This document shows, in pieces, positions 1 through 55,662 of a stretch of 55,662 nucleotides of DNA (positions within the stretch are counted from its first letter, which is position 1; every line of letters starts with the position of its first letter). The stretch lies in the NCBI RefSeq assembly GCF_017315705.1, contig NZ_JAFLRF010000042.1, forward strand, positions 1 to 55,662, in the 5' to 3' direction. Under the pieces are notes generated by a model that had not been told where the DNA came from, did no database searches, and worked only from the letters and a program-made list of their open reading frames with translations. The translations under genes and the position numbers were made by a program. This stretch comes from Trinickia mobilis. Its GTDB lineage: Bacteria; Pseudomonadota; Gammaproteobacteria; Burkholderiales; Burkholderiaceae.

Positions 1-2
1 CG

Positions 3-1415
3 GTGCTCGGCTATATCTCGTTCACGGTCACGTTCTTCATCGCGCTGTTCCCGACGCGCGTGGCCGGCGCCGAATGCGCGGCGATCTTCGCGATCTTCAC
101 GAGCCAGGCCTGGAACATGACGTTCAGCTTCTACCAGTCGCTGACCACCGTGCCGCACGATCTCGATGAAGTCTCGCGCGGCTTTCATCTGACCGGCTGG
201 CAGCGCTTCTGGAAGCTGGATGTGCCGTTCTCGATGCCGGGGCTGATCTGGAACATGATGATGTCGATGTCGGGCGGGTGGTTCTTCGTCGTGGCATCGG
301 AAGCGATCACTGTCGGCAACAACACGATCACGCTGCCCGGCATCGGCGCGTATCTCGCGCAGGCGATCTCGGACAAGAACCTCGCCGCGATCGGCTGGGT
401 GATTCTGGCGATGACGATCGTGATCCTCGCCTACGACCAGTTGCTGTTCCGTCCGCTCGTCGCGTGGGCCGACAAGTTCCGCATGGAGACCACCAGTTCG
501 GGCAACGCGCCGGAATCGTGGCTGCTCGATCTGCTTCGCCGCACGCACCTGATTCACCGCGGGCTCGTGCCGATGGGCGTGCTGCTGGCGAAGGCGGCGC
601 GCATACCGATACGCCTGCCGCTGCCTCGCGGACAACGCATCGGCCCGGTGCAGTTCGGCGGCAAGCGCTCGAAGGCCGGCGACATCATCTGGGGGATTCT
701 CGTTCTCCTTCTGACCGTGTATGTGGTCTATCGCGTGGTCGCGTATGTGAGCACGGGTGTCACGATGAGCGAAGTCGGGCACGTGTTCGGGCTCGGGCTC
801 ATTACGCTCCTTCGCGTGGCGCTGCTGATCGCGATCTCCTCAGTCATCTGGGTGCCGCTCGGCGTGCTGATCGGACTGCGTCCGGCGCTCGCCGAGAAGA
901 TCCAGCCGCTTGCGCAGTTCCTCGCCGCGTTCCCGGCGAACCTGCTGTTCCCGGTGTTCGTGATCGTGATCGTGCGCTTTCACCTGAACCCGGATATCTG
1001 GCTGTCGCCGCTGATCGTGCTCGGCACGCAGTGGTACATCCTGTTCAACGTGATTGCCGGCGCGACGGCCTACCCGAACGACTTCAAGGAAGCGGCCACG
1101 AATTTCCGCATTCACGGCTGGCAATGGTGGCGCCAGGTGATATTGCCCGGCATCTTCCCGTACTACGTGACGGGCGCGATTACGGCTTCGGGCGGAGCAT
1201 GGAACGCGAGCATCGTCTCGGAGTTCGTCCAATGGGGCGACACCAAGGTCGCGGCGCACGGCCTTGGCGCCTACATCGCGCAGACCACGGCCGCGGGCGA
1301 CTTCCCGAAGATCATCCTGGGCATTGCGGTGATGTCCCTGTTTGTCACGCTGTTCAACCGCACGTTGTGGCGTCCGATGTATCGATATGCCGAATCCAAG
1401 CTTCGACTCGACTGA
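3..1415 (+). CDS. ABC transporter permease with two fused permease domains (5' partial)
   Basis: Inner-membrane permease of the nitrate/sulfonate/taurine class. The readable part holds two BPD_transp_1-like domains in one chain, each with an EAA-type cytoplasmic loop: the first near residues 48-100 (EVSRGFHLTGWQRFW) and the second near residues 358-410 (EAATNFRIHGWQWWRQ). A linker of about 100 residues and several hydrophobic segments separate them. Two-domain permeases of this class are usually nearer 550-600 residues, so about 100 N-terminal residues probably lie upstream of the window. The GTG at position 3 is just the first in-frame start, not a likely true start. It is followed 12 bases later by its ATPase gene. 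The substrate cannot be told, because no binding-protein gene is in view. Confidence 0.85.
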   Translation: MLGYISFTVTFFIALFPTRVAGAECAAIFAIFTSQAWNMTFSFYQSLTTVPHDLDEVSRGFHLTGWQRFWKLDVPFSMPGLIWNMMMSMSGGWFFVVASEAITVGNNTITLPGIGAYLAQAISDKNLAAIGWVILAMTIVILAYDQLLFRPLVAWADKFRMETTSSGNAPESWLLDLLRRTHLIHRGLVPMGVLLAKAARIPIRLPLPRGQRIGPVQFGGKRSKAGDIIWGILVLLLTVYVVYRVVAYVSTGVTMSEVGHVFGLGLITLLRVALLIAISSVIWVPLGVLIGLRPALAEKIQPLAQFLAAFPANLLFPVFVIVIVRFHLNPDIWLSPLIVLGTQWYILFNVIAGATAYPNDFKEAATNFRIHGWQWWRQVILPGIFPYYVTGAITASGGAWNASIVSEFVQWGDTKVAAHGLGAYIAQTTAAGDFPKIILGIAVMSLFVTLFNRTLWRPMYRYAESKLRLD

Positions 1416-1427
1416 GAGAGATAGGCG

Positions 1428-2762
1428 ATGCTAAATCCTAGAGCTGCGACTACGGAAGTGCTTCAGACGCCGCCGCGTGTCGGCGACGAGATCCTGTGCG
1501 TCAAGTCAGTCAGCCGGGGCTTCAACAAGGCCCAGGAAGACCTGCTGGTGCTCGACGACGTGAACCTGACGCTGCGCGAAGGCGAGATCGTCGGGATGCT
1601 GGGCCGCTCGGGCTCGGGCAAGTCGACGCTGCTGCGGATCATCGCGGGCCTGATCAAGCCGACCGACGGCCACGTCGATTACCTCGGCAAGCCGCTCGAA
1701 GGCCCGGCCGAAGGCGTTGCGATGGTGTTCCAGACGTTCGCGCTGTTTCCGTGGCTCACGGTGCTGCAGAACGTGGAAGCGGGGCTGGAAGCGCTGGGCG
1801 TCGGCGCAAGCGAGCGTCGCGAGCGCGCGTTGGCCGCGATCGACCTGATCGGTCTCGACGGCTTCGAAAACGCTTATCCGCGCGAGCTGTCGGGCGGCAT
1901 GCGTCAGCGCGTAGGCTTTGCGCGCGCGCTCGTCGTCGATCCGACGCTGCTCTTGATGGACGAGCCGTTCTCCGCGCTCGACGTGCTGACCGCCGAAACG
2001 CTGCGCACCGACTTGCTCGACTTGTGGACGCAAGGCCGTCTGCCGATCAAGTCGGTGCTGATCGTCACGCACAACATCGAAGAAGCGGTGTTCATGTGCG
2101 ACCGGATCCTGGTGCTGTCGTCGAACCCGGGCAAGGTGATCGCCGAGATCCAGGTGCCGTTCAAGCATCCGCGCAATCGTCTGGACCCGGCGTTCCGCCG
2201 TCTCGTCGACGATATCTACGCCCGCATGACGGCGCGTCAGGTGGGCGAAGCGGCGAAGAAGGAACTGGAACTCGGCAGCCGTCTGCCGGAGGTGTCGACC
2301 AATCTGATGGCGGGCCTGATCGAGACGCTGGCCATGCCGCCGTATGACGGCCGTGCGGACATGCCGGAAATCGCGCGCTCGCTGCATCTCGAAGTGGACG
2401 ATCTCTTTCCGATCGCCGAAGTGCTGCAGCACCTGGGCTTCGCCGAGATGCGCGAAGGCGACATCTTCCTGACGCCGCAAGCGCGTGCCTTCTCCGAGTT
2501 CGGCACGCAGGAGCGCAAGATGATGTTCGCCGAGCATCTGCTGCGCAATGTGCCGCTCGCCGCGCAGATCAAGAAGGTGCTCGATGAGCGTCCGGGGCAT
2601 CGCGCGCCGCGCGTGCGTTTCGAGCAGGAGCTGGAAGACTTCCTGTCGGACAACGCGGCTCAGCAGACGCTCGATGCGGTCATCAACTGGGGCCGCTACG
2701 GCGAAGTCTTCTCGTACAACGACCAGACGGAGCTTTTCAGCCTGGCGGACGTCGAGGCCTGA
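1428..2762 (+). CDS. ABC transporter ATP-binding protein with AAA-associated C-terminal domain
   Basis: ATPase partner of the upstream double permease. Walker A (GRSGSGKST) lies near residues 58-66, the signature LSGGMRQRVGFARAL follows, and Walker B is LLLMDEPFSALD, then an H-loop (VTHNIEEA). At 444 residues it is much longer than a simple NitT/TauT ATPase (about 260). The extra 160 C-terminal residues look like the AAA-associated C-terminal domain seen in ATPases paired with double permeases. The start ATG is 12 bases after the permease stop, within an AGAGAGATAGGCG context. Role: energises import of an unidentified anion or small solute. Confidence 0.88.
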   Translation: MLNPRAATTEVLQTPPRVGDEILCVKSVSRGFNKAQEDLLVLDDVNLTLREGEIVGMLGRSGSGKSTLLRIIAGLIKPTDGHVDYLGKPLEGPAEGVAMVFQTFALFPWLTVLQNVEAGLEALGVGASERRERALAAIDLIGLDGFENAYPRELSGGMRQRVGFARALVVDPTLLLMDEPFSALDVLTAETLRTDLLDLWTQGRLPIKSVLIVTHNIEEAVFMCDRILVLSSNPGKVIAEIQVPFKHPRNRLDPAFRRLVDDIYARMTARQVGEAAKKELELGSRLPEVSTNLMAGLIETLAMPPYDGRADMPEIARSLHLEVDDLFPIAEVLQHLGFAEMREGDIFLTPQARAFSEFGTQERKMMFAEHLLRNVPLAAQIKKVLDERPGHRAPRVRFEQELEDFLSDNAAQQTLDAVINWGRYGEVFSYNDQTELFSLADVEA

Positions 2763-2782
2763 CCGGGGCGGCATCGACGCGT

Positions 2783-3433
2783 TCAGCGCGCCCGCGTCAG
2801 CGCCTCCGCGACGCTTCGTCCGGCGGCGAGGCGCGCCGCGCGGTGCGACCCGAACGCCAGCGCGAATTCGGCCGCCTGCCGGCCGACCGTCGCGAGCTGC
2901 TCGGCGACTTTCTCATCCGAGCACGTATCGGGCGTCTCGAAGCGCGTTTCCAGCGTATTGACCACCGCGCCGAACGGCGTCGGCCAGCCGCGCAGCGCGT
3001 GCACGATCGAGCGCAGCGACGTCAGCACCGTGCCCGCCGCCTGCCAGCCGTAGGCCGTCACGACCGCGCCGACGGCGCGTCCGTCGAGGTAGGGCCGCTC
3101 GTCGGCGCGCAGCGCTTCGAGCGTGTCGAGCGCGTTCTTCACCAGGCCCGATACGCCGCCGTGATATCCCGGCGTCGCGATGATGATCGCGTCGGCGGCG
3201 CGGACGGCTTCGATCAGTTCGAGCTGGGCGCCGGTCGGAACCGGGTGTTCGGGCGCGTAGTGCGGGAGGCCGTGCAGGAATGCACCGCCGAACAGCCGCG
3301 TCCGCGCGCCCGCGGCTTGTGCGCCGCGCAGCGCAAAGCCGAGCGCGCGCTCGGTCGACGACGCATCGCGCGTCGTGCCGCCGATGCCCACGACGAGCGG
3401 CAGAGGAAGAGGTTCGAAAGCAGTCAAGACCAC
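2783..3433 (-). CDS. NADPH-dependent FMN reductase family protein
   Basis: Flavodoxin-fold reductase of 216 residues. The N-terminal GIGGTTRDASSTERAL stretch corresponds to the FMN phosphate-binding loop, and TPGYHGGVSGLVKNALD matches the conserved TPEYN-SG-K-ALD block of the family. The start is a GTG preceded by GGAGTGT. It is convergent with the ABC ATPase gene, with only 20 bases between stops. In sulfonate operons such reductases supply reduced flavin to monooxygenases, but no monooxygenase is near, so a specific role is not supported. Confidence 0.8.
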   Translation of the reverse strand: MVLTAFEPLPLPLVVGIGGTTRDASSTERALGFALRGAQAAGARTRLFGGAFLHGLPHYAPEHPVPTGAQLELIEAVRAADAIIIATPGYHGGVSGLVKNALDTLEALRADERPYLDGRAVGAVVTAYGWQAAGTVLTSLRSIVHALRGWPTPFGAVVNTLETRFETPDTCSDEKVAEQLATVGRQAAEFALAFGSHRAARLAAGRSVAEALTRAR

Positions 3434-3611
3434 ACTCCGTCGGTCAGCGGCGCCGCGCGAAGCCTTGCCGGCCGCGCGCCGGGGCGCCAGATTTTCAAAT
3501 TGTTCAAGCTGCCATCGTAGCGACTGCTTAACTGCGCCGGAAACGACTTATTCTTCTATCGATATGCCGGGAACCGAAGGCAGGCGGCAGATGAGGGGCA
3601 GCCGGGCGGCA

Positions 3612-4598
3612 TCAGAACACTTTCGTGAGCGTCGCGAGCACCGTGGTCGCCAACGGATTCGACACCGCGATATTGCCTGACGAATCGCGCGCGCCCGTCG
3701 TGTAGTTGTCGTAGACGTCGGTCGCGCCCCAGCCCTTGGTGACCGCGCCGGTCAGCGTCCAGCCGCCGTCGAACGTCTTGGAGACGGCCACCTTCGCGTC
3801 CTGCCAGTTGTACGCCGAGAAGCTCTGCACGCGCTGCCAGCCGTAGTGCAGCAGCAGCGAGAGGCCGTGCGTCAAATCGATGTTCGTGTTCAAGTCGAGA
3901 TAGCCCGAGCCGCGGCTGTGCTGTCCGCTGCCGACCCCGAGCGACTGGCTGTCGTAGCCGAAGTAGTTCGGCGTGTACGTGAGCCAGTACTTGGCGGTGA
4001 ACCACTTGTAGGTGAGCGCCGCGACGATTTCGCCGTAGTTGTAGCTGGTGTCGCTCGCGGCCATGCGGGCGCCCGGATATATGTAGTAGTACACAGTACC
4101 CGTGTACGAGACATCGCCGATCGATCCGCCGTAGCCGCCGTACAAGTCCCATTCGACGGTGCCGTCCTCGATGAACTTGCTGCTCACGCTGGAGAGCCAG
4201 GTGCCGGCGAACAGGCCGCTCGGGTGCGCGTAGTCGAAGCCGCCCTGAATCGCCGGCTTGCCCCAGCCCTGCCTGAAGCCGCGCGACACGTATTGCGAGG
4301 CAAGCGTCACGTTGGCCGTCAGCGGCGACGCTCCGGCCGGAGCGGGCGCTGCCGCCGCTGCCGGGGCGGGCGGATCGGCCGGATTGGCCGCGAGCGTGGG
4401 CGCGGCCTCCGACGCCGGCGTTGCGGCCTGCGCGGGCGCCGGCGTGCTGGCTGCCGCGGGCGCGGCCTCCGAGCTCGAGCCTGAGCCGTTGGCATCGGCC
4501 GATTGCGCCTCGGCTGCGGCCGCATGCAGCGTGCCGATCAGGGCCGCGCCGCAAAGCGCGGCTGACGTAAAGCGTGACTTCGTCTTGCCGTCGTGCAT
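3612..4598 (-). CDS. TorF family putative outer-membrane porin
   Basis: Putative outer-membrane beta-barrel of 328 residues. The start ATG at 4598 is chosen because CGGAGATCTTCTTC precedes it and a signal peptide follows at once (SAALCGAALIGTLHAAAAEAQS). Residues 25-90 form a long Ala/Pro/Ser/Glu low-complexity spacer. The barrel begins with NVTLASQYVSRGFRQGWGKPAIQGG, the hallmark opening of the TorF / Gcw_chp family. It ends in KVF, a C-terminal aromatic consistent with an outer-membrane protein. It lies alone on the minus strand, divergent from the choline importer. The substrate is unknown; involvement in quaternary-amine entry is only suggested by position. Confidence 0.8.
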   Translation of the reverse strand: MHDGKTKSRFTSAALCGAALIGTLHAAAAEAQSADANGSGSSSEAAPAAASTPAPAQAATPASEAAPTLAANPADPPAPAAAAAPAPAGASPLTANVTLASQYVSRGFRQGWGKPAIQGGFDYAHPSGLFAGTWLSSVSSKFIEDGTVEWDLYGGYGGSIGDVSYTGTVYYYIYPGARMAASDTSYNYGEIVAALTYKWFTAKYWLTYTPNYFGYDSQSLGVGSGQHSRGSGYLDLNTNIDLTHGLSLLLHYGWQRVQSFSAYNWQDAKVAVSKTFDGGWTLTGAVTKGWGATDVYDNYTTGARDSSGNIAVSNPLATTVLATLTKVF

Positions 4599-5047
4599 GA
4601 AGAAGATCTCCGTCGTTGAGGGCGGGCCGCTTTGCGTGCTTTTGCCTGCTGGCTGGCTGCGGTTTCCACCGGGCAGTTCGATTGAGGGGCGGGCCTCCCG
4701 CGTCGATGCCTGCGGTGTCGAGAGGGCGTCCGGTCGAGATGACGGTCGGAGTATGTCCAGCCAAATCGGCCATTGCGCATGGCGTTTTGGACGCGAATCT
4801 GCACGCCGGCGACACGGCGTTTTTTCATGCATGACGTCTCGTGCATCGCACCATCGGCAAAGCCGCGCGTGCGGCGGGCGTTTGCGCGCTTTCGGGACGA
4901 TCGTCCGTTTCCATGCGTGTCGCATTTGCGCAAGCGTCTGTCGGAATTCGTCGGCTGCAACGTCTTTTTTCTGGCAACTATGTATGAACACTGTGCAGGC
5001 CGGCGCCTGCGGCCCTGCAGCCCTGCTGCTCGAAGGAGATGGATTCG
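4599..5047. other. Intergenic region between the TorF porin and choV
   Basis: About 450 bases separating divergent genes, so it should hold both promoters. I see no credible gene. The only clear element is the ribosome-binding sequence GAAGGAGAT at 5032-5040, which sits correctly for the ATG at 5048. An earlier ATG at 5039 overlaps that site and is therefore less likely to be the start. Confidence 0.5.
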
Positions 5048-6229
5048 ATGAATGCCCCAAAGGTGGTGGTCGAAAGTCTGTACAAGGTGTTTGGCAACAA
5101 CCCGAAACAGGCACTCGACATGCTCGCGGCCGGTGCGACGAAGGATGAAATCTTCGCGCGCACCGGCCAGGTGGTCGGCGTGCAGAACGTGTCGTTCGGC
5201 GTTCAGGAAGGCGAGATCTTCGTGCTGATGGGCCTCTCGGGCTCCGGCAAGTCCACGCTGATCCGCCTGATCAACCGGCTCGTCGAGCCGACGTCGGGCA
5301 AGGTGATCGTCGACGGCCGCGACATCGCCGCGGTCAAGCGCTCGGCGCTCACGTCGCTGCGCCGCACGGACATGAGCATGGTGTTTCAGTCGTTCGCGCT
5401 GATGCCGCAGCGCACGGTGCTCTCCAACGCCGCGTTCGGGCTCGAAGTGGCGGGCGTCGCGAAGAAGGAGCGCGAGAAGCGCGCGCTTGCGGTGCTCGAG
5501 CAGGTCGGGCTGGCGGCCTTCGCGCAGAAGCTGCCGTCGGAGCTCTCGGGGGGCATGCAGCAGCGCGTCGGCCTGGCGCGGGCGCTGACCGTGAACCCGT
5601 CGCTGATGATCATGGACGAGGCGTTCTCGGCGCTCGATCCGCTAAAGCGCAAGGAGATGCAGAACGTCCTCCTGCAACTGCAGAAGGACCAGCGCCGCAC
5701 GATCATGTTCGTGTCGCACGATCTCGAAGAGGCGCTGCGCATCGGCAACCGCATCGCGATCATGGAAGGCGGCCGCCTCGTGCAGCTCGGCACGCCGCAG
5801 GAAATCATCAGCAACCCCGCCGACGACTACGTGCGCGCGTTCTTCGAAGGCGTCGACACCAGCCGCTACCTCACGGCGGCCGACCTCATGCAGACCGACG
5901 CCGTGCCGCTCGTGCGCCACGCCGACACGGCCGCGGTGACGGCGTCGCTCAACGGCAGTGCGGACTACGCGTTCGTGCTCGATGCCGAGCGCAAGATCCG
6001 CGGTTTCGTCACGCGCGAGGCGCTCCACGCAGCGACGCCCGCCGTGGCGCCGCGTATCGCGCAGGTCGAAAGCATCTCGCGGGCGGCGTCGCTCGAGCAT
6101 GTCGTGTCGCGCGTCGTCGCGAGCGCGAGGGCGCTGCCGGTCGTGGACGACGACGGCTGTTATTGCGGCTCGGTCGATCGCGCCGCTGTTCTGAAAGTAC
6201 TCACGCGTTCGCGAGGCGCCCATGTCTGA
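5048..6229 (+). CDS. choV: Choline/glycine betaine ABC transporter ATP-binding protein
   Basis: ATPase of an osmoprotectant-type importer (ProV/OpuAA/ChoV family), 393 residues. Walker A GLSGSGKST is at about 62-70, the signature LSGGMQQRVGLARAL near 166-180, and Walker B LMIMDEAFSALDP just after. Residues from about 275 form a CBS-like regulatory tail, as in ProV. The start at 5048 is chosen over 5039 because AAGGAG at 5033-5038 sits 9 bases ahead. The stop overlaps the start of the permease gene by 8 bases, implying coupled expression. Together with a ChoX-like binding protein downstream, choline is the likeliest substrate; glycine betaine is possible. Confidence 0.9.
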   Translation: MNAPKVVVESLYKVFGNNPKQALDMLAAGATKDEIFARTGQVVGVQNVSFGVQEGEIFVLMGLSGSGKSTLIRLINRLVEPTSGKVIVDGRDIAAVKRSALTSLRRTDMSMVFQSFALMPQRTVLSNAAFGLEVAGVAKKEREKRALAVLEQVGLAAFAQKLPSELSGGMQQRVGLARALTVNPSLMIMDEAFSALDPLKRKEMQNVLLQLQKDQRRTIMFVSHDLEEALRIGNRIAIMEGGRLVQLGTPQEIISNPADDYVRAFFEGVDTSRYLTAADLMQTDAVPLVRHADTAAVTASLNGSADYAFVLDAERKIRGFVTREALHAATPAVAPRIAQVESISRAASLEHVVSRVVASARALPVVDDDGCYCGSVDRAAVLKVLTRSRGAHV

Positions 6230-7118
6230 ACTCATCCCACTCGGCAGTTGGGTCGATCAATCCGTCCACTTCCTGCTCGATCACGACAGCAGCACATTCG
6301 ATGCGATCGGCAAGGTGATCGAGGGCATCGCCGCCTTCGTCGAACACAGCCTGCAGGCCGTCCCGATGTGGGCGCTGATGGCGATTTTCATCGGCATCGG
6401 GTTGTGGCGCGTCGGCTGGCGCTTCGCGATCTTCACGACGCTCGCGCTGCTCCTCATCTACGCGACGGGCTTCTGGGATCAATCCGTCATCACGCTGGGC
6501 CTCACGCTGTCGTCGACGATCATCAGCCTCGTCTTCGGCGTCCCGCTCGGCATCTGGACGGCGAAGAACAAGCACGTTGCCGCGATCGTCCGCCCGATAC
6601 TCGATTTGATGCAGACGATGCCCGCTTTCGTCTACCTGATTCCGGCGGCGATGCTGTTCGGCCTCGGGCGCGTGCCGGGGATTCTGTCGACGGTGATCTT
6701 CGCGATGCCGCCCGCGGTGCGCCTGACGAGCCTCGGCATTCGCCACGTGAACCGCGAGATCGTCGAGGCGGGGCAGGCGTTCGGCTGCACGCCGTGGCAG
6801 CTGCTCTACAAGGTGCAGTTCCCCAATGCGCTGCCGTCGATCATGCAAGGCGTGAACCAGACGATCATGATGGCGCTGTCGATGGTGATCATCGCGTCGA
6901 TGGTGGGCGCGGGCGGTCTCGGCAACGACGTGCTCGCGAGCATTCAGCGGCTCGATATCGGGCTTGGCTTCGAGAGCGGACTTTCGGTCGTGCTGCTTGC
7001 GATCGTTCTCGACCGCATCACCGAAAGCTTCGGCCGCACGCCGGGCACGGCGCCGGCACCGCGCTTCGCAGGGCTGCGCAATGTCATGCGCGTGCGCCGC
7101 GCTTGGAGAGCGACGTGA
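6222..7118 (+). CDS. choW: Choline/glycine betaine ABC transporter permease
   Basis: Inner-membrane permease of the ProW/OpuAB family, 298 residues with about six hydrophobic segments. The EAA loop EIVEAGQAFGCTPWQLLYKVQF and the following GGLGNDVLASIQ block are typical of betaine/choline permeases. The ATG lies inside the end of choV (8-base overlap). The stop TGA shares its A with the start of the next gene (TGATG), so choV, choW and the regulator gene are translationally coupled. Confidence 0.9.
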   Translation: MSELIPLGSWVDQSVHFLLDHDSSTFDAIGKVIEGIAAFVEHSLQAVPMWALMAIFIGIGLWRVGWRFAIFTTLALLLIYATGFWDQSVITLGLTLSSTIISLVFGVPLGIWTAKNKHVAAIVRPILDLMQTMPAFVYLIPAAMLFGLGRVPGILSTVIFAMPPAVRLTSLGIRHVNREIVEAGQAFGCTPWQLLYKVQFPNALPSIMQGVNQTIMMALSMVIIASMVGAGGLGNDVLASIQRLDIGLGFESGLSVVLLAIVLDRITESFGRTPGTAPAPRFAGLRNVMRVRRAWRAT

Positions 7119-8092
7119 TGCCGGCCACGACGGAAGCGCCGTTGCCGTCCCCCGCGCATTTCGGTTTTCTGACGTTGCCCAACTTCTCGATGATCGCGTT
7201 CACGAGCGCGATCGAAGTGCTGCGGATGACTAACTACGTGGCGCGGGAGCCGCACTACCGCTGGTCGATCGTCTCGACCGGCGGCTCGCCCGTGCGGGCG
7301 AGCAACGGCATCGCCGTCAAGCCCACGCGCACGCTCGAAGCGTCCGGGGTGCCCGATGTGCTGATCGTCTGCGGCGGCACGCAGATCCGCAATGCGGTCG
7401 ATGCGCCGGTCAAGACGCTTCTCGCCGAACTGGCGGAGTGCCGCGTGCCGCTCGGCGGGATCTGCACGGGCGCCTACGCGCTGATGAGCACGGGCCTCCT
7501 CGACGACTACCGCTGCACCGTGCATTGGGAAGACATGTCGGTGCTGCACAGGGAATTCCCGCGCGTGCGCTTTGCCGACGAGCTATTCGTCATCGATCGC
7601 GACCGGCTCACCTGCACGGGCGGCACCGCGCCGCTCGACCTGATGCTGCATCTGGTCGGCAGGCGTTTCGGCCAGAGCCTTGCCGCGCAGGTCTCGGAGC
7701 AGTTCATTCTCGAGCGCATTCGCAGCGCGTCCGATCATCAGCCGATTCCGGTGGATGCGCGCGTCGGCTTCTCGCGCGCCGAGCTGATCGAAGTGGTGCG
7801 GCTGATGGAAGCGAATATCGAAGAGCCGCTCTCGCTCGACGAACTCGCGCGGCTCGTGCAACTGTCGCAGCGTCATTTGCAACGCATGTTCAAGGTGTAT
7901 CTGAATGTCTCGCCGACGCACTACTACCTGTCGCTTCGATTGCGCCGCGCGCGCGATCTGCTGCGCACGACGGACGCATCGATCGCGCGCGTGACGACCG
8001 TCTGCGGTTTTCATTCGCCGTGCCATTTCAGCAAGGCATACCGCGCGCAATTCGGACACGCGCCGAGCCTGGAGCGGCGCCGGCCCGAGTGA
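7118..8092 (+). CDS. GlxA/GbdR-type AraC family transcriptional regulator
   Basis: 324-residue regulator with an N-terminal DJ-1/PfpI-like (GATase1-like) ligand domain and a C-terminal AraC helix-turn-helix pair. The N-terminal part contains GFLTLPNFSMIAFTSAIEVLRM and the nucleophile-elbow-like GGICTGAYALM. The C-terminal part reads EEPLSLDELARLVQLSQRHL... and ends ARVTTVCGFHSPCHFSKAYRAQFG. It is coupled to choW (TGATG) and sits between permease and binding-protein genes, so it probably senses a quaternary amine or betaine and controls uptake. It is clearly paralogous to the regulator at 41074-42108, sharing the NF-MIAFT-AIEVLRM-NY motif. Which of the two is the true GbdR equivalent cannot be settled from sequence alone. 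Confidence 0.88.
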   Translation: MPATTEAPLPSPAHFGFLTLPNFSMIAFTSAIEVLRMTNYVAREPHYRWSIVSTGGSPVRASNGIAVKPTRTLEASGVPDVLIVCGGTQIRNAVDAPVKTLLAELAECRVPLGGICTGAYALMSTGLLDDYRCTVHWEDMSVLHREFPRVRFADELFVIDRDRLTCTGGTAPLDLMLHLVGRRFGQSLAAQVSEQFILERIRSASDHQPIPVDARVGFSRAELIEVVRLMEANIEEPLSLDELARLVQLSQRHLQRMFKVYLNVSPTHYYLSLRLRRARDLLRTTDASIARVTTVCGFHSPCHFSKAYRAQFGHAPSLERRRPE

Positions 8093-8145
8093 ACGGATTT
8101 CCCTGTCGTCGACACTTCACATATCGAAACCCGAGGAGAAAAGCA

Positions 8146-9099
8146 ATGAAGCGAATCCTGACCGTGGCGGCTTGCGCGCTCGGCGTGGCGGCTGCGATGA
8201 CGGCTGCGCCCGCGCAGGCGTCCGACCCCGGCGTGTGCCGCAACGTGCGCTTTGCCGACGTCGGCTGGACCGATATTGCGGCGACCACCGGCCTCGCGTC
8301 GACGCTCTTCAGCGGCCTGGGCTACACCCCGACGAAGACGATCGCTTCGGTGCCGATCACGTTCGCGGGCATCAAGAGCAAGCAAATCGACGTGTTCCTC
8401 GGCTACTGGGCGCCGACGATGGACCCGATCATCGAACCGTTCGTCAAGGCCGGATCGATCAAGGTGCTGCCCACGCCGAACCTGACCGGCGCGAAGTACA
8501 CGCTGGCCGTGCCGGATTACGTCTATAACGGCGGCCTCAAGTCGTTCGCGGATATCCGGAAGTACGCGGACAAGCTCGACGGCAAGATCTACGGGATCGA
8601 GCCGGGCAACGACGGCAACGCGCTGATCAAGAAGATGGTCGACGGCAACCGGTTCGGCCTCGGCAAGTTCAAGCTCGTCGAATCGAGCGAGGCGGGGATG
8701 CTCGTCGAAGTGAACAAGGCGATTCGGGAGAAGCAGTGGATCGTGTTCCTCGGCTGGGAGCCGCATCCGATGAACGTGCAGATGAAGATCGACTACCTGA
8801 GCGGCGGCGATGACGTGTTCGGGCCGAACTATGGCGAAGCGAAGGTGTTCACGGCGACGCCGCCCGACTACGCGGCGCGCTGCCCGAACGCGGCGAAGCT
8901 CGTGTCGAACCTGCAATTCACGACCGGCATCGAGAACCACGTGATGGTGCCGATCATGAACAAGGAAGATCCGAACAAGGCCGCGCTCGCATGGCTGAAG
9001 GCGAATCCGCAGGTGCTGAACCCGTGGCTCGCGGGTGTGACGACGATCGACGGGAAGGATGGGGTGACGGCGGTGAAGCGCTATCTGGCGTCGCATTGA
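8146..9099 (+). CDS. choX: Choline ABC transporter substrate-binding protein
   Basis: Periplasmic binding protein of 317 residues with a signal peptide (MKRILTVAACALGVAAAMTAAPAQA, predicted cut before SDPG). It carries the ChoX-type features: VRFADVGWTDIAATT at the mature N terminus, IDVFLGYWAPTMDP, YGIEPGNDGN and VFLGWEPHPMN, whose aromatic residues form the cation-pi box in this family. The start follows GAGGAGAAAAGCA. It is 53 bases after the regulator gene and completes the choVW transporter. Confidence 0.92.
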   Translation: MKRILTVAACALGVAAAMTAAPAQASDPGVCRNVRFADVGWTDIAATTGLASTLFSGLGYTPTKTIASVPITFAGIKSKQIDVFLGYWAPTMDPIIEPFVKAGSIKVLPTPNLTGAKYTLAVPDYVYNGGLKSFADIRKYADKLDGKIYGIEPGNDGNALIKKMVDGNRFGLGKFKLVESSEAGMLVEVNKAIREKQWIVFLGWEPHPMNVQMKIDYLSGGDDVFGPNYGEAKVFTATPPDYAARCPNAAKLVSNLQFTTGIENHVMVPIMNKEDPNKAALAWLKANPQVLNPWLAGVTTIDGKDGVTAVKRYLASH

Positions 9100-9113
9100 G
9101 CGGCCGGCGGCTT

Positions 9114-9148
9114 GCGCCGGATCGGGAATGGGTGGCTTGATCCGGCGC
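9114..9148 (+). terminator. Hairpin after choX (likely terminator or attenuating stem-loop)
   Basis: A perfect 10-base inverted repeat, GCGCCGGATC at 9114-9123 and GATCCGGCGC at 9139-9148, lies 15 bases after the choX stop and before the convergent regulator gene. There is no strong T-run, so it may act as a bidirectional or Rho-assisted terminator. Confidence 0.5.
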
Positions 9149-9195
9149 TTCGAGGCGCCGGCGTCACGATTTTGATGACGACCGAATCAAGGCCG

Positions 9196-10284
9196 TCAAT
9201 AAACGCCGCCGACGCCGACGAAATTCTCGCCGCAGACGATGTCGTCAGCCCGTGCGTCTTCGCTGCGCTGTTCCCGGAACATCACCGGAGGCACCCCGAA
9301 TTGCTTGCGGAACTCGCGCCCCAGGTGCGACGCATCGGAAAACCCGCAGCTCGACGCGATATCGGCCACCGTCCGGTCTGAACTCGTAAGCAGCCAGGCC
9401 GCCGTGCGCAGGCGCACTTGCTTGGCAAACGCCTGCGGGCTCTTCCCGGTCTCCGCCTTGAACAGCCGCTCGAGCTGACGCGGCGACAAATCGAGCTTGC
9501 ACGCCAGCTCCTCCAGCGGCAGCGAGCGCCCGACATGCTGTTCCATCAGCAGAATCGCGCGCTTCACCTTCGGGTGCGTCGCGGGCTCGAGCCCCGGCGG
9601 ATGCGGCTGCGGCGCGTTGCCCTTTTGCATTTCGCCGACGAGCAGGATGCGCAGCGCCTTTTGCACCGTCGCGTGCTCGAAATGCCGCAGCAGAATCGCT
9701 GCCGCGACGTCGATCGACGCGCGTCCGCCCGAACACGTAATGCGCCGCCGGTCGATCACGAAGAGCCGGTCGGCGATCAGCGCATCGGTGCTGACCGTCG
9801 GAAATCGTTCGACGAAATCCCAGTAGTGGAACCAGCTCACGCAGATCCGGTGGCCGTCGAGCACGCCGGCGCGCATCAGCGCGAACACGCCGGTGCAAAT
9901 GCCGACCAACGTCGCGTTGCCGCGCGCGGCCCGCTGGATGAAGCGCAGCGTCGCTTCGTTCGCTTGCGGGCCCGAGTGCAGCAGGCCGCCGACCACGACG
10001 ACGTAGTCGAACGGCTCGACGGTATCGAACGTCTCCCAGGGCGTCACTTGGATGCCGCAGCTCGCGCGCACCGGCGCGAGCGTGTCGCCGATCACGCTCC
10101 ACGAGCAGCGCACCGGCTTGCTGTAGTCGCCTTCGTCGGCGGAGAGGCGCAGCATGTCGACAAAACCCGAAAACGCCGTCAGCGTGAAGTTCGGCAGGAG
10201 CACGATGCCGAAGCGGATCCGTGCTTTCGGCGCGGGGTCGGCGGTGTCGGCGGTGGTCAAAGGTGGCGAGTCGGCGAGTTTCAT
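9196..10284 (-). CDS. GlxA family AraC-type regulator (SouR/CdhR-like)
   Basis: 362-residue regulator: a DJ-1/PfpI-like ligand domain at about residues 25-200 (FGIVLLPNFTLTAFSGFVDMLRL, GGLLHSGPQANEATL, GICTGVFALMRAGVLDG) and an AraC DNA-binding domain at about 235-340 (LPLEELACKLDLSPRQLERLF, VADIASSCGFSDASHLGREFRKQFG). It is divergent from sdaA-soxBDAG. In pseudomonads a regulator of this family (SouR) controls sarcosine oxidase genes, so a sarcosine- or carnitine-type ligand is a fair inference but unproved. It is more distant from the other two GlxA-type regulators here than they are from each other. Confidence 0.85.
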   Translation of the reverse strand: MKLADSPPLTTADTADPAPKARIRFGIVLLPNFTLTAFSGFVDMLRLSADEGDYSKPVRCSWSVIGDTLAPVRASCGIQVTPWETFDTVEPFDYVVVVGGLLHSGPQANEATLRFIQRAARGNATLVGICTGVFALMRAGVLDGHRICVSWFHYWDFVERFPTVSTDALIADRLFVIDRRRITCSGGRASIDVAAAILLRHFEHATVQKALRILLVGEMQKGNAPQPHPPGLEPATHPKVKRAILLMEQHVGRSLPLEELACKLDLSPRQLERLFKAETGKSPQAFAKQVRLRTAAWLLTSSDRTVADIASSCGFSDASHLGREFRKQFGVPPVMFREQRSEDARADDIVCGENFVGVGGVY

Positions 10285-10525
10285 GCGGGTATGTCGGGCG
10301 GTGTTCGGTCGAGGCGCTGCTTGCGACCGCCACGCTTGAAGCGTCGCCTATCGCTTGCGTCCCGGCTTGTGATTTTCCGCCGCAAATCGTCGGCGAAACG
10401 TACTTTGGCAGCAGGTTGAGGCCACCTTGGCGGCGGCATCCCACACCGATGCCGTTTTTGTTCTATCTGCGGATTCTACGCTTTGGTGTACTGGCGCCAA
10501 GTCACGAACGATGAGGCAGGTAAGC
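10285..10525. promoter_or_regulatory. Divergent promoter region between GlxA regulator and sdaA
   Basis: About 240 bases between divergent genes, expected to hold promoters for both. It includes an imperfect inverted repeat around 10374-10397 (TTTTCCGCCG ... TCGGCGAAA), a possible operator. No gene is visible. The sdaA start at 10526 is preceded by GAGGCAGGTAAGC; an upstream in-frame ATG at 10511 overlaps that site. Confidence 0.4.
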
Positions 10526-11911
10526 ATGAACGTCAGCATCTTCGATTTGTTCAAGATCGGCATCGGCCCGTCGAGCTCGCACACGGTCGGGCCGATGATC
10601 GCCGCGTGCCGCTTCGCCTCGCACGTCGAGGATACGAACCTGCTCGGCTTTGTGCGGCGCGTCAAAGTCGAGCTGTACGGCTCGCTCGGCGCGACCGGCA
10701 AGGGGCACGGCACCGACAAGGCGGTGCTGCTCGGGCTCGAAGGCCATGTGCCGGATGCGGTCGATCCGGACCTGATCGAGCCGCGTCTTGCCGAGATTCG
10801 CCGCGGCAAGTCGCTGCGTCTTTTGAACGAGCACGCGATTCGCTTCGACGACAAAGAGGACGTCGCTTTCTATCGCAAGCTGATGACCGGCACCGCCGTC
10901 GTGCATCCGAACGGAATGCGCTTCCAGGCGTTCGACGAGCACGGCCAGTTGCTCGTCGAGAAGGAGTATTACTCGGTGGGCGGGGGCTTCGTCGTCAATC
11001 GCGAGGGCGATCGCGTGAACGGTGTCCGGACTGGCGGCGAGGTGCCGTATCCGTTCCGAACCGGCGACGATCTGTTGCGGCAATGCCGCGCGAGCGGCAA
11101 GTCGATCGCGCAGGTTGCGTTCGCGAACGAATGCGCGTCGCGCTCGCCCGATGAAGTGCGCCAAGGCTTGCTCGCGATCTGGCGCACGATGGCCGCTTGC
11201 GTCGAGCGCGGCTGCCAGGCGCAGGGCAATCTGCCGGGGCCGATGGGCGTGAAGCGCCGCGCGGCCGAACTTTCCAAGAACTTGCGGATGCGCTCGGAAG
11301 AGTCGTTGCGCGATCCGCTCTCGATGCTCGACTGGGTCAATCTCTATGCGATGGCCGTCAACGAAGAAAACGCCGCGGGCGGCCGCGTCGTCACCGCGCC
11401 GACCAACGGCGCGGCCGGCGTGATTCCCGCCGTGCTGCACTACTACGTAAAGTTCGTGCCCGGCTCGAACGAGAACGGCATCGTCGACTTCCTGCTGACC
11501 GCCGCCGCGATCGGCATCATCTACAAGGAAACCGCCTCGATTTCGGGCGCGGAAGTGGGCTGCCAGGGCGAGGTGGGCGTCGCGTGCTCGATGGCCGCCG
11601 CCGCGTTGGCCGCCGTGATGGGCGGGACGCCGGACCAGGTCGAGAACGCCGCCGAGATCGGCATGGAGCACAACCTCGGCATGACCTGCGATCCGGTCGG
11701 CGGCCTCGTGCAGATTCCCTGCATCGAGCGCAACGCGATGGGCGCGATCAAGGCGCTCAACGCGTCGCGCCTGGCGCTCAAGGGCGACGGCCACCACTAC
11801 GTGTCGCTCGATTCCGTCATCAAGACGATGCGCGAGACCGGCGCCGACATGAAGACGAAATACAAGGAGACGTCGCGCGGCGGCCTCGCCGTGAACGTCA
11901 TCGAATGCTAA
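10526..11911 (+). CDS. sdaA: L-serine ammonia-lyase (iron-sulfur type)
   Basis: Cytoplasmic enzyme converting L-serine to pyruvate and ammonia; 461 residues, normal for the single-chain [4Fe-4S] type. It opens with the family hallmark [23 protein letters not shown] and contains [17 protein letters not shown]. The cluster cysteines fall in [12 protein letters not shown] and [13 protein letters not shown]. It precedes soxBDAG by 33 bases and completes the route glycine to serine (GlyA) to pyruvate, so it is probably the catabolic serine dehydratase of this pathway. Confidence 0.95.
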
Positions 11912-11944
11912 CCACCACGCCTTAAGCCAAGCAGGACTTTAGCC

Positions 11945-13189
11945 ATGAGCCGCTATTCGATTTTCAGTTTGTTGCGCAACGGGTTGTCGTATCACGAGAA
12001 CTGGGAGCGTCAATGGAGAAGCCCCGAGCCTAAGCGCGAGTACGACGTGGTGATCGTCGGCGGCGGCGGGCACGGGCTCGCCACCGCGTATTACCTCGCG
12101 AAAGAGCACGGCGTGAAGAACGTGGCGGTGGTCGAGAAAGGCTGGATCGGCGGCGGCAACACCGCGCGCAATACGACGATCGTGCGCTCGAACTACCTGT
12201 GGGACGAATCGGCCGCGCTGTACGAGAAGGCGATGAAGCTCTGGGAAGGCCTCGCGCAGGATCTGAACTACAACGTGATGTTCAGCCAGCGCGGCGTGAT
12301 GAATCTCGCGCACACGCTGCAGGACGTGCGCGACACCGAGCGGCGCGTGAACGCGAACCGGCTCAACGGCGTCGACGCCGAGTTCCTCACGCCCGCGCAG
12401 ATCAAGGAGATCGAGCCGACCATCAACCTCAATAGCCGCTACCCCGTGCTGGGCGCATCGATCCAGCGGCGCGGCGGCGTCGCGCGCCACGATGCGGTCG
12501 CATGGGGCTTCGCGCGCGGCGCCGATGCGCGCGGCGTCGACATCATCCAGAACTGCCAGGTCACCGGCATTCGCCGCGAGAACGGCGCGGTGACGGGCGT
12601 CGAGACGGTGAAGGGCTTCATCAAGGCGAACAAGGTGGCCGTGGTCGCGGCGGGCAACACGACGACGCTCGCCGACATGGCCGGCATCCGCCTGCCGCTC
12701 GAAAGCCATCCGCTGCAGGCGCTCGTGTCGGAGCCGATCAAGCCCGTCGTCAATACCGTCGTGATGTCGAACGCGGTGCATGCCTACATCAGCCAGTCCG
12801 ACAAGGGCGACCTCGTGATCGGCGCGGGCATCGATCAATACACGGGCTTCGGCCAGCGCGGCAGCTTTCAGATCATCGAAGGCACGCTGCAGGCGATCGT
12901 CGAGATGTTCCCGGTGTTCTCGCGCGTGCGGATGAACCGGCAGTGGGGCGGCATCGTCGACGTGTCGCCGGATGCGTGCCCGATCATCAGCAAGACCGGC
13001 GTGAAGGGCCTCTATTTCAACTGCGGCTGGGGCACGGGCGGCTTCAAGGCGACGCCGGGCTCGGGCTGGGTGTTCGCGCACACGATCGCCAACGATGCGC
13101 CGCATCCGCTCAATGCGCCGTTCTCGCTGGAGCGCTTCTACACCGGCCATCTGATCGACGAACACGGCGCCGCAGCCGTGGCCCACTAA
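11945..13189 (+). CDS. soxB: Sarcosine oxidase beta subunit
   Basis: 414-residue flavoprotein subunit of heterotetrameric sarcosine oxidase, which demethylates sarcosine to glycine and passes the methyl carbon to tetrahydrofolate. The dinucleotide-binding motif [17 protein letters not shown] lies at about residues 35-51. The C-terminal part has the [14 protein letters not shown] block typical of SoxB. In this family the subunit holds FAD and a covalent FMN. It starts the run soxB-soxD-soxA-soxG-folB. Confidence 0.95.
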
Positions 13190-13213
13190 CCCTACGCATA
13201 CACGGAGACCTCC

Positions 13214-13531
13214 ATGCTGCTGATCGAATGCCCCTGGTGCGGGCCGCGCGCCGAATCCGAATTTTCATGCGGGGGCGAAGCGGACATCGCGCGCCCGCTC
13301 GACACCGACAAGCTCACCGACCGCGAATGGGGCGATTACCTCTTCATGCGCAAGAACCCGCGCGGCCTGCATCGCGAGCAATGGTTGCATACGCAAGGAT
13401 GCCGCCGCTGGTTCATGGCGACGCGCGACACGGTGAGTTACGCAATCCAGGGATATCAAACGTTCCCGACGCAGGCCGAAGCGGCCGCCAAAGCAGCCGG
13501 CAACGCCGCACAAGAGGGCAAGCAAAAATGA
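13214..13531 (+). CDS. soxD: Sarcosine oxidase delta subunit
   Basis: Small subunit (105 residues) of heterotetrameric sarcosine oxidase. The N-terminal IECPWCGPR (Cys6, Cys9), with downstream His and Cys residues, matches the zinc site known in SoxD. The stop TGA overlaps the soxA ATG (ATGA at 13528-13531). Confidence 0.93.
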   Translation: MLLIECPWCGPRAESEFSCGGEADIARPLDTDKLTDREWGDYLFMRKNPRGLHREQWLHTQGCRRWFMATRDTVSYAIQGYQTFPTQAEAAAKAAGNAAQEGKQK

Positions 13532-16500
13532 GCCAGAAAGACCGCCTCGGTACCGGTGGCCGGATCAATCGCGCGATCCCGCTCGCATTTACGTTCAACG
13601 GCAAGACTTATCAGGGCTATCAGGGCGATACGCTCGCATCGGCGCTGCTCGCCAACGGCGTGCATTTCGTCGCGCGAAGCTGGAAGTATCACCGGCCGCG
13701 CGGCATCGTGACGGCCGGTGTCGAAGAGCCGAATGCCATCGTGCAGCTCGAGGGCGGCGCGTACGCGGTGCCGAATGCGCGCGCGACCGAAGTCGAGCTG
13801 TATCAGGGGCTCGTCGCGGCGAGCGTCAATGCCGAGCCCTCGATCGAACACGACCGCATGGCCGTCAATCAGAAGATCGCGCGCTTCATTCCGGCGGGCT
13901 TCTACTACAAGACGTTCATGTGGCCGCGCAAATGGTGGCCGAAGTACGAAGAGAAGATCCGCGAGGCGGCGGGCTTGGGCAAGGCCCCCGATACGCGCGA
14001 TGCGGACCGCTACGACAAGTGCTACGCGCATTGCGACGTGCTCGTCGTCGGCGGCGGTCCGGCGGGGCTTGCCGCGGCTCACGCGGCCGGTGCGGCCGGC
14101 GCGCGCGTGATCCTCGTCGACGACCAGCGCGAACTCGGCGGCAGCCTGCTGTCGTGCAAGGCGGAGATCGACGGCAAGCCGGCGCTGCAATGGGTCGAGA
14201 AAATCGAAGCGGCGCTCTCGCAGATGCCCGACGTGAAGGTCCTTACGCGCAGCACGGCATTCGGCTATCAGGACCACAATCTCGTCACCGTCGTGCAGCG
14301 TTTGACCGATCATCTGCCGGTGTCGATGCGCAAGGGCACGCGAGAGCTGATGTGGAAGGTCCGCGCCAAGCGCGTGATTCTCGCAACCGGCGCGCACGAG
14401 CGTCCGCTCGTGTTCGGCAACAACGATCTGCCGGGCGTGATGCTCGCGTCGGCGGTGTCGACGTATGTGCAGCGCTTCGGCGTGCTGCCGGGACGCGAAG
14501 CGGTCGTGTTCACGAACAACGACGACGGCTATCAATGCGCGCTCGATCTCAAGGCATGCGGAGCGAAGGTGACGGTCGTCGACCCGCGTGAGCAAGGCAA
14601 CGGCACGCTGCCGAACGCCGCGCGCCGCCAAGGCGTGAAGGTGCTCAACGGCGCCGTGGTGACGCAGGCGCACGGGAAGTGGCGCGTCGCGTCGGCGGAA
14701 GTGGCATCGTTTGCGAACGGCAAGGCCGACGGCAAGCCGATGAGCCTGCCGTGCGATCTGCTCGCGATGTCGGGCGGCTGGAGCCCCGTGCTGCATTTGT
14801 TCGCGCAATCGGGCGGCAAGGCGCACTGGAACGATCAGAAGGCGTGCTTCGTGCCGGGCAAGGCGATGCAGGCGGAGTGCAGCGCCGGTGCGGCCGCGGG
14901 CGAGTTCAGCCTCGCGCGCGGCTTGCGGTTTGCGGTCGATGCGGGCGTCGAAGCGGCGAAGGCGGCCGGCTTCAAGGCCGAGCGGCCGGCGCCGCCGCGG
15001 GTCGCCGAACTCGACGAGACGCCGCTCTTGCCGCTGTGGCTCGTCGGCAGCCGCGAGGCCGCCGCGCGCGGACCGAAGCAGTTCGTCGACTTCCAGAACG
15101 ACGTTTCCGCGGCCGATATCCTGCTCGCCGCGCGCGAGGGCTTCGAGTCGGTCGAGCACGTCAAGCGCTACACGGCGATGGGCTTCGGCACCGATCAAGG
15201 CAAGCTCGGCAACATCAACGGGATGGCGATTCTCGCCGGCGCGCTCGGCAAGTCGATTCCCGAAACCGGCACGACGACGTTCCGCCCGAACTACACGCCC
15301 GTTTCGTTCGGCGCGTTCGCGGGCCGCGAGCTCGGCGACTTCCTCGATCCGATCCGCAAGACCTGCCTCCACGAATGGCACACCGGGCACGGCGCCATGT
15401 TCGAGGACGTCGGCAACTGGAAGCGGCCCTGGTATTACCCGAAGCCGGGTGAGGACATGCATGCCGCCGTGGCGCGCGAATGTCTGGCGGTGCGCAACGG
15501 CGTCGGCATTCTCGATGCATCGACGCTCGGCAAGATCGACATTCAGGGGCCCGACGCCGCGCAGCTTTTGAACTGGGTCTACACGAATCCGTGGAGCAAG
15601 CTCGAAGTCGGCAAGTGCCGCTATGGGCTGATGCTCGACGAGAACGGCATGGTGTTCGACGACGGCGTGACCGTGCGCTTGGCCGACCACCACTACCTGA
15701 TGACGACGACCACCGGCGGCGCGGCGCGCGTGCTCACCTGGCTCGAACGCTGGCTGCAGACGGAGTGGCCGAACCTGAGAGTGCGTCTCGCGTCGGTGAC
15801 GGACCACTGGGCGACCTTCGCCGTGGTCGGCCCGAAGAGCCGCAAGGTGCTGCAGAAAGTGTGCGGCGATATCGAATTCGCGAACGAGGCGTTCCCGTTC
15901 ATGACTTATCGCGAAGGGATGGTTGCGGGCGTCGCCGCGCGTGTGATGCGCATCAGCTTCTCGGGCGAGCTCGCGTACGAGGTCAACGTGCCGGCCAACG
16001 TCGGCCGCACGGTGTGGGAAGCGCTGATGGCCGCCGGCGACGAGTTCGGCATCACGCCCTACGGCACCGAGACGATGCACGTGCTGCGCGCGGAAAAGGG
16101 CTACATCATCGTCGGCCAGGACACCGACGGCTCGATCACGCCGTTCGACCTCGGCATGGGCGGGCTCGTCGCGAAGTCGAAGGACTTCCTCGGCAGACGC
16201 TCGCTGACGCGCTCGGATACGGCGAAGGAGGGGCGCAAGCAGTTCGTCGGCTTGCTGACCGACGACGCCTCGTGCGTGCTGCCGGAAGGCGCCCAGATCG
16301 TCGCGACGCCGCTCTCAGGAGAACGCCGGGCCGCCCCAAGTTCTTCTGCCCCCTCGGGGGGCCTGGCGCGCAGCGACAGGTCCGGGGGCGCTGTCGATCA
16401 CCGGTTCGGCGCTATCGCGCCGATGATCGGCCACGTCACGTCGAGCTACTACAGCCCGATCCTCGAGCGCTCGATCGCGCTCGCGGTGGTGAAGGGGGGC

Positions 16501-16617
16501 TTGGGCAAGATGGGCGAGACGGTCACGATTCCGCTCGCAAACGGCAAGCAGGTCGCCGCGAAGATTTCGAGCCCGGTTTTCTACGATATCGAAGGAGTGC
16601 GTCAACATGTGGAATGA
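13528..16617 (+). CDS. soxA: Sarcosine oxidase alpha subunit, carrying an in-frame repeat-derived insertion
   Basis: 1029-residue alpha subunit. Order: N-terminal 2Fe-2S-like fold domain (to about 110), NAD-binding domain with VLVVGGGPAGLAAAHAAG at about 171-188, then a C-terminal GcvT-like tetrahydrofolate domain from about 610. The start at 13528 is fixed by ATGA overlap with soxD and by the usual opening residues. Near residues 930-965, between IVATPL and APMIGHVTSSYYS, there is an extra Ser/Gly/Arg-rich stretch of about 30 residues. It is encoded by a REP-type element and is out of keeping with the family, where these blocks lie close together. The reading frame survives, so the protein may still work. 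Confidence 0.93.
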   Translation: MSQKDRLGTGGRINRAIPLAFTFNGKTYQGYQGDTLASALLANGVHFVARSWKYHRPRGIVTAGVEEPNAIVQLEGGAYAVPNARATEVELYQGLVAASVNAEPSIEHDRMAVNQKIARFIPAGFYYKTFMWPRKWWPKYEEKIREAAGLGKAPDTRDADRYDKCYAHCDVLVVGGGPAGLAAAHAAGAAGARVILVDDQRELGGSLLSCKAEIDGKPALQWVEKIEAALSQMPDVKVLTRSTAFGYQDHNLVTVVQRLTDHLPVSMRKGTRELMWKVRAKRVILATGAHERPLVFGNNDLPGVMLASAVSTYVQRFGVLPGREAVVFTNNDDGYQCALDLKACGAKVTVVDPREQGNGTLPNAARRQGVKVLNGAVVTQAHGKWRVASAEVASFANGKADGKPMSLPCDLLAMSGGWSPVLHLFAQSGGKAHWNDQKACFVPGKAMQAECSAGAAAGEFSLARGLRFAVDAGVEAAKAAGFKAERPAPPRVAELDETPLLPLWLVGSREAAARGPKQFVDFQNDVSAADILLAAREGFESVEHVKRYTAMGFGTDQGKLGNINGMAILAGALGKSIPETGTTTFRPNYTPVSFGAFAGRELGDFLDPIRKTCLHEWHTGHGAMFEDVGNWKRPWYYPKPGEDMHAAVARECLAVRNGVGILDASTLGKIDIQGPDAAQLLNWVYTNPWSKLEVGKCRYGLMLDENGMVFDDGVTVRLADHHYLMTTTTGGAARVLTWLERWLQTEWPNLRVRLASVTDHWATFAVVGPKSRKVLQKVCGDIEFANEAFPFMTYREGMVAGVAARVMRISFSGELAYEVNVPANVGRTVWEALMAAGDEFGITPYGTETMHVLRAEKGYIIVGQDTDGSITPFDLGMGGLVAKSKDFLGRRSLTRSDTAKEGRKQFVGLLTDDASCVLPEGAQIVATPLSGERRAAPSSSAPSGGLARSDRSGGAVDHRFGAIAPMIGHVTSSYYSPILERSIALAVVKGGLGKMGETVTIPLANGKQVAAKISSPVFYDIEGVRQHVE
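16328..16391 (-). repeat. REP-type element inside soxA
   Basis: Contains GGGCCGCCCCAAG (16328-16340) and the near-palindrome GCCCCCTCGGGGGGC (16348-16362), followed by GGTCCGGGGGCG. The first two blocks are identical to those at 20492-20504 and 20515-20529, and nearly identical, inverted, at 45503-45539. Here it is read through in frame by soxA, in the opposite orientation to the copies ahead of betA and dgcA. Confidence 0.8.
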
Positions 16618-17236
16618 AGGCAGGGGCCATGCTTCGGTCGTCGTGGAGCGCGGCGTGCGCTTCGAATCGCCGCTCGTCGGCGTGCAGGATCTGATGCAGG
16701 CGCATCAAGCGGCGGCGTCGAAATATTTCCGCTTGAACGAGCGGCCGTTTCTCGAACTCGTCAATTTGCGCGGCGATCTCGACGATGCCGCGTTCGTCAG
16801 CGCGGTGCAAAGCGTGCTCGGCTGCCGTCCGCCCGCGAAGGCCAACACGGTCGCGCAGGGCAACGGCTGCGACGTGCTGTGGCTCGGACCCGACGAGTGG
16901 CTCGTGCGCTCGCACGAGGCGCGCGCGGCGACGCTGGAGACGAAGCTGCGCGTCGCTTTCGACGGCGCCTATGCCGCAGCGGTCAACGTCGGCAGCGGCT
17001 ATACGGTGGTCGAAGCGAGCGGCGAGCGCGTGCGCGACGTGCTCTCGCGCGGGTGTCCGCTCGATTTGCATCCGCACGTGTTCGCACGCGGACAGTGCGC
17101 GCAAAGCCATTTCTTCAAGGCGTCGATCGTGCTGATTCCGACTGGAGAGAACGCGTTCGAGATCATCGTGCGCCGCAGCTTCGCCGACTATTTCTGCCGC
17201 ATCCTGCTCGACGCTGCCGCGCCGCTGATGTCGTGA
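16607..17236 (+). CDS. soxG: Sarcosine oxidase gamma subunit
   Basis: 209-residue gamma subunit of heterotetrameric sarcosine oxidase. It contains LGPDEWLVRS and SGYTVVEASGERVRDVLSRGCPLDLHPHVF, the conserved core of SoxG. It overlaps the end of soxA by 11 bases and is itself overlapped by the next gene (GTGA at 17233-17236), so expression is coupled along soxB-D-A-G-folB. Confidence 0.92.
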   Translation: MWNEGRGHASVVVERGVRFESPLVGVQDLMQAHQAAASKYFRLNERPFLELVNLRGDLDDAAFVSAVQSVLGCRPPAKANTVAQGNGCDVLWLGPDEWLVRSHEARAATLETKLRVAFDGAYAAAVNVGSGYTVVEASGERVRDVLSRGCPLDLHPHVFARGQCAQSHFFKASIVLIPTGENAFEIIVRRSFADYFCRILLDAAAPLMS

Positions 17237-17694
17237 AACCGCACGAACCTTTTGTGCCGCTTGCGGAGCTGCCGGCCTCCCTCGACCCGCTGCGTGAAGG
17301 CGCGCCACGCCGCGGGCGCGGCTGGCGCGTGTTCATCGACGAGCTGGCCGTGCCGACGCGCATCGGCATTCATCCCCATGAGCACGCGGCCCCGCAGCCG
17401 ATCGTGATCGATGCGCGCCTGACGTACCGTTGCGTGCCGTCGGAAACGGGCGGATGGATCGACTACGAGCGCTATTGCGAGCGCATCGCCGCGTTTCTCG
17501 CGACGAAGCCGCATACGCGCTTGCTCGAGATGCTGGCCGTCGAGATGGCGGTGCTGTCGTTTCGCGAATGGCCCGCTCTCGATGCGCTGACGCTCGCGCT
17601 GCACAAGCCGAAGATCCGGCCCGGCACGAAGCGCATCGGAGTCGAGCTGGATTGGACGCGTGCCGACTTCGACGCCTGGTCGCGTCCTGCATGA
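17233..17694 (+). CDS. folB: Dihydroneopterin aldolase (FolB)-like protein
   Basis: 153-residue protein of the FolB/tunnelling fold: RVFIDELAVPTRIGIHPHEHAAPQPIVIDARL is the family start, and the C terminus has LALHKPKIRPGTKRIGVELDW. The start is GTG overlapping the soxG stop (GTGA). FolB acts in folate biosynthesis. Placement directly after a tetrahydrofolate-dependent demethylase suggests supply or repair of folate for sarcosine oxidation. Whether it is the housekeeping FolB or a dedicated paralogue cannot be told here. Confidence 0.82.
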   Translation: MKPHEPFVPLAELPASLDPLREGAPRRGRGWRVFIDELAVPTRIGIHPHEHAAPQPIVIDARLTYRCVPSETGGWIDYERYCERIAAFLATKPHTRLLEMLAVEMAVLSFREWPALDALTLALHKPKIRPGTKRIGVELDWTRADFDAWSRPA

Positions 17695-17754
17695 GTTGCG
17701 CACGAGCGCTATGCTGTCGCCTTGTCCGCATCGCCTCGCAACCCAGGAGCCATC

Positions 17755-18744
17755 ATGCAATACACGAAATTCGGCCATACCGGCCTGACGGTGTCGAACT
17801 TGTGCCTCGGCACGATGACGTTCGGCTTACAGATCGACGAAGCCGTATCGAAGCAGATCCTGGATCAGGCGACGGACGGCGGCATCAATTTCATCGATAC
17901 GGCCGACGTGTATCCGCTTGGAGGCGGCGAGCAGTTGGCTGGACGGACCGAGGAAATCGTCGGCCGCTGGCTGAAAGGCAAGCGTCAGCGCTTCATCGTC
18001 GCGACCAAGGCAGTCGGTAAGGTCGGCCCTTCGCCTTGGGACAAGGGCGCATCGCGCAAGCATTTGCTCGATGCAATCGACGCGTCCCTCGCGCGGCTGG
18101 GAACCGACTACGTGGATCTCTATCAGCTGCATTCGGACGATCAGGACACGCCGCTCGACGAAACGCTCGAAGCGCTCGATACGATCGTGCGCTCAGGCCG
18201 CGTGCGTTATATCGGCGTGTCGAATTTTCTGGCGTATCGGCTCGCGAAGGCGCTTGGACGTGCCGATCTGCGCGGCCTCGCACGCTTCGTTTCGGTGCAG
18301 CCGCGCTATAACCTGCTGTTTCGGCAGATCGAGCGCGAGTTGCTGCCGCTGGCCGGCGAGGAACGTCTGGCCGTGATCCCGTATAACCCGCTCGCGGGTG
18401 GGCTTTTGACCGGCAAGCACCGGCGCGATGCGGCGCCCCCGGAAGGGCGTTTCACGGTCGGCAACGCGGGCGCGATGTATCAGGAGCGCTATTGGCACGA
18501 GCGCGAGTTCAATACGATCGAGGCGCTGAAGAAGACCGTCGAGGAGGCAGGCCTCGCACTTTCCACGACTTCGATTGCGTGGGTGCTCGCGAATCCGGTC
18601 GTGACGTCGGCGATCATCGGCGCGAGCCGCCCGGAGCAATTGACCGCTACGCTCGCGGCAGCCGACATGACGCTCGACGCCGGATTGAAGGCGAAGCTCG
18701 ACGAGCTCACGCATGAATATCGCTGGGGCGACGCGGCTCGCTGA
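17755..18744 (+). CDS. Aldo/keto reductase
   Basis: 329-residue TIM-barrel NADPH-dependent oxidoreductase. Visible motifs: IDTADVYPLGGGE (catalytic Asp and Tyr region), FIVATKAVG (Lys), DYVDLYQLHSDD (His), and a C-terminal SAIIGASRPEQL cofactor-binding block. An AGGAG site lies 6 bases ahead of the ATG. The substrate is unknown. It is 60 bases after folB and convergent with betA, so it may be the last gene of the sox transcript or independent. Confidence 0.85.
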   Translation: MQYTKFGHTGLTVSNLCLGTMTFGLQIDEAVSKQILDQATDGGINFIDTADVYPLGGGEQLAGRTEEIVGRWLKGKRQRFIVATKAVGKVGPSPWDKGASRKHLLDAIDASLARLGTDYVDLYQLHSDDQDTPLDETLEALDTIVRSGRVRYIGVSNFLAYRLAKALGRADLRGLARFVSVQPRYNLLFRQIERELLPLAGEERLAVIPYNPLAGGLLTGKHRRDAAPPEGRFTVGNAGAMYQERYWHEREFNTIEALKKTVEEAGLALSTTSIAWVLANPVVTSAIIGASRPEQLTATLAAADMTLDAGLKAKLDELTHEYRWGDAAR

Positions 18745-18795
18745 CTGCCGCGCCGGCTCCATGCTGCACGTGCCGACGCGGAGCGCAAGGAGCCT

Positions 18796-20478
18796 TCACT
18801 TCGTATCGGCGGTTTGCCGCGCAGGTTTGCCGTTGGCGACGAAGTACGGCACATCGGCACGCGCAAGTGATTCGCGTCCGCAAATGCGATCGGCGATCTT
18901 CTCGGCGAGCATGATCGTCGGCGCATTGAGGTTGCCGGTGGTGATGCGCGGCATGATCGACGCATCGACGACACGCAAGCCTTCCAACCCATGCACACGG
19001 CCCTCGCCGTCGACGACCGCCATCTCGTCGTAGCCCATCGCGCACGAGCACGACGGGTGGTAGGCGGTTTCGGCGCGGGTGCGCACGAACGCGTCGAGTT
19101 CGGCGTCGGTCTTGAGATCGGCGCCGGGGTTCAGCTCGCGGCCGCGATAGCGATCGAGCGCGGGCTGACGGATGATCTCGCGCGTGATCCGGATCGCGTC
19201 GCGGAACTCGCGCCAGTCGAGCGGCTCGGCCATGTAGTTGAAGAGGATGCTCGGATGCGCGTGCGGATCGCGCGAGCGCAGCTTCACGCGCCCGCGGCTC
19301 GGCGAGCGCATCGAGCCGACGTGCGCCTGGAAGCCGTGCATCTCGATCGCGTTCGAGCCGTTGTAGTTGATCGCGACGGGCAGGAAGTGATACTGGATGT
19401 TCGGCCACGGGTCGTCGTCGCGCGTGCGGATGAAGCCGCCGGCCTCGAAGTGATTGCTCGCGCCGATGCCGGTGCCTTTCAGGATCCATTCGATGCCGAT
19501 CGCGGGCTGGTTGCGCTTCAGGAGCGCGGGGTAGAGCGAGACCGGCTCTTTGCACTCGTACTGCATGTACATCTCGAGATGGTCCTGCAGGTTGTGTCCG
19601 ACGCCGGGCAGATCGAGCACGACGGGGATGTCGAGCGCGCGCAGCCATGCGCCCGGGCCGACGCCTGAACGCTGCAGGATCTGCGGGGACGCAATCGCGC
19701 CGCTGCACAGCAGCACCTCGCGCCGCGCGTGCGCCGTGATGCGCGCGTTGCGATGCAGGTATTGCGCGCCGATCGCGCGCTTGCCGGAGAACAGGATGCG
19801 ATCGGTGGTCGCGTGCGTGACGATCGTCAGGTTCGGGCGCTGGCGTGCCTGATCCAGATAGCCGCGCGCGGTGCTCGCGCGCCGGCCTTTCGGCGTCACC
19901 GTGCGGTCCATCGGGCCGAAGCCTTCTTGCTGATAGCCGTTCAAGTCGCCGGTGCGCGGGTAGCCCGCTTGCACACCGGCTTCGACCATCGCCGCAAAGA
20001 GCGGGTTGTTGCCGGGCTTGCTGGTCGTCACGCTCACCGGACCGTCGCCGCCGTGATAATCGTTCGGGCCGATATCGCGCGTCTCGGCTTTCTTGAAGTA
20101 CGGCAGGCAGTCGAGGTAGCGCCAGTTATCGAGGCCTTTGTTTTCGGCCCAGCCGTCGAAATCGAGCGCATTGCCGCGGATGTAGCACATGCCGTTGATC
20201 AGCGACGAGCCGCCGAGCCCCTTGCCGCGCCCGCATTCCATGCGGCGATGGTTCATGTGAGGCTCGGGATCGGTCTCGTAGGCCCAGTTGTAGCGCCGGC
20301 CTTGCAACGGATACGCGAGCGCGGCCGGCATCTGCGTGCGAAAGTCGAAGCGATAGTCGGGGCCGCCCGCTTCGAGCAGCAGCACGGTCACGCCGGCGTC
20401 CTCGGTCAGGCGCGTCGCAAGCACGTTGCCGGCCGAGCCGGCGCCGATGACGATGTAGTCGTATTCGCGGTCGTTCAT
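18796..20478 (-). CDS. betA: Choline dehydrogenase
   Basis: 560-residue GMC-family flavoprotein that oxidises choline to betaine aldehyde, and can go on to betaine, at the membrane. The FAD motif [17 protein letters not shown] is at about residues 7-23, with [15 protein letters not shown] and the C-terminal [15 protein letters not shown] block. The start at 20478 is chosen because GCGGGAGGCAAC precedes it and the family starts here; the frame is also open further upstream. It is last in the betI-betB-betA order, with a REP element in front of it. Confidence 0.95.
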
Positions 20479-20578
20479 GTTGCCTCCCGCTGGGCCGCCC
20501 CAAGGGAGGCAACCGCCCCCTCGGGGGGCAGCGAACGATAGTGAGCGTGGGGGTCGTTCATGTTGCCTCCCGCTGGGC
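20469..20578 (-). repeat. REP-type element flanked by a 27-base direct repeat, between betB and betA
   Basis: The 27 bases at 20469-20495 and 20552-20578 are identical and contain the betA start codon and ribosome-binding site. Between them lie GGGCCGCCCCAAG (20492-20504), GCCCCCTCGGGGGGC (20515-20529) and a tail with CGAACGATAGTGAGCGTGGG. In betA orientation the order matches the copy before dgcA. Confidence 0.85.
20475..20561 (-). CDS. 28-codon mini-ORF coupled to betA, made by the REP element
   Basis: It begins with a second copy of the betA ribosome-binding site and start context (GCGGGAGGCAAC-ATG-AACGAC) and reads through the repeat. Its TGA overlaps the betA ATG (ATGA). It is probably not a functional peptide, but ribosomes that start here would arrive at the betA start, giving translational coupling or attenuation. 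Direct evidence is only the sequence layout. Confidence 0.4.
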
Positions 20579-20579
20579 T

Positions 20580-22067
20580 TCAAAACACCGGTTGATAGCG
20601 GCCGAGTTCGACCTGCACGGATTTGATGCGCGTGTAGTGCTCGAGCGTCGTGATGCCGTTTTCGCGCCCGACGCCCGACTGCTTGTAGCCGCCCACCGGC
20701 ATTTCGGCGGGCGACTCGCCCCAGGTGTTGATCCAGCAGATACCCGCTTCGAGCCGATGGATCACGCGGTGCGCGCGCGCCAGGCTTTCCGTGACGACGC
20801 CTGCGGCGAGGCCGTACGGCGTATGGTTCGCGCGCGCGACGACTTCGTCTTCGTCGTTGAAGTCGAGCAGGCACATGACGGGGCCGAAGATTTCCTCGCG
20901 CACGATCTGCATGTCGTCGCTGCAATCGCCGAACACCGTCGGCGCGACATACTGGCCGCGCGCGAATTCGCCGTCGACGAGGCGCGTGCCGCCCGCGAGC
21001 ACATGCGCGCCTTCGCGCTTGCCGCTTTCGATGTAGCCGAGCACCGTGTCGAGCTGCGCCGCGCTTGCGAGCGGACCGAAGTTCGTCGCCGGGTCGGACG
21101 GCTTGCCGACGCGAATGCGCTTCACGCGTTCGAGCACGCGCGCCTTGAAGCCTTCCGTGATCGAGCGATGCACGAACACGCGCGTGCCGTTCGTGCAGAC
21201 CTGCCCGGCGCTGAAGAAATTCGCCGTGACGGCGATGTCGGCGGCGCGCTCGAGGTCGGCGTCGCCGAACACGATCAGCGGCGACTTGCCACCGAGTTCC
21301 ATCGTCACCTCTTTCAGCGACGACGCGCCCGCAAGCGACATCACTTTCTTGCCCGTTTCGACGCCGCCCGTAAACGACACCTTGGCGATCTCCGGGTGCG
21401 CGGCGAGCATGGCGCCGACGCGTCCGTCGCCTTGCACGACGTTGAAGACGCCGGGCGGCACGCCGGCTTCGAGGTAGATCTCCGCGAGCTTCGAAGCGGA
21501 CAGCGGCGTGACTTCGCTCGGCTTGAAGATCATCGCGTTCCCGGCAGCGAGCGCAGGTGCCGATTTCCAGCAGGCGATCTGAATCGGATAGTTCCATGCG
21601 CCGATACCTGCGCACACGCCCAGCGGTTCGCGCCGCGTATAGACGAACGATTCGGCGCGCAGCGGAATCTGCCGGCCTTCGATGGCGGTGGCGAGCCCCG
21701 CGTAATACTCGATCACGTCGGCGCCGGTCACGATGTCGACGGCGAGCGTTTCCGCAATGGGCTTGCCCGTGTCGCGCATTTCGAGCTCGGCGAGCTCGCC
21801 GTTGCGTGCGCGCAGCAATTCGACCGCGCGCCGCAGGATCCGCGAGCGCTGCATCGCGGTCATCGCTGCCCACGCGCGCTGGCCTTCGTGCGCGGATTGC
21901 ACCGCACGGCCGATGTCGGCCTCGCTTGCCTGCTGGACCGAGGCGAGCGTCTCACCGGTGGCGGGATCGAAGGTGTCGAACGTGACGCCGCTGGTGGCGT
22001 CGACATAAGCGCCGCCGATGTAAAGACGTTGCAGGCCGTAAGCGGTGTAAGCGTGGGGGCGGTTCAT
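20580..22067 (-). CDS. betB: Betaine aldehyde dehydrogenase
   Basis: 495-residue NAD(P)-dependent aldehyde dehydrogenase making glycine betaine. Motifs: [30 protein letters not shown] (cofactor and structural), [13 protein letters not shown] (catalytic Glu), [16 protein letters not shown] (catalytic Cys), and the C-terminal [10 protein letters not shown]. The start at 22067 follows AAGGAGAAAAT. It lies downstream of betI (78-base gap) and upstream of betA. Confidence 0.95.
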
Positions 22068-22145
22068 ATTTTCTCCTTGGATGCGCAAATCGCGACTTCG
22101 GCGCGACCGAGAGCGAAAGCAACGGGACGTACGCGTGATTCGTAT

Positions 22146-22733
22146 TTACGCGTGTCGAGCGAGCAGCAGATCGATGTAGTCGTTGGCGAGGCGGATCGCG
22201 GCTTTCGTATCGAACGGCTCGCCGCTTAGCGCGCCGCGCAGCCAGAGGCCATCGATCATCGCCGCGAGACCGCTCGCCGAGCGCCGCGCGGCAGCACGCG
22301 GCATCGCCTTGCCGAATTCCGCGCTGAGGTTCGAGTGGAGGCGCCGCGTATTGACGTGCTGCAGGCGCTTGAGCGACGGCTCATGCATGCTCTGCGACCA
22401 GAATGCGAGCCACGTTTTCATCACGGGGGCGCTGATCTGGCTCACATCGAAATTCGCGGCGACGACGGCGCGCAAACGCGAGCGCGGATCGGCCTTCGCC
22501 GCGGTGCGCCGCCGCGCCGTGGCAGCCCACAGATCGCGCAGGACGTGGCGCATCGTGGCTTCGATGAGGCCGTTCTTGTCGCCGAAATAGTGACTGACGA
22601 TGCCTGTCGAGATGTTGGCGCGCTGCGCGACGAGCGCGAGCGTCGTGCCGGACAGGCCGGCTTCGTCGATGGTGTGCAGCGTGGCGTCGATCAATTGGGC
22701 GCGGCGCACTTCGCGCATTCCGACTTTGGGCAT
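22146..22733 (-). CDS. betI: Choline-responsive TetR repressor BetI
   Basis: 195 residues, the exact usual length of BetI. It starts [19 protein letters not shown], with the TetR helix-turn-helix at about 30-55 ([22 protein letters not shown]). An upstream in-frame ATG at 22799 would add a non-conserved leader and overlap the operator, so 22733 (GGAAACGACC ahead) is preferred. BetI represses bet genes in the absence of choline. Confidence 0.93.
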
Positions 22734-22787
22734 GGTCGTTTCCGGTTTCGTTGTGCGTCGAGAGGCCTCGAGGATAGTTGTTTTATT

Positions 22788-22799
22788 TTGAACGTTCAA
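22788..22799. promoter_or_regulatory. Likely BetI operator upstream of betI
   Basis: Perfect 12-base palindrome TTGAACGTTCAA, 55 bases upstream of the betI start in an AT-rich stretch. Its position and TetR-type symmetry fit autoregulation by BetI. Confidence 0.65.
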
Positions 22800-22975
22800 T
22801 CAATAAAAGCGGCTCAGGCGCTGGGATGTCGGCGTTGGGCAAGCGCGTGTCGGGTTTTGAACGATTGCGGCCCGGCGTTGCGGACTACGCTCGAACGGGT
22901 CGCGGCGGCGAACAGCGCGGCGCACCGCGGCAGCTTGAGCATCCGCTTCGGCCTCGGGTCCGCCCCGGGCCGCGC
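22800..22975. other. Junction between betI promoter and the accessory island
   Basis: No gene is supported. It holds the left copy of a 30-base sequence shared with fdhA (22928-22957), immediately before the stop of the LprI-like gene. No choline transporter gene is found divergent to betI, where one is often present. Confidence 0.5.
22928..22957 (+). repeat. Left copy of a 30-base direct repeat derived from fdhA
   Basis: Identical over 30 bases to 29637-29666 inside the fdhA remnant, in the same orientation. It encodes the fdhA peptide GSLSIRFGL. Sequence on both sides differs from fdhA. Confidence 0.85.
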
Positions 22976-23389
22976 TCAATTACATTTCTTCGCGCGAATA
23001 GCCTTTGTCATGCGCTTCGTCTCGGCCGTAGCGCATATGGCAATAGCGGCGGGCAGCATGGAGCCGCCATGCCATTCGCGGTCAGCTGATTTCTTGCAAC
23101 TGGAGTCGCGGTTTTTTTTCCACGCCGTGATTTTCTTCTTTAATGTGACTCCACAATCCGGTGACGCAGCGGATTTTTGGTCTACGATTCGCTGCAATTC
23201 CTGCTCGGCCACGATTTGATCTCGCCATGCGCAGAAATTCATGCTGGTCTGATCGGCGTCGCAGTTCGAAAGCAAGGCACCTACCTCGCTTGCAGGCAGT
23301 CCACTTCGCGCGGCCAATTCGTCCACCGGATTGGGGGCGGCAAGTGCCAACCGGGACACGGCTGCGATCATCACGAATGCGCGTTTCAT
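22976..23389 (-). CDS. LprI-type lysozyme inhibitor-like protein
   Basis: 137-residue protein starting MKRAFVMIAAVSRLALAA, a probable secretion signal, followed by a cysteine-rich domain. The stretch from NFCAWRDQIVAEQELQRI through WKKNRDSSCKKSADREWHGGSMLPAAIAICATAETKRM matches the LprI / DUF1311 pattern (AxxELN-W-RDxxC-GGS-C-R). LprI proteins inhibit lysozymes. The frame is open upstream into a lysozyme-like fragment (23390-23566). No strong ribosome-binding site is seen before the MKRAF start, so it may be expressed as the chimera or not at all. Confidence 0.6.
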   Translation of the reverse strand: MKRAFVMIAAVSRLALAAPNPVDELAARSGLPASEVGALLSNCDADQTSMNFCAWRDQIVAEQELQRIVDQKSAASPDCGVTLKKKITAWKKNRDSSCKKSADREWHGGSMLPAAIAICATAETKRMTKAIRAKKCN

Positions 23390-23566
23390 TGCAGGTGTAA
23401 CGGGCCGCCGAAGCTCATCTTCCGTGCAGGGGCCATGATGTGCAAGCGTGCCAACGCCGTGTGTGCAGTTGTCTGCGATATCGTTGTAGTAGTGCAATAC
23501 GGCGCGCTCGCGGATGCGCAAGGCAGTCAATCCTACATGGCTCATTTGCTTTGATTCATTTGGCAA
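23390..23566 (-). pseudogene. N-terminal fragment of a GH24-type lysozyme fused in frame to the LprI-like gene
   Basis: About 59 residues. VGLTALRIRERAVLHYYNDIADNCTHGVGTLAH resembles the start of phage-type GH24 lysozymes, including the Glu of the RERAV stretch and the GVGTLAH turn. The rest of the enzyme is missing: the fragment ends at CTEDELRRPVTP and runs straight into the inhibitor-like gene. This looks like an internal deletion of an effector gene next to its immunity gene. Confidence 0.55.
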
Positions 23567-23766
23567 GGATTTTCTAGCACAACGGAAGTACGCGACTTTA
23601 TCATTCGTTATGCGAAATCAGAAATGTGATGTGTATTCGCTAGACTTGGTGCCTGTCCCGTTGCAATGGCCGGAAGCGACCCATCTGCGACATTCGAACT
23701 ACTGAACTCGTCGCCCGGAAGCTGACCTTCAGGACGCCGCCGCGGCGTGTGTGGTTGGCAGCTAAT

Positions 23767-23792
23767 GGTTTCGAATCCCTGAAGCGCCACCA
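23767..23792 (+). other. tRNA/tmRNA 3'-end-like scar (candidate att remnant)
   Basis: Reads GGTTTCGAATCCC followed by TGAAGCGCCACCA: a T-arm-like GGTT(T)CGAATCCC and an encoded CCA end at the right spacing, but no matching 5' half. The preceding bases do not pair to form the T stem. Next comes a small hairpin (AAACC-cgaat-GGTTT). It is consistent with the end left by an element that integrated into a tRNA or tmRNA gene elsewhere. Confidence 0.4.
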
Positions 23793-23812
23793 AAACCCGA
23801 ATGGTTTATGAG

Positions 23813-24031
23813 TTAGCTACCTACATGTTGCTGCATCTGTCCGCAGCCGGCACCCGCCCAAATGAAGGACGCCTGTCCATGTCCTTTCGCCACAGGCCCC
23901 TTCCGAAGGCGCATGTAGACCGATTGGGTAGCCGCGCTCGGAGTGCCGGCGGCGCCGATAATTTCCTCCCTAGAAGGGTACTCGTCAAGCAACACCTTGC
24001 GGCGCATTCCAAGGGCGAGTAAGATGGGCAT
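23813..24031 (-). CDS. Small ORF, possibly a degraded HTH protein
   Basis: 72 codons, divergent from the WYL regulator. The stretch MRRKVLLDEYPSREEI is reminiscent of the start of small DNA-binding proteins found beside integrases; the remainder is not recognisable and could be decayed. No clear ribosome-binding site. Low confidence that it is expressed. Confidence 0.25.
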   Translation of the reverse strand: MPILLALGMRRKVLLDEYPSREEIIGAAGTPSAATQSVYMRLRKGPVAKGHGQASFIWAGAGCGQMQQHVGS

Positions 24032-24035
24032 ACAA

Positions 24036-24051
24036 ACTAGATCAATCTAGT
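24036..24051. promoter_or_regulatory. Palindrome upstream of the WYL regulator (candidate operator)
   Basis: ACTAGAT-CA-ATCTAGT, a perfect 7-base inverted repeat with a 2-base spacer, 18 bases before the regulator start. WYL regulators of defence systems (CapW, BrxR) bind inverted repeats in their own promoters, so autoregulation is likely. Confidence 0.6.
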
Positions 24052-24069
24052 AACGCTACCCATTAAGAC

Positions 24070-24969
24070 ATGTCCGAACACTTCAATGCACCGTCCGCAC
24101 GTTGGGGCCCCGAGCGTCGCCTTGAGTTCATTGACTTCCGCCTGCGATGGGAAGGCAGGATCAATCGCTCTGAACTCGTCGCGTTCTTTGGCATCTCAAT
24201 TCAGCAGGCGTCAGCCGATTTGGCCAACTATGCGCGCTTGGCACCTAACAACATTCACTATGACAAACAGGCCAAGACATTCCGCGCCGCCAGCAACTTT
24301 GCTTCCGTTTTCGAAGGAAACGATGCCGAGCTGTACCTGAGTCAGCTGAGTGACCTGACAGCCGGAGTTGCTCCCCAATCGGCATGTTTCATTGGTTGGC
24401 AACCACCATGCGACATAGTGCGATACCCGTCCAGGCCGGTGTCAGATCTCAATCTCCTGCGCCTCTTGTGGGCGATGCGCGATGAGGAGGAGATTGAAGT
24501 GACCTACCAGTCAATGCGTCAGCCAGACCCCTCAGTTCGATGGATCGCGCCTCACGCGTTGGCATCCGATGGCCTGCGGTGGCACGTGCGTGCGTGGTGT
24601 CATGCGAACGCCGATTTCCGTGATTTCGTTCTCTCGCGGGTCATGCAAGTGTCGGGCTCACGTCCCCGAAGCGTCGACCCTAGGGACGACATTGCTTGGC
24701 AATCGCATGTTGATGTCGTCGTGAAAGCCAGGACTGGGCTTTCAAGCGGCCAAAGGGCAGCGATCGAAACTGACTTCGGAATGACAAACGGTCGGCTTGC
24801 GATCCACTGCCGCAGAGCCTTAGCGTTCTACGTCGTTCGTCAGTTGCACCTCGAACGCCTAGAACCTATCCCTCTTACCGAGCAGCCTCTTGAACTCGAG
24901 AACCGGGATGAACTATCAGATGTGCTCGCAAAAGCGAGAAAGCTGCCCGACGTGCAAATTTCCAACTAA
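24070..24969 (+). CDS. WYL-domain transcriptional regulator (CapW/BrxR-like)
   Basis: 299 residues. The N-terminal winged helix lies at about 15-75 (LEFIDFRLRWEGRINRSELVAFFGISIQQASADL). The WYL-type domain at about 135-210 includes IEVTYQSM and WIAPHALASDGLRWHVRAWCHANADFRDFVLSRV. A C-terminal WCX-like extension follows. This architecture is that of defence-island regulators that repress until a nucleic-acid-type ligand appears. It is the first gene of the operon, 20 bases before the ubiquitin-like gene. Its GC is lower than that of the metabolic genes around it, supporting transfer. Confidence 0.85.
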   Translation: MSEHFNAPSARWGPERRLEFIDFRLRWEGRINRSELVAFFGISIQQASADLANYARLAPNNIHYDKQAKTFRAASNFASVFEGNDAELYLSQLSDLTAGVAPQSACFIGWQPPCDIVRYPSRPVSDLNLLRLLWAMRDEEEIEVTYQSMRQPDPSVRWIAPHALASDGLRWHVRAWCHANADFRDFVLSRVMQVSGSRPRSVDPRDDIAWQSHVDVVVKARTGLSSGQRAAIETDFGMTNGRLAIHCRRALAFYVVRQLHLERLEPIPLTEQPLELENRDELSDVLAKARKLPDVQISN

Positions 24970-24989
24970 CTACTGTGAAGGAATCTGAA

Positions 24990-25244
24990 ATGACCGAACT
25001 TGCGCATGCGGCGACCTACCACTTCTTTGTTGACGGCAAGCCATACGCTACCGAGAAGACGTATCTGTCGGGCCTCGAAATCAAGAACATCGCAGGTGTG
25101 GCTGGCAACTATCAGTTGTACCTTGAAGAGCAAGGTGATACACCGGACCGTGCAATCTCTGATGGTGAAACGGTGCCGATGGACCACAAGGAAAAGCATT
25201 TCTTTGCCGTGCCGCCGGCCACCTTCGGGAAGCAGCAAGCATGA
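24990..25244 (+). CDS. Ubiquitin-like protein (multiubiquitin/PF14452-type, single domain)
   Basis: 84 residues. YHFFVDGKPYATEKTYLSGLEIKNIAGVAGNYQLYLEE, then HKEKHFFAVPPATFG, follows the pattern of the prokaryotic multiubiquitin domain: a beta-grasp fold beginning with two strands and ending in F-VPP-TFG. There is one domain only. The chain ends G80-KQQA, so a four-residue tail after Gly may be trimmed by the JAB peptidase encoded two genes later. The start at 24990 is chosen for AAGGAATCTGAA ahead; an in-frame GTG at 24975 is less likely. The stop overlaps the E2 gene (ATGA). Confidence 0.85.
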   Translation: MTELAHAATYHFFVDGKPYATEKTYLSGLEIKNIAGVAGNYQLYLEEQGDTPDRAISDGETVPMDHKEKHFFAVPPATFGKQQA

Positions 25245-25645
25245 TCGAACAGCAACTCGAAGAACTACGTGAGCGGCTTCGTCAGAAGAGTCCAAACACC
25301 GTCGTTGAGAGCCAGCAGATGCCCAACGGGGGGGCGCTCATCAAAGTGAGCAACGTCGACTTGAATGGAGGATGGAATCGACCCACCGCAGAGGTGCTAT
25401 TCGTGGCGCCTCCTGGCTACCCGGGCGCCGCACCGGATTGCTTCTGGGTTGAACCGGGTGGCCTGAGGCTTGCCAACGGAGCAACGCCACAGGCTTCCAA
25501 CGATGGAAACCCTATCCCCGGCGACCCAATGGCAGGACGAAGCACAACTTGGTTCTCGTGGCACGTCCAAGGGTGGAATCCCAACGTCAACACGCTTGCA
25601 GGGTTCTATCAGCTGATCCTAGATCGACTACGGCCGGCGCGATGA
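25241..25645 (+). CDS. E2-like ubiquitin-conjugating protein (prokaryotic E2 family E type)
   Basis: 134 residues with a UBC-like pattern: TAEVLFVAPPGYPGAAPDCFWVEPGGLRL, then FSWHVQGWNPNVNTLAGFYQLILDRL. The only cysteine in the protein is Cys67 (PDCFW), the obvious candidate for the thioester with the ubiquitin-like protein. His108 in the SWH motif is a possible supporting residue. It overlaps the Ubl gene by ATGA and the E1 gene by ATGA. In related bacterial systems such an E2 receives the Ubl from the E1 and conjugates it to a target. Confidence 0.85.
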   Translation: MIEQQLEELRERLRQKSPNTVVESQQMPNGGALIKVSNVDLNGGWNRPTAEVLFVAPPGYPGAAPDCFWVEPGGLRLANGATPQASNDGNPIPGDPMAGRSTTWFSWHVQGWNPNVNTLAGFYQLILDRLRPAR

Positions 25646-26979
25646 GGCACGAACTCTGCATCGCTGCTGGCGATTTCGAGTCGCTCCAAGCCAATCTGCT
25701 GCCCTGCGTCGAAGAACGCTGTGCGGTTCTCTTCGCATCGAAAAGCAGGCGAAGCGACGGGCAAGTGCGCTTTCTTGTTCGCGAAATCAGCTATCCCGAG
25801 GCTACTGACTACACGAGCCAAGGTACGCACGACGCAGAATTGACGCCGGGATTTGTCGCCCGGGTGGCGAAGCAAGCGGTGAGGTCCGGTCTTTCGTTGG
25901 TCTTCGTACACACCCACCCAGGGGCGAAAGCGCCAGTCTTCTCGCCTGTTGATAACCGCGGTGAGCGTGTGTTGTCCGCATTCTTGACGATTCGCTGCGG
26001 TCCAAAACGGCACGCTGCGCTGGTCATGAGCGCTGGCGGCCTGCGTGCCAGAATCCTTGGCACCTCCGACGAACTGCGGGTGGTCATGGTCGGTCCGAAG
26101 CGCAGTATCGCCTTCGATCCTGGCTTCTCAGTAGATGCTCCTTCGACTATGTTTGACCGTCAAGTGCGAGCGTTCGGAGCCCTTGGGCAACAGCGCTTGG
26201 AAAGCATTCGAGTCGCAATCGTCGGCCTGGGTGGAACAGGATCCATCGCTGCACAGCAACTCGTGCACCTCGGCGTCCGTCACTTCATTTTGGTTGATCC
26301 CGACACCATCGAGGAGGTGAACTTAAACCGCGTAGTCGGAGCGACCGTGGCTGACATCGGCTCGGCCAAGGTTTCAGTCGCGGCCAAGTACATACGGGGC
26401 TTCAGCAGCGCAACAACGATATTCGAGCATGTCGGCGACGTTGTGCACGACTCCGTTGCCCGCAAGCTCATCGACGCAGACCTAATCTTGTCGTGCACCG
26501 ACTCACATGGCAGTCGTGCGGTTCTGCAGCAGATCGCGTACCAGCATCTCATCCCATGCATCGACATGGGGTCGACGATCACCCAATCGGAAGGTCGCAT
26601 AACCGGAATTTTTGGACGCATCCAAATGCTGGCGCCTGGCCTACCGTGTTTGTGGTGCAGTTCGCTTCTTGACGCGGAGCAAGTTCGGCGGGACATGATG
26701 AATGAGCCCGAACGTCGACTCGATCCATACATCCCTGGCTCTCGCGAACCGGCGCCGTCGGTTGTCTCGCTCAACGGAACAGTCGTTTCTCTGGCGGTTT
26801 CGATGCTCTTAGGTGCGGTCGCCGGAGCGCCTTTCGAGTCGACGCACTTGATCTATAACGGCTGCGCATCAAGCCTCAGGGCAGTCCGCGGCCAAGCTAA
26901 GAAAAACTGCTTCATCTGCTCCCGTGCGGGAGCGATCGCATGGGGCAGCGATCGACAACTCTTCACGAGGCTTGATTGA
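25642..26979 (+). CDS. JAB deubiquitinase-E1 (ThiF-like) fusion
   Basis: 445 residues, two enzymes in one chain. Residues about 1-140: JAB/JAMM metalloprotease with H90-x-H92, S101 and D104 (HTHPG ... FSPVD), and Glu candidates at 48 or 53. Residues about 170-430: E1/ThiF adenylating domain with FDRQVRAFG, the nucleotide loop GLGGTG at 195-200, D219 and D221, N227/R230 (NLNR), K243 and D287. Two CxxC pairs (C336/C339 and C423/C426) should bind zinc. The catalytic cysteine is not certain. The JAB part would process the Ubl precursor or remove conjugates; the E1 part would activate the Ubl. In Bil systems these are separate proteins. Confidence 0.88.
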   Translation: MRHELCIAAGDFESLQANLLPCVEERCAVLFASKSRRSDGQVRFLVREISYPEATDYTSQGTHDAELTPGFVARVAKQAVRSGLSLVFVHTHPGAKAPVFSPVDNRGERVLSAFLTIRCGPKRHAALVMSAGGLRARILGTSDELRVVMVGPKRSIAFDPGFSVDAPSTMFDRQVRAFGALGQQRLESIRVAIVGLGGTGSIAAQQLVHLGVRHFILVDPDTIEEVNLNRVVGATVADIGSAKVSVAAKYIRGFSSATTIFEHVGDVVHDSVARKLIDADLILSCTDSHGSRAVLQQIAYQHLIPCIDMGSTITQSEGRITGIFGRIQMLAPGLPCLWCSSLLDAEQVRRDMMNEPERRLDPYIPGSREPAPSVVSLNGTVVSLAVSMLLGAVAGAPFESTHLIYNGCASSLRAVRGQAKKNCFICSRAGAIAWGSDRQLFTRLD

Positions 26980-26980
26980 A

Positions 26981-28615
26981 ATGCCGATTCACGAATTCTG
27001 CGCGGGCCCTATCAGAAGACGAGTTGCATTCGTTGGTGACGTACCTCCGGAAGCTTTAAAGGCGTTCGGTCGACGAGGCTTCGATTGCTTTGTGCTTAAC
27101 AGCGATCCTATTGGTCGCGCACTGGAGGCCAGTACAGCGGATTGCGTGGTGCTCACACAAATCGCAGGCGAAACGGAACGATTTCAAGTGCGAGAGCAGT
27201 TAGAGCAATTGGCCGACTTGCTCAATCATGACTGCCGATTGTATGTCAGATACACAGAGGCCATCGGCGACAAGGACATCGTGCTCAGAGCCCTGAACAG
27301 TCAGCAGTTGCCACCTTCTGGCTTTGTGGAGACGGATGGGAAGTTCTTCTATGGCGACTGGTTCGAAGGCGTCAATCATCCGGTATTTGCCCCGTTTGTT
27401 CATGTGCTGCCGGACAAAACAGCGTGGGACAACCTAGCGAATCTCGTTGTTCAAAATCCGGCAGGTAAGGCACCCAATCAAGATTTAAAAATTGAAATCT
27501 ACGATGTCAATCACAACGCCATTCACCTGGAGTCGGAAGCAGAGCTTCTCGTCCGGCGAGCATTCTGGAACTGCTCCTCAGTTCGGCTGAATGCCAAGGC
27601 GAACGGACTTTCTGGCGTAGGCGCCTACGACGCATTTGCGCACATGAGCAAGAACGTGGTCGGGGGTGACTGGCCATATCGGTTTTTTGTGAAACTCGGC
27701 AGTCGAGTCAAGGTTAGCCGGGAGTACCACAAGTATCGAACGACCGCGCTTGAGAACGTGCCATATCACTTAGGACCGCGGTTACGGATGGACCGGTGTG
27801 TGCTCGGCCGCTCCCAAGGCCTCATCGTGAGCGACTATGTTTCAGGCGCAGAGGCGTTGCGGGACTGCGCTCGCGAGGGGCGAGGGGTTCCGGCGATTGG
27901 CAACCTCTTCAATTTGACCTTACTTGCGTGGCGAAGAGCCGCACTAGACGCCGAAGTGCCGCTCGCTGAGTACCTAGGCAACCATTTCCCCAAAGCAATC
28001 CCACCGCATCGCGCTGCGCTGATAGAAGCATACGGTGGAACTCACCCACCGGAATATCTGAGGCAGGTCTTTGAATCGCAGATAAGTCAGCCAGTACTAG
28101 TCGGCGTCGTGCATGGTGATCTACATGCAACGAACGTGCTCGTACGCTCGAACGACGCGGTCATTATCGATCTTGAACGCATTCAACTCGGCATGCCGCT
28201 GCTCTATGACGCTGCATCCCTCGAAGGCGGTCTCTTCATTGATGGGTTCATTGGCGACCGACGGACCGGCGCCGCACTGTTGGCTTCGCTGGTCTCGATG
28301 TATTCAGCTAGTGCCTTCTATGGTGACGATCACTTTTGTCTTCCGCAGGACGGCTCCGCTTGGTTCGTTGACAGCGTACGCCAGATTCGAATGCAGGCCC
28401 GGCAAATGGAGCGTTCGCCACGGCAGTATGGATTGACTCTCGCAGCTGTGTTGCTTAAGAAGGCATGCAATCCCGAAGACTTCCGCTCCTCAACCGAGGA
28501 GATGGATGTGAACCCGGCTCCCTTGACACGTGAGGCCGTTCGAGCTCTCGCATACGTGCTCGGAGAAAAAATCCTAATGGCGCTGTCGGCGCCGGAAACC
28601 ACGCCCAGCCTATGA
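26981..28615 (+). CDS. Kinase/phosphotransferase-fold protein of the Ubl operon
   Basis: 544 residues, starting one base after the E1 stop. The C-terminal half has an aminoglycoside-phosphotransferase/protein-kinase-like pattern: candidate ATP-binding Lys238 (YRFFVKLG), catalytic loop HGDLHATN at 378-385 with D380 and N385, and metal-binding D397 in VIIDLERI. From memory this resembles the TCAD9-type domain described in bacterial ternary-complex systems, but I cannot verify that. The N-terminal part (to about 170) looks alpha/beta (RRRVAFVGDVPPEALKAFG) and unrelated to the kinase fold. No known Bil/Ubl role is assigned. It could phosphorylate the Ubl, the target or a small molecule. Confidence 0.7.
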   Translation: MPIHEFCAGPIRRRVAFVGDVPPEALKAFGRRGFDCFVLNSDPIGRALEASTADCVVLTQIAGETERFQVREQLEQLADLLNHDCRLYVRYTEAIGDKDIVLRALNSQQLPPSGFVETDGKFFYGDWFEGVNHPVFAPFVHVLPDKTAWDNLANLVVQNPAGKAPNQDLKIEIYDVNHNAIHLESEAELLVRRAFWNCSSVRLNAKANGLSGVGAYDAFAHMSKNVVGGDWPYRFFVKLGSRVKVSREYHKYRTTALENVPYHLGPRLRMDRCVLGRSQGLIVSDYVSGAEALRDCAREGRGVPAIGNLFNLTLLAWRRAALDAEVPLAEYLGNHFPKAIPPHRAALIEAYGGTHPPEYLRQVFESQISQPVLVGVVHGDLHATNVLVRSNDAVIIDLERIQLGMPLLYDAASLEGGLFIDGFIGDRRTGAALLASLVSMYSASAFYGDDHFCLPQDGSAWFVDSVRQIRMQARQMERSPRQYGLTLAAVLLKKACNPEDFRSSTEEMDVNPAPLTREAVRALAYVLGEKILMALSAPETTPSL

Positions 28616-29139
28616 AGACGCTTCGAATTGCACTCAAAGCTGAACTCACGTCGCGCGCAGGTGCAGACGAATTCTTGAAAGCACCTGGCGATGCCGTCTT
28701 GATTTGCCGTGAGACACCGAGGTGGCTCTTGCTGCAATGCCCTTGCGGCTGTGGCGAACAGATTCCGGTGAACGTTGACAAGCGCGCCGGCAAGGCTTGG
28801 CGCTTCTACTGCGACGCCGACAAGAGCGTTACGTTGTTCCCATCGGTATGGCGTGACACCGGCTGTCAGAGCCACTTCATAATTTGGAGAGACCGCATCT
28901 TGATGTTCGGTCTCGATCGCGTCTCAGGCACCGCTCCTGTAGAAAGCATCGACATCGGATCACTCGCTAAGAGGGTTTTGGACGTTTGGCCGCGCGCTGG
29001 TCTCGTTCCATACGTCGATGTCGCGGATACGCTCAACGAAATTCCGTGGGATGTTCAGGAGGCGTGTCGTGCATTGGTCAAGTCTGGTCGGCTTATCGAA
29101 GGTCTTGGCAAACAGCGGGGAATGTTCCGTCGTTCCTAG
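28612..29139 (+). CDS. DUF6527-like cysteine-rich protein, last gene of the Ubl operon
   Basis: 175 residues, overlapping the kinase-fold gene by ATGA. The N-terminal half carries CPCGC (C43, C45, C47), C67 and C85 in SVWRDTGCQSHFIIWRDRI. That pattern, including the SVW-GC-SHF block, is that of the DUF6527 family associated with bacterial Ubl genes and probably binds a metal. The C-terminal 60 residues (VPYVDVADTLNEIPWDVQEACRALVKSGRLIEG) look like a winged helix, not a standard part of the short family members. The function is unknown; it could be a target adaptor or E3-like factor. Confidence 0.75.
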   Translation: MKTLRIALKAELTSRAGADEFLKAPGDAVLICRETPRWLLLQCPCGCGEQIPVNVDKRAGKAWRFYCDADKSVTLFPSVWRDTGCQSHFIIWRDRILMFGLDRVSGTAPVESIDIGSLAKRVLDVWPRAGLVPYVDVADTLNEIPWDVQEACRALVKSGRLIEGLGKQRGMFRRS

Positions 29140-29427
29140 CAACCCAGCAGTTGGCCTGATGCCGCCTGCGCGCTGGCTCAGGCCGACTTGCCAAACGGCT
29201 ACGCGTGTCGAAGTTGGAAGTGAAAGCTGGAAGCACTCGCTTCCCCGCCCGGCCCGAGTACCACTCTACGAGCTACCGGAAAGCCGACCTTGGCGAAGGA
29301 CAGCTTATGGCCGCCAGTTGTCTCCTCGTCCGTGGTCCGTGTCTGGTAAGAAATCGCAGCATTTTCCGCACCTTTGTGTTGACCAGCGTCGAAATGGATT
29401 CGAGCCCCTCTCGATGATGAACCTCTC
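29140..29427. other. Right arm of the island up to the fdhA break
   Basis: No gene is supported. It contains an inverted repeat GGCCTGA (29153-29159) / TCAGGCC (29178-29184) just after the last island gene, possibly a terminator without a T-run. The rest shows no recognisable protein in any frame. The fdhA homology begins at about 29428. Confidence 0.5.
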
Positions 29428-29886
29428 TTGAAGCAGATTCTCGGCAGGCCCGAGGTGGATTACGCCATGGATTGCGTCGGCTTTGAAGCGCACGGCCACG
29501 GCAGCGGACACACGGAAGAAGCACCCGCGACGGTGCTCAATTCGCTGATGGAAATCACGCGGGCAGCGGGTTCGATCGGCATTCCCGGCCTATACGTGAC
29601 CGACGACCCGGGCGCCGTGGATGCCGCCGGGCGCAACGGCAGCTTGAGCATCCGCTTCGGCCTCGGCTGGGCGAAGTCGCATTCGTTCCATACCGGGCAG
29701 ACACCGGTGATGAAATACAACCGCAATCTGATGCAGGCGATTCTGTGGGACCGGCTGCCGATTGCGAAGATCGTCAACGTGCCGGTGATTTCGCTCGATC
29801 AAGCGCCGGAAGGCTATCGCAAGTTCGATGGCGGCGCGCCGCGGAAGTTTGTGATCGATCCGCATGGGTTGTTGAAGGCGGCTTGA
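29428..29886 (+). pseudogene. fdhA: 5'-truncated glutathione-independent formaldehyde dehydrogenase
   Basis: About 152 C-terminal residues of a zinc-dependent alcohol-dehydrogenase-family enzyme normally near 400 residues. GRPEVDYAMDCVGFEAHGHG, TRAAGSIGIPGLYVTDDPGAVD, GSLSIRFGLGWAKSHSFHTGQTPVMKYN and the normal C terminus (FVIDPHGLL) are intact. The catalytic domain with its zinc ligands is absent, and no N-terminal half is present anywhere in the window. FdhA oxidises formaldehyde released by methyl oxidation, so its loss matters to the surrounding pathway. The break coincides with the island edge. Confidence 0.85.
29637..29666 (+). repeat. Right copy of the 30-base direct repeat (within fdhA)
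   Basis: Identical to 22928-22957. Here it is part of the fdhA reading frame (GSLSIRFGLG). The two copies bracket the whole island. Confidence 0.85.
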
Positions 29887-29983
29887 GCGTGCGGATCGCT
29901 ATCGTATCGATGTGTTGTCGCGATAGGCGTAGATCTGGACTTGGTCCCCGCCGCCGATCCATCGCGGCATTCGGCGACGGCCG

Positions 29984-31048
29984 TCACTGCGCGAGCCGCG
30001 GTGCCATATACGCGCCGTAGGCCGGTCCGACGCCGCCCGCTGCCGTGGTCAGCGTGTAGCCGCCGACGAAATGTCCTTGAATGTATTTCCCACTGCCGCC
30101 GACCGATGCGTCGATGTGAAACGCGGCAAAAGCCACTATCGGAACATACGTCTTGCTGTCGATCTGTGCGGCGACAGGCATGACGACCGTCACATTAGTC
30201 GGCACCGAGCCATAAATGGCGGTTTTTGCACCGGGTTCGATCCAGATGCTGTCGCCTATGCTCAGGGGTGACGGATTGCCGTTCACAATCAGGTTGTCGA
30301 TCGTCGGCACATTGTTCGCGTTTTCGAGAAACGCGGTCCATTGACCGGCATCACACGAGCCGCCATTCATCTGGCCGTTGGTGATACGGAACTCGTAAGG
30401 CTGGCCCGTCGTCGGATCGATCACGGGTTGATTGGTCGTCGCGTCCCAGTATTGATTGAAGACGCACTGAGCCAGGACCACGGGAAACAAGCCGCCCGCA
30501 TCGACCGTGCTCGGCGCCGCGGCCACCGCCACCGCAGTGGCACTGCCCGGCACGCTCAACAGGTTCAGCAGGCTCCCTAGATACAACGCGATCGGGCCTC
30601 CGTTCTGGTTCGTCGCGCGCGTCACGGTGACTTGCACAGCGGGAGCATCGTAGATGCCGGGTGCAATCGTCGTTGCTTCCATACCGGCCGGACTGCCCGT
30701 TAGATTCCAGTAGCCGGCCTGAACCGCACCCGTCGTCAGCGTTTGTCCGTCGGAGCGGTTCAACGTTACGGCGTTGGCCGCTGCCGCCTGGGCCTGGGTC
30801 CAGTTCGAGCCGTTGCCGCCGGCAGTCACCAACTGGGAGGCGCCAGCCAGTGCCGCGCCGTCCGCGTCATTTTGCAGTTCGTTGATTACCACATCCACAC
30901 GGGCGAGGTTGATCGCGAATGCACCGAAGCCCAGCAACGCTATGAGGAACAGCAGAAAGAATAGTGCAACGGAGCCGCGTTGCCGGGACGCGGCGCGAGG
31001 AGCCCGATGTCGCGAAGGGAATGTCCGATAGCGCATCGCCGGCCTCAT
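29984..31048 (-). CDS. tadG: TadG-type pilus protein with Tad domain
   Basis: 354 residues. The N-terminal hydrophobic segment RGSVALFFLLFLIALLGFGAFAINLARV, followed by INELQNDADGAALAGASQLV, is the Tad (TadG-like) domain; the rest is a secreted or periplasmic beta-rich region without an evident von Willebrand factor A motif. The start at 31048 overlaps the tadE stop (ATGA); a second ATG at 31036 is possible. It is the last gene of the Tad operon. Confidence 0.8.
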   Translation of the reverse strand: MRPAMRYRTFPSRHRAPRAASRQRGSVALFFLLFLIALLGFGAFAINLARVDVVINELQNDADGAALAGASQLVTAGGNGSNWTQAQAAAANAVTLNRSDGQTLTTGAVQAGYWNLTGSPAGMEATTIAPGIYDAPAVQVTVTRATNQNGGPIALYLGSLLNLLSVPGSATAVAVAAAPSTVDAGGLFPVVLAQCVFNQYWDATTNQPVIDPTTGQPYEFRITNGQMNGGSCDAGQWTAFLENANNVPTIDNLIVNGNPSPLSIGDSIWIEPGAKTAIYGSVPTNVTVVMPVAAQIDSKTYVPIVAFAAFHIDASVGGSGKYIQGHFVGGYTLTTAAGGVGPAYGAYMAPRLAQ

Positions 31049-31518
31049 TCGTAATTCATTACGGTGACGGCCGTCACCGTAATCGGGCCGGTCAGCGAGC
31101 TGAATATAGAACCCAGCACGAGGCCTTGATACTGATAGATTACGGTGACCTTCAGCGGATTGCCGGGCGACGTACCCACAGGTTGCTTCACGGTTACGGT
31201 CGGTGTCGTCGCGGTGCCTCCCGTGATAAGACTGTTCTGCAAGTAGTTGAGGGCGACGTTGCTGATCTCGGTGGGCGTCAACTGCGGAACCCGCACCACC
31301 ACGCCGGCGCGCGCCGCTTCGCGACTGGCGTTGGTGATGAGCGCCTTGTCGCTTAGCAGGAGGCTCACGTCGATGATGCCGAACAACACAATCAAAAGGA
31401 ACGGGAGCACGAGAACGAACTCGAGCGCGATCGCTCCACGGCTGGCGCGGGGCAGTCCCGCACTGCGCGCCTGCGCACCTCGCGGCGATCGATTCAACAT
31501 GAACGCGCGCCGATTCAT
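31045..31518 (-). CDS. tadE: TadE-family minor pseudopilin
   Basis: 157 residues with RGAIALEFVLVLPFLLIVLFGIIDVSLLL, the prepilin-like TadE motif (G-A-x-A-L-E-F, Glu at +5) processed by the TadV peptidase in this system. It overlaps tadG by ATGA, and its ATG overlaps the tadD stop. Confidence 0.85.
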   Translation of the reverse strand: MNRRAFMLNRSPRGAQARSAGLPRASRGAIALEFVLVLPFLLIVLFGIIDVSLLLSDKALITNASREAARAGVVVRVPQLTPTEISNVALNYLQNSLITGGTATTPTVTVKQPVGTSPGNPLKVTVIYQYQGLVLGSIFSSLTGPITVTAVTVMNYE

Positions 31519-32378
31519 TGCGGCGACGCTTTGGCGCCCGGCGAAACTGCCGGCGTGGCCGTGCCGTCCGCGCGGCCGCCTGCGGCTCGATACTCGTCGA
31601 GCCTGCCGCGCAGGCTCTGATAGAAGCGCAAGTTGTCGTCGACTGACGAAGGAGGCAAGTCGACCAGCAGAATCCTCTTCGCCGCATCCGCATTGCCAAG
31701 CAACCCGTAGGCGAGCGCCAGGTCCTGGCGCGCTTGCGATGGCGCATCGGGCAGGCCGGCAACGTCGAGCAGGACGTTCGCACCTTCACGCGGCTTGTCT
31801 TGAAGGATCAGCGACAGGCCGAGGTTCACGCGCAAGCCTTCTACCTCGGGATGCACGGCAAGCGCCTTGCGATAAACGTCCTGCGCTTCGCTGTGTCGAT
31901 CCTGCAGGTCGAGCACGGTGCCGAGACCCTCGCTGATCACTGGATTGTCAGGCTGCGCCGCGAGCAGGCCGCGATAGAGCGCCGCTGCATCATCGAGGCG
32001 ACGCTGCCGTAACGCGATGCGCGCGAGACCAAGCTGCGCTGCCGGTCGTGCCGCAAGCTGAAGGGCCGCCAGCTGGTATAGCGCGCGGGCGCGCTCCAGG
32101 TCGCCGGTCTCGTATATCGAGTCGGCGAGACCCAGTTGCGCATCGAGCGAGTTCGGGTTGGACTTGAGCGCTTTCTCGAACAGCGTGGCGGCGAGTTCAA
32201 CGTCGCCCGCCTGCAACACACTGTCTGCGAGCCGTTCGTCGCTCGTGCCATCGGTGCCGTGTTGCAACGATACTGGACGGGGGCTGAAACTTCCGCCGCC
32301 GGCACAGCCGGCCAATAGGGCGCAGGCCAGCGGCAACGTAGTCGCAAGGGACCGCAACAACACTGGAAAATGTTTCAT
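31515..32378 (-). CDS. tadD: TadD-like TPR lipoprotein
   Basis: 287 residues. The signal ends in a lipobox LLAGC (Cys25), followed by tetratricopeptide repeats (for example DSVLQAGDVELAATLFEKALKSNPNSLDAQLGLADSIYETGDLERARALYQ). TadD is an outer-membrane lipoprotein needed for Flp pilus assembly. ATGA overlap with tadC. Confidence 0.88.
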   Translation of the reverse strand: MKHFPVLLRSLATTLPLACALLAGCAGGGSFSPRPVSLQHGTDGTSDERLADSVLQAGDVELAATLFEKALKSNPNSLDAQLGLADSIYETGDLERARALYQLAALQLAARPAAQLGLARIALRQRRLDDAAALYRGLLAAQPDNPVISEGLGTVLDLQDRHSEAQDVYRKALAVHPEVEGLRVNLGLSLILQDKPREGANVLLDVAGLPDAPSQARQDLALAYGLLGNADAAKRILLVDLPPSSVDDNLRFYQSLRGRLDEYRAAGGRADGTATPAVSPGAKASPQ

Positions 32379-33325
32379 TTGAATAGGGTCACCAGGCGAA
32401 TCACCGCCGGTCCGGCTGCTATCAGGCCGACCGTCGGCAGAATGAAAAGCATCATCGGCAACGTCATCTTGACCGACAGTTTCGCGGCCTTTTCTTCGAG
32501 CGCCAGCATTTGCGCGGTCCGCTCGGCTCGAGACAGCATGCGAAGCGATTGCGTGATCGGCGTGCCGTATTGTTGCGACTGAACCAGCGTGGTCACGAGC
32601 GCGCGTACCGACGGCAGGCCGATTCGGGCAGCCAGGCGGCGCAGTGCGACCGCGCTGTCACCGCCGATCTGCAACTCGTCGCCGGTGACAGAGAACTCGT
32701 CGGCGAGCGGCGGACAAATCGTTTTCAATTCGCGCGCAACGCGCTTCACGCCTACTACGAGACTGTTGCCGGCATTGGTGCAAATCACCAGCAGGTCGAG
32801 CGCATCGGGCAGGCATGACGCTATTGCTTTTTGACGACGGCTGACCATGGCGCCGAGCGCCAACTCGGGCAGGATCATCCCGACGATGAACGCCCCGCCC
32901 ATCATCAGTGCGCGAAACACGAAGTAGCCGCCGATTCGAGGCACATGAGGGCCGAGCACGATCGCCGCCAGTGCCGGCAATGCGCCGGCCAGCAGCTTGA
33001 GGCCGATCATCACGGAGATCGCCCGGCGCTCACGAAAGCCCGCGCGGACCAGTTGCTCGGCCAACTTGTTGCGCTGAGCCGCATCGCCCAGCGGAACGCT
33101 TTCGCCAAGCGTCGCGAAACGCCTTATGAGCCGTTGCCACATCTCGGTAGCGTGCTCTTCCGCGCCCGGCAGGTGCTGTGTGTCCGCGCCCATCGCCGCG
33201 TGGTACGCCCGCTGTGCGATGCGGCGGCGCGTTCTGCGCGGCCACATCAGCGCGAACAGCAGGCCGCCGCACAGCACGAGCAGCAGCGCCAGTTCGCGAG
33301 CCGTATCGGTTCCAATGAAATTCAT
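32375..33325 (-). CDS. tadC: Tad inner-membrane protein TadC
   Basis: 316 residues with a type II secretion F domain in the C-terminal part (CLPDALDLLVICTNAGNSLVVGVKRVA, LVTTLVQSQQYGTPITQSLRMLSRAERTAQMLALEEKAAKLSVKMTLPMMLFILPTV) and terminal membrane segments. It pairs with TadB as the platform for the TadA ATPase. ATGA overlap with tadB. Confidence 0.9.
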   Translation of the reverse strand: MNFIGTDTARELALLLVLCGGLLFALMWPRRTRRRIAQRAYHAAMGADTQHLPGAEEHATEMWQRLIRRFATLGESVPLGDAAQRNKLAEQLVRAGFRERRAISVMIGLKLLAGALPALAAIVLGPHVPRIGGYFVFRALMMGGAFIVGMILPELALGAMVSRRQKAIASCLPDALDLLVICTNAGNSLVVGVKRVARELKTICPPLADEFSVTGDELQIGGDSAVALRRLAARIGLPSVRALVTTLVQSQQYGTPITQSLRMLSRAERTAQMLALEEKAAKLSVKMTLPMMLFILPTVGLIAAGPAVIRLVTLFK

Positions 33326-34299
33326 CGCGATGTGTCCAGCTTCGAAATTTTTTGAATCATCGAGAGGCCGGCGACGAGAAGCACTGCCGCCAACGTCAGC
33401 ATCTTGTGGCCGGCGCGCGTATGGAACAGCAGGTCCACATAAGGCCGGTTGATCACATAGAGCAGGCCGGTGATCAAGAACGGCACCGCCGCAATGATCT
33501 TGCTTGCGATGCGGCCTTCTGCGGTCAGCGCGCTGGTTTTCAGTCGAATGTCCCTGCGGGAGCGAATAATGCCCGACAGATTCTCAAGGGTTTCTCCGAG
33601 ATTCCCGCCCGTTTCCCGCTGCAACAGCAGGCATACTGCAAAAAAAGAAAAATCGGCGATCTGCAGTCGTTCGGCGGCCTTGTCGAGCACCTCTTTCAGG
33701 TCCGCGCCAAGTTGCAAGCTGTCGCCCATCGTGCGAAAGGTCGAGCGCACCGGTTCCTCCGCCTCGTGCCCAGCCGTGCTGATTGCCTGCACTACCGGTA
33801 TTCCTGCGCGCACGGCCCGGATGATCAGGTCCAGCGTATCCGGAAACACCGTGAGAAACCGCGTGCGAAAGCGCGCGATCAAAAATCGTTGAGTGATCCT
33901 CATCGCCAGGACCGGCGTGCCTCCGTAGACGAACGGAGCGGACCATCCCGGAAGCGGTGAAAGGCGCACGATGATAAACGCTATCGCCGCGCCGACGATG
34001 CCACTGGCGAATACGAGGCGGATGCCGCCCGCACCGCTCACGGCTCGCAAGCGCCGCACGCGTTGCTGGAACCACGCTTCGATCGCTCCATAGTCCTTTG
34101 GCCGCTCGAAGAGTTCTCCACTTGTGTCCCGCGCCGCGGGTTGCTGACTTGCGACGCGCAACTGCTGAATCTGGCTCAGCCGCGCCCGGATGCGAGGCTT
34201 TGGCCGGCGACGAGCCATCTCGCGCAACGACGACACGATCATTCCGGCCAGTACGATGGCGAAAAACGCACCCGCTGCCACGATGTCCGCTGGAGTCAT
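33322..34299 (-). CDS. tadB: Tad inner-membrane protein TadB
   Basis: 325 residues with an N-terminal membrane segment, two central ones, a T2SS F domain (FPDTLDLIIRAVRAGIPVVQAISTAGHEAEEPVRSTFRTM, LLQRETGGNLGETLENLSGIIRSRRDIRLKTSALTAEGRI) and a C-terminal segment. It overlaps tadA by ATGA. Confidence 0.9.
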   Translation of the reverse strand: MTPADIVAAGAFFAIVLAGMIVSSLREMARRRPKPRIRARLSQIQQLRVASQQPAARDTSGELFERPKDYGAIEAWFQQRVRRLRAVSGAGGIRLVFASGIVGAAIAFIIVRLSPLPGWSAPFVYGGTPVLAMRITQRFLIARFRTRFLTVFPDTLDLIIRAVRAGIPVVQAISTAGHEAEEPVRSTFRTMGDSLQLGADLKEVLDKAAERLQIADFSFFAVCLLLQRETGGNLGETLENLSGIIRSRRDIRLKTSALTAEGRIASKIIAAVPFLITGLLYVINRPYVDLLFHTRAGHKMLTLAAVLLVAGLSMIQKISKLDTSR

Positions 34300-35678
34300 G
34301 TGCGCATCGCCTCCATGAGCGTCGTTTCAAGGCCATAGTAGGCGGCGCGTGCCGCGAACACGGGACGCAACGACGACGACTCGAACGCGCCTTTGACGTC
34401 TTCCTGATAGGCGCTGGCGTCGTAACGGAAGGCGAAAAGATCCTGCGTGATGATCACGTCGCCCTCCATTCCAGCAAGCTCGGTTACGCGCGTGACGCGC
34501 CGCACGCCGTCGCGCATGCGTTCGATTTGCAGAATCAGGTGCACGGCGCTGGCGATCTGCCGTCGGATCGCCGTGAGCGGCAGATTGCCGTTTGCCATCA
34601 TCACCATGCTTTCGAGTCGCGTGATGGCATCGCGCGGCGTGTTGGCGTGTATTGTCGTCATCGACCCGTCGTGGCCCGTGTTCATCGCCTGCAGTACGTC
34701 GAATGCTTCGGGGCCACGCGTTTCACCGAGGATGATGCGGTCCGGCCGCATCCGCAGTGCGTTACGCACCAAGTCGCGCTGGGATACCGCGCCGAGTCCT
34801 TCGCTGTTCTCGGGACGCGTTTCAAGGCTGACCACGTGCGGCTGTTGCAGTTGCAGTTCCGCGGCGTCCTCGATGGTCACGATACGTTCGTGTTCGTCGA
34901 TGTGGTGCGACAGTGCGTTGAGCAAGGTGGTCTTGCCCGAGCCTGTGCCGCCGGAGATGATGATGTTGAGGCGGCAGGCGCTGGCGATCTTGAGCACCCG
35001 CACCATCTCGGGCGAGATATTGGCTTGCTGGGCCATGCGCGCAAGCGTGATATTGCGCTTGGAAAACTTCCGGATCGAAATCGACGCGCCTCGCAGCGCA
35101 ATCGGCGGCAACACCACGTTGACGCGGCTACCGTCGGCAAGTCGCGCGTCGACCATCGGGCTGCTCTCGTCGACGCGTCGGCCGACCGCAGCGGCGATAC
35201 GCTGTGCCACGTTGACCACATGTGCGTTGTCGCGGAATTTCAGCGGCGTGAGTTCGAGTCGGCCGTGCCGCTCCGCGTAGACCTGATCCGGGCCGTTGAC
35301 CAGTATGTCCGTCACGGTCTCGTCAGCCAGAAGCGGTTCGATCGGCCCGACACCGAACATGTCATTGAGTATTTCGCTGACGATCAGTGCCTGCTCCGCA
35401 GCAGTGACGTTCAGTTGCTCTCGCGCCGCTACGTCGACGGCGATCTCCTCAATGCCGGCGCGCACCTGCTCGCGTGTCTTCATCAGCGCCGCAGACATGT
35501 TCATCGAGGCAAACACCACGGCTCGGATCTTCTTGAAGTTGTCCGAGCGAATCAGCGCCTCGTGACCGTCCGTCGGCATGCGCGGATGCGCGGGCGGAGC
35601 GGCCGCCGGTTGCTCGGCGCGCACGTGTGCGTCGGCGGGCAACGAATCCGTCGGCATGTGCTTTTTTGCGCCAAACAT
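34296..35678 (-). CDS. tadA: Tad secretion ATPase TadA (CpaF)
   Basis: 460-residue type II/IV secretion ATPase powering Flp pilus assembly. Walker A GGTGSGKTT lies near residues 240-248, the Asp box with DRIILGETRGPEAFDVLQAMNTGHDGS, and TTIHANTPRDAITRLE (His box). The start at 35678 shares its A with the tadZ stop (TAATG). A longer start is open but lies inside tadZ. Confidence 0.92.
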   Translation of the reverse strand: MFGAKKHMPTDSLPADAHVRAEQPAAAPPAHPRMPTDGHEALIRSDNFKKIRAVVFASMNMSAALMKTREQVRAGIEEIAVDVAAREQLNVTAAEQALIVSEILNDMFGVGPIEPLLADETVTDILVNGPDQVYAERHGRLELTPLKFRDNAHVVNVAQRIAAAVGRRVDESSPMVDARLADGSRVNVVLPPIALRGASISIRKFSKRNITLARMAQQANISPEMVRVLKIASACRLNIIISGGTGSGKTTLLNALSHHIDEHERIVTIEDAAELQLQQPHVVSLETRPENSEGLGAVSQRDLVRNALRMRPDRIILGETRGPEAFDVLQAMNTGHDGSMTTIHANTPRDAITRLESMVMMANGNLPLTAIRRQIASAVHLILQIERMRDGVRRVTRVTELAGMEGDVIITQDLFAFRYDASAYQEDVKGAFESSSLRPVFAARAAYYGLETTLMEAMRT

Positions 35679-36898
35679 TACGGCGTTCTCCTCGGTGTCA
35701 TCAGACGGGCATGCCACGGAAGAGGCGCCGCCGACGATTCGCGGCCGGTCAGGCCGTTGGCGATCCGTTCGATTGCTGCGGCGAACCCGGGCTGCTTTTT
35801 GCGGCCGGCGACCGGCTCGCCCAGATTTTCGGCCCTCGCGAGGGACTTCGGATCGTACGGCAGCTCATGCAGCACCGAGCGTCCAAGCGCACGCTGGAAG
35901 TCCTTGGGTTGAACGCGGTCCGCGACCGGCTCAAGCGGATTGTTCAGCAGCACCGAAACGACCGGTTCTCCGGTGCGATCCTCGGCGAACCGGAGCAGCC
36001 GCACGCATTCACGCGCCGCATGGACCGAAGGATCGGCAACGATGCAGACAACCTGGGAAGCATCGAGCGCTTCTGTGACGCTGTGTCCACCCCGGCCTGG
36101 CAGGTCGAGCAAGACATAGTGAAAGCGCCGTTTGAGCGTATTGATCAGCTCGCTGATGGCGCCGGGGCGCAGCGCGAACTCAGCGTCGTAGGGGAGTTCC
36201 GACGACAGAACGAAGAGCCGGTCACCGGCCGGAACCAGGGCCCCGACGATCGACTGCGGGTCGATGGCTCGCGTGTCCTCGAGCAGGCCGGTCAGGCCGT
36301 TGTTGGTGCGCAGCCCAAGCATCGAATTGCCCGCGCCGCCGTGCAGGTCCAGGTCGACATAGGCGACTTGTCTCTGCGTCTCGTCGGCCAGATGGCGCGC
36401 GAGCGATACAGCAATCGTCGTGACACCGATTCCCCCGCGGGCACCGACGAGGCTGATCACTTTTCCGGTACGCGCCTGTGCCGAAGGGTCCCGGGCCGAT
36501 AGCGCGCGCTGTACGAGTTCGACCGTCAGCGGCTTGACGAGATAGTCCTGTATGCCGATCTCGAGCAGGCTGCGAAACAGGCCCACATCGTTGCGATCGC
36601 CGATCACCACAACCGCCACCGATGGAGCGCACACTTCGGCCAGGCGTTCCAGGTCCGATAGCGGCATGGTGGAGCCGGATACGTCCACGAGCAGTTGGCG
36701 GGGCGGCCTCTCGAGCACCTGCAAGAGCCTGATGGCGTCGTCGATGCTGCCGATCTGCGCGCGTGCGTGCGATATGGCCTGATCGACGATCAGGCTCTTC
36801 ACCGCTTCGACGCTAGCTGCATCGGAGAGGACCGCGAGCAAGTCCACCGCGTGTGTCGCGGCCGAACTCTTGGGACGAAGAAATTCCTGGGCGTTCAT
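35678..36898 (-). CDS. tadZ: Pilus localisation ATPase TadZ/CpaE
   Basis: 406 residues: an atypical receiver-like N-terminal domain (to about 135; VVVIGDRNDVGLFRSLLEIGIQDYLVKPL) and a MinD/ParA-type ATPase domain (KVISLVGARGGIGVTTIAVSLARHLAD, deviant Walker A; VDLDLHGG; LLDLPGRGG). The start at 36898 (MNAQEFLRP) is preferred over in-frame upstream starts, which would run into the preceding gene. It places the Tad machine at the cell pole in characterised relatives. Confidence 0.88.
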   Translation of the reverse strand: MNAQEFLRPKSSAATHAVDLLAVLSDAASVEAVKSLIVDQAISHARAQIGSIDDAIRLLQVLERPPRQLLVDVSGSTMPLSDLERLAEVCAPSVAVVVIGDRNDVGLFRSLLEIGIQDYLVKPLTVELVQRALSARDPSAQARTGKVISLVGARGGIGVTTIAVSLARHLADETQRQVAYVDLDLHGGAGNSMLGLRTNNGLTGLLEDTRAIDPQSIVGALVPAGDRLFVLSSELPYDAEFALRPGAISELINTLKRRFHYVLLDLPGRGGHSVTEALDASQVVCIVADPSVHAARECVRLLRFAEDRTGEPVVSVLLNNPLEPVADRVQPKDFQRALGRSVLHELPYDPKSLARAENLGEPVAGRKKQPGFAAAIERIANGLTGRESSAAPLPWHARLMTPRRTP

Positions 36899-36914
36899 GA
36901 TGGTCGGTGGCCCG

Positions 36915-37289
36915 TTACTGACCCGGTCGAGTCGTGGTCGAAGTGACGTTGGGCTCCTTGATGCGATTTTCGTCGAAGCGGCGAACCGCGCTTGCCGCCA
37001 TCGCGGCGTCCGCGCCGGCATAGGGCAGCGGTTCGGTCAGATCAGCCGGCCGTGCGAGCATCACCGCGAGATTCGTGTAAGTCGCGCAGCCGAACGGCAT
37101 GCCTGGGCGCCCGGAGCCCGCGTCGACCAAGGTTGACGGCTGGTCCAGCGCGGCGCAGTCGGGCGAAATCGCCCGGCGACCGTCGAACCCGATCACCGAC
37201 GCGTCGGGCATGCCGAACGGCGGATGGGCGGACATGCATGCGGCGAGCGCCAGCGGCAGAAGTCCGATACCAATCAATCGCGGGCGCAT
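36915..37289 (-). CDS. cpaD: CpaD-like pilus assembly lipoprotein (short)
   Basis: 124 residues. Lipobox-like LALAAC (Cys18) and the CpaD signature FGCATYTNLAVMLARPADL. It is much shorter than the usual 200 or more residues, lacking most of the N-terminal half, yet it has an excellent ribosome-binding site (CGGAGGAAC). It is probably a compact variant and not a broken gene. In Tad systems this protein stabilises the secretin. Confidence 0.75.
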   Translation of the reverse strand: MRPRLIGIGLLPLALAACMSAHPPFGMPDASVIGFDGRRAISPDCAALDQPSTLVDAGSGRPGMPFGCATYTNLAVMLARPADLTEPLPYAGADAAMAASAVRRFDENRIKEPNVTSTTTRPGQ

Positions 37290-37306
37290 CTGTCGTTCCT
37301 CCGAGA

Positions 37307-38758
37307 TCAGTAGACGAAGCCAGCGGCGCCGACGAGGCGTGGCCGCCGGCCGGACAAGGGATCGAGTCCCAGCGCGTGCTGGAGCACATACTCGATATCG
37401 CTGCTGGGCCGCGTCAGAGTATCGATCGATTGCCGCAGGCGGCCCGGATCGGCTGGCTGGACGATATACGGCGTGACGATGACCACCAGCTCGGACTTGT
37501 TGTTCAGATAGTTTTTCGACGAAAACAGCTTGCCCAATATGGGAAGCGTTCCCAAACCGGGAAGCTCGGAAAGTACGTCGCTGGTGTTGCTTTGGAGCAG
37601 CCCCCCGATCGCGAAGCTTTGCCCGCTCGACAGTTCGACCGTCGTGTCGACACGGCGCACGGTGAACGCGGGAACGGTGATGCCGCCGGTCGTGATGCTG
37701 TTGGTCGTATCGATCTCGCTGACTTCCGGTCGCACTTTCAGACTGATCCGGTTGTCGGCGAGCACGGTCGGCGTGAAGTCGAGCGATACGCCATACGGCT
37801 TGAACTCGATCGTGATCGTGTTGTTCACTCCCCCCTGTGGAACGGGAATCGGAAATTCGCCGCCCGCCAGGAAGCTGGCGGTTTCGCCCGACATGGCGGT
37901 GAGGTTCGGTTCGGCGAGCAGCGTCACCAGGCCTTCCTGGTCGAGCGCGTTGAGGACGCCGTCGATGCCCAGATGAGACGTGTGAAAGCCGCCAAGGATG
38001 GAAAAGGCCCCTGAGGTCGCCCCGTTGGCGGTACTGGCGTTCCCCGTGGCGGCGCCCACTATGCCGCCGGCGATGCTGGTGGCCGTGCTGAACACAGTAT
38101 TTCCGCTGAAGAGCCCGCCAAAGAAGTTTCCACTGCTACCGAGCGCGCTCCAGTTGATGCCGAGTTGCTGAGTGACGTTACGATCCACTTCGGTGATGCG
38201 CACTCGCAGATTGACCTGAATCGGGCGGGACAGTGTCATTCGGTTCACGACGGTTTCCTTATCGTGAAGATAAGGCGTAAGCGACTGGACCACCGCGTCC
38301 GCGTCGGCCGCGCTCGGCACCTGGCCGCTTACCATCAGCGAGCCCGGCGCGCCGCTCACGGTCAGCTGGAATCGAGGGAAGCGGGCGTCGATCATACGTT
38401 GCAGCGAAACCGTATCGGCGCTGACCACGATGGTCTTGCGCAGGATCGTCCGATTGTTCGGGCCGAGCGCGAACAACGTCGTGGTGCCGGCCTTCTTGCC
38501 GAGCACGAATACCGTTTGCGACGAGGGCACGTGCACATCGGCGACATCCGGGTCCGCGACGAACACTGCGACCGCCGGCTCGGGCAAGCGCAGCATTTCG
38601 CCGCCGCCAGCCGCGATCGATAACGATGCTGCGTCGCCGTCCGCGACCGACGGCGACGGACCGACGGCGGCGGCGAACGCTCCGTGCATCAGCGCGATGC
38701 CGAGCCCGAACAGGAGCATCGGACGCAGGCGGAATATCGAATGAACACAATGAAACAT
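37307..38758 (-). CDS. rcpA: Tad outer-membrane secretin RcpA/CpaC
   Basis: 483 residues. The N-terminal signal is followed by a pilus/BON-like domain (PAVAVFVADPDVADVHVPSSQTVFVLGKKAGTTTLFAL) and a C-terminal secretin domain (ALDQEGLVTLLAEPNLTAMSGETASFLAGGEFPIPVPQ, GLGTLPILGKLFSSKNYLNNKSELVVIVTPYIV). The start at 38758 follows AGGAAGGATCC. It forms the outer-membrane channel for the Flp pilus. Confidence 0.92.
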   Translation of the reverse strand: MFHCVHSIFRLRPMLLFGLGIALMHGAFAAAVGPSPSVADGDAASLSIAAGGGEMLRLPEPAVAVFVADPDVADVHVPSSQTVFVLGKKAGTTTLFALGPNNRTILRKTIVVSADTVSLQRMIDARFPRFQLTVSGAPGSLMVSGQVPSAADADAVVQSLTPYLHDKETVVNRMTLSRPIQVNLRVRITEVDRNVTQQLGINWSALGSSGNFFGGLFSGNTVFSTATSIAGGIVGAATGNASTANGATSGAFSILGGFHTSHLGIDGVLNALDQEGLVTLLAEPNLTAMSGETASFLAGGEFPIPVPQGGVNNTITIEFKPYGVSLDFTPTVLADNRISLKVRPEVSEIDTTNSITTGGITVPAFTVRRVDTTVELSSGQSFAIGGLLQSNTSDVLSELPGLGTLPILGKLFSSKNYLNNKSELVVIVTPYIVQPADPGRLRQSIDTLTRPSSDIEYVLQHALGLDPLSGRRPRLVGAAGFVY

Positions 38759-38850
38759 GGATCCTTCCTGTCGGAGTACCGGATAGACGACATGCCACAC
38801 GGCACCCTGCTGTCGAACACGGGCTGGCCACTGAAGGCCGCCACGAAGCA

Positions 38851-39855
38851 TCAGCGTTGAGGAGTCGGCTGTTGCGCCAACTGTGTCGGCTGCGCGGCAC
38901 CGACGGACATCGGCGAATCCGGCGCACGGCGTGCCGCACCCGTGCCGCCCCCTGGCCGCGAATCGTCCGGCGCGGCGGACGCCTGCGATCCGCGATAGAC
39001 GATCACGGCGCGCGGCCGCGCGCCCGTCGCTGCGTCGCGCGCAGGCCCACGCTCGGGGGGCGCCGCGCGCAAGGCGCGAGAAACATCACCCGCCCACACC
39101 GGCGGCGTTTGCGGTAACGTTTCGGTGCCCGCCACGGGGGCGTTGCGGTCGCTCGTTGCAAAGCTGCGCAGCGCGAGCGATAAGGAACCTAGGTGCGTCG
39201 CGACAGCAATGACCTCCGCAGTATGCGGCGTCACTTCGAACGTCACCGTTCGTGCTCGCGTTTTCGGCTCGGCGGCATCCTCTTTCGGTCGCTGAAAGGC
39301 TGACCCGACTGCAAGGATGCGAACGCGGCTAACCACCGTCTCGCTCTCTACCTCGCGTAGCGAGTTCAGCGAACCGGATGAACCGCCGAGCTGCTGCGTC
39401 AGCAGCACGTCGACGTAGTCACCAGGTTGAATCAGACCGGCGTTCCCCGACACGTCGTCGATCGCGACGGAAGTGGCGCGCATCCCGGGCTTCAACGCCG
39501 CAGCAAGAAAGCCAGGTGCATTAGGAGAAATCACGTCACCGGCGCCCAGAGGCATGCCCGCGCTTGCGGCGTGGCGTAACACATCGCCTTTCAGATCGGT
39601 ATCGTGCCCGTCCCCAGCCTCTGCTTTGACCAGCGCTCCTGGCGGGACTTGCGCGCGAGGCATGTCTTTCCATGCGAGGTCGCTGTCGCGCAGCAACAGT
39701 CCTTCGGGCAGTCCTGCCGCAGCGACGCGCACGCGATCCATTGCCGGCGGCCGCGGCGCGCGTGGCTGTGAAGCGGCGACGAACAGCGCGCGGAACACGA
39801 CTGCGCCGACGGCGGCGAACAGCACTAGGAGGATCGTCTTGAAGAGTCTGGGCAT
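38851..39855 (-). CDS. cpaB: Flp pilus assembly protein CpaB/RcpC
   Basis: 334 residues: an N-terminal membrane anchor, a SAF domain (RVRVAAAGLPEGLLLRDSDLAWKDMP ... LKPGMRATSVAIDDVSGNAGLIQPGDYVDVLLTQ) and a long low-complexity Pro/Ala/Arg tail from about residue 260. The tail looks disordered. It lies between tadV and rcpA. Confidence 0.9.
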   Translation of the reverse strand: MPRLFKTILLVLFAAVGAVVFRALFVAASQPRAPRPPAMDRVRVAAAGLPEGLLLRDSDLAWKDMPRAQVPPGALVKAEAGDGHDTDLKGDVLRHAASAGMPLGAGDVISPNAPGFLAAALKPGMRATSVAIDDVSGNAGLIQPGDYVDVLLTQQLGGSSGSLNSLREVESETVVSRVRILAVGSAFQRPKEDAAEPKTRARTVTFEVTPHTAEVIAVATHLGSLSLALRSFATSDRNAPVAGTETLPQTPPVWAGDVSRALRAAPPERGPARDAATGARPRAVIVYRGSQASAAPDDSRPGGGTGAARRAPDSPMSVGAAQPTQLAQQPTPQR

Positions 39856-39874
39856 TGCCGAAACCTGGGGGCCA

Positions 39875-40384
39875 TCAAGTCAATTGGAGCGAGGTCAGCA
39901 CGGGCAGCCAAATGGCTGCAACGCCGCCAATCGCAAGGGGAACGCCATATGGCACACCGTCCATCCGGACTGACTGCAACGACGCGCGGTCAAGGCGCCG
40001 ACTGCGCCCGTGGAACAGGGCGATCCCAAGCACCGTCAGGCCGAGTGCCGCTCCGCACAACGACACGATGAACAAAACCGGTAAAGCGAAAGCGGGCCCT
40101 GCCCACAGGAAGACCGCGGCGGCCAGCTTGACGTCGCCTCCGGCCATCCACCCGAACCGGAACAACAGGGCGAACAGAGCAAAGGCGCCTGCAGCAGTGC
40201 CCAGGTGGACCGCAACCGACGCGACACTCGGGCGCGCGAGAGCCGCATCGACCAGATAGAGAAGCGCAACGAGCAGGATTGAGCGGTTGGGCAAACGTCG
40301 AAAACAAATATCGAACATTGCCAACGATGCCAACACGACGCACGTAGCCGACTTGACAGCGTAAAGCATGGGGGCGAGATCCAT
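39875..40384 (-). CDS. tadV: Prepilin peptidase TadV/CpaA
   Basis: 169-residue polytopic aspartic peptidase. The catalytic pair is the Asp in SLAMFDICFRRLPN (residue 24) and the Asp in MAGGDVKLAAA, the GGD-K signature. It cleaves Flp and TadE-type prepilins. It is second in the operon after flp. Confidence 0.9.
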   Translation of the reverse strand: MDLAPMLYAVKSATCVVLASLAMFDICFRRLPNRSILLVALLYLVDAALARPSVASVAVHLGTAAGAFALFALLFRFGWMAGGDVKLAAAVFLWAGPAFALPVLFIVSLCGAALGLTVLGIALFHGRSRRLDRASLQSVRMDGVPYGVPLAIGGVAAIWLPVLTSLQLT

Positions 40385-40463
40385 AAGAGCCCGCGGGAGC
40401 AGAGCCCGGCGGTCTTCGACGCCAGGCCAGCCCCGCGCTCACAGCGCCGGTTAGAGACGTGTA

Positions 40464-40640
40464 TCAGCCGGCGGCAGCCGTAGCTTTGGTCACCAGGTTT
40501 TGGAATATGCCCGTCATGCCGGGAGTGAAAATGACGCCGACCGCCACAAGAGCAACCACTACGATCCCCGCGAGCACTGCGTATTCGAGTGCTGTCACAC
40601 CGCGCTCATCGCGCGACAGAGACTTGATAAATTGCAGCAT
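40464..40640 (-). CDS. flp: Flp/Fap family type IVb pilin
   Basis: 58 residues, MLQFIKSLSRDERG then VTALEYAVLAGIVVVALVAVGVIF and a short tail. Cleavage after Gly14 would give a mature protein with Glu at +5 and Tyr at +6, the Flp hallmark. It is the major pilin and the first gene of the operon, 79 bases before tadV. The gap allows a stem-loop or separate abundance control. Confidence 0.93.
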   Translation of the reverse strand: MLQFIKSLSRDERGVTALEYAVLAGIVVVALVAVGVIFTPGMTGIFQNLVTKATAAAG

Positions 40641-41073
40641 GAGAACTCCAAAGGTAGGGTGGCTTTCTGGAGGGACGCCACCGGACGAGGGGGTGACTTG
40701 GAACGCAATGTGACCCGGTTCCGTATCGATTGTTGGCAGTGGCAGTCATGTCAGTACCGGGAGGCGATAGCAGAACGTTTGTCACGTATTTGTCACGTAA
40801 GCAAACGTTTGCTTTTCAAAAAAATACTCGGCAGGACAGGACGGCGAAATGCCGACAAGGCTTGATAATACTTATGGCCGGTACCGGTTATGCGAAGAAA
40901 TGAAGGCAAATGGGCCGCTAATTCAATGATTCGAACGCGCGTGGACCCTCCAGCTTGGGCACATGGAAGCTGTACGCTCGATCTTTGTAGCAGAGGGTTT
41001 GCGTCTAAGCGGGTTCGGACGGAATGCCAGGCGCAAGGCGAATAGCCGTTCAAACGCGCCCTGATCGCGCAGC
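40641..41073. promoter_or_regulatory. flp promoter region with tandem repeat and palindrome
   Basis: About 430 bases with no gene. It contains two abutting exact copies of TTTGTCACGTA (40778-40788, 40789-40799), directly followed by the 16-base perfect palindrome AAGCAAACGTTTGCTT (40799-40814) and an AT-rich stretch. The cluster lies 138-174 bases upstream of the flp start, so it is probably an operator or activator site for the Tad operon. Confidence 0.6.
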
Positions 41074-42108
41074 CTAGGCGTGCATCAGCACACCGCCCGT
41101 CATCCCCGCAGGCAACATAGGCGCAGCGGCCGCAGGCGCAAGCGGCGCAACCTGCCGGCGCCGCTCTCTCGTCGGCGCAGTGCCGAACGCATCGCGATAG
41201 CTCTTGCTGAAATGGCAGGCGGACTGAAAGCCGCAGGCCATCGTGATGTGCATGATCGACATGTCGGTTTGCAGCAGCAGTTCCCGCGCGCGCCGCAAAC
41301 GCAGCGTGAGGTAGTAATGCGTCGGCGTCATCCCGAGATGCTCGCGGAATAGTCGCTGCAACTGCCGTTGCGACATGTTCGCGAGCCGGGCGAGTTCCTC
41401 GCGCGAGAGCGGCTCCTCGATATTGTTCTCCATGAGCGCAATCACTTCGAACAGCGACTTGTTCGCCGAACCGAGGCGCGCGACGAGCGGCATGCGCTGC
41501 TGTGCGCTCGTATCGCGCACGTGCTCCACGATGAACTGTTCGGCGATTTGCGTGACGCGCGCGGTCCCCACGCGCGCGGCGATCAAGTTGAGCATCATGT
41601 CGAGCGGTGCGACGCCGCCCGTGCAGGTCACGCGGTCGCGGTCGACCACGAACAGCTCTTTCAGAAAACGCGTGCCCGGGAATTCTTCTTTTAGCGCCGA
41701 CATGTTTTCCCAATGAATCGCACACGCATAGCCGTCGAGCAGCCCCGCTTTGGCGAGCGCATAAGTGCCGGTGCAAAGACTGCCGAGCGCGACACCCTCG
41801 CGCGCGAAGCGCCGCAGCGCGGACAAATGGGCGGGCGCCGTCTCGCGCTGCACGTCGATGCCGCCGCAGACGAACACGATGTCAGGCTTGCCGAGGCATT
41901 CGACGGGGCCGGTATCGACGGATAACCCGTTGCTCGCTGTCACCGGCCCGCCCTCTGGGCTCACGACCGACCAACGGTACAGCGGTTCGCCGCTCAGATA
42001 GTTAGCCATGCGCAACACTTCGATCGCATTCGTGAACGCGATCATGGTGAAGTTCGGCAAGGGCATGAAGGCGAAGTGAGACAGCGACGCAGTTCGCTCG
42101 GGCGACAT
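41074..42108 (-). CDS. gbdR: GbdR-like AraC family regulator of glycine betaine catabolism
   Basis: 344 residues. The DJ-1/PfpI-like N-terminal domain (FMPLPNFTMIAFTNAIEVLRMANYLSGEPLYRW; LGSLCTGTYALAKAGLLDGYACAIHWENMSALKEEFP) precedes an AraC domain at about 225-320 (EEPLSREELARLANMSQRQLQRLF; MHITMACGFQSACHFSKSYRDAFG). It is divergent from glyA and beside dgc/gbc genes, matching GbdR, which activates them in response to betaine or dimethylglycine in pseudomonads. The closely similar paralogue at 7118-8092 makes the exact assignment tentative. Confidence 0.85.
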   Translation of the reverse strand: MSPERTASLSHFAFMPLPNFTMIAFTNAIEVLRMANYLSGEPLYRWSVVSPEGGPVTASNGLSVDTGPVECLGKPDIVFVCGGIDVQRETAPAHLSALRRFAREGVALGSLCTGTYALAKAGLLDGYACAIHWENMSALKEEFPGTRFLKELFVVDRDRVTCTGGVAPLDMMLNLIAARVGTARVTQIAEQFIVEHVRDTSAQQRMPLVARLGSANKSLFEVIALMENNIEEPLSREELARLANMSQRQLQRLFREHLGMTPTHYYLTLRLRRARELLLQTDMSIMHITMACGFQSACHFSKSYRDAFGTAPTRERRRQVAPLAPAAAAPMLPAGMTGGVLMHA

Positions 42109-42464
42109 GGAGAGGCGTTCCTTCGAATCTGGATTATTGCTGCCGATGCGGGGACAAAGGCTCGTTTATTGTGGATTCCGCGGCAACAAGCGTGCCATAC
42201 GGCTTAACCCTAGTTTGTTGCCGCGTGCTGCACTGTGCGCGCGCTGATAGCCGTTTGAAAGCTGAGATCGGTGGCGCGCGGTGAGCCATTCCGCACGACC
42301 GGTCACTTGTCGAAAATGGACTTCGATGGCGGAAAAGACCAAGAAAGCGTCTGAAATCGTAAATCGGCCCAAAAAGCGAACGACAAGAATAGAGCCGTCA
42401 AGTACGAGAGCCCGCAAGCCTGGCTGCAAGCGGGTGTGCTCCACCCACTACCCACGGACCCACT
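42109..42464. promoter_or_regulatory. gbdR-glyA divergent promoter region with long inverted repeat
   Basis: About 355 bases, no gene. A perfect 11-base inverted repeat, CGCGGCAACAA (42179-42189) and TTGTTGCCGCG (42215-42225), separated by 25 bases, is the main feature. It could be a paired regulator site or a hairpin in the leader. I see no glycine riboswitch pattern. Confidence 0.5.
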
Positions 42465-43739
42465 ATGTCGAACACGCTTCCATTCTTTACGCAGACTCTT
42501 GCCGAGCGCGATGCGCCGGTGCGCGGCGCGGTGCTGAGGGAACTCGAGCGGCAGCAGTCGCAGGTCGAGCTGATCGCGTCGGAAAACATCGTGTCGCGCG
42601 CCGTGCTCGAAGCGCAAGGTTCCGTGTTGACCAACAAGTATGCCGAGGGCTATCCCGGCAAGCGCTACTACGGCGGCTGCGAATATGTCGACGAGGTGGA
42701 AACGCTCGCAATCGAACGTGTGAAGCAGATCTTCGGCGCACGCTATGCAAACGTGCAGCCGCATTCGGGCGCGCAAGCCAATGGCGCGGTGATGCTCGCG
42801 CTCACGAAGCCGGGCGACACGGTGCTCGGCATGTCGCTCGATGCAGGCGGCCACCTCACGCATGGCGCGAAGCCCGCCTTGTCGGGCAAGTGGTTCAACG
42901 CGGTGCAGTACGGCGTCGATCGCGAGACGCTGCGGATCGACTACGCGCAAATCGAAGCGCTCGCGCAGCAGCACAAGCCGAGTCTCATTATCGCGGGCTT
43001 TTCCGCGTATCCGCGCGTGCTCGACTTCGCGCGCTTTCGCGAGATCGCCGATAGCGTCGGCGCGAAGCTGATGGTGGACATGGCGCACATCGCGGGCGTG
43101 ATCGCGGCGGCGCGGCATCCGAATCCGATCGGCTACGCGCACGTCGTCACGTCGACCACGCACAAGACGCTGCGCGGTCCGCGCGGCGGCTTTGTCCTGA
43201 CCAACGACGAGGAGATCGCGAGGAAGATCGACTCCGCCGTGTTCCCGGGGCTGCAAGGCGGTCCGCTGATGCATGTGATCGCCGGCAAGGCGGTCGCGTT
43301 CGGCGAGGCGTTGCAACCGGGCTTCAAGACCTATATCGACAGCGTGCTCGGCAATGCCGAGGCGCTGGGCGTTGTGCTCAAGGACGGTGGCGTCGATCTC
43401 GTGACGGGCGGCACCGATAACCACCTGCTGCTCGTCGACCTCCGCCCGAAGGGACTCAAGGGCACGCAGGTCGAGCAGGCGCTCGAACGCGCGGGCATCA
43501 CGTGCAACAAGAACGGCATTCCGTTCGACACCGAGAAGCCGACCGTCACGTCGGGCATCCGTCTCGGCACGCCGGCCGGTACGACGCGCGGCTTCGGCGT
43601 CGACGAGTTCCGCCGGGTCGGGCGCCTGATCCTCGAAGTGTTCGACGCGCTGCGCAAGCACCCGGAAGGCGACGCAGAAGCCGAGCAGCGCGTGCGCCGC
43701 GAAATCTTCGCGCTGTGCGAACGGTTCCCGATTGACTGA
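42465..43739 (+). CDS. glyA: Serine hydroxymethyltransferase
   Basis: 424-residue PLP enzyme interconverting glycine and serine with (methylene-)THF. Motifs: [34 protein letters not shown], and the PLP Lys in [16 protein letters not shown]. It is the first gene of the betaine-demethylation run. Here it probably combines the glycine and methylene-THF produced by sarcosine oxidase into serine for SdaA. It may be a catabolic paralogue of the housekeeping GlyA. Confidence 0.95.
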
Positions 43740-43807
43740 CCCGCACGACGATACGCTCGCCACGCGCACGCCAACCCGACCATCCGCAAGAACGCCTGGA
43801 GAATTCG

Positions 43808-44779
43808 ATGAGCACCCTGCACGAGCACAGCATCATCATCGACGGCCTGAACATCTCGAAGTTCGACCGCTCGGTATTCGAAGACATGAGGAAGGGCGGC
43901 ATCACGGCCGCGAACTGCACGGTGTCGGTCTGGGAGAACTTCACGAAGACGGTCGACAACATCGCGCTCATGAAACAGCAGATTCGCGAGCACAGCGAGA
44001 TCCTCACGCTCGTGCGCACGACCGGCGATATCCTGCGCGCGAAGCAGGAAAACAAGACCGGCATCATCTTCGGCTTTCAGAACGCGCACGCGTTCGAGGA
44101 CAACATCGGCTACATCGAGGCGTTCCGGGACATGGGCGTGCGGGTCGTCCAGCTTTGCTACAACACGCAGAACCTCGTCGGCACCGGTTGCTATGAGCGA
44201 GATGGCGGCTTGTCGGATTTCGGCCGCGAAGTCATCACGGAGATGAATCGCGTCGGCATCATGGTCGATCTGTCGCATGTCGGCGGAAAGACGTCGTCGG
44301 AAGCGATCGCATTTTCGAAGCAGCCGGTCTGCTATTCGCACTGTCTGCCGTCGGGGCTCAAGGAGCATCCGCGCAACAAGAGCGACGAGCAATTGAAAGA
44401 GATTGCGGATGCCGGCGGCTTTGTCGGCGTGACGATGTTCGCGCCGTTCCTCAAGCGCGGCATCGACGCCACCATCGACGATTACATCGAAGCGATCGGC
44501 TACGTGGTCGATCTGATCGGCGAAGACGCGGTCGGCATCGGCACCGATTTCACGCAGGGCTTCAGCGTCGATTTTTTCGACTGGCTGACGCACGACAAGG
44601 GCCGCTACCGCCGCCTCACGAACTTCGGCAAGGTCGTCAACCCCGAAGGCATCCGCACGATCGGCGAGTTTCCGAACCTGACCGCGGCGATGGAGCGCGC
44701 GGGCTGGAGCGAGACCCGCATCCGCAAGATCATGGGCGAGAACTGGGTGAGGGTTTTCAAGGACGTTTGGGGCGCTTGA
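43808..44779 (+). CDS. Membrane dipeptidase (peptidase M19) family protein
   Basis: 323 residues. Features of the M19/renal dipeptidase family: EHSIIIDGLNISKFDRSVFEDMRKGGITAANC at the N terminus, IIFGFQNAHAFEDNIGYIEAFRDMGVRVVQLCYNTQNLVGTG, MVDLSHVGGKTSSEAI, and VGIGTDFTQG. The usual HxD metal motif appears here as IDGLN. An equivalent gene lies next to dgcAB in Pseudomonas aeruginosa. Its part in betaine catabolism is not defined. Confidence 0.85.
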   Translation: MSTLHEHSIIIDGLNISKFDRSVFEDMRKGGITAANCTVSVWENFTKTVDNIALMKQQIREHSEILTLVRTTGDILRAKQENKTGIIFGFQNAHAFEDNIGYIEAFRDMGVRVVQLCYNTQNLVGTGCYERDGGLSDFGREVITEMNRVGIMVDLSHVGGKTSSEAIAFSKQPVCYSHCLPSGLKEHPRNKSDEQLKEIADAGGFVGVTMFAPFLKRGIDATIDDYIEAIGYVVDLIGEDAVGIGTDFTQGFSVDFFDWLTHDKGRYRRLTNFGKVVNPEGIRTIGEFPNLTAAMERAGWSETRIRKIMGENWVRVFKDVWGA

Positions 44780-44844
44780 GCATCAGAGCAAGCGCAAGCC
44801 AAGCAGAAACGATCAATCAAGCCGCCACCCCACGGAGTCATTCG

Positions 44845-45387
44845 ATGCAACCGCAACTGCCGATCGACGTCGATCCCAATACGGGCGTCTGGACCACCGA
44901 CGCGCTGCCGATGCTGTACGTGCCGCGTCATTTCTTCACCAACAACCACACGGCAGTCGAGGAAGCGCTCGGCCGCGAAGCGTATGCCGAGATTCTCTAC
45001 CAGGCCGGCTACAAGTCTGCGTACCACTGGTGCGACAAAGAGTCGAAGCAGCACGGCATCAGCGGCATGGCGGTCTTCGAGCACTACTTGAAGCGCTTGT
45101 CGCAACGCGGCTGGGGCCTCTTCAAGATCGTCGAGGCCGATCCGGCGAGCGCGCGTGCGCGCATCGAGCTGCGCCATTCGTCGTTCGTGCTCGCGCAGCC
45201 GGGCAAGCACGGCAAGCTCTGCTACCTGTTCGCCGGCTGGTTTGCAGGCGCGATGGACTGGGTGAACGACACGAGCAGCATGAGCGGCAGCGCCAAGCCC
45301 GCGCCGCGCTCGCAATCGAAAGAGGTGCAATGCGCGGCCGAAGGCCACGATCATTGCGTGTTCGAAGTTTCGCCGCTCGCTCGATGA
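44845..45387 (+). CDS. DUF5943/V4R-like small-molecule-binding protein
   Basis: 180 residues, starting after CGGAGTCATTCG. LPMLYVPRHFFTNNHTAVEEALGREAYAEILYQAGYKSAYHWCDKES and the C-terminal CAAEGHDHCVFEV (two Cys near a His) fit the V4R/4-vinyl-reductase-like fold used for ligand or metal sensing. Homologues sit between the dipeptidase and dgcA in pseudomonads. The function is unknown. Confidence 0.75.
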   Translation: MQPQLPIDVDPNTGVWTTDALPMLYVPRHFFTNNHTAVEEALGREAYAEILYQAGYKSAYHWCDKESKQHGISGMAVFEHYLKRLSQRGWGLFKIVEADPASARARIELRHSSFVLAQPGKHGKLCYLFAGWFAGAMDWVNDTSSMSGSAKPAPRSQSKEVQCAAEGHDHCVFEVSPLAR

Positions 45388-45420
45388 CACGTCAAAAGAG
45401 CACTACGTTCGAGGTCGAAA

Positions 45421-45552
45421 ATGAAACGTCCCCCACGCTCACTATCGTTCGCTGTCGACCGGAGTTGGCGCTTTAGCGCTTACTCCGGTCCCATGCAACG
45501 CTCCCCCCGAGGGGGCGTCAGCCTCCCTTGGGGCGGACCGGCGGGAGGCTGA
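45421..45552 (+). repeat. REP-type element with internal hairpin directly before dgcA
   Basis: Order in the dgcA direction: CCCCCACGCTCACTATCGTTCGCTG (45429-45454 region), a perfect outer stem GACCGGAGT/ACTCCGGTC with inner GCGCT/AGCGC (45457-45490), CCCCCCGAGGGGGC (45503-45516), GCCTCCCTTGGGGCGG (45521-45536) and a GCGGGAGGC end that is the dgcA ribosome-binding site. A 43-codon frame (45421-45552) runs through it and ends one base before the dgcA ATG. Confidence 0.8.
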
Positions 45553-45553
45553 G

Positions 45554-47617
45554 ATGCGCTATCCCCATCTGTTCAAACCCCTGACGCTGAACCGGCTCAC
45601 GGTGCGCAACCGTATCGTCAGCACGGCGCATGCCGAGGTGTATGCCGAGCCGGGCGGCCTGCCCGGCGATCGCTACATCCGCTACTACGAGGAGAAGGCG
45701 AAGGGCGGCGTCGGCCTTGCGGTGTGCGGCGGATCGAGCCCGGTGTCGATCGACAGCCCGCAGGGATGGTGGAAGTCGGTGAACCTCGCGACCGACCGCA
45801 TCGTCGAGCCGTTGAACCGGCTCGCCGAGGCGATGCACCGGCACGGCGCGAAGATCATGATCCAGGCGACGCACATGGGCCGCCGCTCGGCGTTTCATGG
45901 CGAGCACTGGCCGCATTTGATGACGCCCTCGGGCGTGCGCGAGCCGGTGCACCGCGGCAACGCGAAGACGATCGAGGTCGAGGAAATCCGCCGCATCATC
46001 GGCGATTTCGCGGCGGCCGCGAAGCGCGTGCGGCAAGCGGGAATGGACGGTATCGAGATCTCCGCCGCGCACCAGCATCTGATCGATCAGTTCTGGAGCC
46101 CGCGCACGAACTTTCGCACGGACGAGTGGGGCGGCAGCTTGAAGAACCGGCTGCGCTTCGGCGTCGAAGTGCTGAGCGCGGTGCGCGAAGCGGCAGGCCC
46201 CGATTTCTGCGTCGGCCTGCGCATGTGCGGCGACGAATTCCACGAAGACGGCCTCGATCACGAGCAACTGAAAGAGATCGCGCAAGCGATGGCTGAAACC
46301 GGGCTGATCGACTATCTCGGCGTGATCGGCTCCGGCGCGGATACGCACAACACGCTCGCCAACTGCATGCCGCCGATGGCGCTGCCGCCCGAGCCGTTCG
46401 TGCACCTCGCGGCGGGCATCAAGTCGGTCGTCAAGCTGCCGGTGATGCACGCGCAGAGCATTCGCGACGCGGGGCAGGCCGAGCGGCTGCTTGCGAGCGG
46501 CATGGTCGATCTCGTCGGCATGACGCGCGCGCAGATCGCCGACCCGCACATGGTCGTCAAGATCCGCGACGGGCGCGAAGACGAGATCAAGCAGTGCGTC
46601 GGCGCGAACTATTGCATCGACCGCCAATACAACGGCCTCGACGTGCTGTGCGTGCAGAACGCCGCGACTTCGCGCGAAGCGACGATGCCGCACGTGATCG
46701 AGATGTCGCGCGGGCCGAAGCGCAAAGTGGTGGTGGTCGGCGCGGGGCCGGGAGGGCTCGAAGCGGCGCGCGTCGCGCGTCTGCGCGGGCACGACGTCGT
46801 GTTGTTCGAAATGCAGAACGAAGTCGGCGGACAGATTCTGCTGGCCGCGAAGGCGCCGCAGCGTGAGCAGATGGCGGGCATCGTCCGCTGGTTCGACATG
46901 GAGACGAAGCGCATCGGCGTCGACCGGCGCCTCGGCGTCGCGGCCGACGAAAAGACGATTCTCGCGGAGCAGCCGGACATCATCGTGCTTGCGACGGGCG
47001 GTTCGAGCTTCACGAACCAGGTGCCGGCGTGGGGCGTCGAGGAGGGGCTCGCGGTCAGCTCATGGGACCTGCTCTCGGGGCGCGTCGAGCCGAAGCAGAA
47101 CGTGCTCGTCTACGACGGCGTGAGCACGCATGCGGGCGCCGGCGTCGCCGATTTCATCTCGAGCCGCGGCTCGAAGGTCGAGATCGTGACGCCCGACGTC
47201 AAGGTGGCCGACGACGTCGGCGGCACGACGTTCCCGATTTTCTATCGCCGTCTCTACGCGCAGGGCGTGATCCACACGCCGAACTATTGGCTCGATCGCG
47301 TCTATGAGGAGGACGGCAAGAAGATCGCCGTGCTGCGCAACGAGTACACCGAGGAGCAGGAGGAGCGTGCGGTCGATCAAGTCGTGATCGAGAACGGCAT
47401 CGCGCCCAACGACACCCTCTATTGGAAGCTCAAGCCCGAATCCGTGAACCGCGGACAGGTCGACGTGCACAAGCTCTTCGCCGCCGAGCCGCAGCCGTCG
47501 CTCGCGGAGCCGCTCGGCAACGGCCGCTTCCTGCTGTTCCGCGTCGGCGATTGCATTTCGATGCACAACATCCACGGCGCGATCTACGACGCGCTGCGCC
47601 TTTGCAAGGACTTTTGA
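45554..47617 (+). CDS. dgcA: Dimethylglycine demethylase, flavin/iron-sulfur subunit
   Basis: 687 residues of the old-yellow-enzyme/trimethylamine-dehydrogenase architecture: an FMN TIM barrel (to about 340; H173 in AAHQHLIDQFWSPRTN), a Cys cluster region (C348, C354, C366) and a C-terminal FAD/NAD-like domain (VVVVGAGPGGLEAARVARLRGHDVVLFE). It converts dimethylglycine to sarcosine with DgcB and an Etf. The start follows GGGAGGCTGAG, which belongs to the upstream repeat. The cluster motif reads CVGANYC instead of C-x-x-C-x-x-x-C, so one usual ligand is Ala. Confidence 0.92.
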   Translation: MRYPHLFKPLTLNRLTVRNRIVSTAHAEVYAEPGGLPGDRYIRYYEEKAKGGVGLAVCGGSSPVSIDSPQGWWKSVNLATDRIVEPLNRLAEAMHRHGAKIMIQATHMGRRSAFHGEHWPHLMTPSGVREPVHRGNAKTIEVEEIRRIIGDFAAAAKRVRQAGMDGIEISAAHQHLIDQFWSPRTNFRTDEWGGSLKNRLRFGVEVLSAVREAAGPDFCVGLRMCGDEFHEDGLDHEQLKEIAQAMAETGLIDYLGVIGSGADTHNTLANCMPPMALPPEPFVHLAAGIKSVVKLPVMHAQSIRDAGQAERLLASGMVDLVGMTRAQIADPHMVVKIRDGREDEIKQCVGANYCIDRQYNGLDVLCVQNAATSREATMPHVIEMSRGPKRKVVVVGAGPGGLEAARVARLRGHDVVLFEMQNEVGGQILLAAKAPQREQMAGIVRWFDMETKRIGVDRRLGVAADEKTILAEQPDIIVLATGGSSFTNQVPAWGVEEGLAVSSWDLLSGRVEPKQNVLVYDGVSTHAGAGVADFISSRGSKVEIVTPDVKVADDVGGTTFPIFYRRLYAQGVIHTPNYWLDRVYEEDGKKIAVLRNEYTEEQEERAVDQVVIENGIAPNDTLYWKLKPESVNRGQVDVHKLFAAEPQPSLAEPLGNGRFLLFRVGDCISMHNIHGAIYDALRLCKDF

Positions 47618-47619
47618 CC

Positions 47620-49545
47620 ATGAGCCCGGCGTTGGTCATTACCGCGTTGCTGTGGGTTTCGGTCGCCGGTCTGGCGTTTGCGCTGGTGCGCCGCGCGTCC
47701 TATTGGCGGCTGGGGCGCGCCACCGCGGCGGGCGCGTTCGGATGGACGAACGTCTTCGCGATCCCGAAGCGCTATTTCGTCGATCTGCACCACGTGGTCG
47801 CACGCGATCCGTACATTGCCCGTACGCACGTCGCGACGGCGGGCGGTGCGATTGCCGCGTTCGCGCTCGTGTTCGTCAACTACGGGCTCGCGATTTATTC
47901 GCCGTGGCTCGACAAGCTGATTGTCCTCGCGGCCCTCGCGATGCTGATCGGCGCGGGCTTCGTGTGGCGTCGCCGGCATGGCGCGAAGGGGGTGCCGGCG
48001 CGGCTGTCGCGCGGTCCGTGGAAGACGCTGCCTTGGCTGCTCGGCTCGTTCGCGCTTGGCCTCGTGCTGTTCGTCACGGTGCCCGCGTCTGCGATGTCGG
48101 GCTCTCTCGCGGTGATCTTCGCGCTGTTGATTGCGGCGGGCGCGTTTGCGATGACGGTCGGGGCCGCGCGGGGCGGTCCGATGAAGCATGCGCTCGCCGG
48201 TTTGCTGCACCTGGCGTTTCATCCGCGACAGGAGCGCTTCCGTGCGTCCGGCGAAGTGCGTGCCGCCGCCGACGCGACGCCGCCGACCGCACTCAAGCTC
48301 CCCGCGCTCGATGCGAACGAATACGGCGTGGGCAAGCCCGTCGAGTTCCGCTGGAACCAGTTGCTGAGCTTCGACGCTTGCGTTCAATGCGGCAAATGCG
48401 AGGCCGCGTGTCCGGCCTTCGCCGCGGGGCAGCCGCTCAATCCGAAGAAGCTGATTCAGGATCTCGTGACGGGCATGGTCGGCGGCACGGACGCGGCGTA
48501 CGCGGGCAGCCCTACGCCGGGCATCGCGCTCGGCAAGCATGGCGGCGATCCGCAGCGTCCGATCGTGGCCGGTTTGATCGAAGCCGAAACGCTCTGGTCG
48601 TGCACGACATGCCGCGCGTGCGTTCAGGAGTGTCCGATGCTGATCGAGCATGTCGATGCGATCGTCGACATGCGCCGCAACCAGACCCTCGTGCACGGCG
48701 AAGTGCCGGGCAAGGGCGCCGACGTGCTCGCCAATTTGCGCGAGACGGGCTCGGCGGGCGGCTACGACATCGCGGCGCGCTACGACTGGGCGGTCGACCT
48801 GAACGCGCCGGCGGCGCAACCGGGCAAGCCCGTCGACGTGCTGCTGATTGCCGGCGAAGGCGCGTTCGACATGCGCTATCAGCGCACGCTGCGTGCGCTC
48901 GTCAAGGTGTTGAACCGTGCCGGCGTGGATTACGCCGTGCTCGGCAGCGTCGAGACCGATACGGGCGACGTCGCGCGGCGCCTCGGCGATGAAGCGACGT
49001 TCCAGCGCCTCGCGAAACGCCTGATCGGCACGCTCGATCAACTGAGCTTCAAGCAGATCGTCACGGCGGACCCGCACGTGATGCACAGCCTGCGCAACGA
49101 ATACCGCGCACTCGGCGCTCGCTATGCGGTCCGGCATCACACGAGCTTCATCGCGGAGCTGGTCGCGCAAGGCAAGCTCTCGCCGAGCGCCGCGGCCGCG
49201 CTGCGCGCCAAGCGCGTGACCTATCACGACCCGTGCTATCTGGGCCGCTATAACGGCGAGACCGAAGCGCCGCGCAAGCTGCTGAAGTCGATCGGCATCC
49301 AGGTGGTCGAGATGGAGCGGCATGGCATGCGCGGGCGCTGCTGCGGCGGCGGCGGGGGCGCGCCGCTGACCGATATTCCCGGCAAGCAGCGGATTCCCGA
49401 TATCCGGATCGCGGACGCTCGTGCGATAGGCGCGGAAGTCGTCGCGGTCGGCTGCCCGAACTGCACGGCGATGCTGGAGGGCGTGGTCGGTCCGCGTCCT
49501 GAAGTGCTGGACGTGGCGGAACTCGTCGCCGGCGCGCTGGAGTGA
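47620..49545 (+). CDS. dgcB: Dimethylglycine demethylase, membrane iron-sulfur electron-transfer subunit
   Basis: 641 residues, starting two bases after dgcA. Several N-terminal membrane segments (to about 200) are followed by two 4Fe-4S motifs (CVQCGKCEAACPAF and CTTCRACVQECPM). A C-terminal heterodisulfide-reductase-like region has CYLGRYNGE and GMRGRCCGGGGG CCG-type motifs. It probably hands electrons from DgcA/Etf to the quinone pool. Confidence 0.92.
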   Translation: MSPALVITALLWVSVAGLAFALVRRASYWRLGRATAAGAFGWTNVFAIPKRYFVDLHHVVARDPYIARTHVATAGGAIAAFALVFVNYGLAIYSPWLDKLIVLAALAMLIGAGFVWRRRHGAKGVPARLSRGPWKTLPWLLGSFALGLVLFVTVPASAMSGSLAVIFALLIAAGAFAMTVGAARGGPMKHALAGLLHLAFHPRQERFRASGEVRAAADATPPTALKLPALDANEYGVGKPVEFRWNQLLSFDACVQCGKCEAACPAFAAGQPLNPKKLIQDLVTGMVGGTDAAYAGSPTPGIALGKHGGDPQRPIVAGLIEAETLWSCTTCRACVQECPMLIEHVDAIVDMRRNQTLVHGEVPGKGADVLANLRETGSAGGYDIAARYDWAVDLNAPAAQPGKPVDVLLIAGEGAFDMRYQRTLRALVKVLNRAGVDYAVLGSVETDTGDVARRLGDEATFQRLAKRLIGTLDQLSFKQIVTADPHVMHSLRNEYRALGARYAVRHHTSFIAELVAQGKLSPSAAAALRAKRVTYHDPCYLGRYNGETEAPRKLLKSIGIQVVEMERHGMRGRCCGGGGGAPLTDIPGKQRIPDIRIADARAIGAEVVAVGCPNCTAMLEGVVGPRPEVLDVAELVAGALE

Positions 49546-49549
49546 GGCC

Positions 49550-50725
49550 ATGAATCCCATCAAAAGAATCGATCCGCGTCGCCCGTTCACGATCACGGCG
49601 GCAGGGCTCAGGCGCATCGCGCTCGGCGTGGAAGCGGTTGCGGGTGCGGCAGCCGGCGATGTGCCGAAGACGGCGCACGGACCGGGCGTCAAGCCGCGCC
49701 GCCCGCTGGTTGCTGTCGAGCGGGTCGTGCTGGCGGTCGCGTACAGCGATCGCGGCTCGCTCGACGAGCACGCGCGGCAAGCCGTTGCCGCCGCTGCGCT
49801 GATTGCGGACTCGCGCACCGAAGTCGCGCTGCTCGTACTCGGCGAGTTGAAGGACGACGCGGCGGCGCTCGGCGCGGACAAAGTCATCGAGTTGCCCGCG
49901 CTCGAGCGTCGCGCGTTCGCGCCCGAGCCGGCACTGCGGGCGCTCGAAGCCTGCGTCGCAAGCATGGCGCCCGTGCACATCGTCATGCCCGACAGCGTGT
50001 CGGGCGACGGCGATGTGGGGCGCCGTTACGCGGCACAGGCGGGCGCCAGCATCGCGACGCATGTCCTGGAAATCGACGCGGCGCACGTCGGCGTCTATGC
50101 CAATGCCAAGCAATCGTTCGCGACGCGGAGGCTTCCCGAGGTGATATTGCTTGCACCGAATGCGGTCGACCCAAAACTGCCGTTCGTCGGCGCAGGCGAA
50201 CGCGTGCGCTTGATCGGCGAGGAAACGATTCGCGCCGAAAGTCCGGCGTACCGCGATCTCGGCATCGAGGAAATCGACGCCGCACAGGTCGCGCTCGAAG
50301 AGGCCGATTTCATCGTCTCGGCCGGCAACGGCGTGAGCGACGTCGCGGCGTTCGAAACGCTCGCCGGCGTGCTCGGCGCGGCGATCGGGGCGAGCCGGGT
50401 CGCGGTCGACAACGGCAGCTTCACGCGCGACAAACAGGTCGGGGCCACCGGTAAAACCGTCGACGCAAGCGTGTATATCGCATTGGGTATCTCCGGTGCA
50501 GTCCAGCACCTGCAGGGCATCAAGGATTGCCGGCACGTGATCGCAGTGAATCTCGACGGCAGTGCGCCGATCGTGAAGCGCGCGAACCTCACGGTGATCG
50601 GCGACGCGCAGACGACCATCGCCGCGCTTACCGACGAAGTCCGGCGCGCTCGCGCAGCGCATGCGGCGAGCTCGAGTGCTTCCGAAGCCGTCACCGTCTC
50701 CCCCAACGAAGGAGTCGCCGCATGA
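49550..50725 (+). CDS. etfA: Electron transfer flavoprotein alpha subunit (dedicated)
   Basis: 391 residues, longer than housekeeping EtfA (about 310) because of an N-terminal extension of about 60 residues. The C-terminal FAD-binding domain has SAGNGVSDVAAFETLAGVLGAAIGASRVAVDNGSF, KQVGATGKTVDASVYIALGISGAVQHLQGI and VIAVNLDGSAPI. It accepts electrons from the betaine-pathway demethylases. ATGA overlap with etfB. Confidence 0.9.
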   Translation: MNPIKRIDPRRPFTITAAGLRRIALGVEAVAGAAAGDVPKTAHGPGVKPRRPLVAVERVVLAVAYSDRGSLDEHARQAVAAAALIADSRTEVALLVLGELKDDAAALGADKVIELPALERRAFAPEPALRALEACVASMAPVHIVMPDSVSGDGDVGRRYAAQAGASIATHVLEIDAAHVGVYANAKQSFATRRLPEVILLAPNAVDPKLPFVGAGERVRLIGEETIRAESPAYRDLGIEEIDAAQVALEEADFIVSAGNGVSDVAAFETLAGVLGAAIGASRVAVDNGSFTRDKQVGATGKTVDASVYIALGISGAVQHLQGIKDCRHVIAVNLDGSAPIVKRANLTVIGDAQTTIAALTDEVRRARAAHAASSSASEAVTVSPNEGVAA

Positions 50726-51507
50726 ACGGCACAGGAACGCTGAAACGGATCGCGGTGCTGGTGTCGGTCGGAAGCCACCCGGTGAGCGGCGCGGCGCGCT
50801 TTAGCCGCAACGATGCTGCCGCGCTGGAAATCGCACGCACGCTCGCCAAGACTTGCCAAGCCGCACTCGACGTCGTGCACGCAGGCGATCCGTCGAATCC
50901 GGCGCTGACCGACTACCTCGCGCTCGGCGCCGAGCGCATCGATGTGCTCGCATGCAGCGACGGCGACGATGCCGTCCCGGCATTGGCGAAGCGCGTGCAA
51001 GGCTGCGACCTCGTGCTGACCGGCACGCGAGCCGAGGGCGCGTACGACACCGGCATGCTGCCTTATCGTCTCGCCGCTGCGCTCGGCTATCCGTTGATCG
51101 GCTCGGCGGTCGACGTATCGGTCGACAACGGCCGTGCCGCAGCTCGGCAATTTTTGCCGAAGGGACTGCGCAGGCGCGTCGACGCCGCATTGCCCGCGGT
51201 CGTGGCCGTGCACCCGCTCGCCAACGCCGCCCCGCGTTACGCGTACGCCCGTTTGCGCGCGGGGTCGATCGTGACGAACCCGACCGCGATGCAGAAGGAC
51301 AGCGAAGCCGCCCAGTGGAGCGTGGCGCGCGCCGAACGTAAGCCCGTGAAGCTTGCTGCCGCGGAAAAGCGCTCCGGGCACGCCCGGATGCTGTCCGCAA
51401 CGACGACGGAAAGCCGCGGCGGCAGCGTCGTAATTGACGGGAGTTCGGTCGAAAAAGCACAAGTGATCCTCGCGTATTTGCGCGAGCATCAACTCATCGA
51501 TTATTGA
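50722..51507 (+). CDS. etfB: Electron transfer flavoprotein beta subunit (dedicated)
   Basis: 261 residues. KRIAVLVSVGSHPVSG at the N terminus, SRNDAAALEIARTLA, LVLTGTRAEGAYDTGMLPYRLAAALGYPLIGSAV and VVAVHPLANAAPRYAYARL follow the EtfB/FixA plan. The C-terminal recognition loop region is present but diverged. It pairs with EtfA from the preceding gene. Confidence 0.9.
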   Translation: MNGTGTLKRIAVLVSVGSHPVSGAARFSRNDAAALEIARTLAKTCQAALDVVHAGDPSNPALTDYLALGAERIDVLACSDGDDAVPALAKRVQGCDLVLTGTRAEGAYDTGMLPYRLAAALGYPLIGSAVDVSVDNGRAAARQFLPKGLRRRVDAALPAVVAVHPLANAAPRYAYARLRAGSIVTNPTAMQKDSEAAQWSVARAERKPVKLAAAEKRSGHARMLSATTTESRGGSVVIDGSSVEKAQVILAYLREHQLIDY

Positions 51508-51567
51508 CGCGTCTGTACCTCATCAGGCGCGTACGCACTGAGACGTACTGAATCCGGAGCCAACGAT

Positions 51568-52809
51568 ATGAAGGTATCGGCAGACATTCGCGCGCTGGTG
51601 GACCGGCGCAAAAAGGGTTACAGCCTCGAAGCGCCGTTTTATACGAGCGACGAGATTTTCGCGCTCGACATGGAAGCGATATTTCGCAAGCACTGGATTC
51701 AAGTCGCGGTCGAGCCGGACGTTCCCGAGCCGGGCGACTACATGACCGTCGAGCTCGGCCGCGATTCGATCCTGATCGTGCGCGACGACGACATGCAGAT
51801 CCGCGCGTTTCACAACGTCTGCCGCCATCGCGGCGCCCGCCTGTGCAATGACGACAAGGGCTCGGTCGGCAACATCGTGTGCCCGTACCACAGCTGGACT
51901 TACAACCTCACTGGCCAATTGATGTTTGCCGAGCACATGGGCGAGCAGTTCGACCGCTGCAGGCACAGCCTGAAGTCCGTTCACGTGCAGAACCTCGCGG
52001 GGCTGATCTTCGTCTGCCTCGCGGACGAACCGCCTGTCGACTTCGACGTAATGCGCGCGGCGATGGAGCCGTACTTGCTGCCGCACGACCTGTCGAACTG
52101 CAAGATCGCGGCCCAGATCGACATCCTCGAAAAAGGCAACTGGAAGCTGACGATGGAGAACAATCGCGAGTGCTACCACTGCGTTGCGAACCATCCCGAG
52201 CTGACCGTTTCACTCTACGAGTACGGCTTCGGCTATCAACCGTCGCCGGCCAACGCGGACGGGCTGGCCGCATTCGAGCGCACTTGTATCGAGCGCGCCG
52301 CGCAGTGGGAGGCGATGGACCTGCCTTCGGTGGAAGTCGATCGCTTGAGCGACGTGACGGGATTTCGCACGCAGCGGCTGCCGCTCGATCGCTGCGGCGA
52401 ATCGCAGACGCTCGACGCGAAGGTCGCCTCGAAGAAGCTGCTCGGCGAGTTCAAGCGCGCCGACCTTGGCGGCCTGTCGTTCTGGACGCAGCCGAATTCA
52501 TGGCACCACTTCATGAGCGACCACATCGTGACGTTCTCGGTGATTCCGCTGTCCGCGGGCGAGACGCTCGTGCGCACGAAATGGCTCGTGCACGAGGACG
52601 CGCAAGAAGGCGTCGACTATGACGTCAGGAACCTCACGGCGGTGTGGAACGCGACCAACGACCAGGATCGCGCGCTCGTCGAATTTTCGCAGCGCGGCGC
52701 AACAAGCAGCGCCTATGAACCGGGGCCTTATTCGCCGTACACCGAAGGCCTTGTCGAGAAGTTCTGCGATTGGTACATCGGTCGCGTGGCTGCGCAGATC
52801 GACGCATAG
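51568..52809 (+). CDS. gbcA: Glycine betaine monooxygenase, Rieske oxygenase subunit
   Basis: 413 residues. Rieske motif C85-x-H87 ... C105-x2-H108 (NVCRHRGARLC; IVCPYHSW). The catalytic-domain metal ligands lie in NRECYHCVANHPELT. It hydroxylates a betaine methyl group, giving dimethylglycine and formaldehyde. The start follows CCGGAGCCAACGAT. It is co-transcribed with gbcB, 18 bases ahead of the preferred gbcB start. Confidence 0.95.
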   Translation: MKVSADIRALVDRRKKGYSLEAPFYTSDEIFALDMEAIFRKHWIQVAVEPDVPEPGDYMTVELGRDSILIVRDDDMQIRAFHNVCRHRGARLCNDDKGSVGNIVCPYHSWTYNLTGQLMFAEHMGEQFDRCRHSLKSVHVQNLAGLIFVCLADEPPVDFDVMRAAMEPYLLPHDLSNCKIAAQIDILEKGNWKLTMENNRECYHCVANHPELTVSLYEYGFGYQPSPANADGLAAFERTCIERAAQWEAMDLPSVEVDRLSDVTGFRTQRLPLDRCGESQTLDAKVASKKLLGEFKRADLGGLSFWTQPNSWHHFMSDHIVTFSVIPLSAGETLVRTKWLVHEDAQEGVDYDVRNLTAVWNATNDQDRALVEFSQRGATSSAYEPGPYSPYTEGLVEKFCDWYIGRVAAQIDA

Positions 52810-52827
52810 CGAATGCCGGAGTGGACC

Positions 52828-53988
52828 ATGAAGCGAGACGGGGAGACCTTCGAGCCCGCCGGCAGCCGGCTCACGCGGCCCGGATTCTGGAGCGCGTTGC
52901 CGGAACGTTGGACGAGCGACGTCGAAGAGACGCTCGTCTGCTGCCAGGTGCGTCAGGAAACGCACGACGTGAAGAGCTTTTTCTTCACGTCGCCGGAAAG
53001 CCGCGCGTTCGCGTTCGAGCCGGGGCAGTTCGTCACGCTCGAACTCGAGATCGACGGCGAAACGGTCAATCGCTGCTATACGATTTCGTCGGCGCCCACG
53101 CGGCCCCATACGATTTCGATCACGGTCAAGCGCGTGCCGGGCGGGAAGGTGTCGAACTGGCTGCACGACCATCTGCAGGCGGGCACGGCGATGCGCGTGC
53201 TCGGGCCTGCGGGCGAATTCACGTGCGCCCGACATCCGGCGGGCAAGTATTTGTTTCTCTCGGCGGGATCGGGCATTACGCCGCTGATGTCGATGAGCCG
53301 CGCGCATCACGAACTCAACGAGGATCGCGACATCGTGTTCGTGCACAGCGCGCGAACCCCCGACGACATCGTCTTCGCGCGAGAACTCGATCTGATCGCG
53401 GCCAATCAAGTCAATTTCCGCACGTCGTTTGTCTGCGAGCGGGTTGGGGCGCGCACGAATTGGCCTGGAATCACGGGCTTTTTGACGTTGCCGCTGCTCA
53501 AGCTGACGGCTCCGGACTTCATGGAGCGCGAGATCTTCACGTGCGGTCCGGCGCCGTATATGAAAGCGGTTCGAGACCTGCTCGACGAAGCCGGCTTCGA
53601 TCGCAGCCGCTATCACGAAGAGCGTTTTTCGTTCGACACGCCGGCCGAATCGGCGGCGCAGGCCTTGAGCGAGGCGGCGCACGACACCGCTCGCACCGCG
53701 CCCGACGGCACGCCGCAGACCGTTGCGCGCTTCGCCGTGACGTTCGCAAAGAGCCGGCGCGACATCGAATGCGGCAGCGACCAGCCCGTGCTCGACGCAG
53801 CGCGGCAAGCGGGCGTGCGCCTGCCGGCATCGTGCACGCAGGGCATGTGCGGCACGTGCAAGGTGAAGCTCGTGTCGGGCCAGGTCGATATGAAGCACAA
53901 CGGCGGCATTCGTCAGCGCGAGATCGATCAAGGGATGGTGCTGCTTTGCTGCAGCAAGCCGCTCAGCGATCTGATCATCGACAAATAA
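52828..53988 (+). CDS. gbcB: Glycine betaine monooxygenase, ferredoxin reductase subunit
   Basis: 386 residues: FAD-binding domain (RCYTISSAPTRPHTISITVKRVPGGKVSNWLHD), NAD-binding domain (YLFLSAGSGITPLMSM; CGPAPYM) and a C-terminal plant-type 2Fe-2S domain (C-x4-C-x2-C in SCTQGMCGTC, last Cys in LLCCSKPL). It supplies electrons to GbcA. The start at 52828 is preferred because CCGGAGTGGACC precedes it; an in-frame ATG at 52813 would add five residues. Confidence 0.93.
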   Translation: MKRDGETFEPAGSRLTRPGFWSALPERWTSDVEETLVCCQVRQETHDVKSFFFTSPESRAFAFEPGQFVTLELEIDGETVNRCYTISSAPTRPHTISITVKRVPGGKVSNWLHDHLQAGTAMRVLGPAGEFTCARHPAGKYLFLSAGSGITPLMSMSRAHHELNEDRDIVFVHSARTPDDIVFARELDLIAANQVNFRTSFVCERVGARTNWPGITGFLTLPLLKLTAPDFMEREIFTCGPAPYMKAVRDLLDEAGFDRSRYHEERFSFDTPAESAAQALSEAAHDTARTAPDGTPQTVARFAVTFAKSRRDIECGSDQPVLDAARQAGVRLPASCTQGMCGTCKVKLVSGQVDMKHNGGIRQREIDQGMVLLCCSKPLSDLIIDK

Positions 53989-54114
53989 GCAAGGGAAAGA
54001 TCGGGTCGCGCAATGACAAGACGATGTCGCAATCCGGACTTACCGCCGATTTCTGGCTGATCATCCTGACATCACCGGCATGACGCCGGCACCGTCGACG
54101 ACAAGGAGATCACG

Positions 54115-54978
54115 ATGAAACTTCTCAAGCAACTGCTGCTTTGCGGCGCGCTTAGCGCCGCGCTGGTCACGGTGCTGCCCGTGGCTGCCGATACGAAACC
54201 GACGATCAAGATCGGCTATGTCGAAGGCTGGGACGACAGCGTCGCGACGACCAACGTGGCCGCACGCATCATCGAAAAGCGCCTGGGTTATCCGGTGCAG
54301 ATCGTTCCGGTCGCGGCGGGCATGATGTGGGAGGGCGTCGCGCGCGGCGACCTCGACGCGACGCTGTCCGCGTGGCTGCCCGTGACACAGGGTGCGTATT
54401 GGGACAAGTACAAGACGAAGGTCGTCGACCTCGGTGCAAATTTTACGGATGCTAGAATCGGCTTGATCGTGCCCGCCGACGTGAAAGCGAACAGCATCGC
54501 CGATCTCGAATCTCAGAAGTCCGAATTTGGCGGACGTATCGTGGGAATCGACGCAGGCGCGGGCGTGATGGCAAAGACAGCGGATGCGATCAAGGCCTAC
54601 AAGCTCGACTATCAACTGATGCCGAGCTCGGGCACCGCGATGACAGCGGAACTCGCGCGCTCGATGCATGCCGATAAACCCGTGATCGTCACGGGCTGGG
54701 CGCCGCACTGGATGTTTGCGAAGTGGAAGCTCAAGTTCCTCGACGATCCGAAGAAGGTCTACGGCGAAGCCGAGCACGTGGACAATGTCGTCAACCCGGA
54801 CTTGGAGACGAAAGCCAAACCGGTGGTGGCGTTCTTGAAGCAGTTTCAATGGAAGCCGGGTGAGATCGACGGTGTGATGCTGGCGGCTCAAGTCGGCACG
54901 AAGCCTGATGCCGCCGCGGATGCATGGATCGCGGCGCACCCCGACCGGGTCAATAGCTGGTTGGCGGGAACGCAATGA
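54115..54978 (+). CDS. Glycine betaine/proline-type ABC substrate-binding protein
   Basis: 287 residues. Signal peptide MKLLKQLLLCGALSAALVTVLPVAA, then TIKIGYVEGWDDSVATTNVAARIIEKRLGYPVQIVPV, WEGVARGDLDATLSAWLPVT and VIVTGWAPHWMFAKWKLKFL, an OpuAC-type pattern with Trp residues suited to a quaternary ammonium. The start follows AAGGAGATCACG. There is no permease or ATPase gene beside it, so it may feed the ChoVW core at 5.0-7.1 kb, as orphan binding proteins do in pseudomonads. Confidence 0.88.
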   Translation: MKLLKQLLLCGALSAALVTVLPVAADTKPTIKIGYVEGWDDSVATTNVAARIIEKRLGYPVQIVPVAAGMMWEGVARGDLDATLSAWLPVTQGAYWDKYKTKVVDLGANFTDARIGLIVPADVKANSIADLESQKSEFGGRIVGIDAGAGVMAKTADAIKAYKLDYQLMPSSGTAMTAELARSMHADKPVIVTGWAPHWMFAKWKLKFLDDPKKVYGEAEHVDNVVNPDLETKAKPVVAFLKQFQWKPGEIDGVMLAAQVGTKPDAAADAWIAAHPDRVNSWLAGTQ

Positions 54979-55295
54979 CGCTTGATATGCAGCAAACGTT
55001 GAGCGCACGGAGCAGTCGGCCGTGCGCTTGGTGTCTTGGTATTGCATCGCTTACGCCGCTCTTGATAGTCGGCATCGTGCCGTTTATCACCGGCGACGTG
55101 CCGATGTCGAATCTCATCCCGCTCTTGCCGCTCGGCCACGATGCACAAGGCAATCTCGCGACCGCCACGTTTGGCGCGTGGAACGGCACCAGCATCACGA
55201 TGGCGATGGGCGCGATGCGCAAGGTCTTGCCTTATGGCGCACTCGTGCTGGCCGCGCTCGTGATGTGGGGCGCGCACCGCTTGGCTCGCGGATAG
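54975..55295 (+). CDS. Small predicted membrane protein
   Basis: 106 residues, ATGA overlap with the binding-protein gene. Two hydrophobic segments (about 20-42, LGIASLTPLLIVGIVPFITG; about 84-101, VLPYGALVLAALVMWGAH) flank a neutral stretch. Not recognised. The coupling to the transporter gene argues for a real gene, but it could be a remnant of a longer membrane protein. Confidence 0.45.
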   Translation: MTLDMQQTLSARSSRPCAWCLGIASLTPLLIVGIVPFITGDVPMSNLIPLLPLGHDAQGNLATATFGAWNGTSITMAMGAMRKVLPYGALVLAALVMWGAHRLARG

Positions 55296-55559
55296 TCGCA
55301 TTCGATGCCGTAGGCATAGCACTGCTAAGATTTAACGGAATTTCAGACTATTCCTATATCCCGCCAGTCATCGGGCTGGTTATGTTGCGTTCTCTCATTG
55401 ATCAGAACATGGAGAACGAGACATGCACACACCGTGCGGCGCCACCTCACAAACCGCCCCTCGATTTACAATTCGCTCCGCTCTTGCCAGGGTCCAACCT
55501 TGCCGGAGCGATGACCGCGCCCTGAGTGGCCGCCGTTGCATCCGATGAGCGGGGGGGCC
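55296..55559. other. Intergenic region after the small membrane protein
   Basis: About 260 bases, partly AT-rich. A 41-codon frame at 55423-55548 has a ribosome-binding site (GGAGAACGAGAC) but no recognisable content; I do not call it as a gene. Confidence 0.4.
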
Positions 55560-55662
55560 ATGTCAGACCTGCACCGCTCCCCGGAGGCCCGCCGACGCCT
55601 CGCGCGTCCAATCGGCGGCCGCGCCCACCTGTTGCCCATGCGAGACCTGACGCCCGAGCAAG
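55560..55662 (+). CDS. Start of an unidentified gene (3' partial)
   Basis: An open frame begins MSDLHRSPEARRRLARPIGG and runs off the window end. It is GC-rich with high third-position GC, like the local genes, but the ribosome-binding site is poor (GGGGGGGCC). It is too short to identify. Confidence 0.3.
   Translation, partial: MSDLHRSPEARRRLARPIGGRAHLLPMRDLTPEQ

Follow-up and report, generated by a model that had tools for sequence, protein, structure and literature searches.

What kind of ubiquitin-like (Ubl) conjugation system is encoded at 24070-29139 of a Trinickia mobilis contig (NZ_JAFLRF010000042.1), and what might a kinase do within it? The window, i.e. the whole stretch of 55,662 nucleotides that was analysed, carries there six complete and intact ORFs on the forward strand, as determined by ORF calling and translation. 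They encode CapW, a WYL-domain repressor of 299 aa (24070-24969; PF13280); an 84-aa Ubl with one Multi_ubiq domain (24990-25244; PF14452) that ends in ATFG-KQQA; a 134-aa E2-like, BubB-like protein (25241-25645); a 445-aa BubCD-like JAB-E1 fusion (25642-26979); a 544-aa kinase of the APH fold (TCAD9; 26981-28615); and a 175-aa DUF6527 protein (28612-29139; PF20137). The Ubl/E2, E2/E1 and kinase/DUF6527 junctions are 4-base ATGA overlaps, a single base separates the E1 and kinase genes, and capW lies 20 bases from the Ubl ATG, or 5 bases from an in-frame GTG at 24975. With six co-directional ORFs, overlaps and gaps of 20 bases or less, the tightly packed Ubl-conjugation set described by an earlier sequence-only reading is borne out, as is its low-GC location: in 1-kb steps, GC is 0.55-0.58 across 24-29 kb and 0.60-0.69 in most remaining steps, two further steps of the window being low (23-24 kb, 0.56; 40-41 kb, 0.58). 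Profile searches, which that reading had suggested, returned Pfam families for every protein: WYL (1.7e-12), Multi_ubiq (4.6e-7, above the PF14452 cut-off), Prok-E2_E (1.8e-9), ThiF (8.4e-39) and Prok-JAB (7.3e-4, below its cut-off) on the fusion, TCAD9 (4.4e-11) and APH (8.9e-7) on the kinase, and DUF6527 (8.7e-18). For Pfam and PADLOC, the kinase query lacked the first Met (543 aa).

We consider that these genes probably form a CapW-repressed Bub-type Ubl-conjugation operon, of a distinct subtype in which a kinase of its own would act downstream of Ubl conjugation. The Multi_ubiq Ubl, the cysteine-free E2-like protein, the JAB domain fused before E1, the zinc-type DUF6527 protein and the CapW regulator are all shared with Bub operons; unlike in other Bub operons, the kinase gene lies here between those of E1 and DUF6527, and the single-domain Ubl and the E2 have separate genes, whereas the Ubls of other Bub loci may be repeated or fused. 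The JAB-E1 protein matches Citrobacter BubCD (PDB 9ea4) with an E-value of 4.1e-31 over residues 14-390, one of several Citrobacter BubCD/BubB structures (also 9ea5, 9ea8, 9eae and 9eav). The proposed Bil/Bub-type pathway is upheld as Bub-type and not as Bil-type. Bil operons (BilABCD) also hold Ubl, E2, JAB and E1 in one operon, but there JAB and E1 are encoded separately and the E2 retains the catalytic cysteine. Membership of Bil was rejected given the single 445-aa fusion, the Ser in the E2 active-site column and the PADLOC match of BilD at only 1e-4, compared with 4e-31 for BubCD. The best PADLOC matches of the E1 are type II CBASS E1-E2 models (1.3e-16, E1 part only); no CD-NTase of a type II CBASS (Cap2/Cap3) was found by Pfam or PADLOC among the six operon proteins. 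In the part of Iyer 2006 covered here, Ubl, E2, JAB-E1 and a DUF6527-type protein constitute the "fifth operon type" (Table 1, row 6e; PMC1779556). Since DUF6527 is thus a component described since 2006, the operon has one extra partner, the kinase, and not the two that had been counted.

Several features suggest how this core may work. The Ubls of relatives carry FG near the C-terminus, followed by a tail of 0-4 residues; all 48 loci with the kinase have FG in their first Ubl, and in 19 of the 48 the Ubl already ends in it. The JAB domain would trim the tail behind FG and also dismantle conjugates. Its JAMM residues (E25/H90/H92/S101/D104) are intact in 47 of 47 rows, H90 and H92 being conserved in every row that reaches them; because they are kept although 19 of 48 loci encode an FG-ending Ubl, their conservation points to a role in deconjugation. 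The FG end would be adenylated by E1, whose adenylation residues are K243 (conserved in 48/48) and D287; H90/H92 and K243 are among the residues that the sequence-only reading had named for point mutation. Zinc-type cysteines are found at C336/C339/C423/C426, and no conserved cysteine was found in the E1 stretch examined. Transfer of the Ubl to targets would dispense with a cysteine thioester and proceed via the S106/H108 site of the E2 or straight from the adenylate. Bub chemistry has been described as diverged from thioester chemistry, and the E2 here is an E2/RWD-like protein without a catalytic cysteine, as in operons of the Bub or polyUbl 6e type. In the alignment, the catalytic-cysteine column holds Ser106, as in most aligned family members; the model places this residue in strand 103-108, which precedes the conserved W112. 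C67, previously proposed as the E2 active site, is invariant in the clade (22 of the 36 outgroup rows have Met instead), yet it occupies the wrong column of the alignment and lies in strand 66-71 of the model, and it was rejected as the nucleophile. The Ser makes the mechanism of such E2s testable at a named residue.

The DUF6527 protein, which might act as a zinc-type core cofactor, has the motif C43-x3-C47-x37-C85-x2-H88 in the alignment. Compared with the motif given for the metal-binding partner in the portion of Iyer 2006 covered (C-x3-C-x(35-38)-H-x2-C; PMC1779556), the last Cys/His pair is in reversed order. The protein also has an additional C-terminal part of ~80-90 aa, and its length is ~160-200 aa in the kinase subtype versus mostly 78-124 in other Bub operons. 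In a class survey, 10 of 12 DUF6527-bearing genomes had no such kinase.

How regularly does the kinase accompany this core? Kinase, Ubl, E2 and JAB-E1 were found together in 48 loci from seven phyla, some of the loci being near-copies and some of the phyla resting on metagenome bins. These are 40 of 80 genome-contig loci (plus L025, a copy of L023), the plasmid loci L010-L015, L004 and the window. DUF6527 was seen in 44 of the 48, and the remaining four end at a contig or locus edge. Because the four genes recur in 48 loci, the six-gene grouping is not due to chance, and the co-occurrence of the kinase and DUF6527 with Ubl/E2/E1, on which the sequence-only reading had staked its proposal, is present in other genomes. 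As the 48 loci were found mostly via E1, they cannot show whether the kinase occurs elsewhere, a question that rests on a plasmid search and three genome samples (phylum, order and class). All 12 plasmid records with a kinase match above 120 bits place it in a Bub operon, seven of them being near-identical Bradyrhizobium plasmids, and so do all three other genomes with a kinase above 120 bits in the samples, where the first 2-4 kinase candidates per genome were scored.

In an E1 tree of 81 of 96 E1 sequences, one clade (support 97) comprises 51 rows, 47 with the kinase and 4 without, and the kinase label changes 4 times, against a shuffle mean of 26.3. The sequences left out (L001, L005, L007, L008, L012, L016, L064, L069, L074, L075, L079, L080, L081, L088 and L097) were fragments, broken frames or copies, and L012 among them has the kinase; L025, L002, L003 and L019 had been removed beforehand. 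L016, L064 and L081 resemble clade relatives with no kinase seen, though the E1 of L081 is broken and its contig short. By score, 52 E1s reach 460 bits, of which 47 have the kinase and five (L016, L047, L049, L051 and L054) do not, so the Bub core can run kinase-free. Below 460 bits, the kinase accompanies the broken E1 of L012 and none of the other 43, several of whose loci are short or at a contig edge. Across 32 loci, kinase and E1 distances correlate at r 0.91 (largest of 999 permutations, 0.22), E1 and E2 at 0.89, and kinase and DUF6527 at 0.85; in 28 of 31 loci with standard order, the kinase gene lies within 20 bases of that of E1. The four label changes would fit one gain and three losses, as expected if the kinase were a passenger trapped by chance in one operon lineage. 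Across seven phyla, however, it has retained every catalytic residue and, in most cases, its position in the operon, and its co-divergence with E1 is as tight as that of the E2, which makes the passenger explanation highly improbable. We regard the kinase as a fifth part of the operon, conserved within a single Bub clade and apparently new as far as the literature examined goes: the covered parts of PMC13373217, PMC1779556, PMC9122588, PMC7159879, PMC10910872, PMC12687455 and PMC11354881 do not name this kinase in a Bub operon.

The kinase domain spans ~180-538 and is preceded by an alpha/beta region (14-174), for which no fold was found among the matches listed, all of them filled by one domain. 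With its ATP and catalytic residues and kinase fold, the TCAD9 protein is apparently catalytically active; D380, named earlier for point mutation, is conserved in 45 of 45 rows, and all 37 of the clade kinases that were scanned hit PF19974. A phage-borne origin was considered and rejected: three viral-contig scans, run with the kinase, the kinase alignment and E1, returned a single weak and partial match to the kinase, unaccompanied by Bub genes, an absence that carries little weight, and the fold search against viral proteins returned only generic kinases. The family itself is shared with the vWA-MoxR-VMAP ternary systems, although no vWA, MoxR or VMAP was detected by Pfam among the six operon proteins. 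In the parts of the sources covered, TCAD9 is linked by name to vWA-MoxR-VMAP conflict systems (PMC10910872), and systems of this type are said by Kaur 2020 to associate also with Ubl conjugation (PMC7159879); the kinase as an effector fits both statements.

In the working that we propose, the subtype would use the kinase as its own output arm: attachment of Ubl to the kinase or to a partner would switch it, and its phosphorylation of a component of the cell or phage would halt growth. This output step is the least certain part and is put forward tentatively; we infer both the substrate and the direction of control. A cascade from Ubl to kinase, in which either conjugation switches the APH/TCAD9 kinase or Ubl-tagged proteins are what it acts on, the whole having evolved as a unit in at least seven phyla, is a possibility we take seriously while holding it short of probable. 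Among solved folds, the nearest are small-molecule kinases (for choline, aminoglycosides, methylthioribose and fructosamine), which counts against the output-arm reading, and Kaur 2020, in the part covered, proposes that APH kinases in conflict systems, where active, act on low-molecular-weight substrates (PMC7159879); the kinase could accordingly phosphorylate a small molecule (a nucleotide-like signal, phage-made or host; a sugar; an amine) as a Ubl-controlled metabolic effector or detoxifier, which we consider somewhat unlikely.

Alternatively, the kinase may regulate conjugation by phosphorylating E1, E2, DUF6527, CapW or the Ubl, setting the timing of a system whose output is the Ubl conjugate. 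Its gene lies between those of E1 and DUF6527 and has diverged in step with both, and in a sub-branch (L041, L043, L055, L059, L061 and L062; also L101) a second Ubl gene directly adjoins it upstream. A precedent is offered by CapK and CapS, where, in the part of PMC13373217 covered, a kinase controls such operons by phosphorylating a repressor and is linked to Bub operons in 59 of 544 cases, though CapK is an HTH-STAS-GHKL protein encoded upstream of the operon and the present kinase is of the APH fold and encoded inside it. Against this, no Ser, Thr, Tyr or His of the Ubl is conserved at 95% in the alignment, so phosphorylation of a fixed Ubl site is unsupported, and none of the equally conserved charged or polar residues of Ubl, E2, E1 or DUF6527 disappears from all of the rows that lack the kinase, of which there are only four. 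We judge a regulatory kinase unlikely; the same absence of residue-level support concerns any link between the kinase and the Ubl machinery. If the cascade holds, the second Ubl gene and the kinase of the sub-branch form a Ubl-kinase pair in their own right, and ubiquitin-like tagging and phosphorylation are joined in one bacterial transcript. Crosstalk between the two is known in eukaryotes. No statement on the trigger, target or output of Bub operons was found in the literature examined, and an active-looking kinase kept mid-operon in one clade provides a concrete handle on that output.

CapW matches PDB entries 7tb5 (named WYL domain-containing protein; E 2.7e-68), 7tb6 (CapW of S. maltophilia; 7.7e-67), 9c5g (CapW; 3.9e-53) and the BrxR structure 7t8k (5.9e-40). 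It shares length, domain, homology and a palindrome just upstream with the CapW/BrxR WYL repressors of PMC9122588, as far as covered, from which it differs in that capW is here the first gene of the operon and co-directional. The palindrome, an exact inverted repeat (ACTAGAT-CA-ATCTAGT) at 24036-24051, lies 18 bases upstream of capW and is likely the CapW operator. The string CTAGATNNATCTAG occurs exactly once in the window, and TAGATNNATCTA is found upstream of capW in 6 of 11 related, hence non-independent, loci (0.00 expected from base shuffles), or in 7 of these 11 with at most one mismatch (0.07 expected). No sigma-70-type promoter was matched in 23600-29500 at the scan threshold. A CapW dimer on 24036-24051 would keep the operon off until released upon DNA damage or phage-like stress.

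Is the operon, then, a defence system? The suggestion of an undescribed one is not supported, given that the core is already described and that the part of PMC13373217 covered leaves phage protection by Bub operons undemonstrated; a defence role is nevertheless plausible. The same source has CapW-class regulators responding to DNA damage and its authors allow for a role in global stress, so the operon might be a host DNA-damage or stress response travelling on mobile DNA. We find this doubtful in view of its patchy spread over seven phyla, its presence on plasmids, its position on an inserted segment in the window and the flanks of its relatives, which gave at least six integrase, three RES, three Cap15, two HipA_C and one AbiEii matches, with no control set (180 flank ORFs were selected outside near-copy loci and the window, and 150 of them were scanned). 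A tRNA-like 3' end at 23767-23792 was rejected as an attachment site, as the string is single-copy in the genome and neither ARAGORN nor Rfam reports anything there. The inserted segment (22928-29431) replaces the first part of a gene, which we take to be of the fdhA type, that is an intact 398-aa ORF in a same-genus genome (G013, locus L118), where homology to the window ends at 22927 and restarts at 29432. The 3' remnant of the broken gene (29432-29886, forward strand), for which Pfam gave no match, is 89% identical to G013. The mobile-DNA remnants claimed beside the set are only partly borne out, by this broken gene and a copy of part of it; the copy, found by repeat search, is 42 bases long, sits at the left junction (22916-22957) and is 88% identical to 29625-29666 of the broken gene.

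The operon (24070-29139, + strand) consists of six intact genes, and profile searches of their products returned, in order, WYL, Multi_ubiq, Prok-E2_E, ThiF with a sub-threshold Prok-JAB match, TCAD9/APH and DUF6527. The tight packing and low-GC setting proposed in the sequence-only reading were borne out: genes overlap by 4 bases or lie 1-20 bases apart, and GC content is 55-58% vs mostly 60-69% in the rest of the window. That reading also regarded the operon as the best candidate for an undescribed defence or stress system, which does not hold for the core, an ordinary representative of the known Bub family, but stands in part for the conserved kinase, a new component of the operon for which we found no description in the literature searched outside the two main Bub papers.

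The expected co-occurrence of the kinase with Bub genes elsewhere was confirmed in plasmids and genomes. The kinase was found in 12 plasmid records and adjoins an E1 match in all 12, seven of which are near-identical Bradyrhizobium plasmids; six of the 12 were examined individually. Three overlapping genome samples were scored for the first few candidates per genome: 398 genomes from the phylum, 399 from the order and 369 from the class. Besides the window, three of the scored candidates gave kinase matches above 120 bits (relatives' loci L101, L102 and L121), and Bub genes adjoin the kinase in each; the L102 match spans about 350 of 496 positions. Seven further matches (28-44 bits, 48-100 positions around the catalytic loop) had no Bub neighbour closer than about 1.5 kb and were taken for other kinases. 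DUF6527 was present in 12 of the 369 genomes of the class sample and the kinase in two of these 12; therefore, kinase-bearing operons appear to make up a minority of Bub. The genome that contains the window also has a second, kinase-less Ubl locus (4974-8913 of L120, contig C45) containing genes for a protein of 181 aa with a single Multi_ubiq match, a DUF6791-ThiF protein and DUF6527, together with divergent HTH and IrrE-peptidase genes.

Among soil bacteria, orthologous operons are present in Rhodanobacter (L020) and Pelomonas (L021 and L022) and on a Bradyrhizobium plasmid (L010). The arrangement varies among relatives. In L041, L043, L055, L059, L061, L062 and L101, the kinase lies 3' of DUF6527 and a second Ubl gene lies directly 5' of the kinase; in the first six of these, FG stands at or close to the C-terminus of the second Ubl (HG in L043). 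Tandem DUF6527 genes follow the kinase in L029, L045 and L121, and a Bradyrhizobium plasmid carries a CBASS locus (L010:12910-15539) about 4 kb downstream of its kinase-Bub operon. Cys, not Ser, occupies the catalytic-cysteine column of E2 in seven of 40 kinase-less rows (L075, L078, L088, L089, L094, L096 and L099), and these distant Bub E2s could serve for studying the Cys/Ser change.

Compared with solved structures, the WYL protein matched 7tb5 (named WYL domain-containing protein; E 2.7e-68), Stenotrophomonas maltophilia CapW 7tb6 (7.7e-67) and BrxR (5.9e-40). According to PMC9122588, CapW represses as a dimer bound to a palindrome at its promoter. Here, ACTAGATCAATCTAGT (24036-24051) lies 18 bases upstream of capW. 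Eleven loci have capW before Ubl in the same direction; they are related, and some of their starts are guesses. In the 150 bases preceding the assumed start, TAGATNNATCTA was exact in six of them and had at most one mismatch in seven, vs 0.00 and 0.07 in base shuffles. A promoter scan gave no sigma-70-type match at its threshold. The regulator is exchangeable, since relatives carry HTH plus IrrE peptidase (L014) or XRE (L015) instead; CapW or CapH+CapP is reported at 219 of 544 Bub operons in PMC13373217.

Building on what was observed (gene set, kinship, conserved sites, palindrome and co-inheritance), we propose that damage would derepress the operon, after which the Ubl tail would be trimmed and Ubl transferred without cysteine, via S106 or directly, with JAB probably serving deconjugation. 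The kinase might be an output arm controlled by Ubl, a tentative guess that we nevertheless rate highest. That it is a small-molecule kinase is rather unlikely, and a regulatory role somewhat more so, the estimates for these readings overlapping one another. None of the Ser, Thr, Tyr or His residues of Ubl is conserved, which counts against a fixed phospho-site on it. Kaur 2020 (PMC7159879) already notes an association of vWA-MoxR-type conflict systems with systems for Ubl conjugation, so finding a TCAD9-type protein paired with a Ubl operon is not unprecedented. Regulator and setting make a defence role plausible; the authors of PMC13373217 state that Bub protection against phage has so far not been demonstrated.

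In a genome of the same genus (G013), a 398-aa ORF is intact, and homology to the window ends at 22927 and restarts at 29432; thus, a segment of about 6.5 kb, which includes the operon, replaces the first part of this gene. At the left junction, 42 bases are copied from further along the broken gene. We take this gene (remnant at 29432-29886) to be fdhA-like and its left neighbours to be bet genes; no family match names either, and the remnant alone had no Pfam match. Beside the operon, the segment encodes a 196-aa ORF with an LprI domain (22976-23566, - strand; profile match). G013 and a further genome, G020, lack about 11 kb (29890-41068) that in the window separates the fdhA-like gene from the genes after it; the first part of this stretch (to about 32400) presumably encodes TadE/TadG and TPR proteins.
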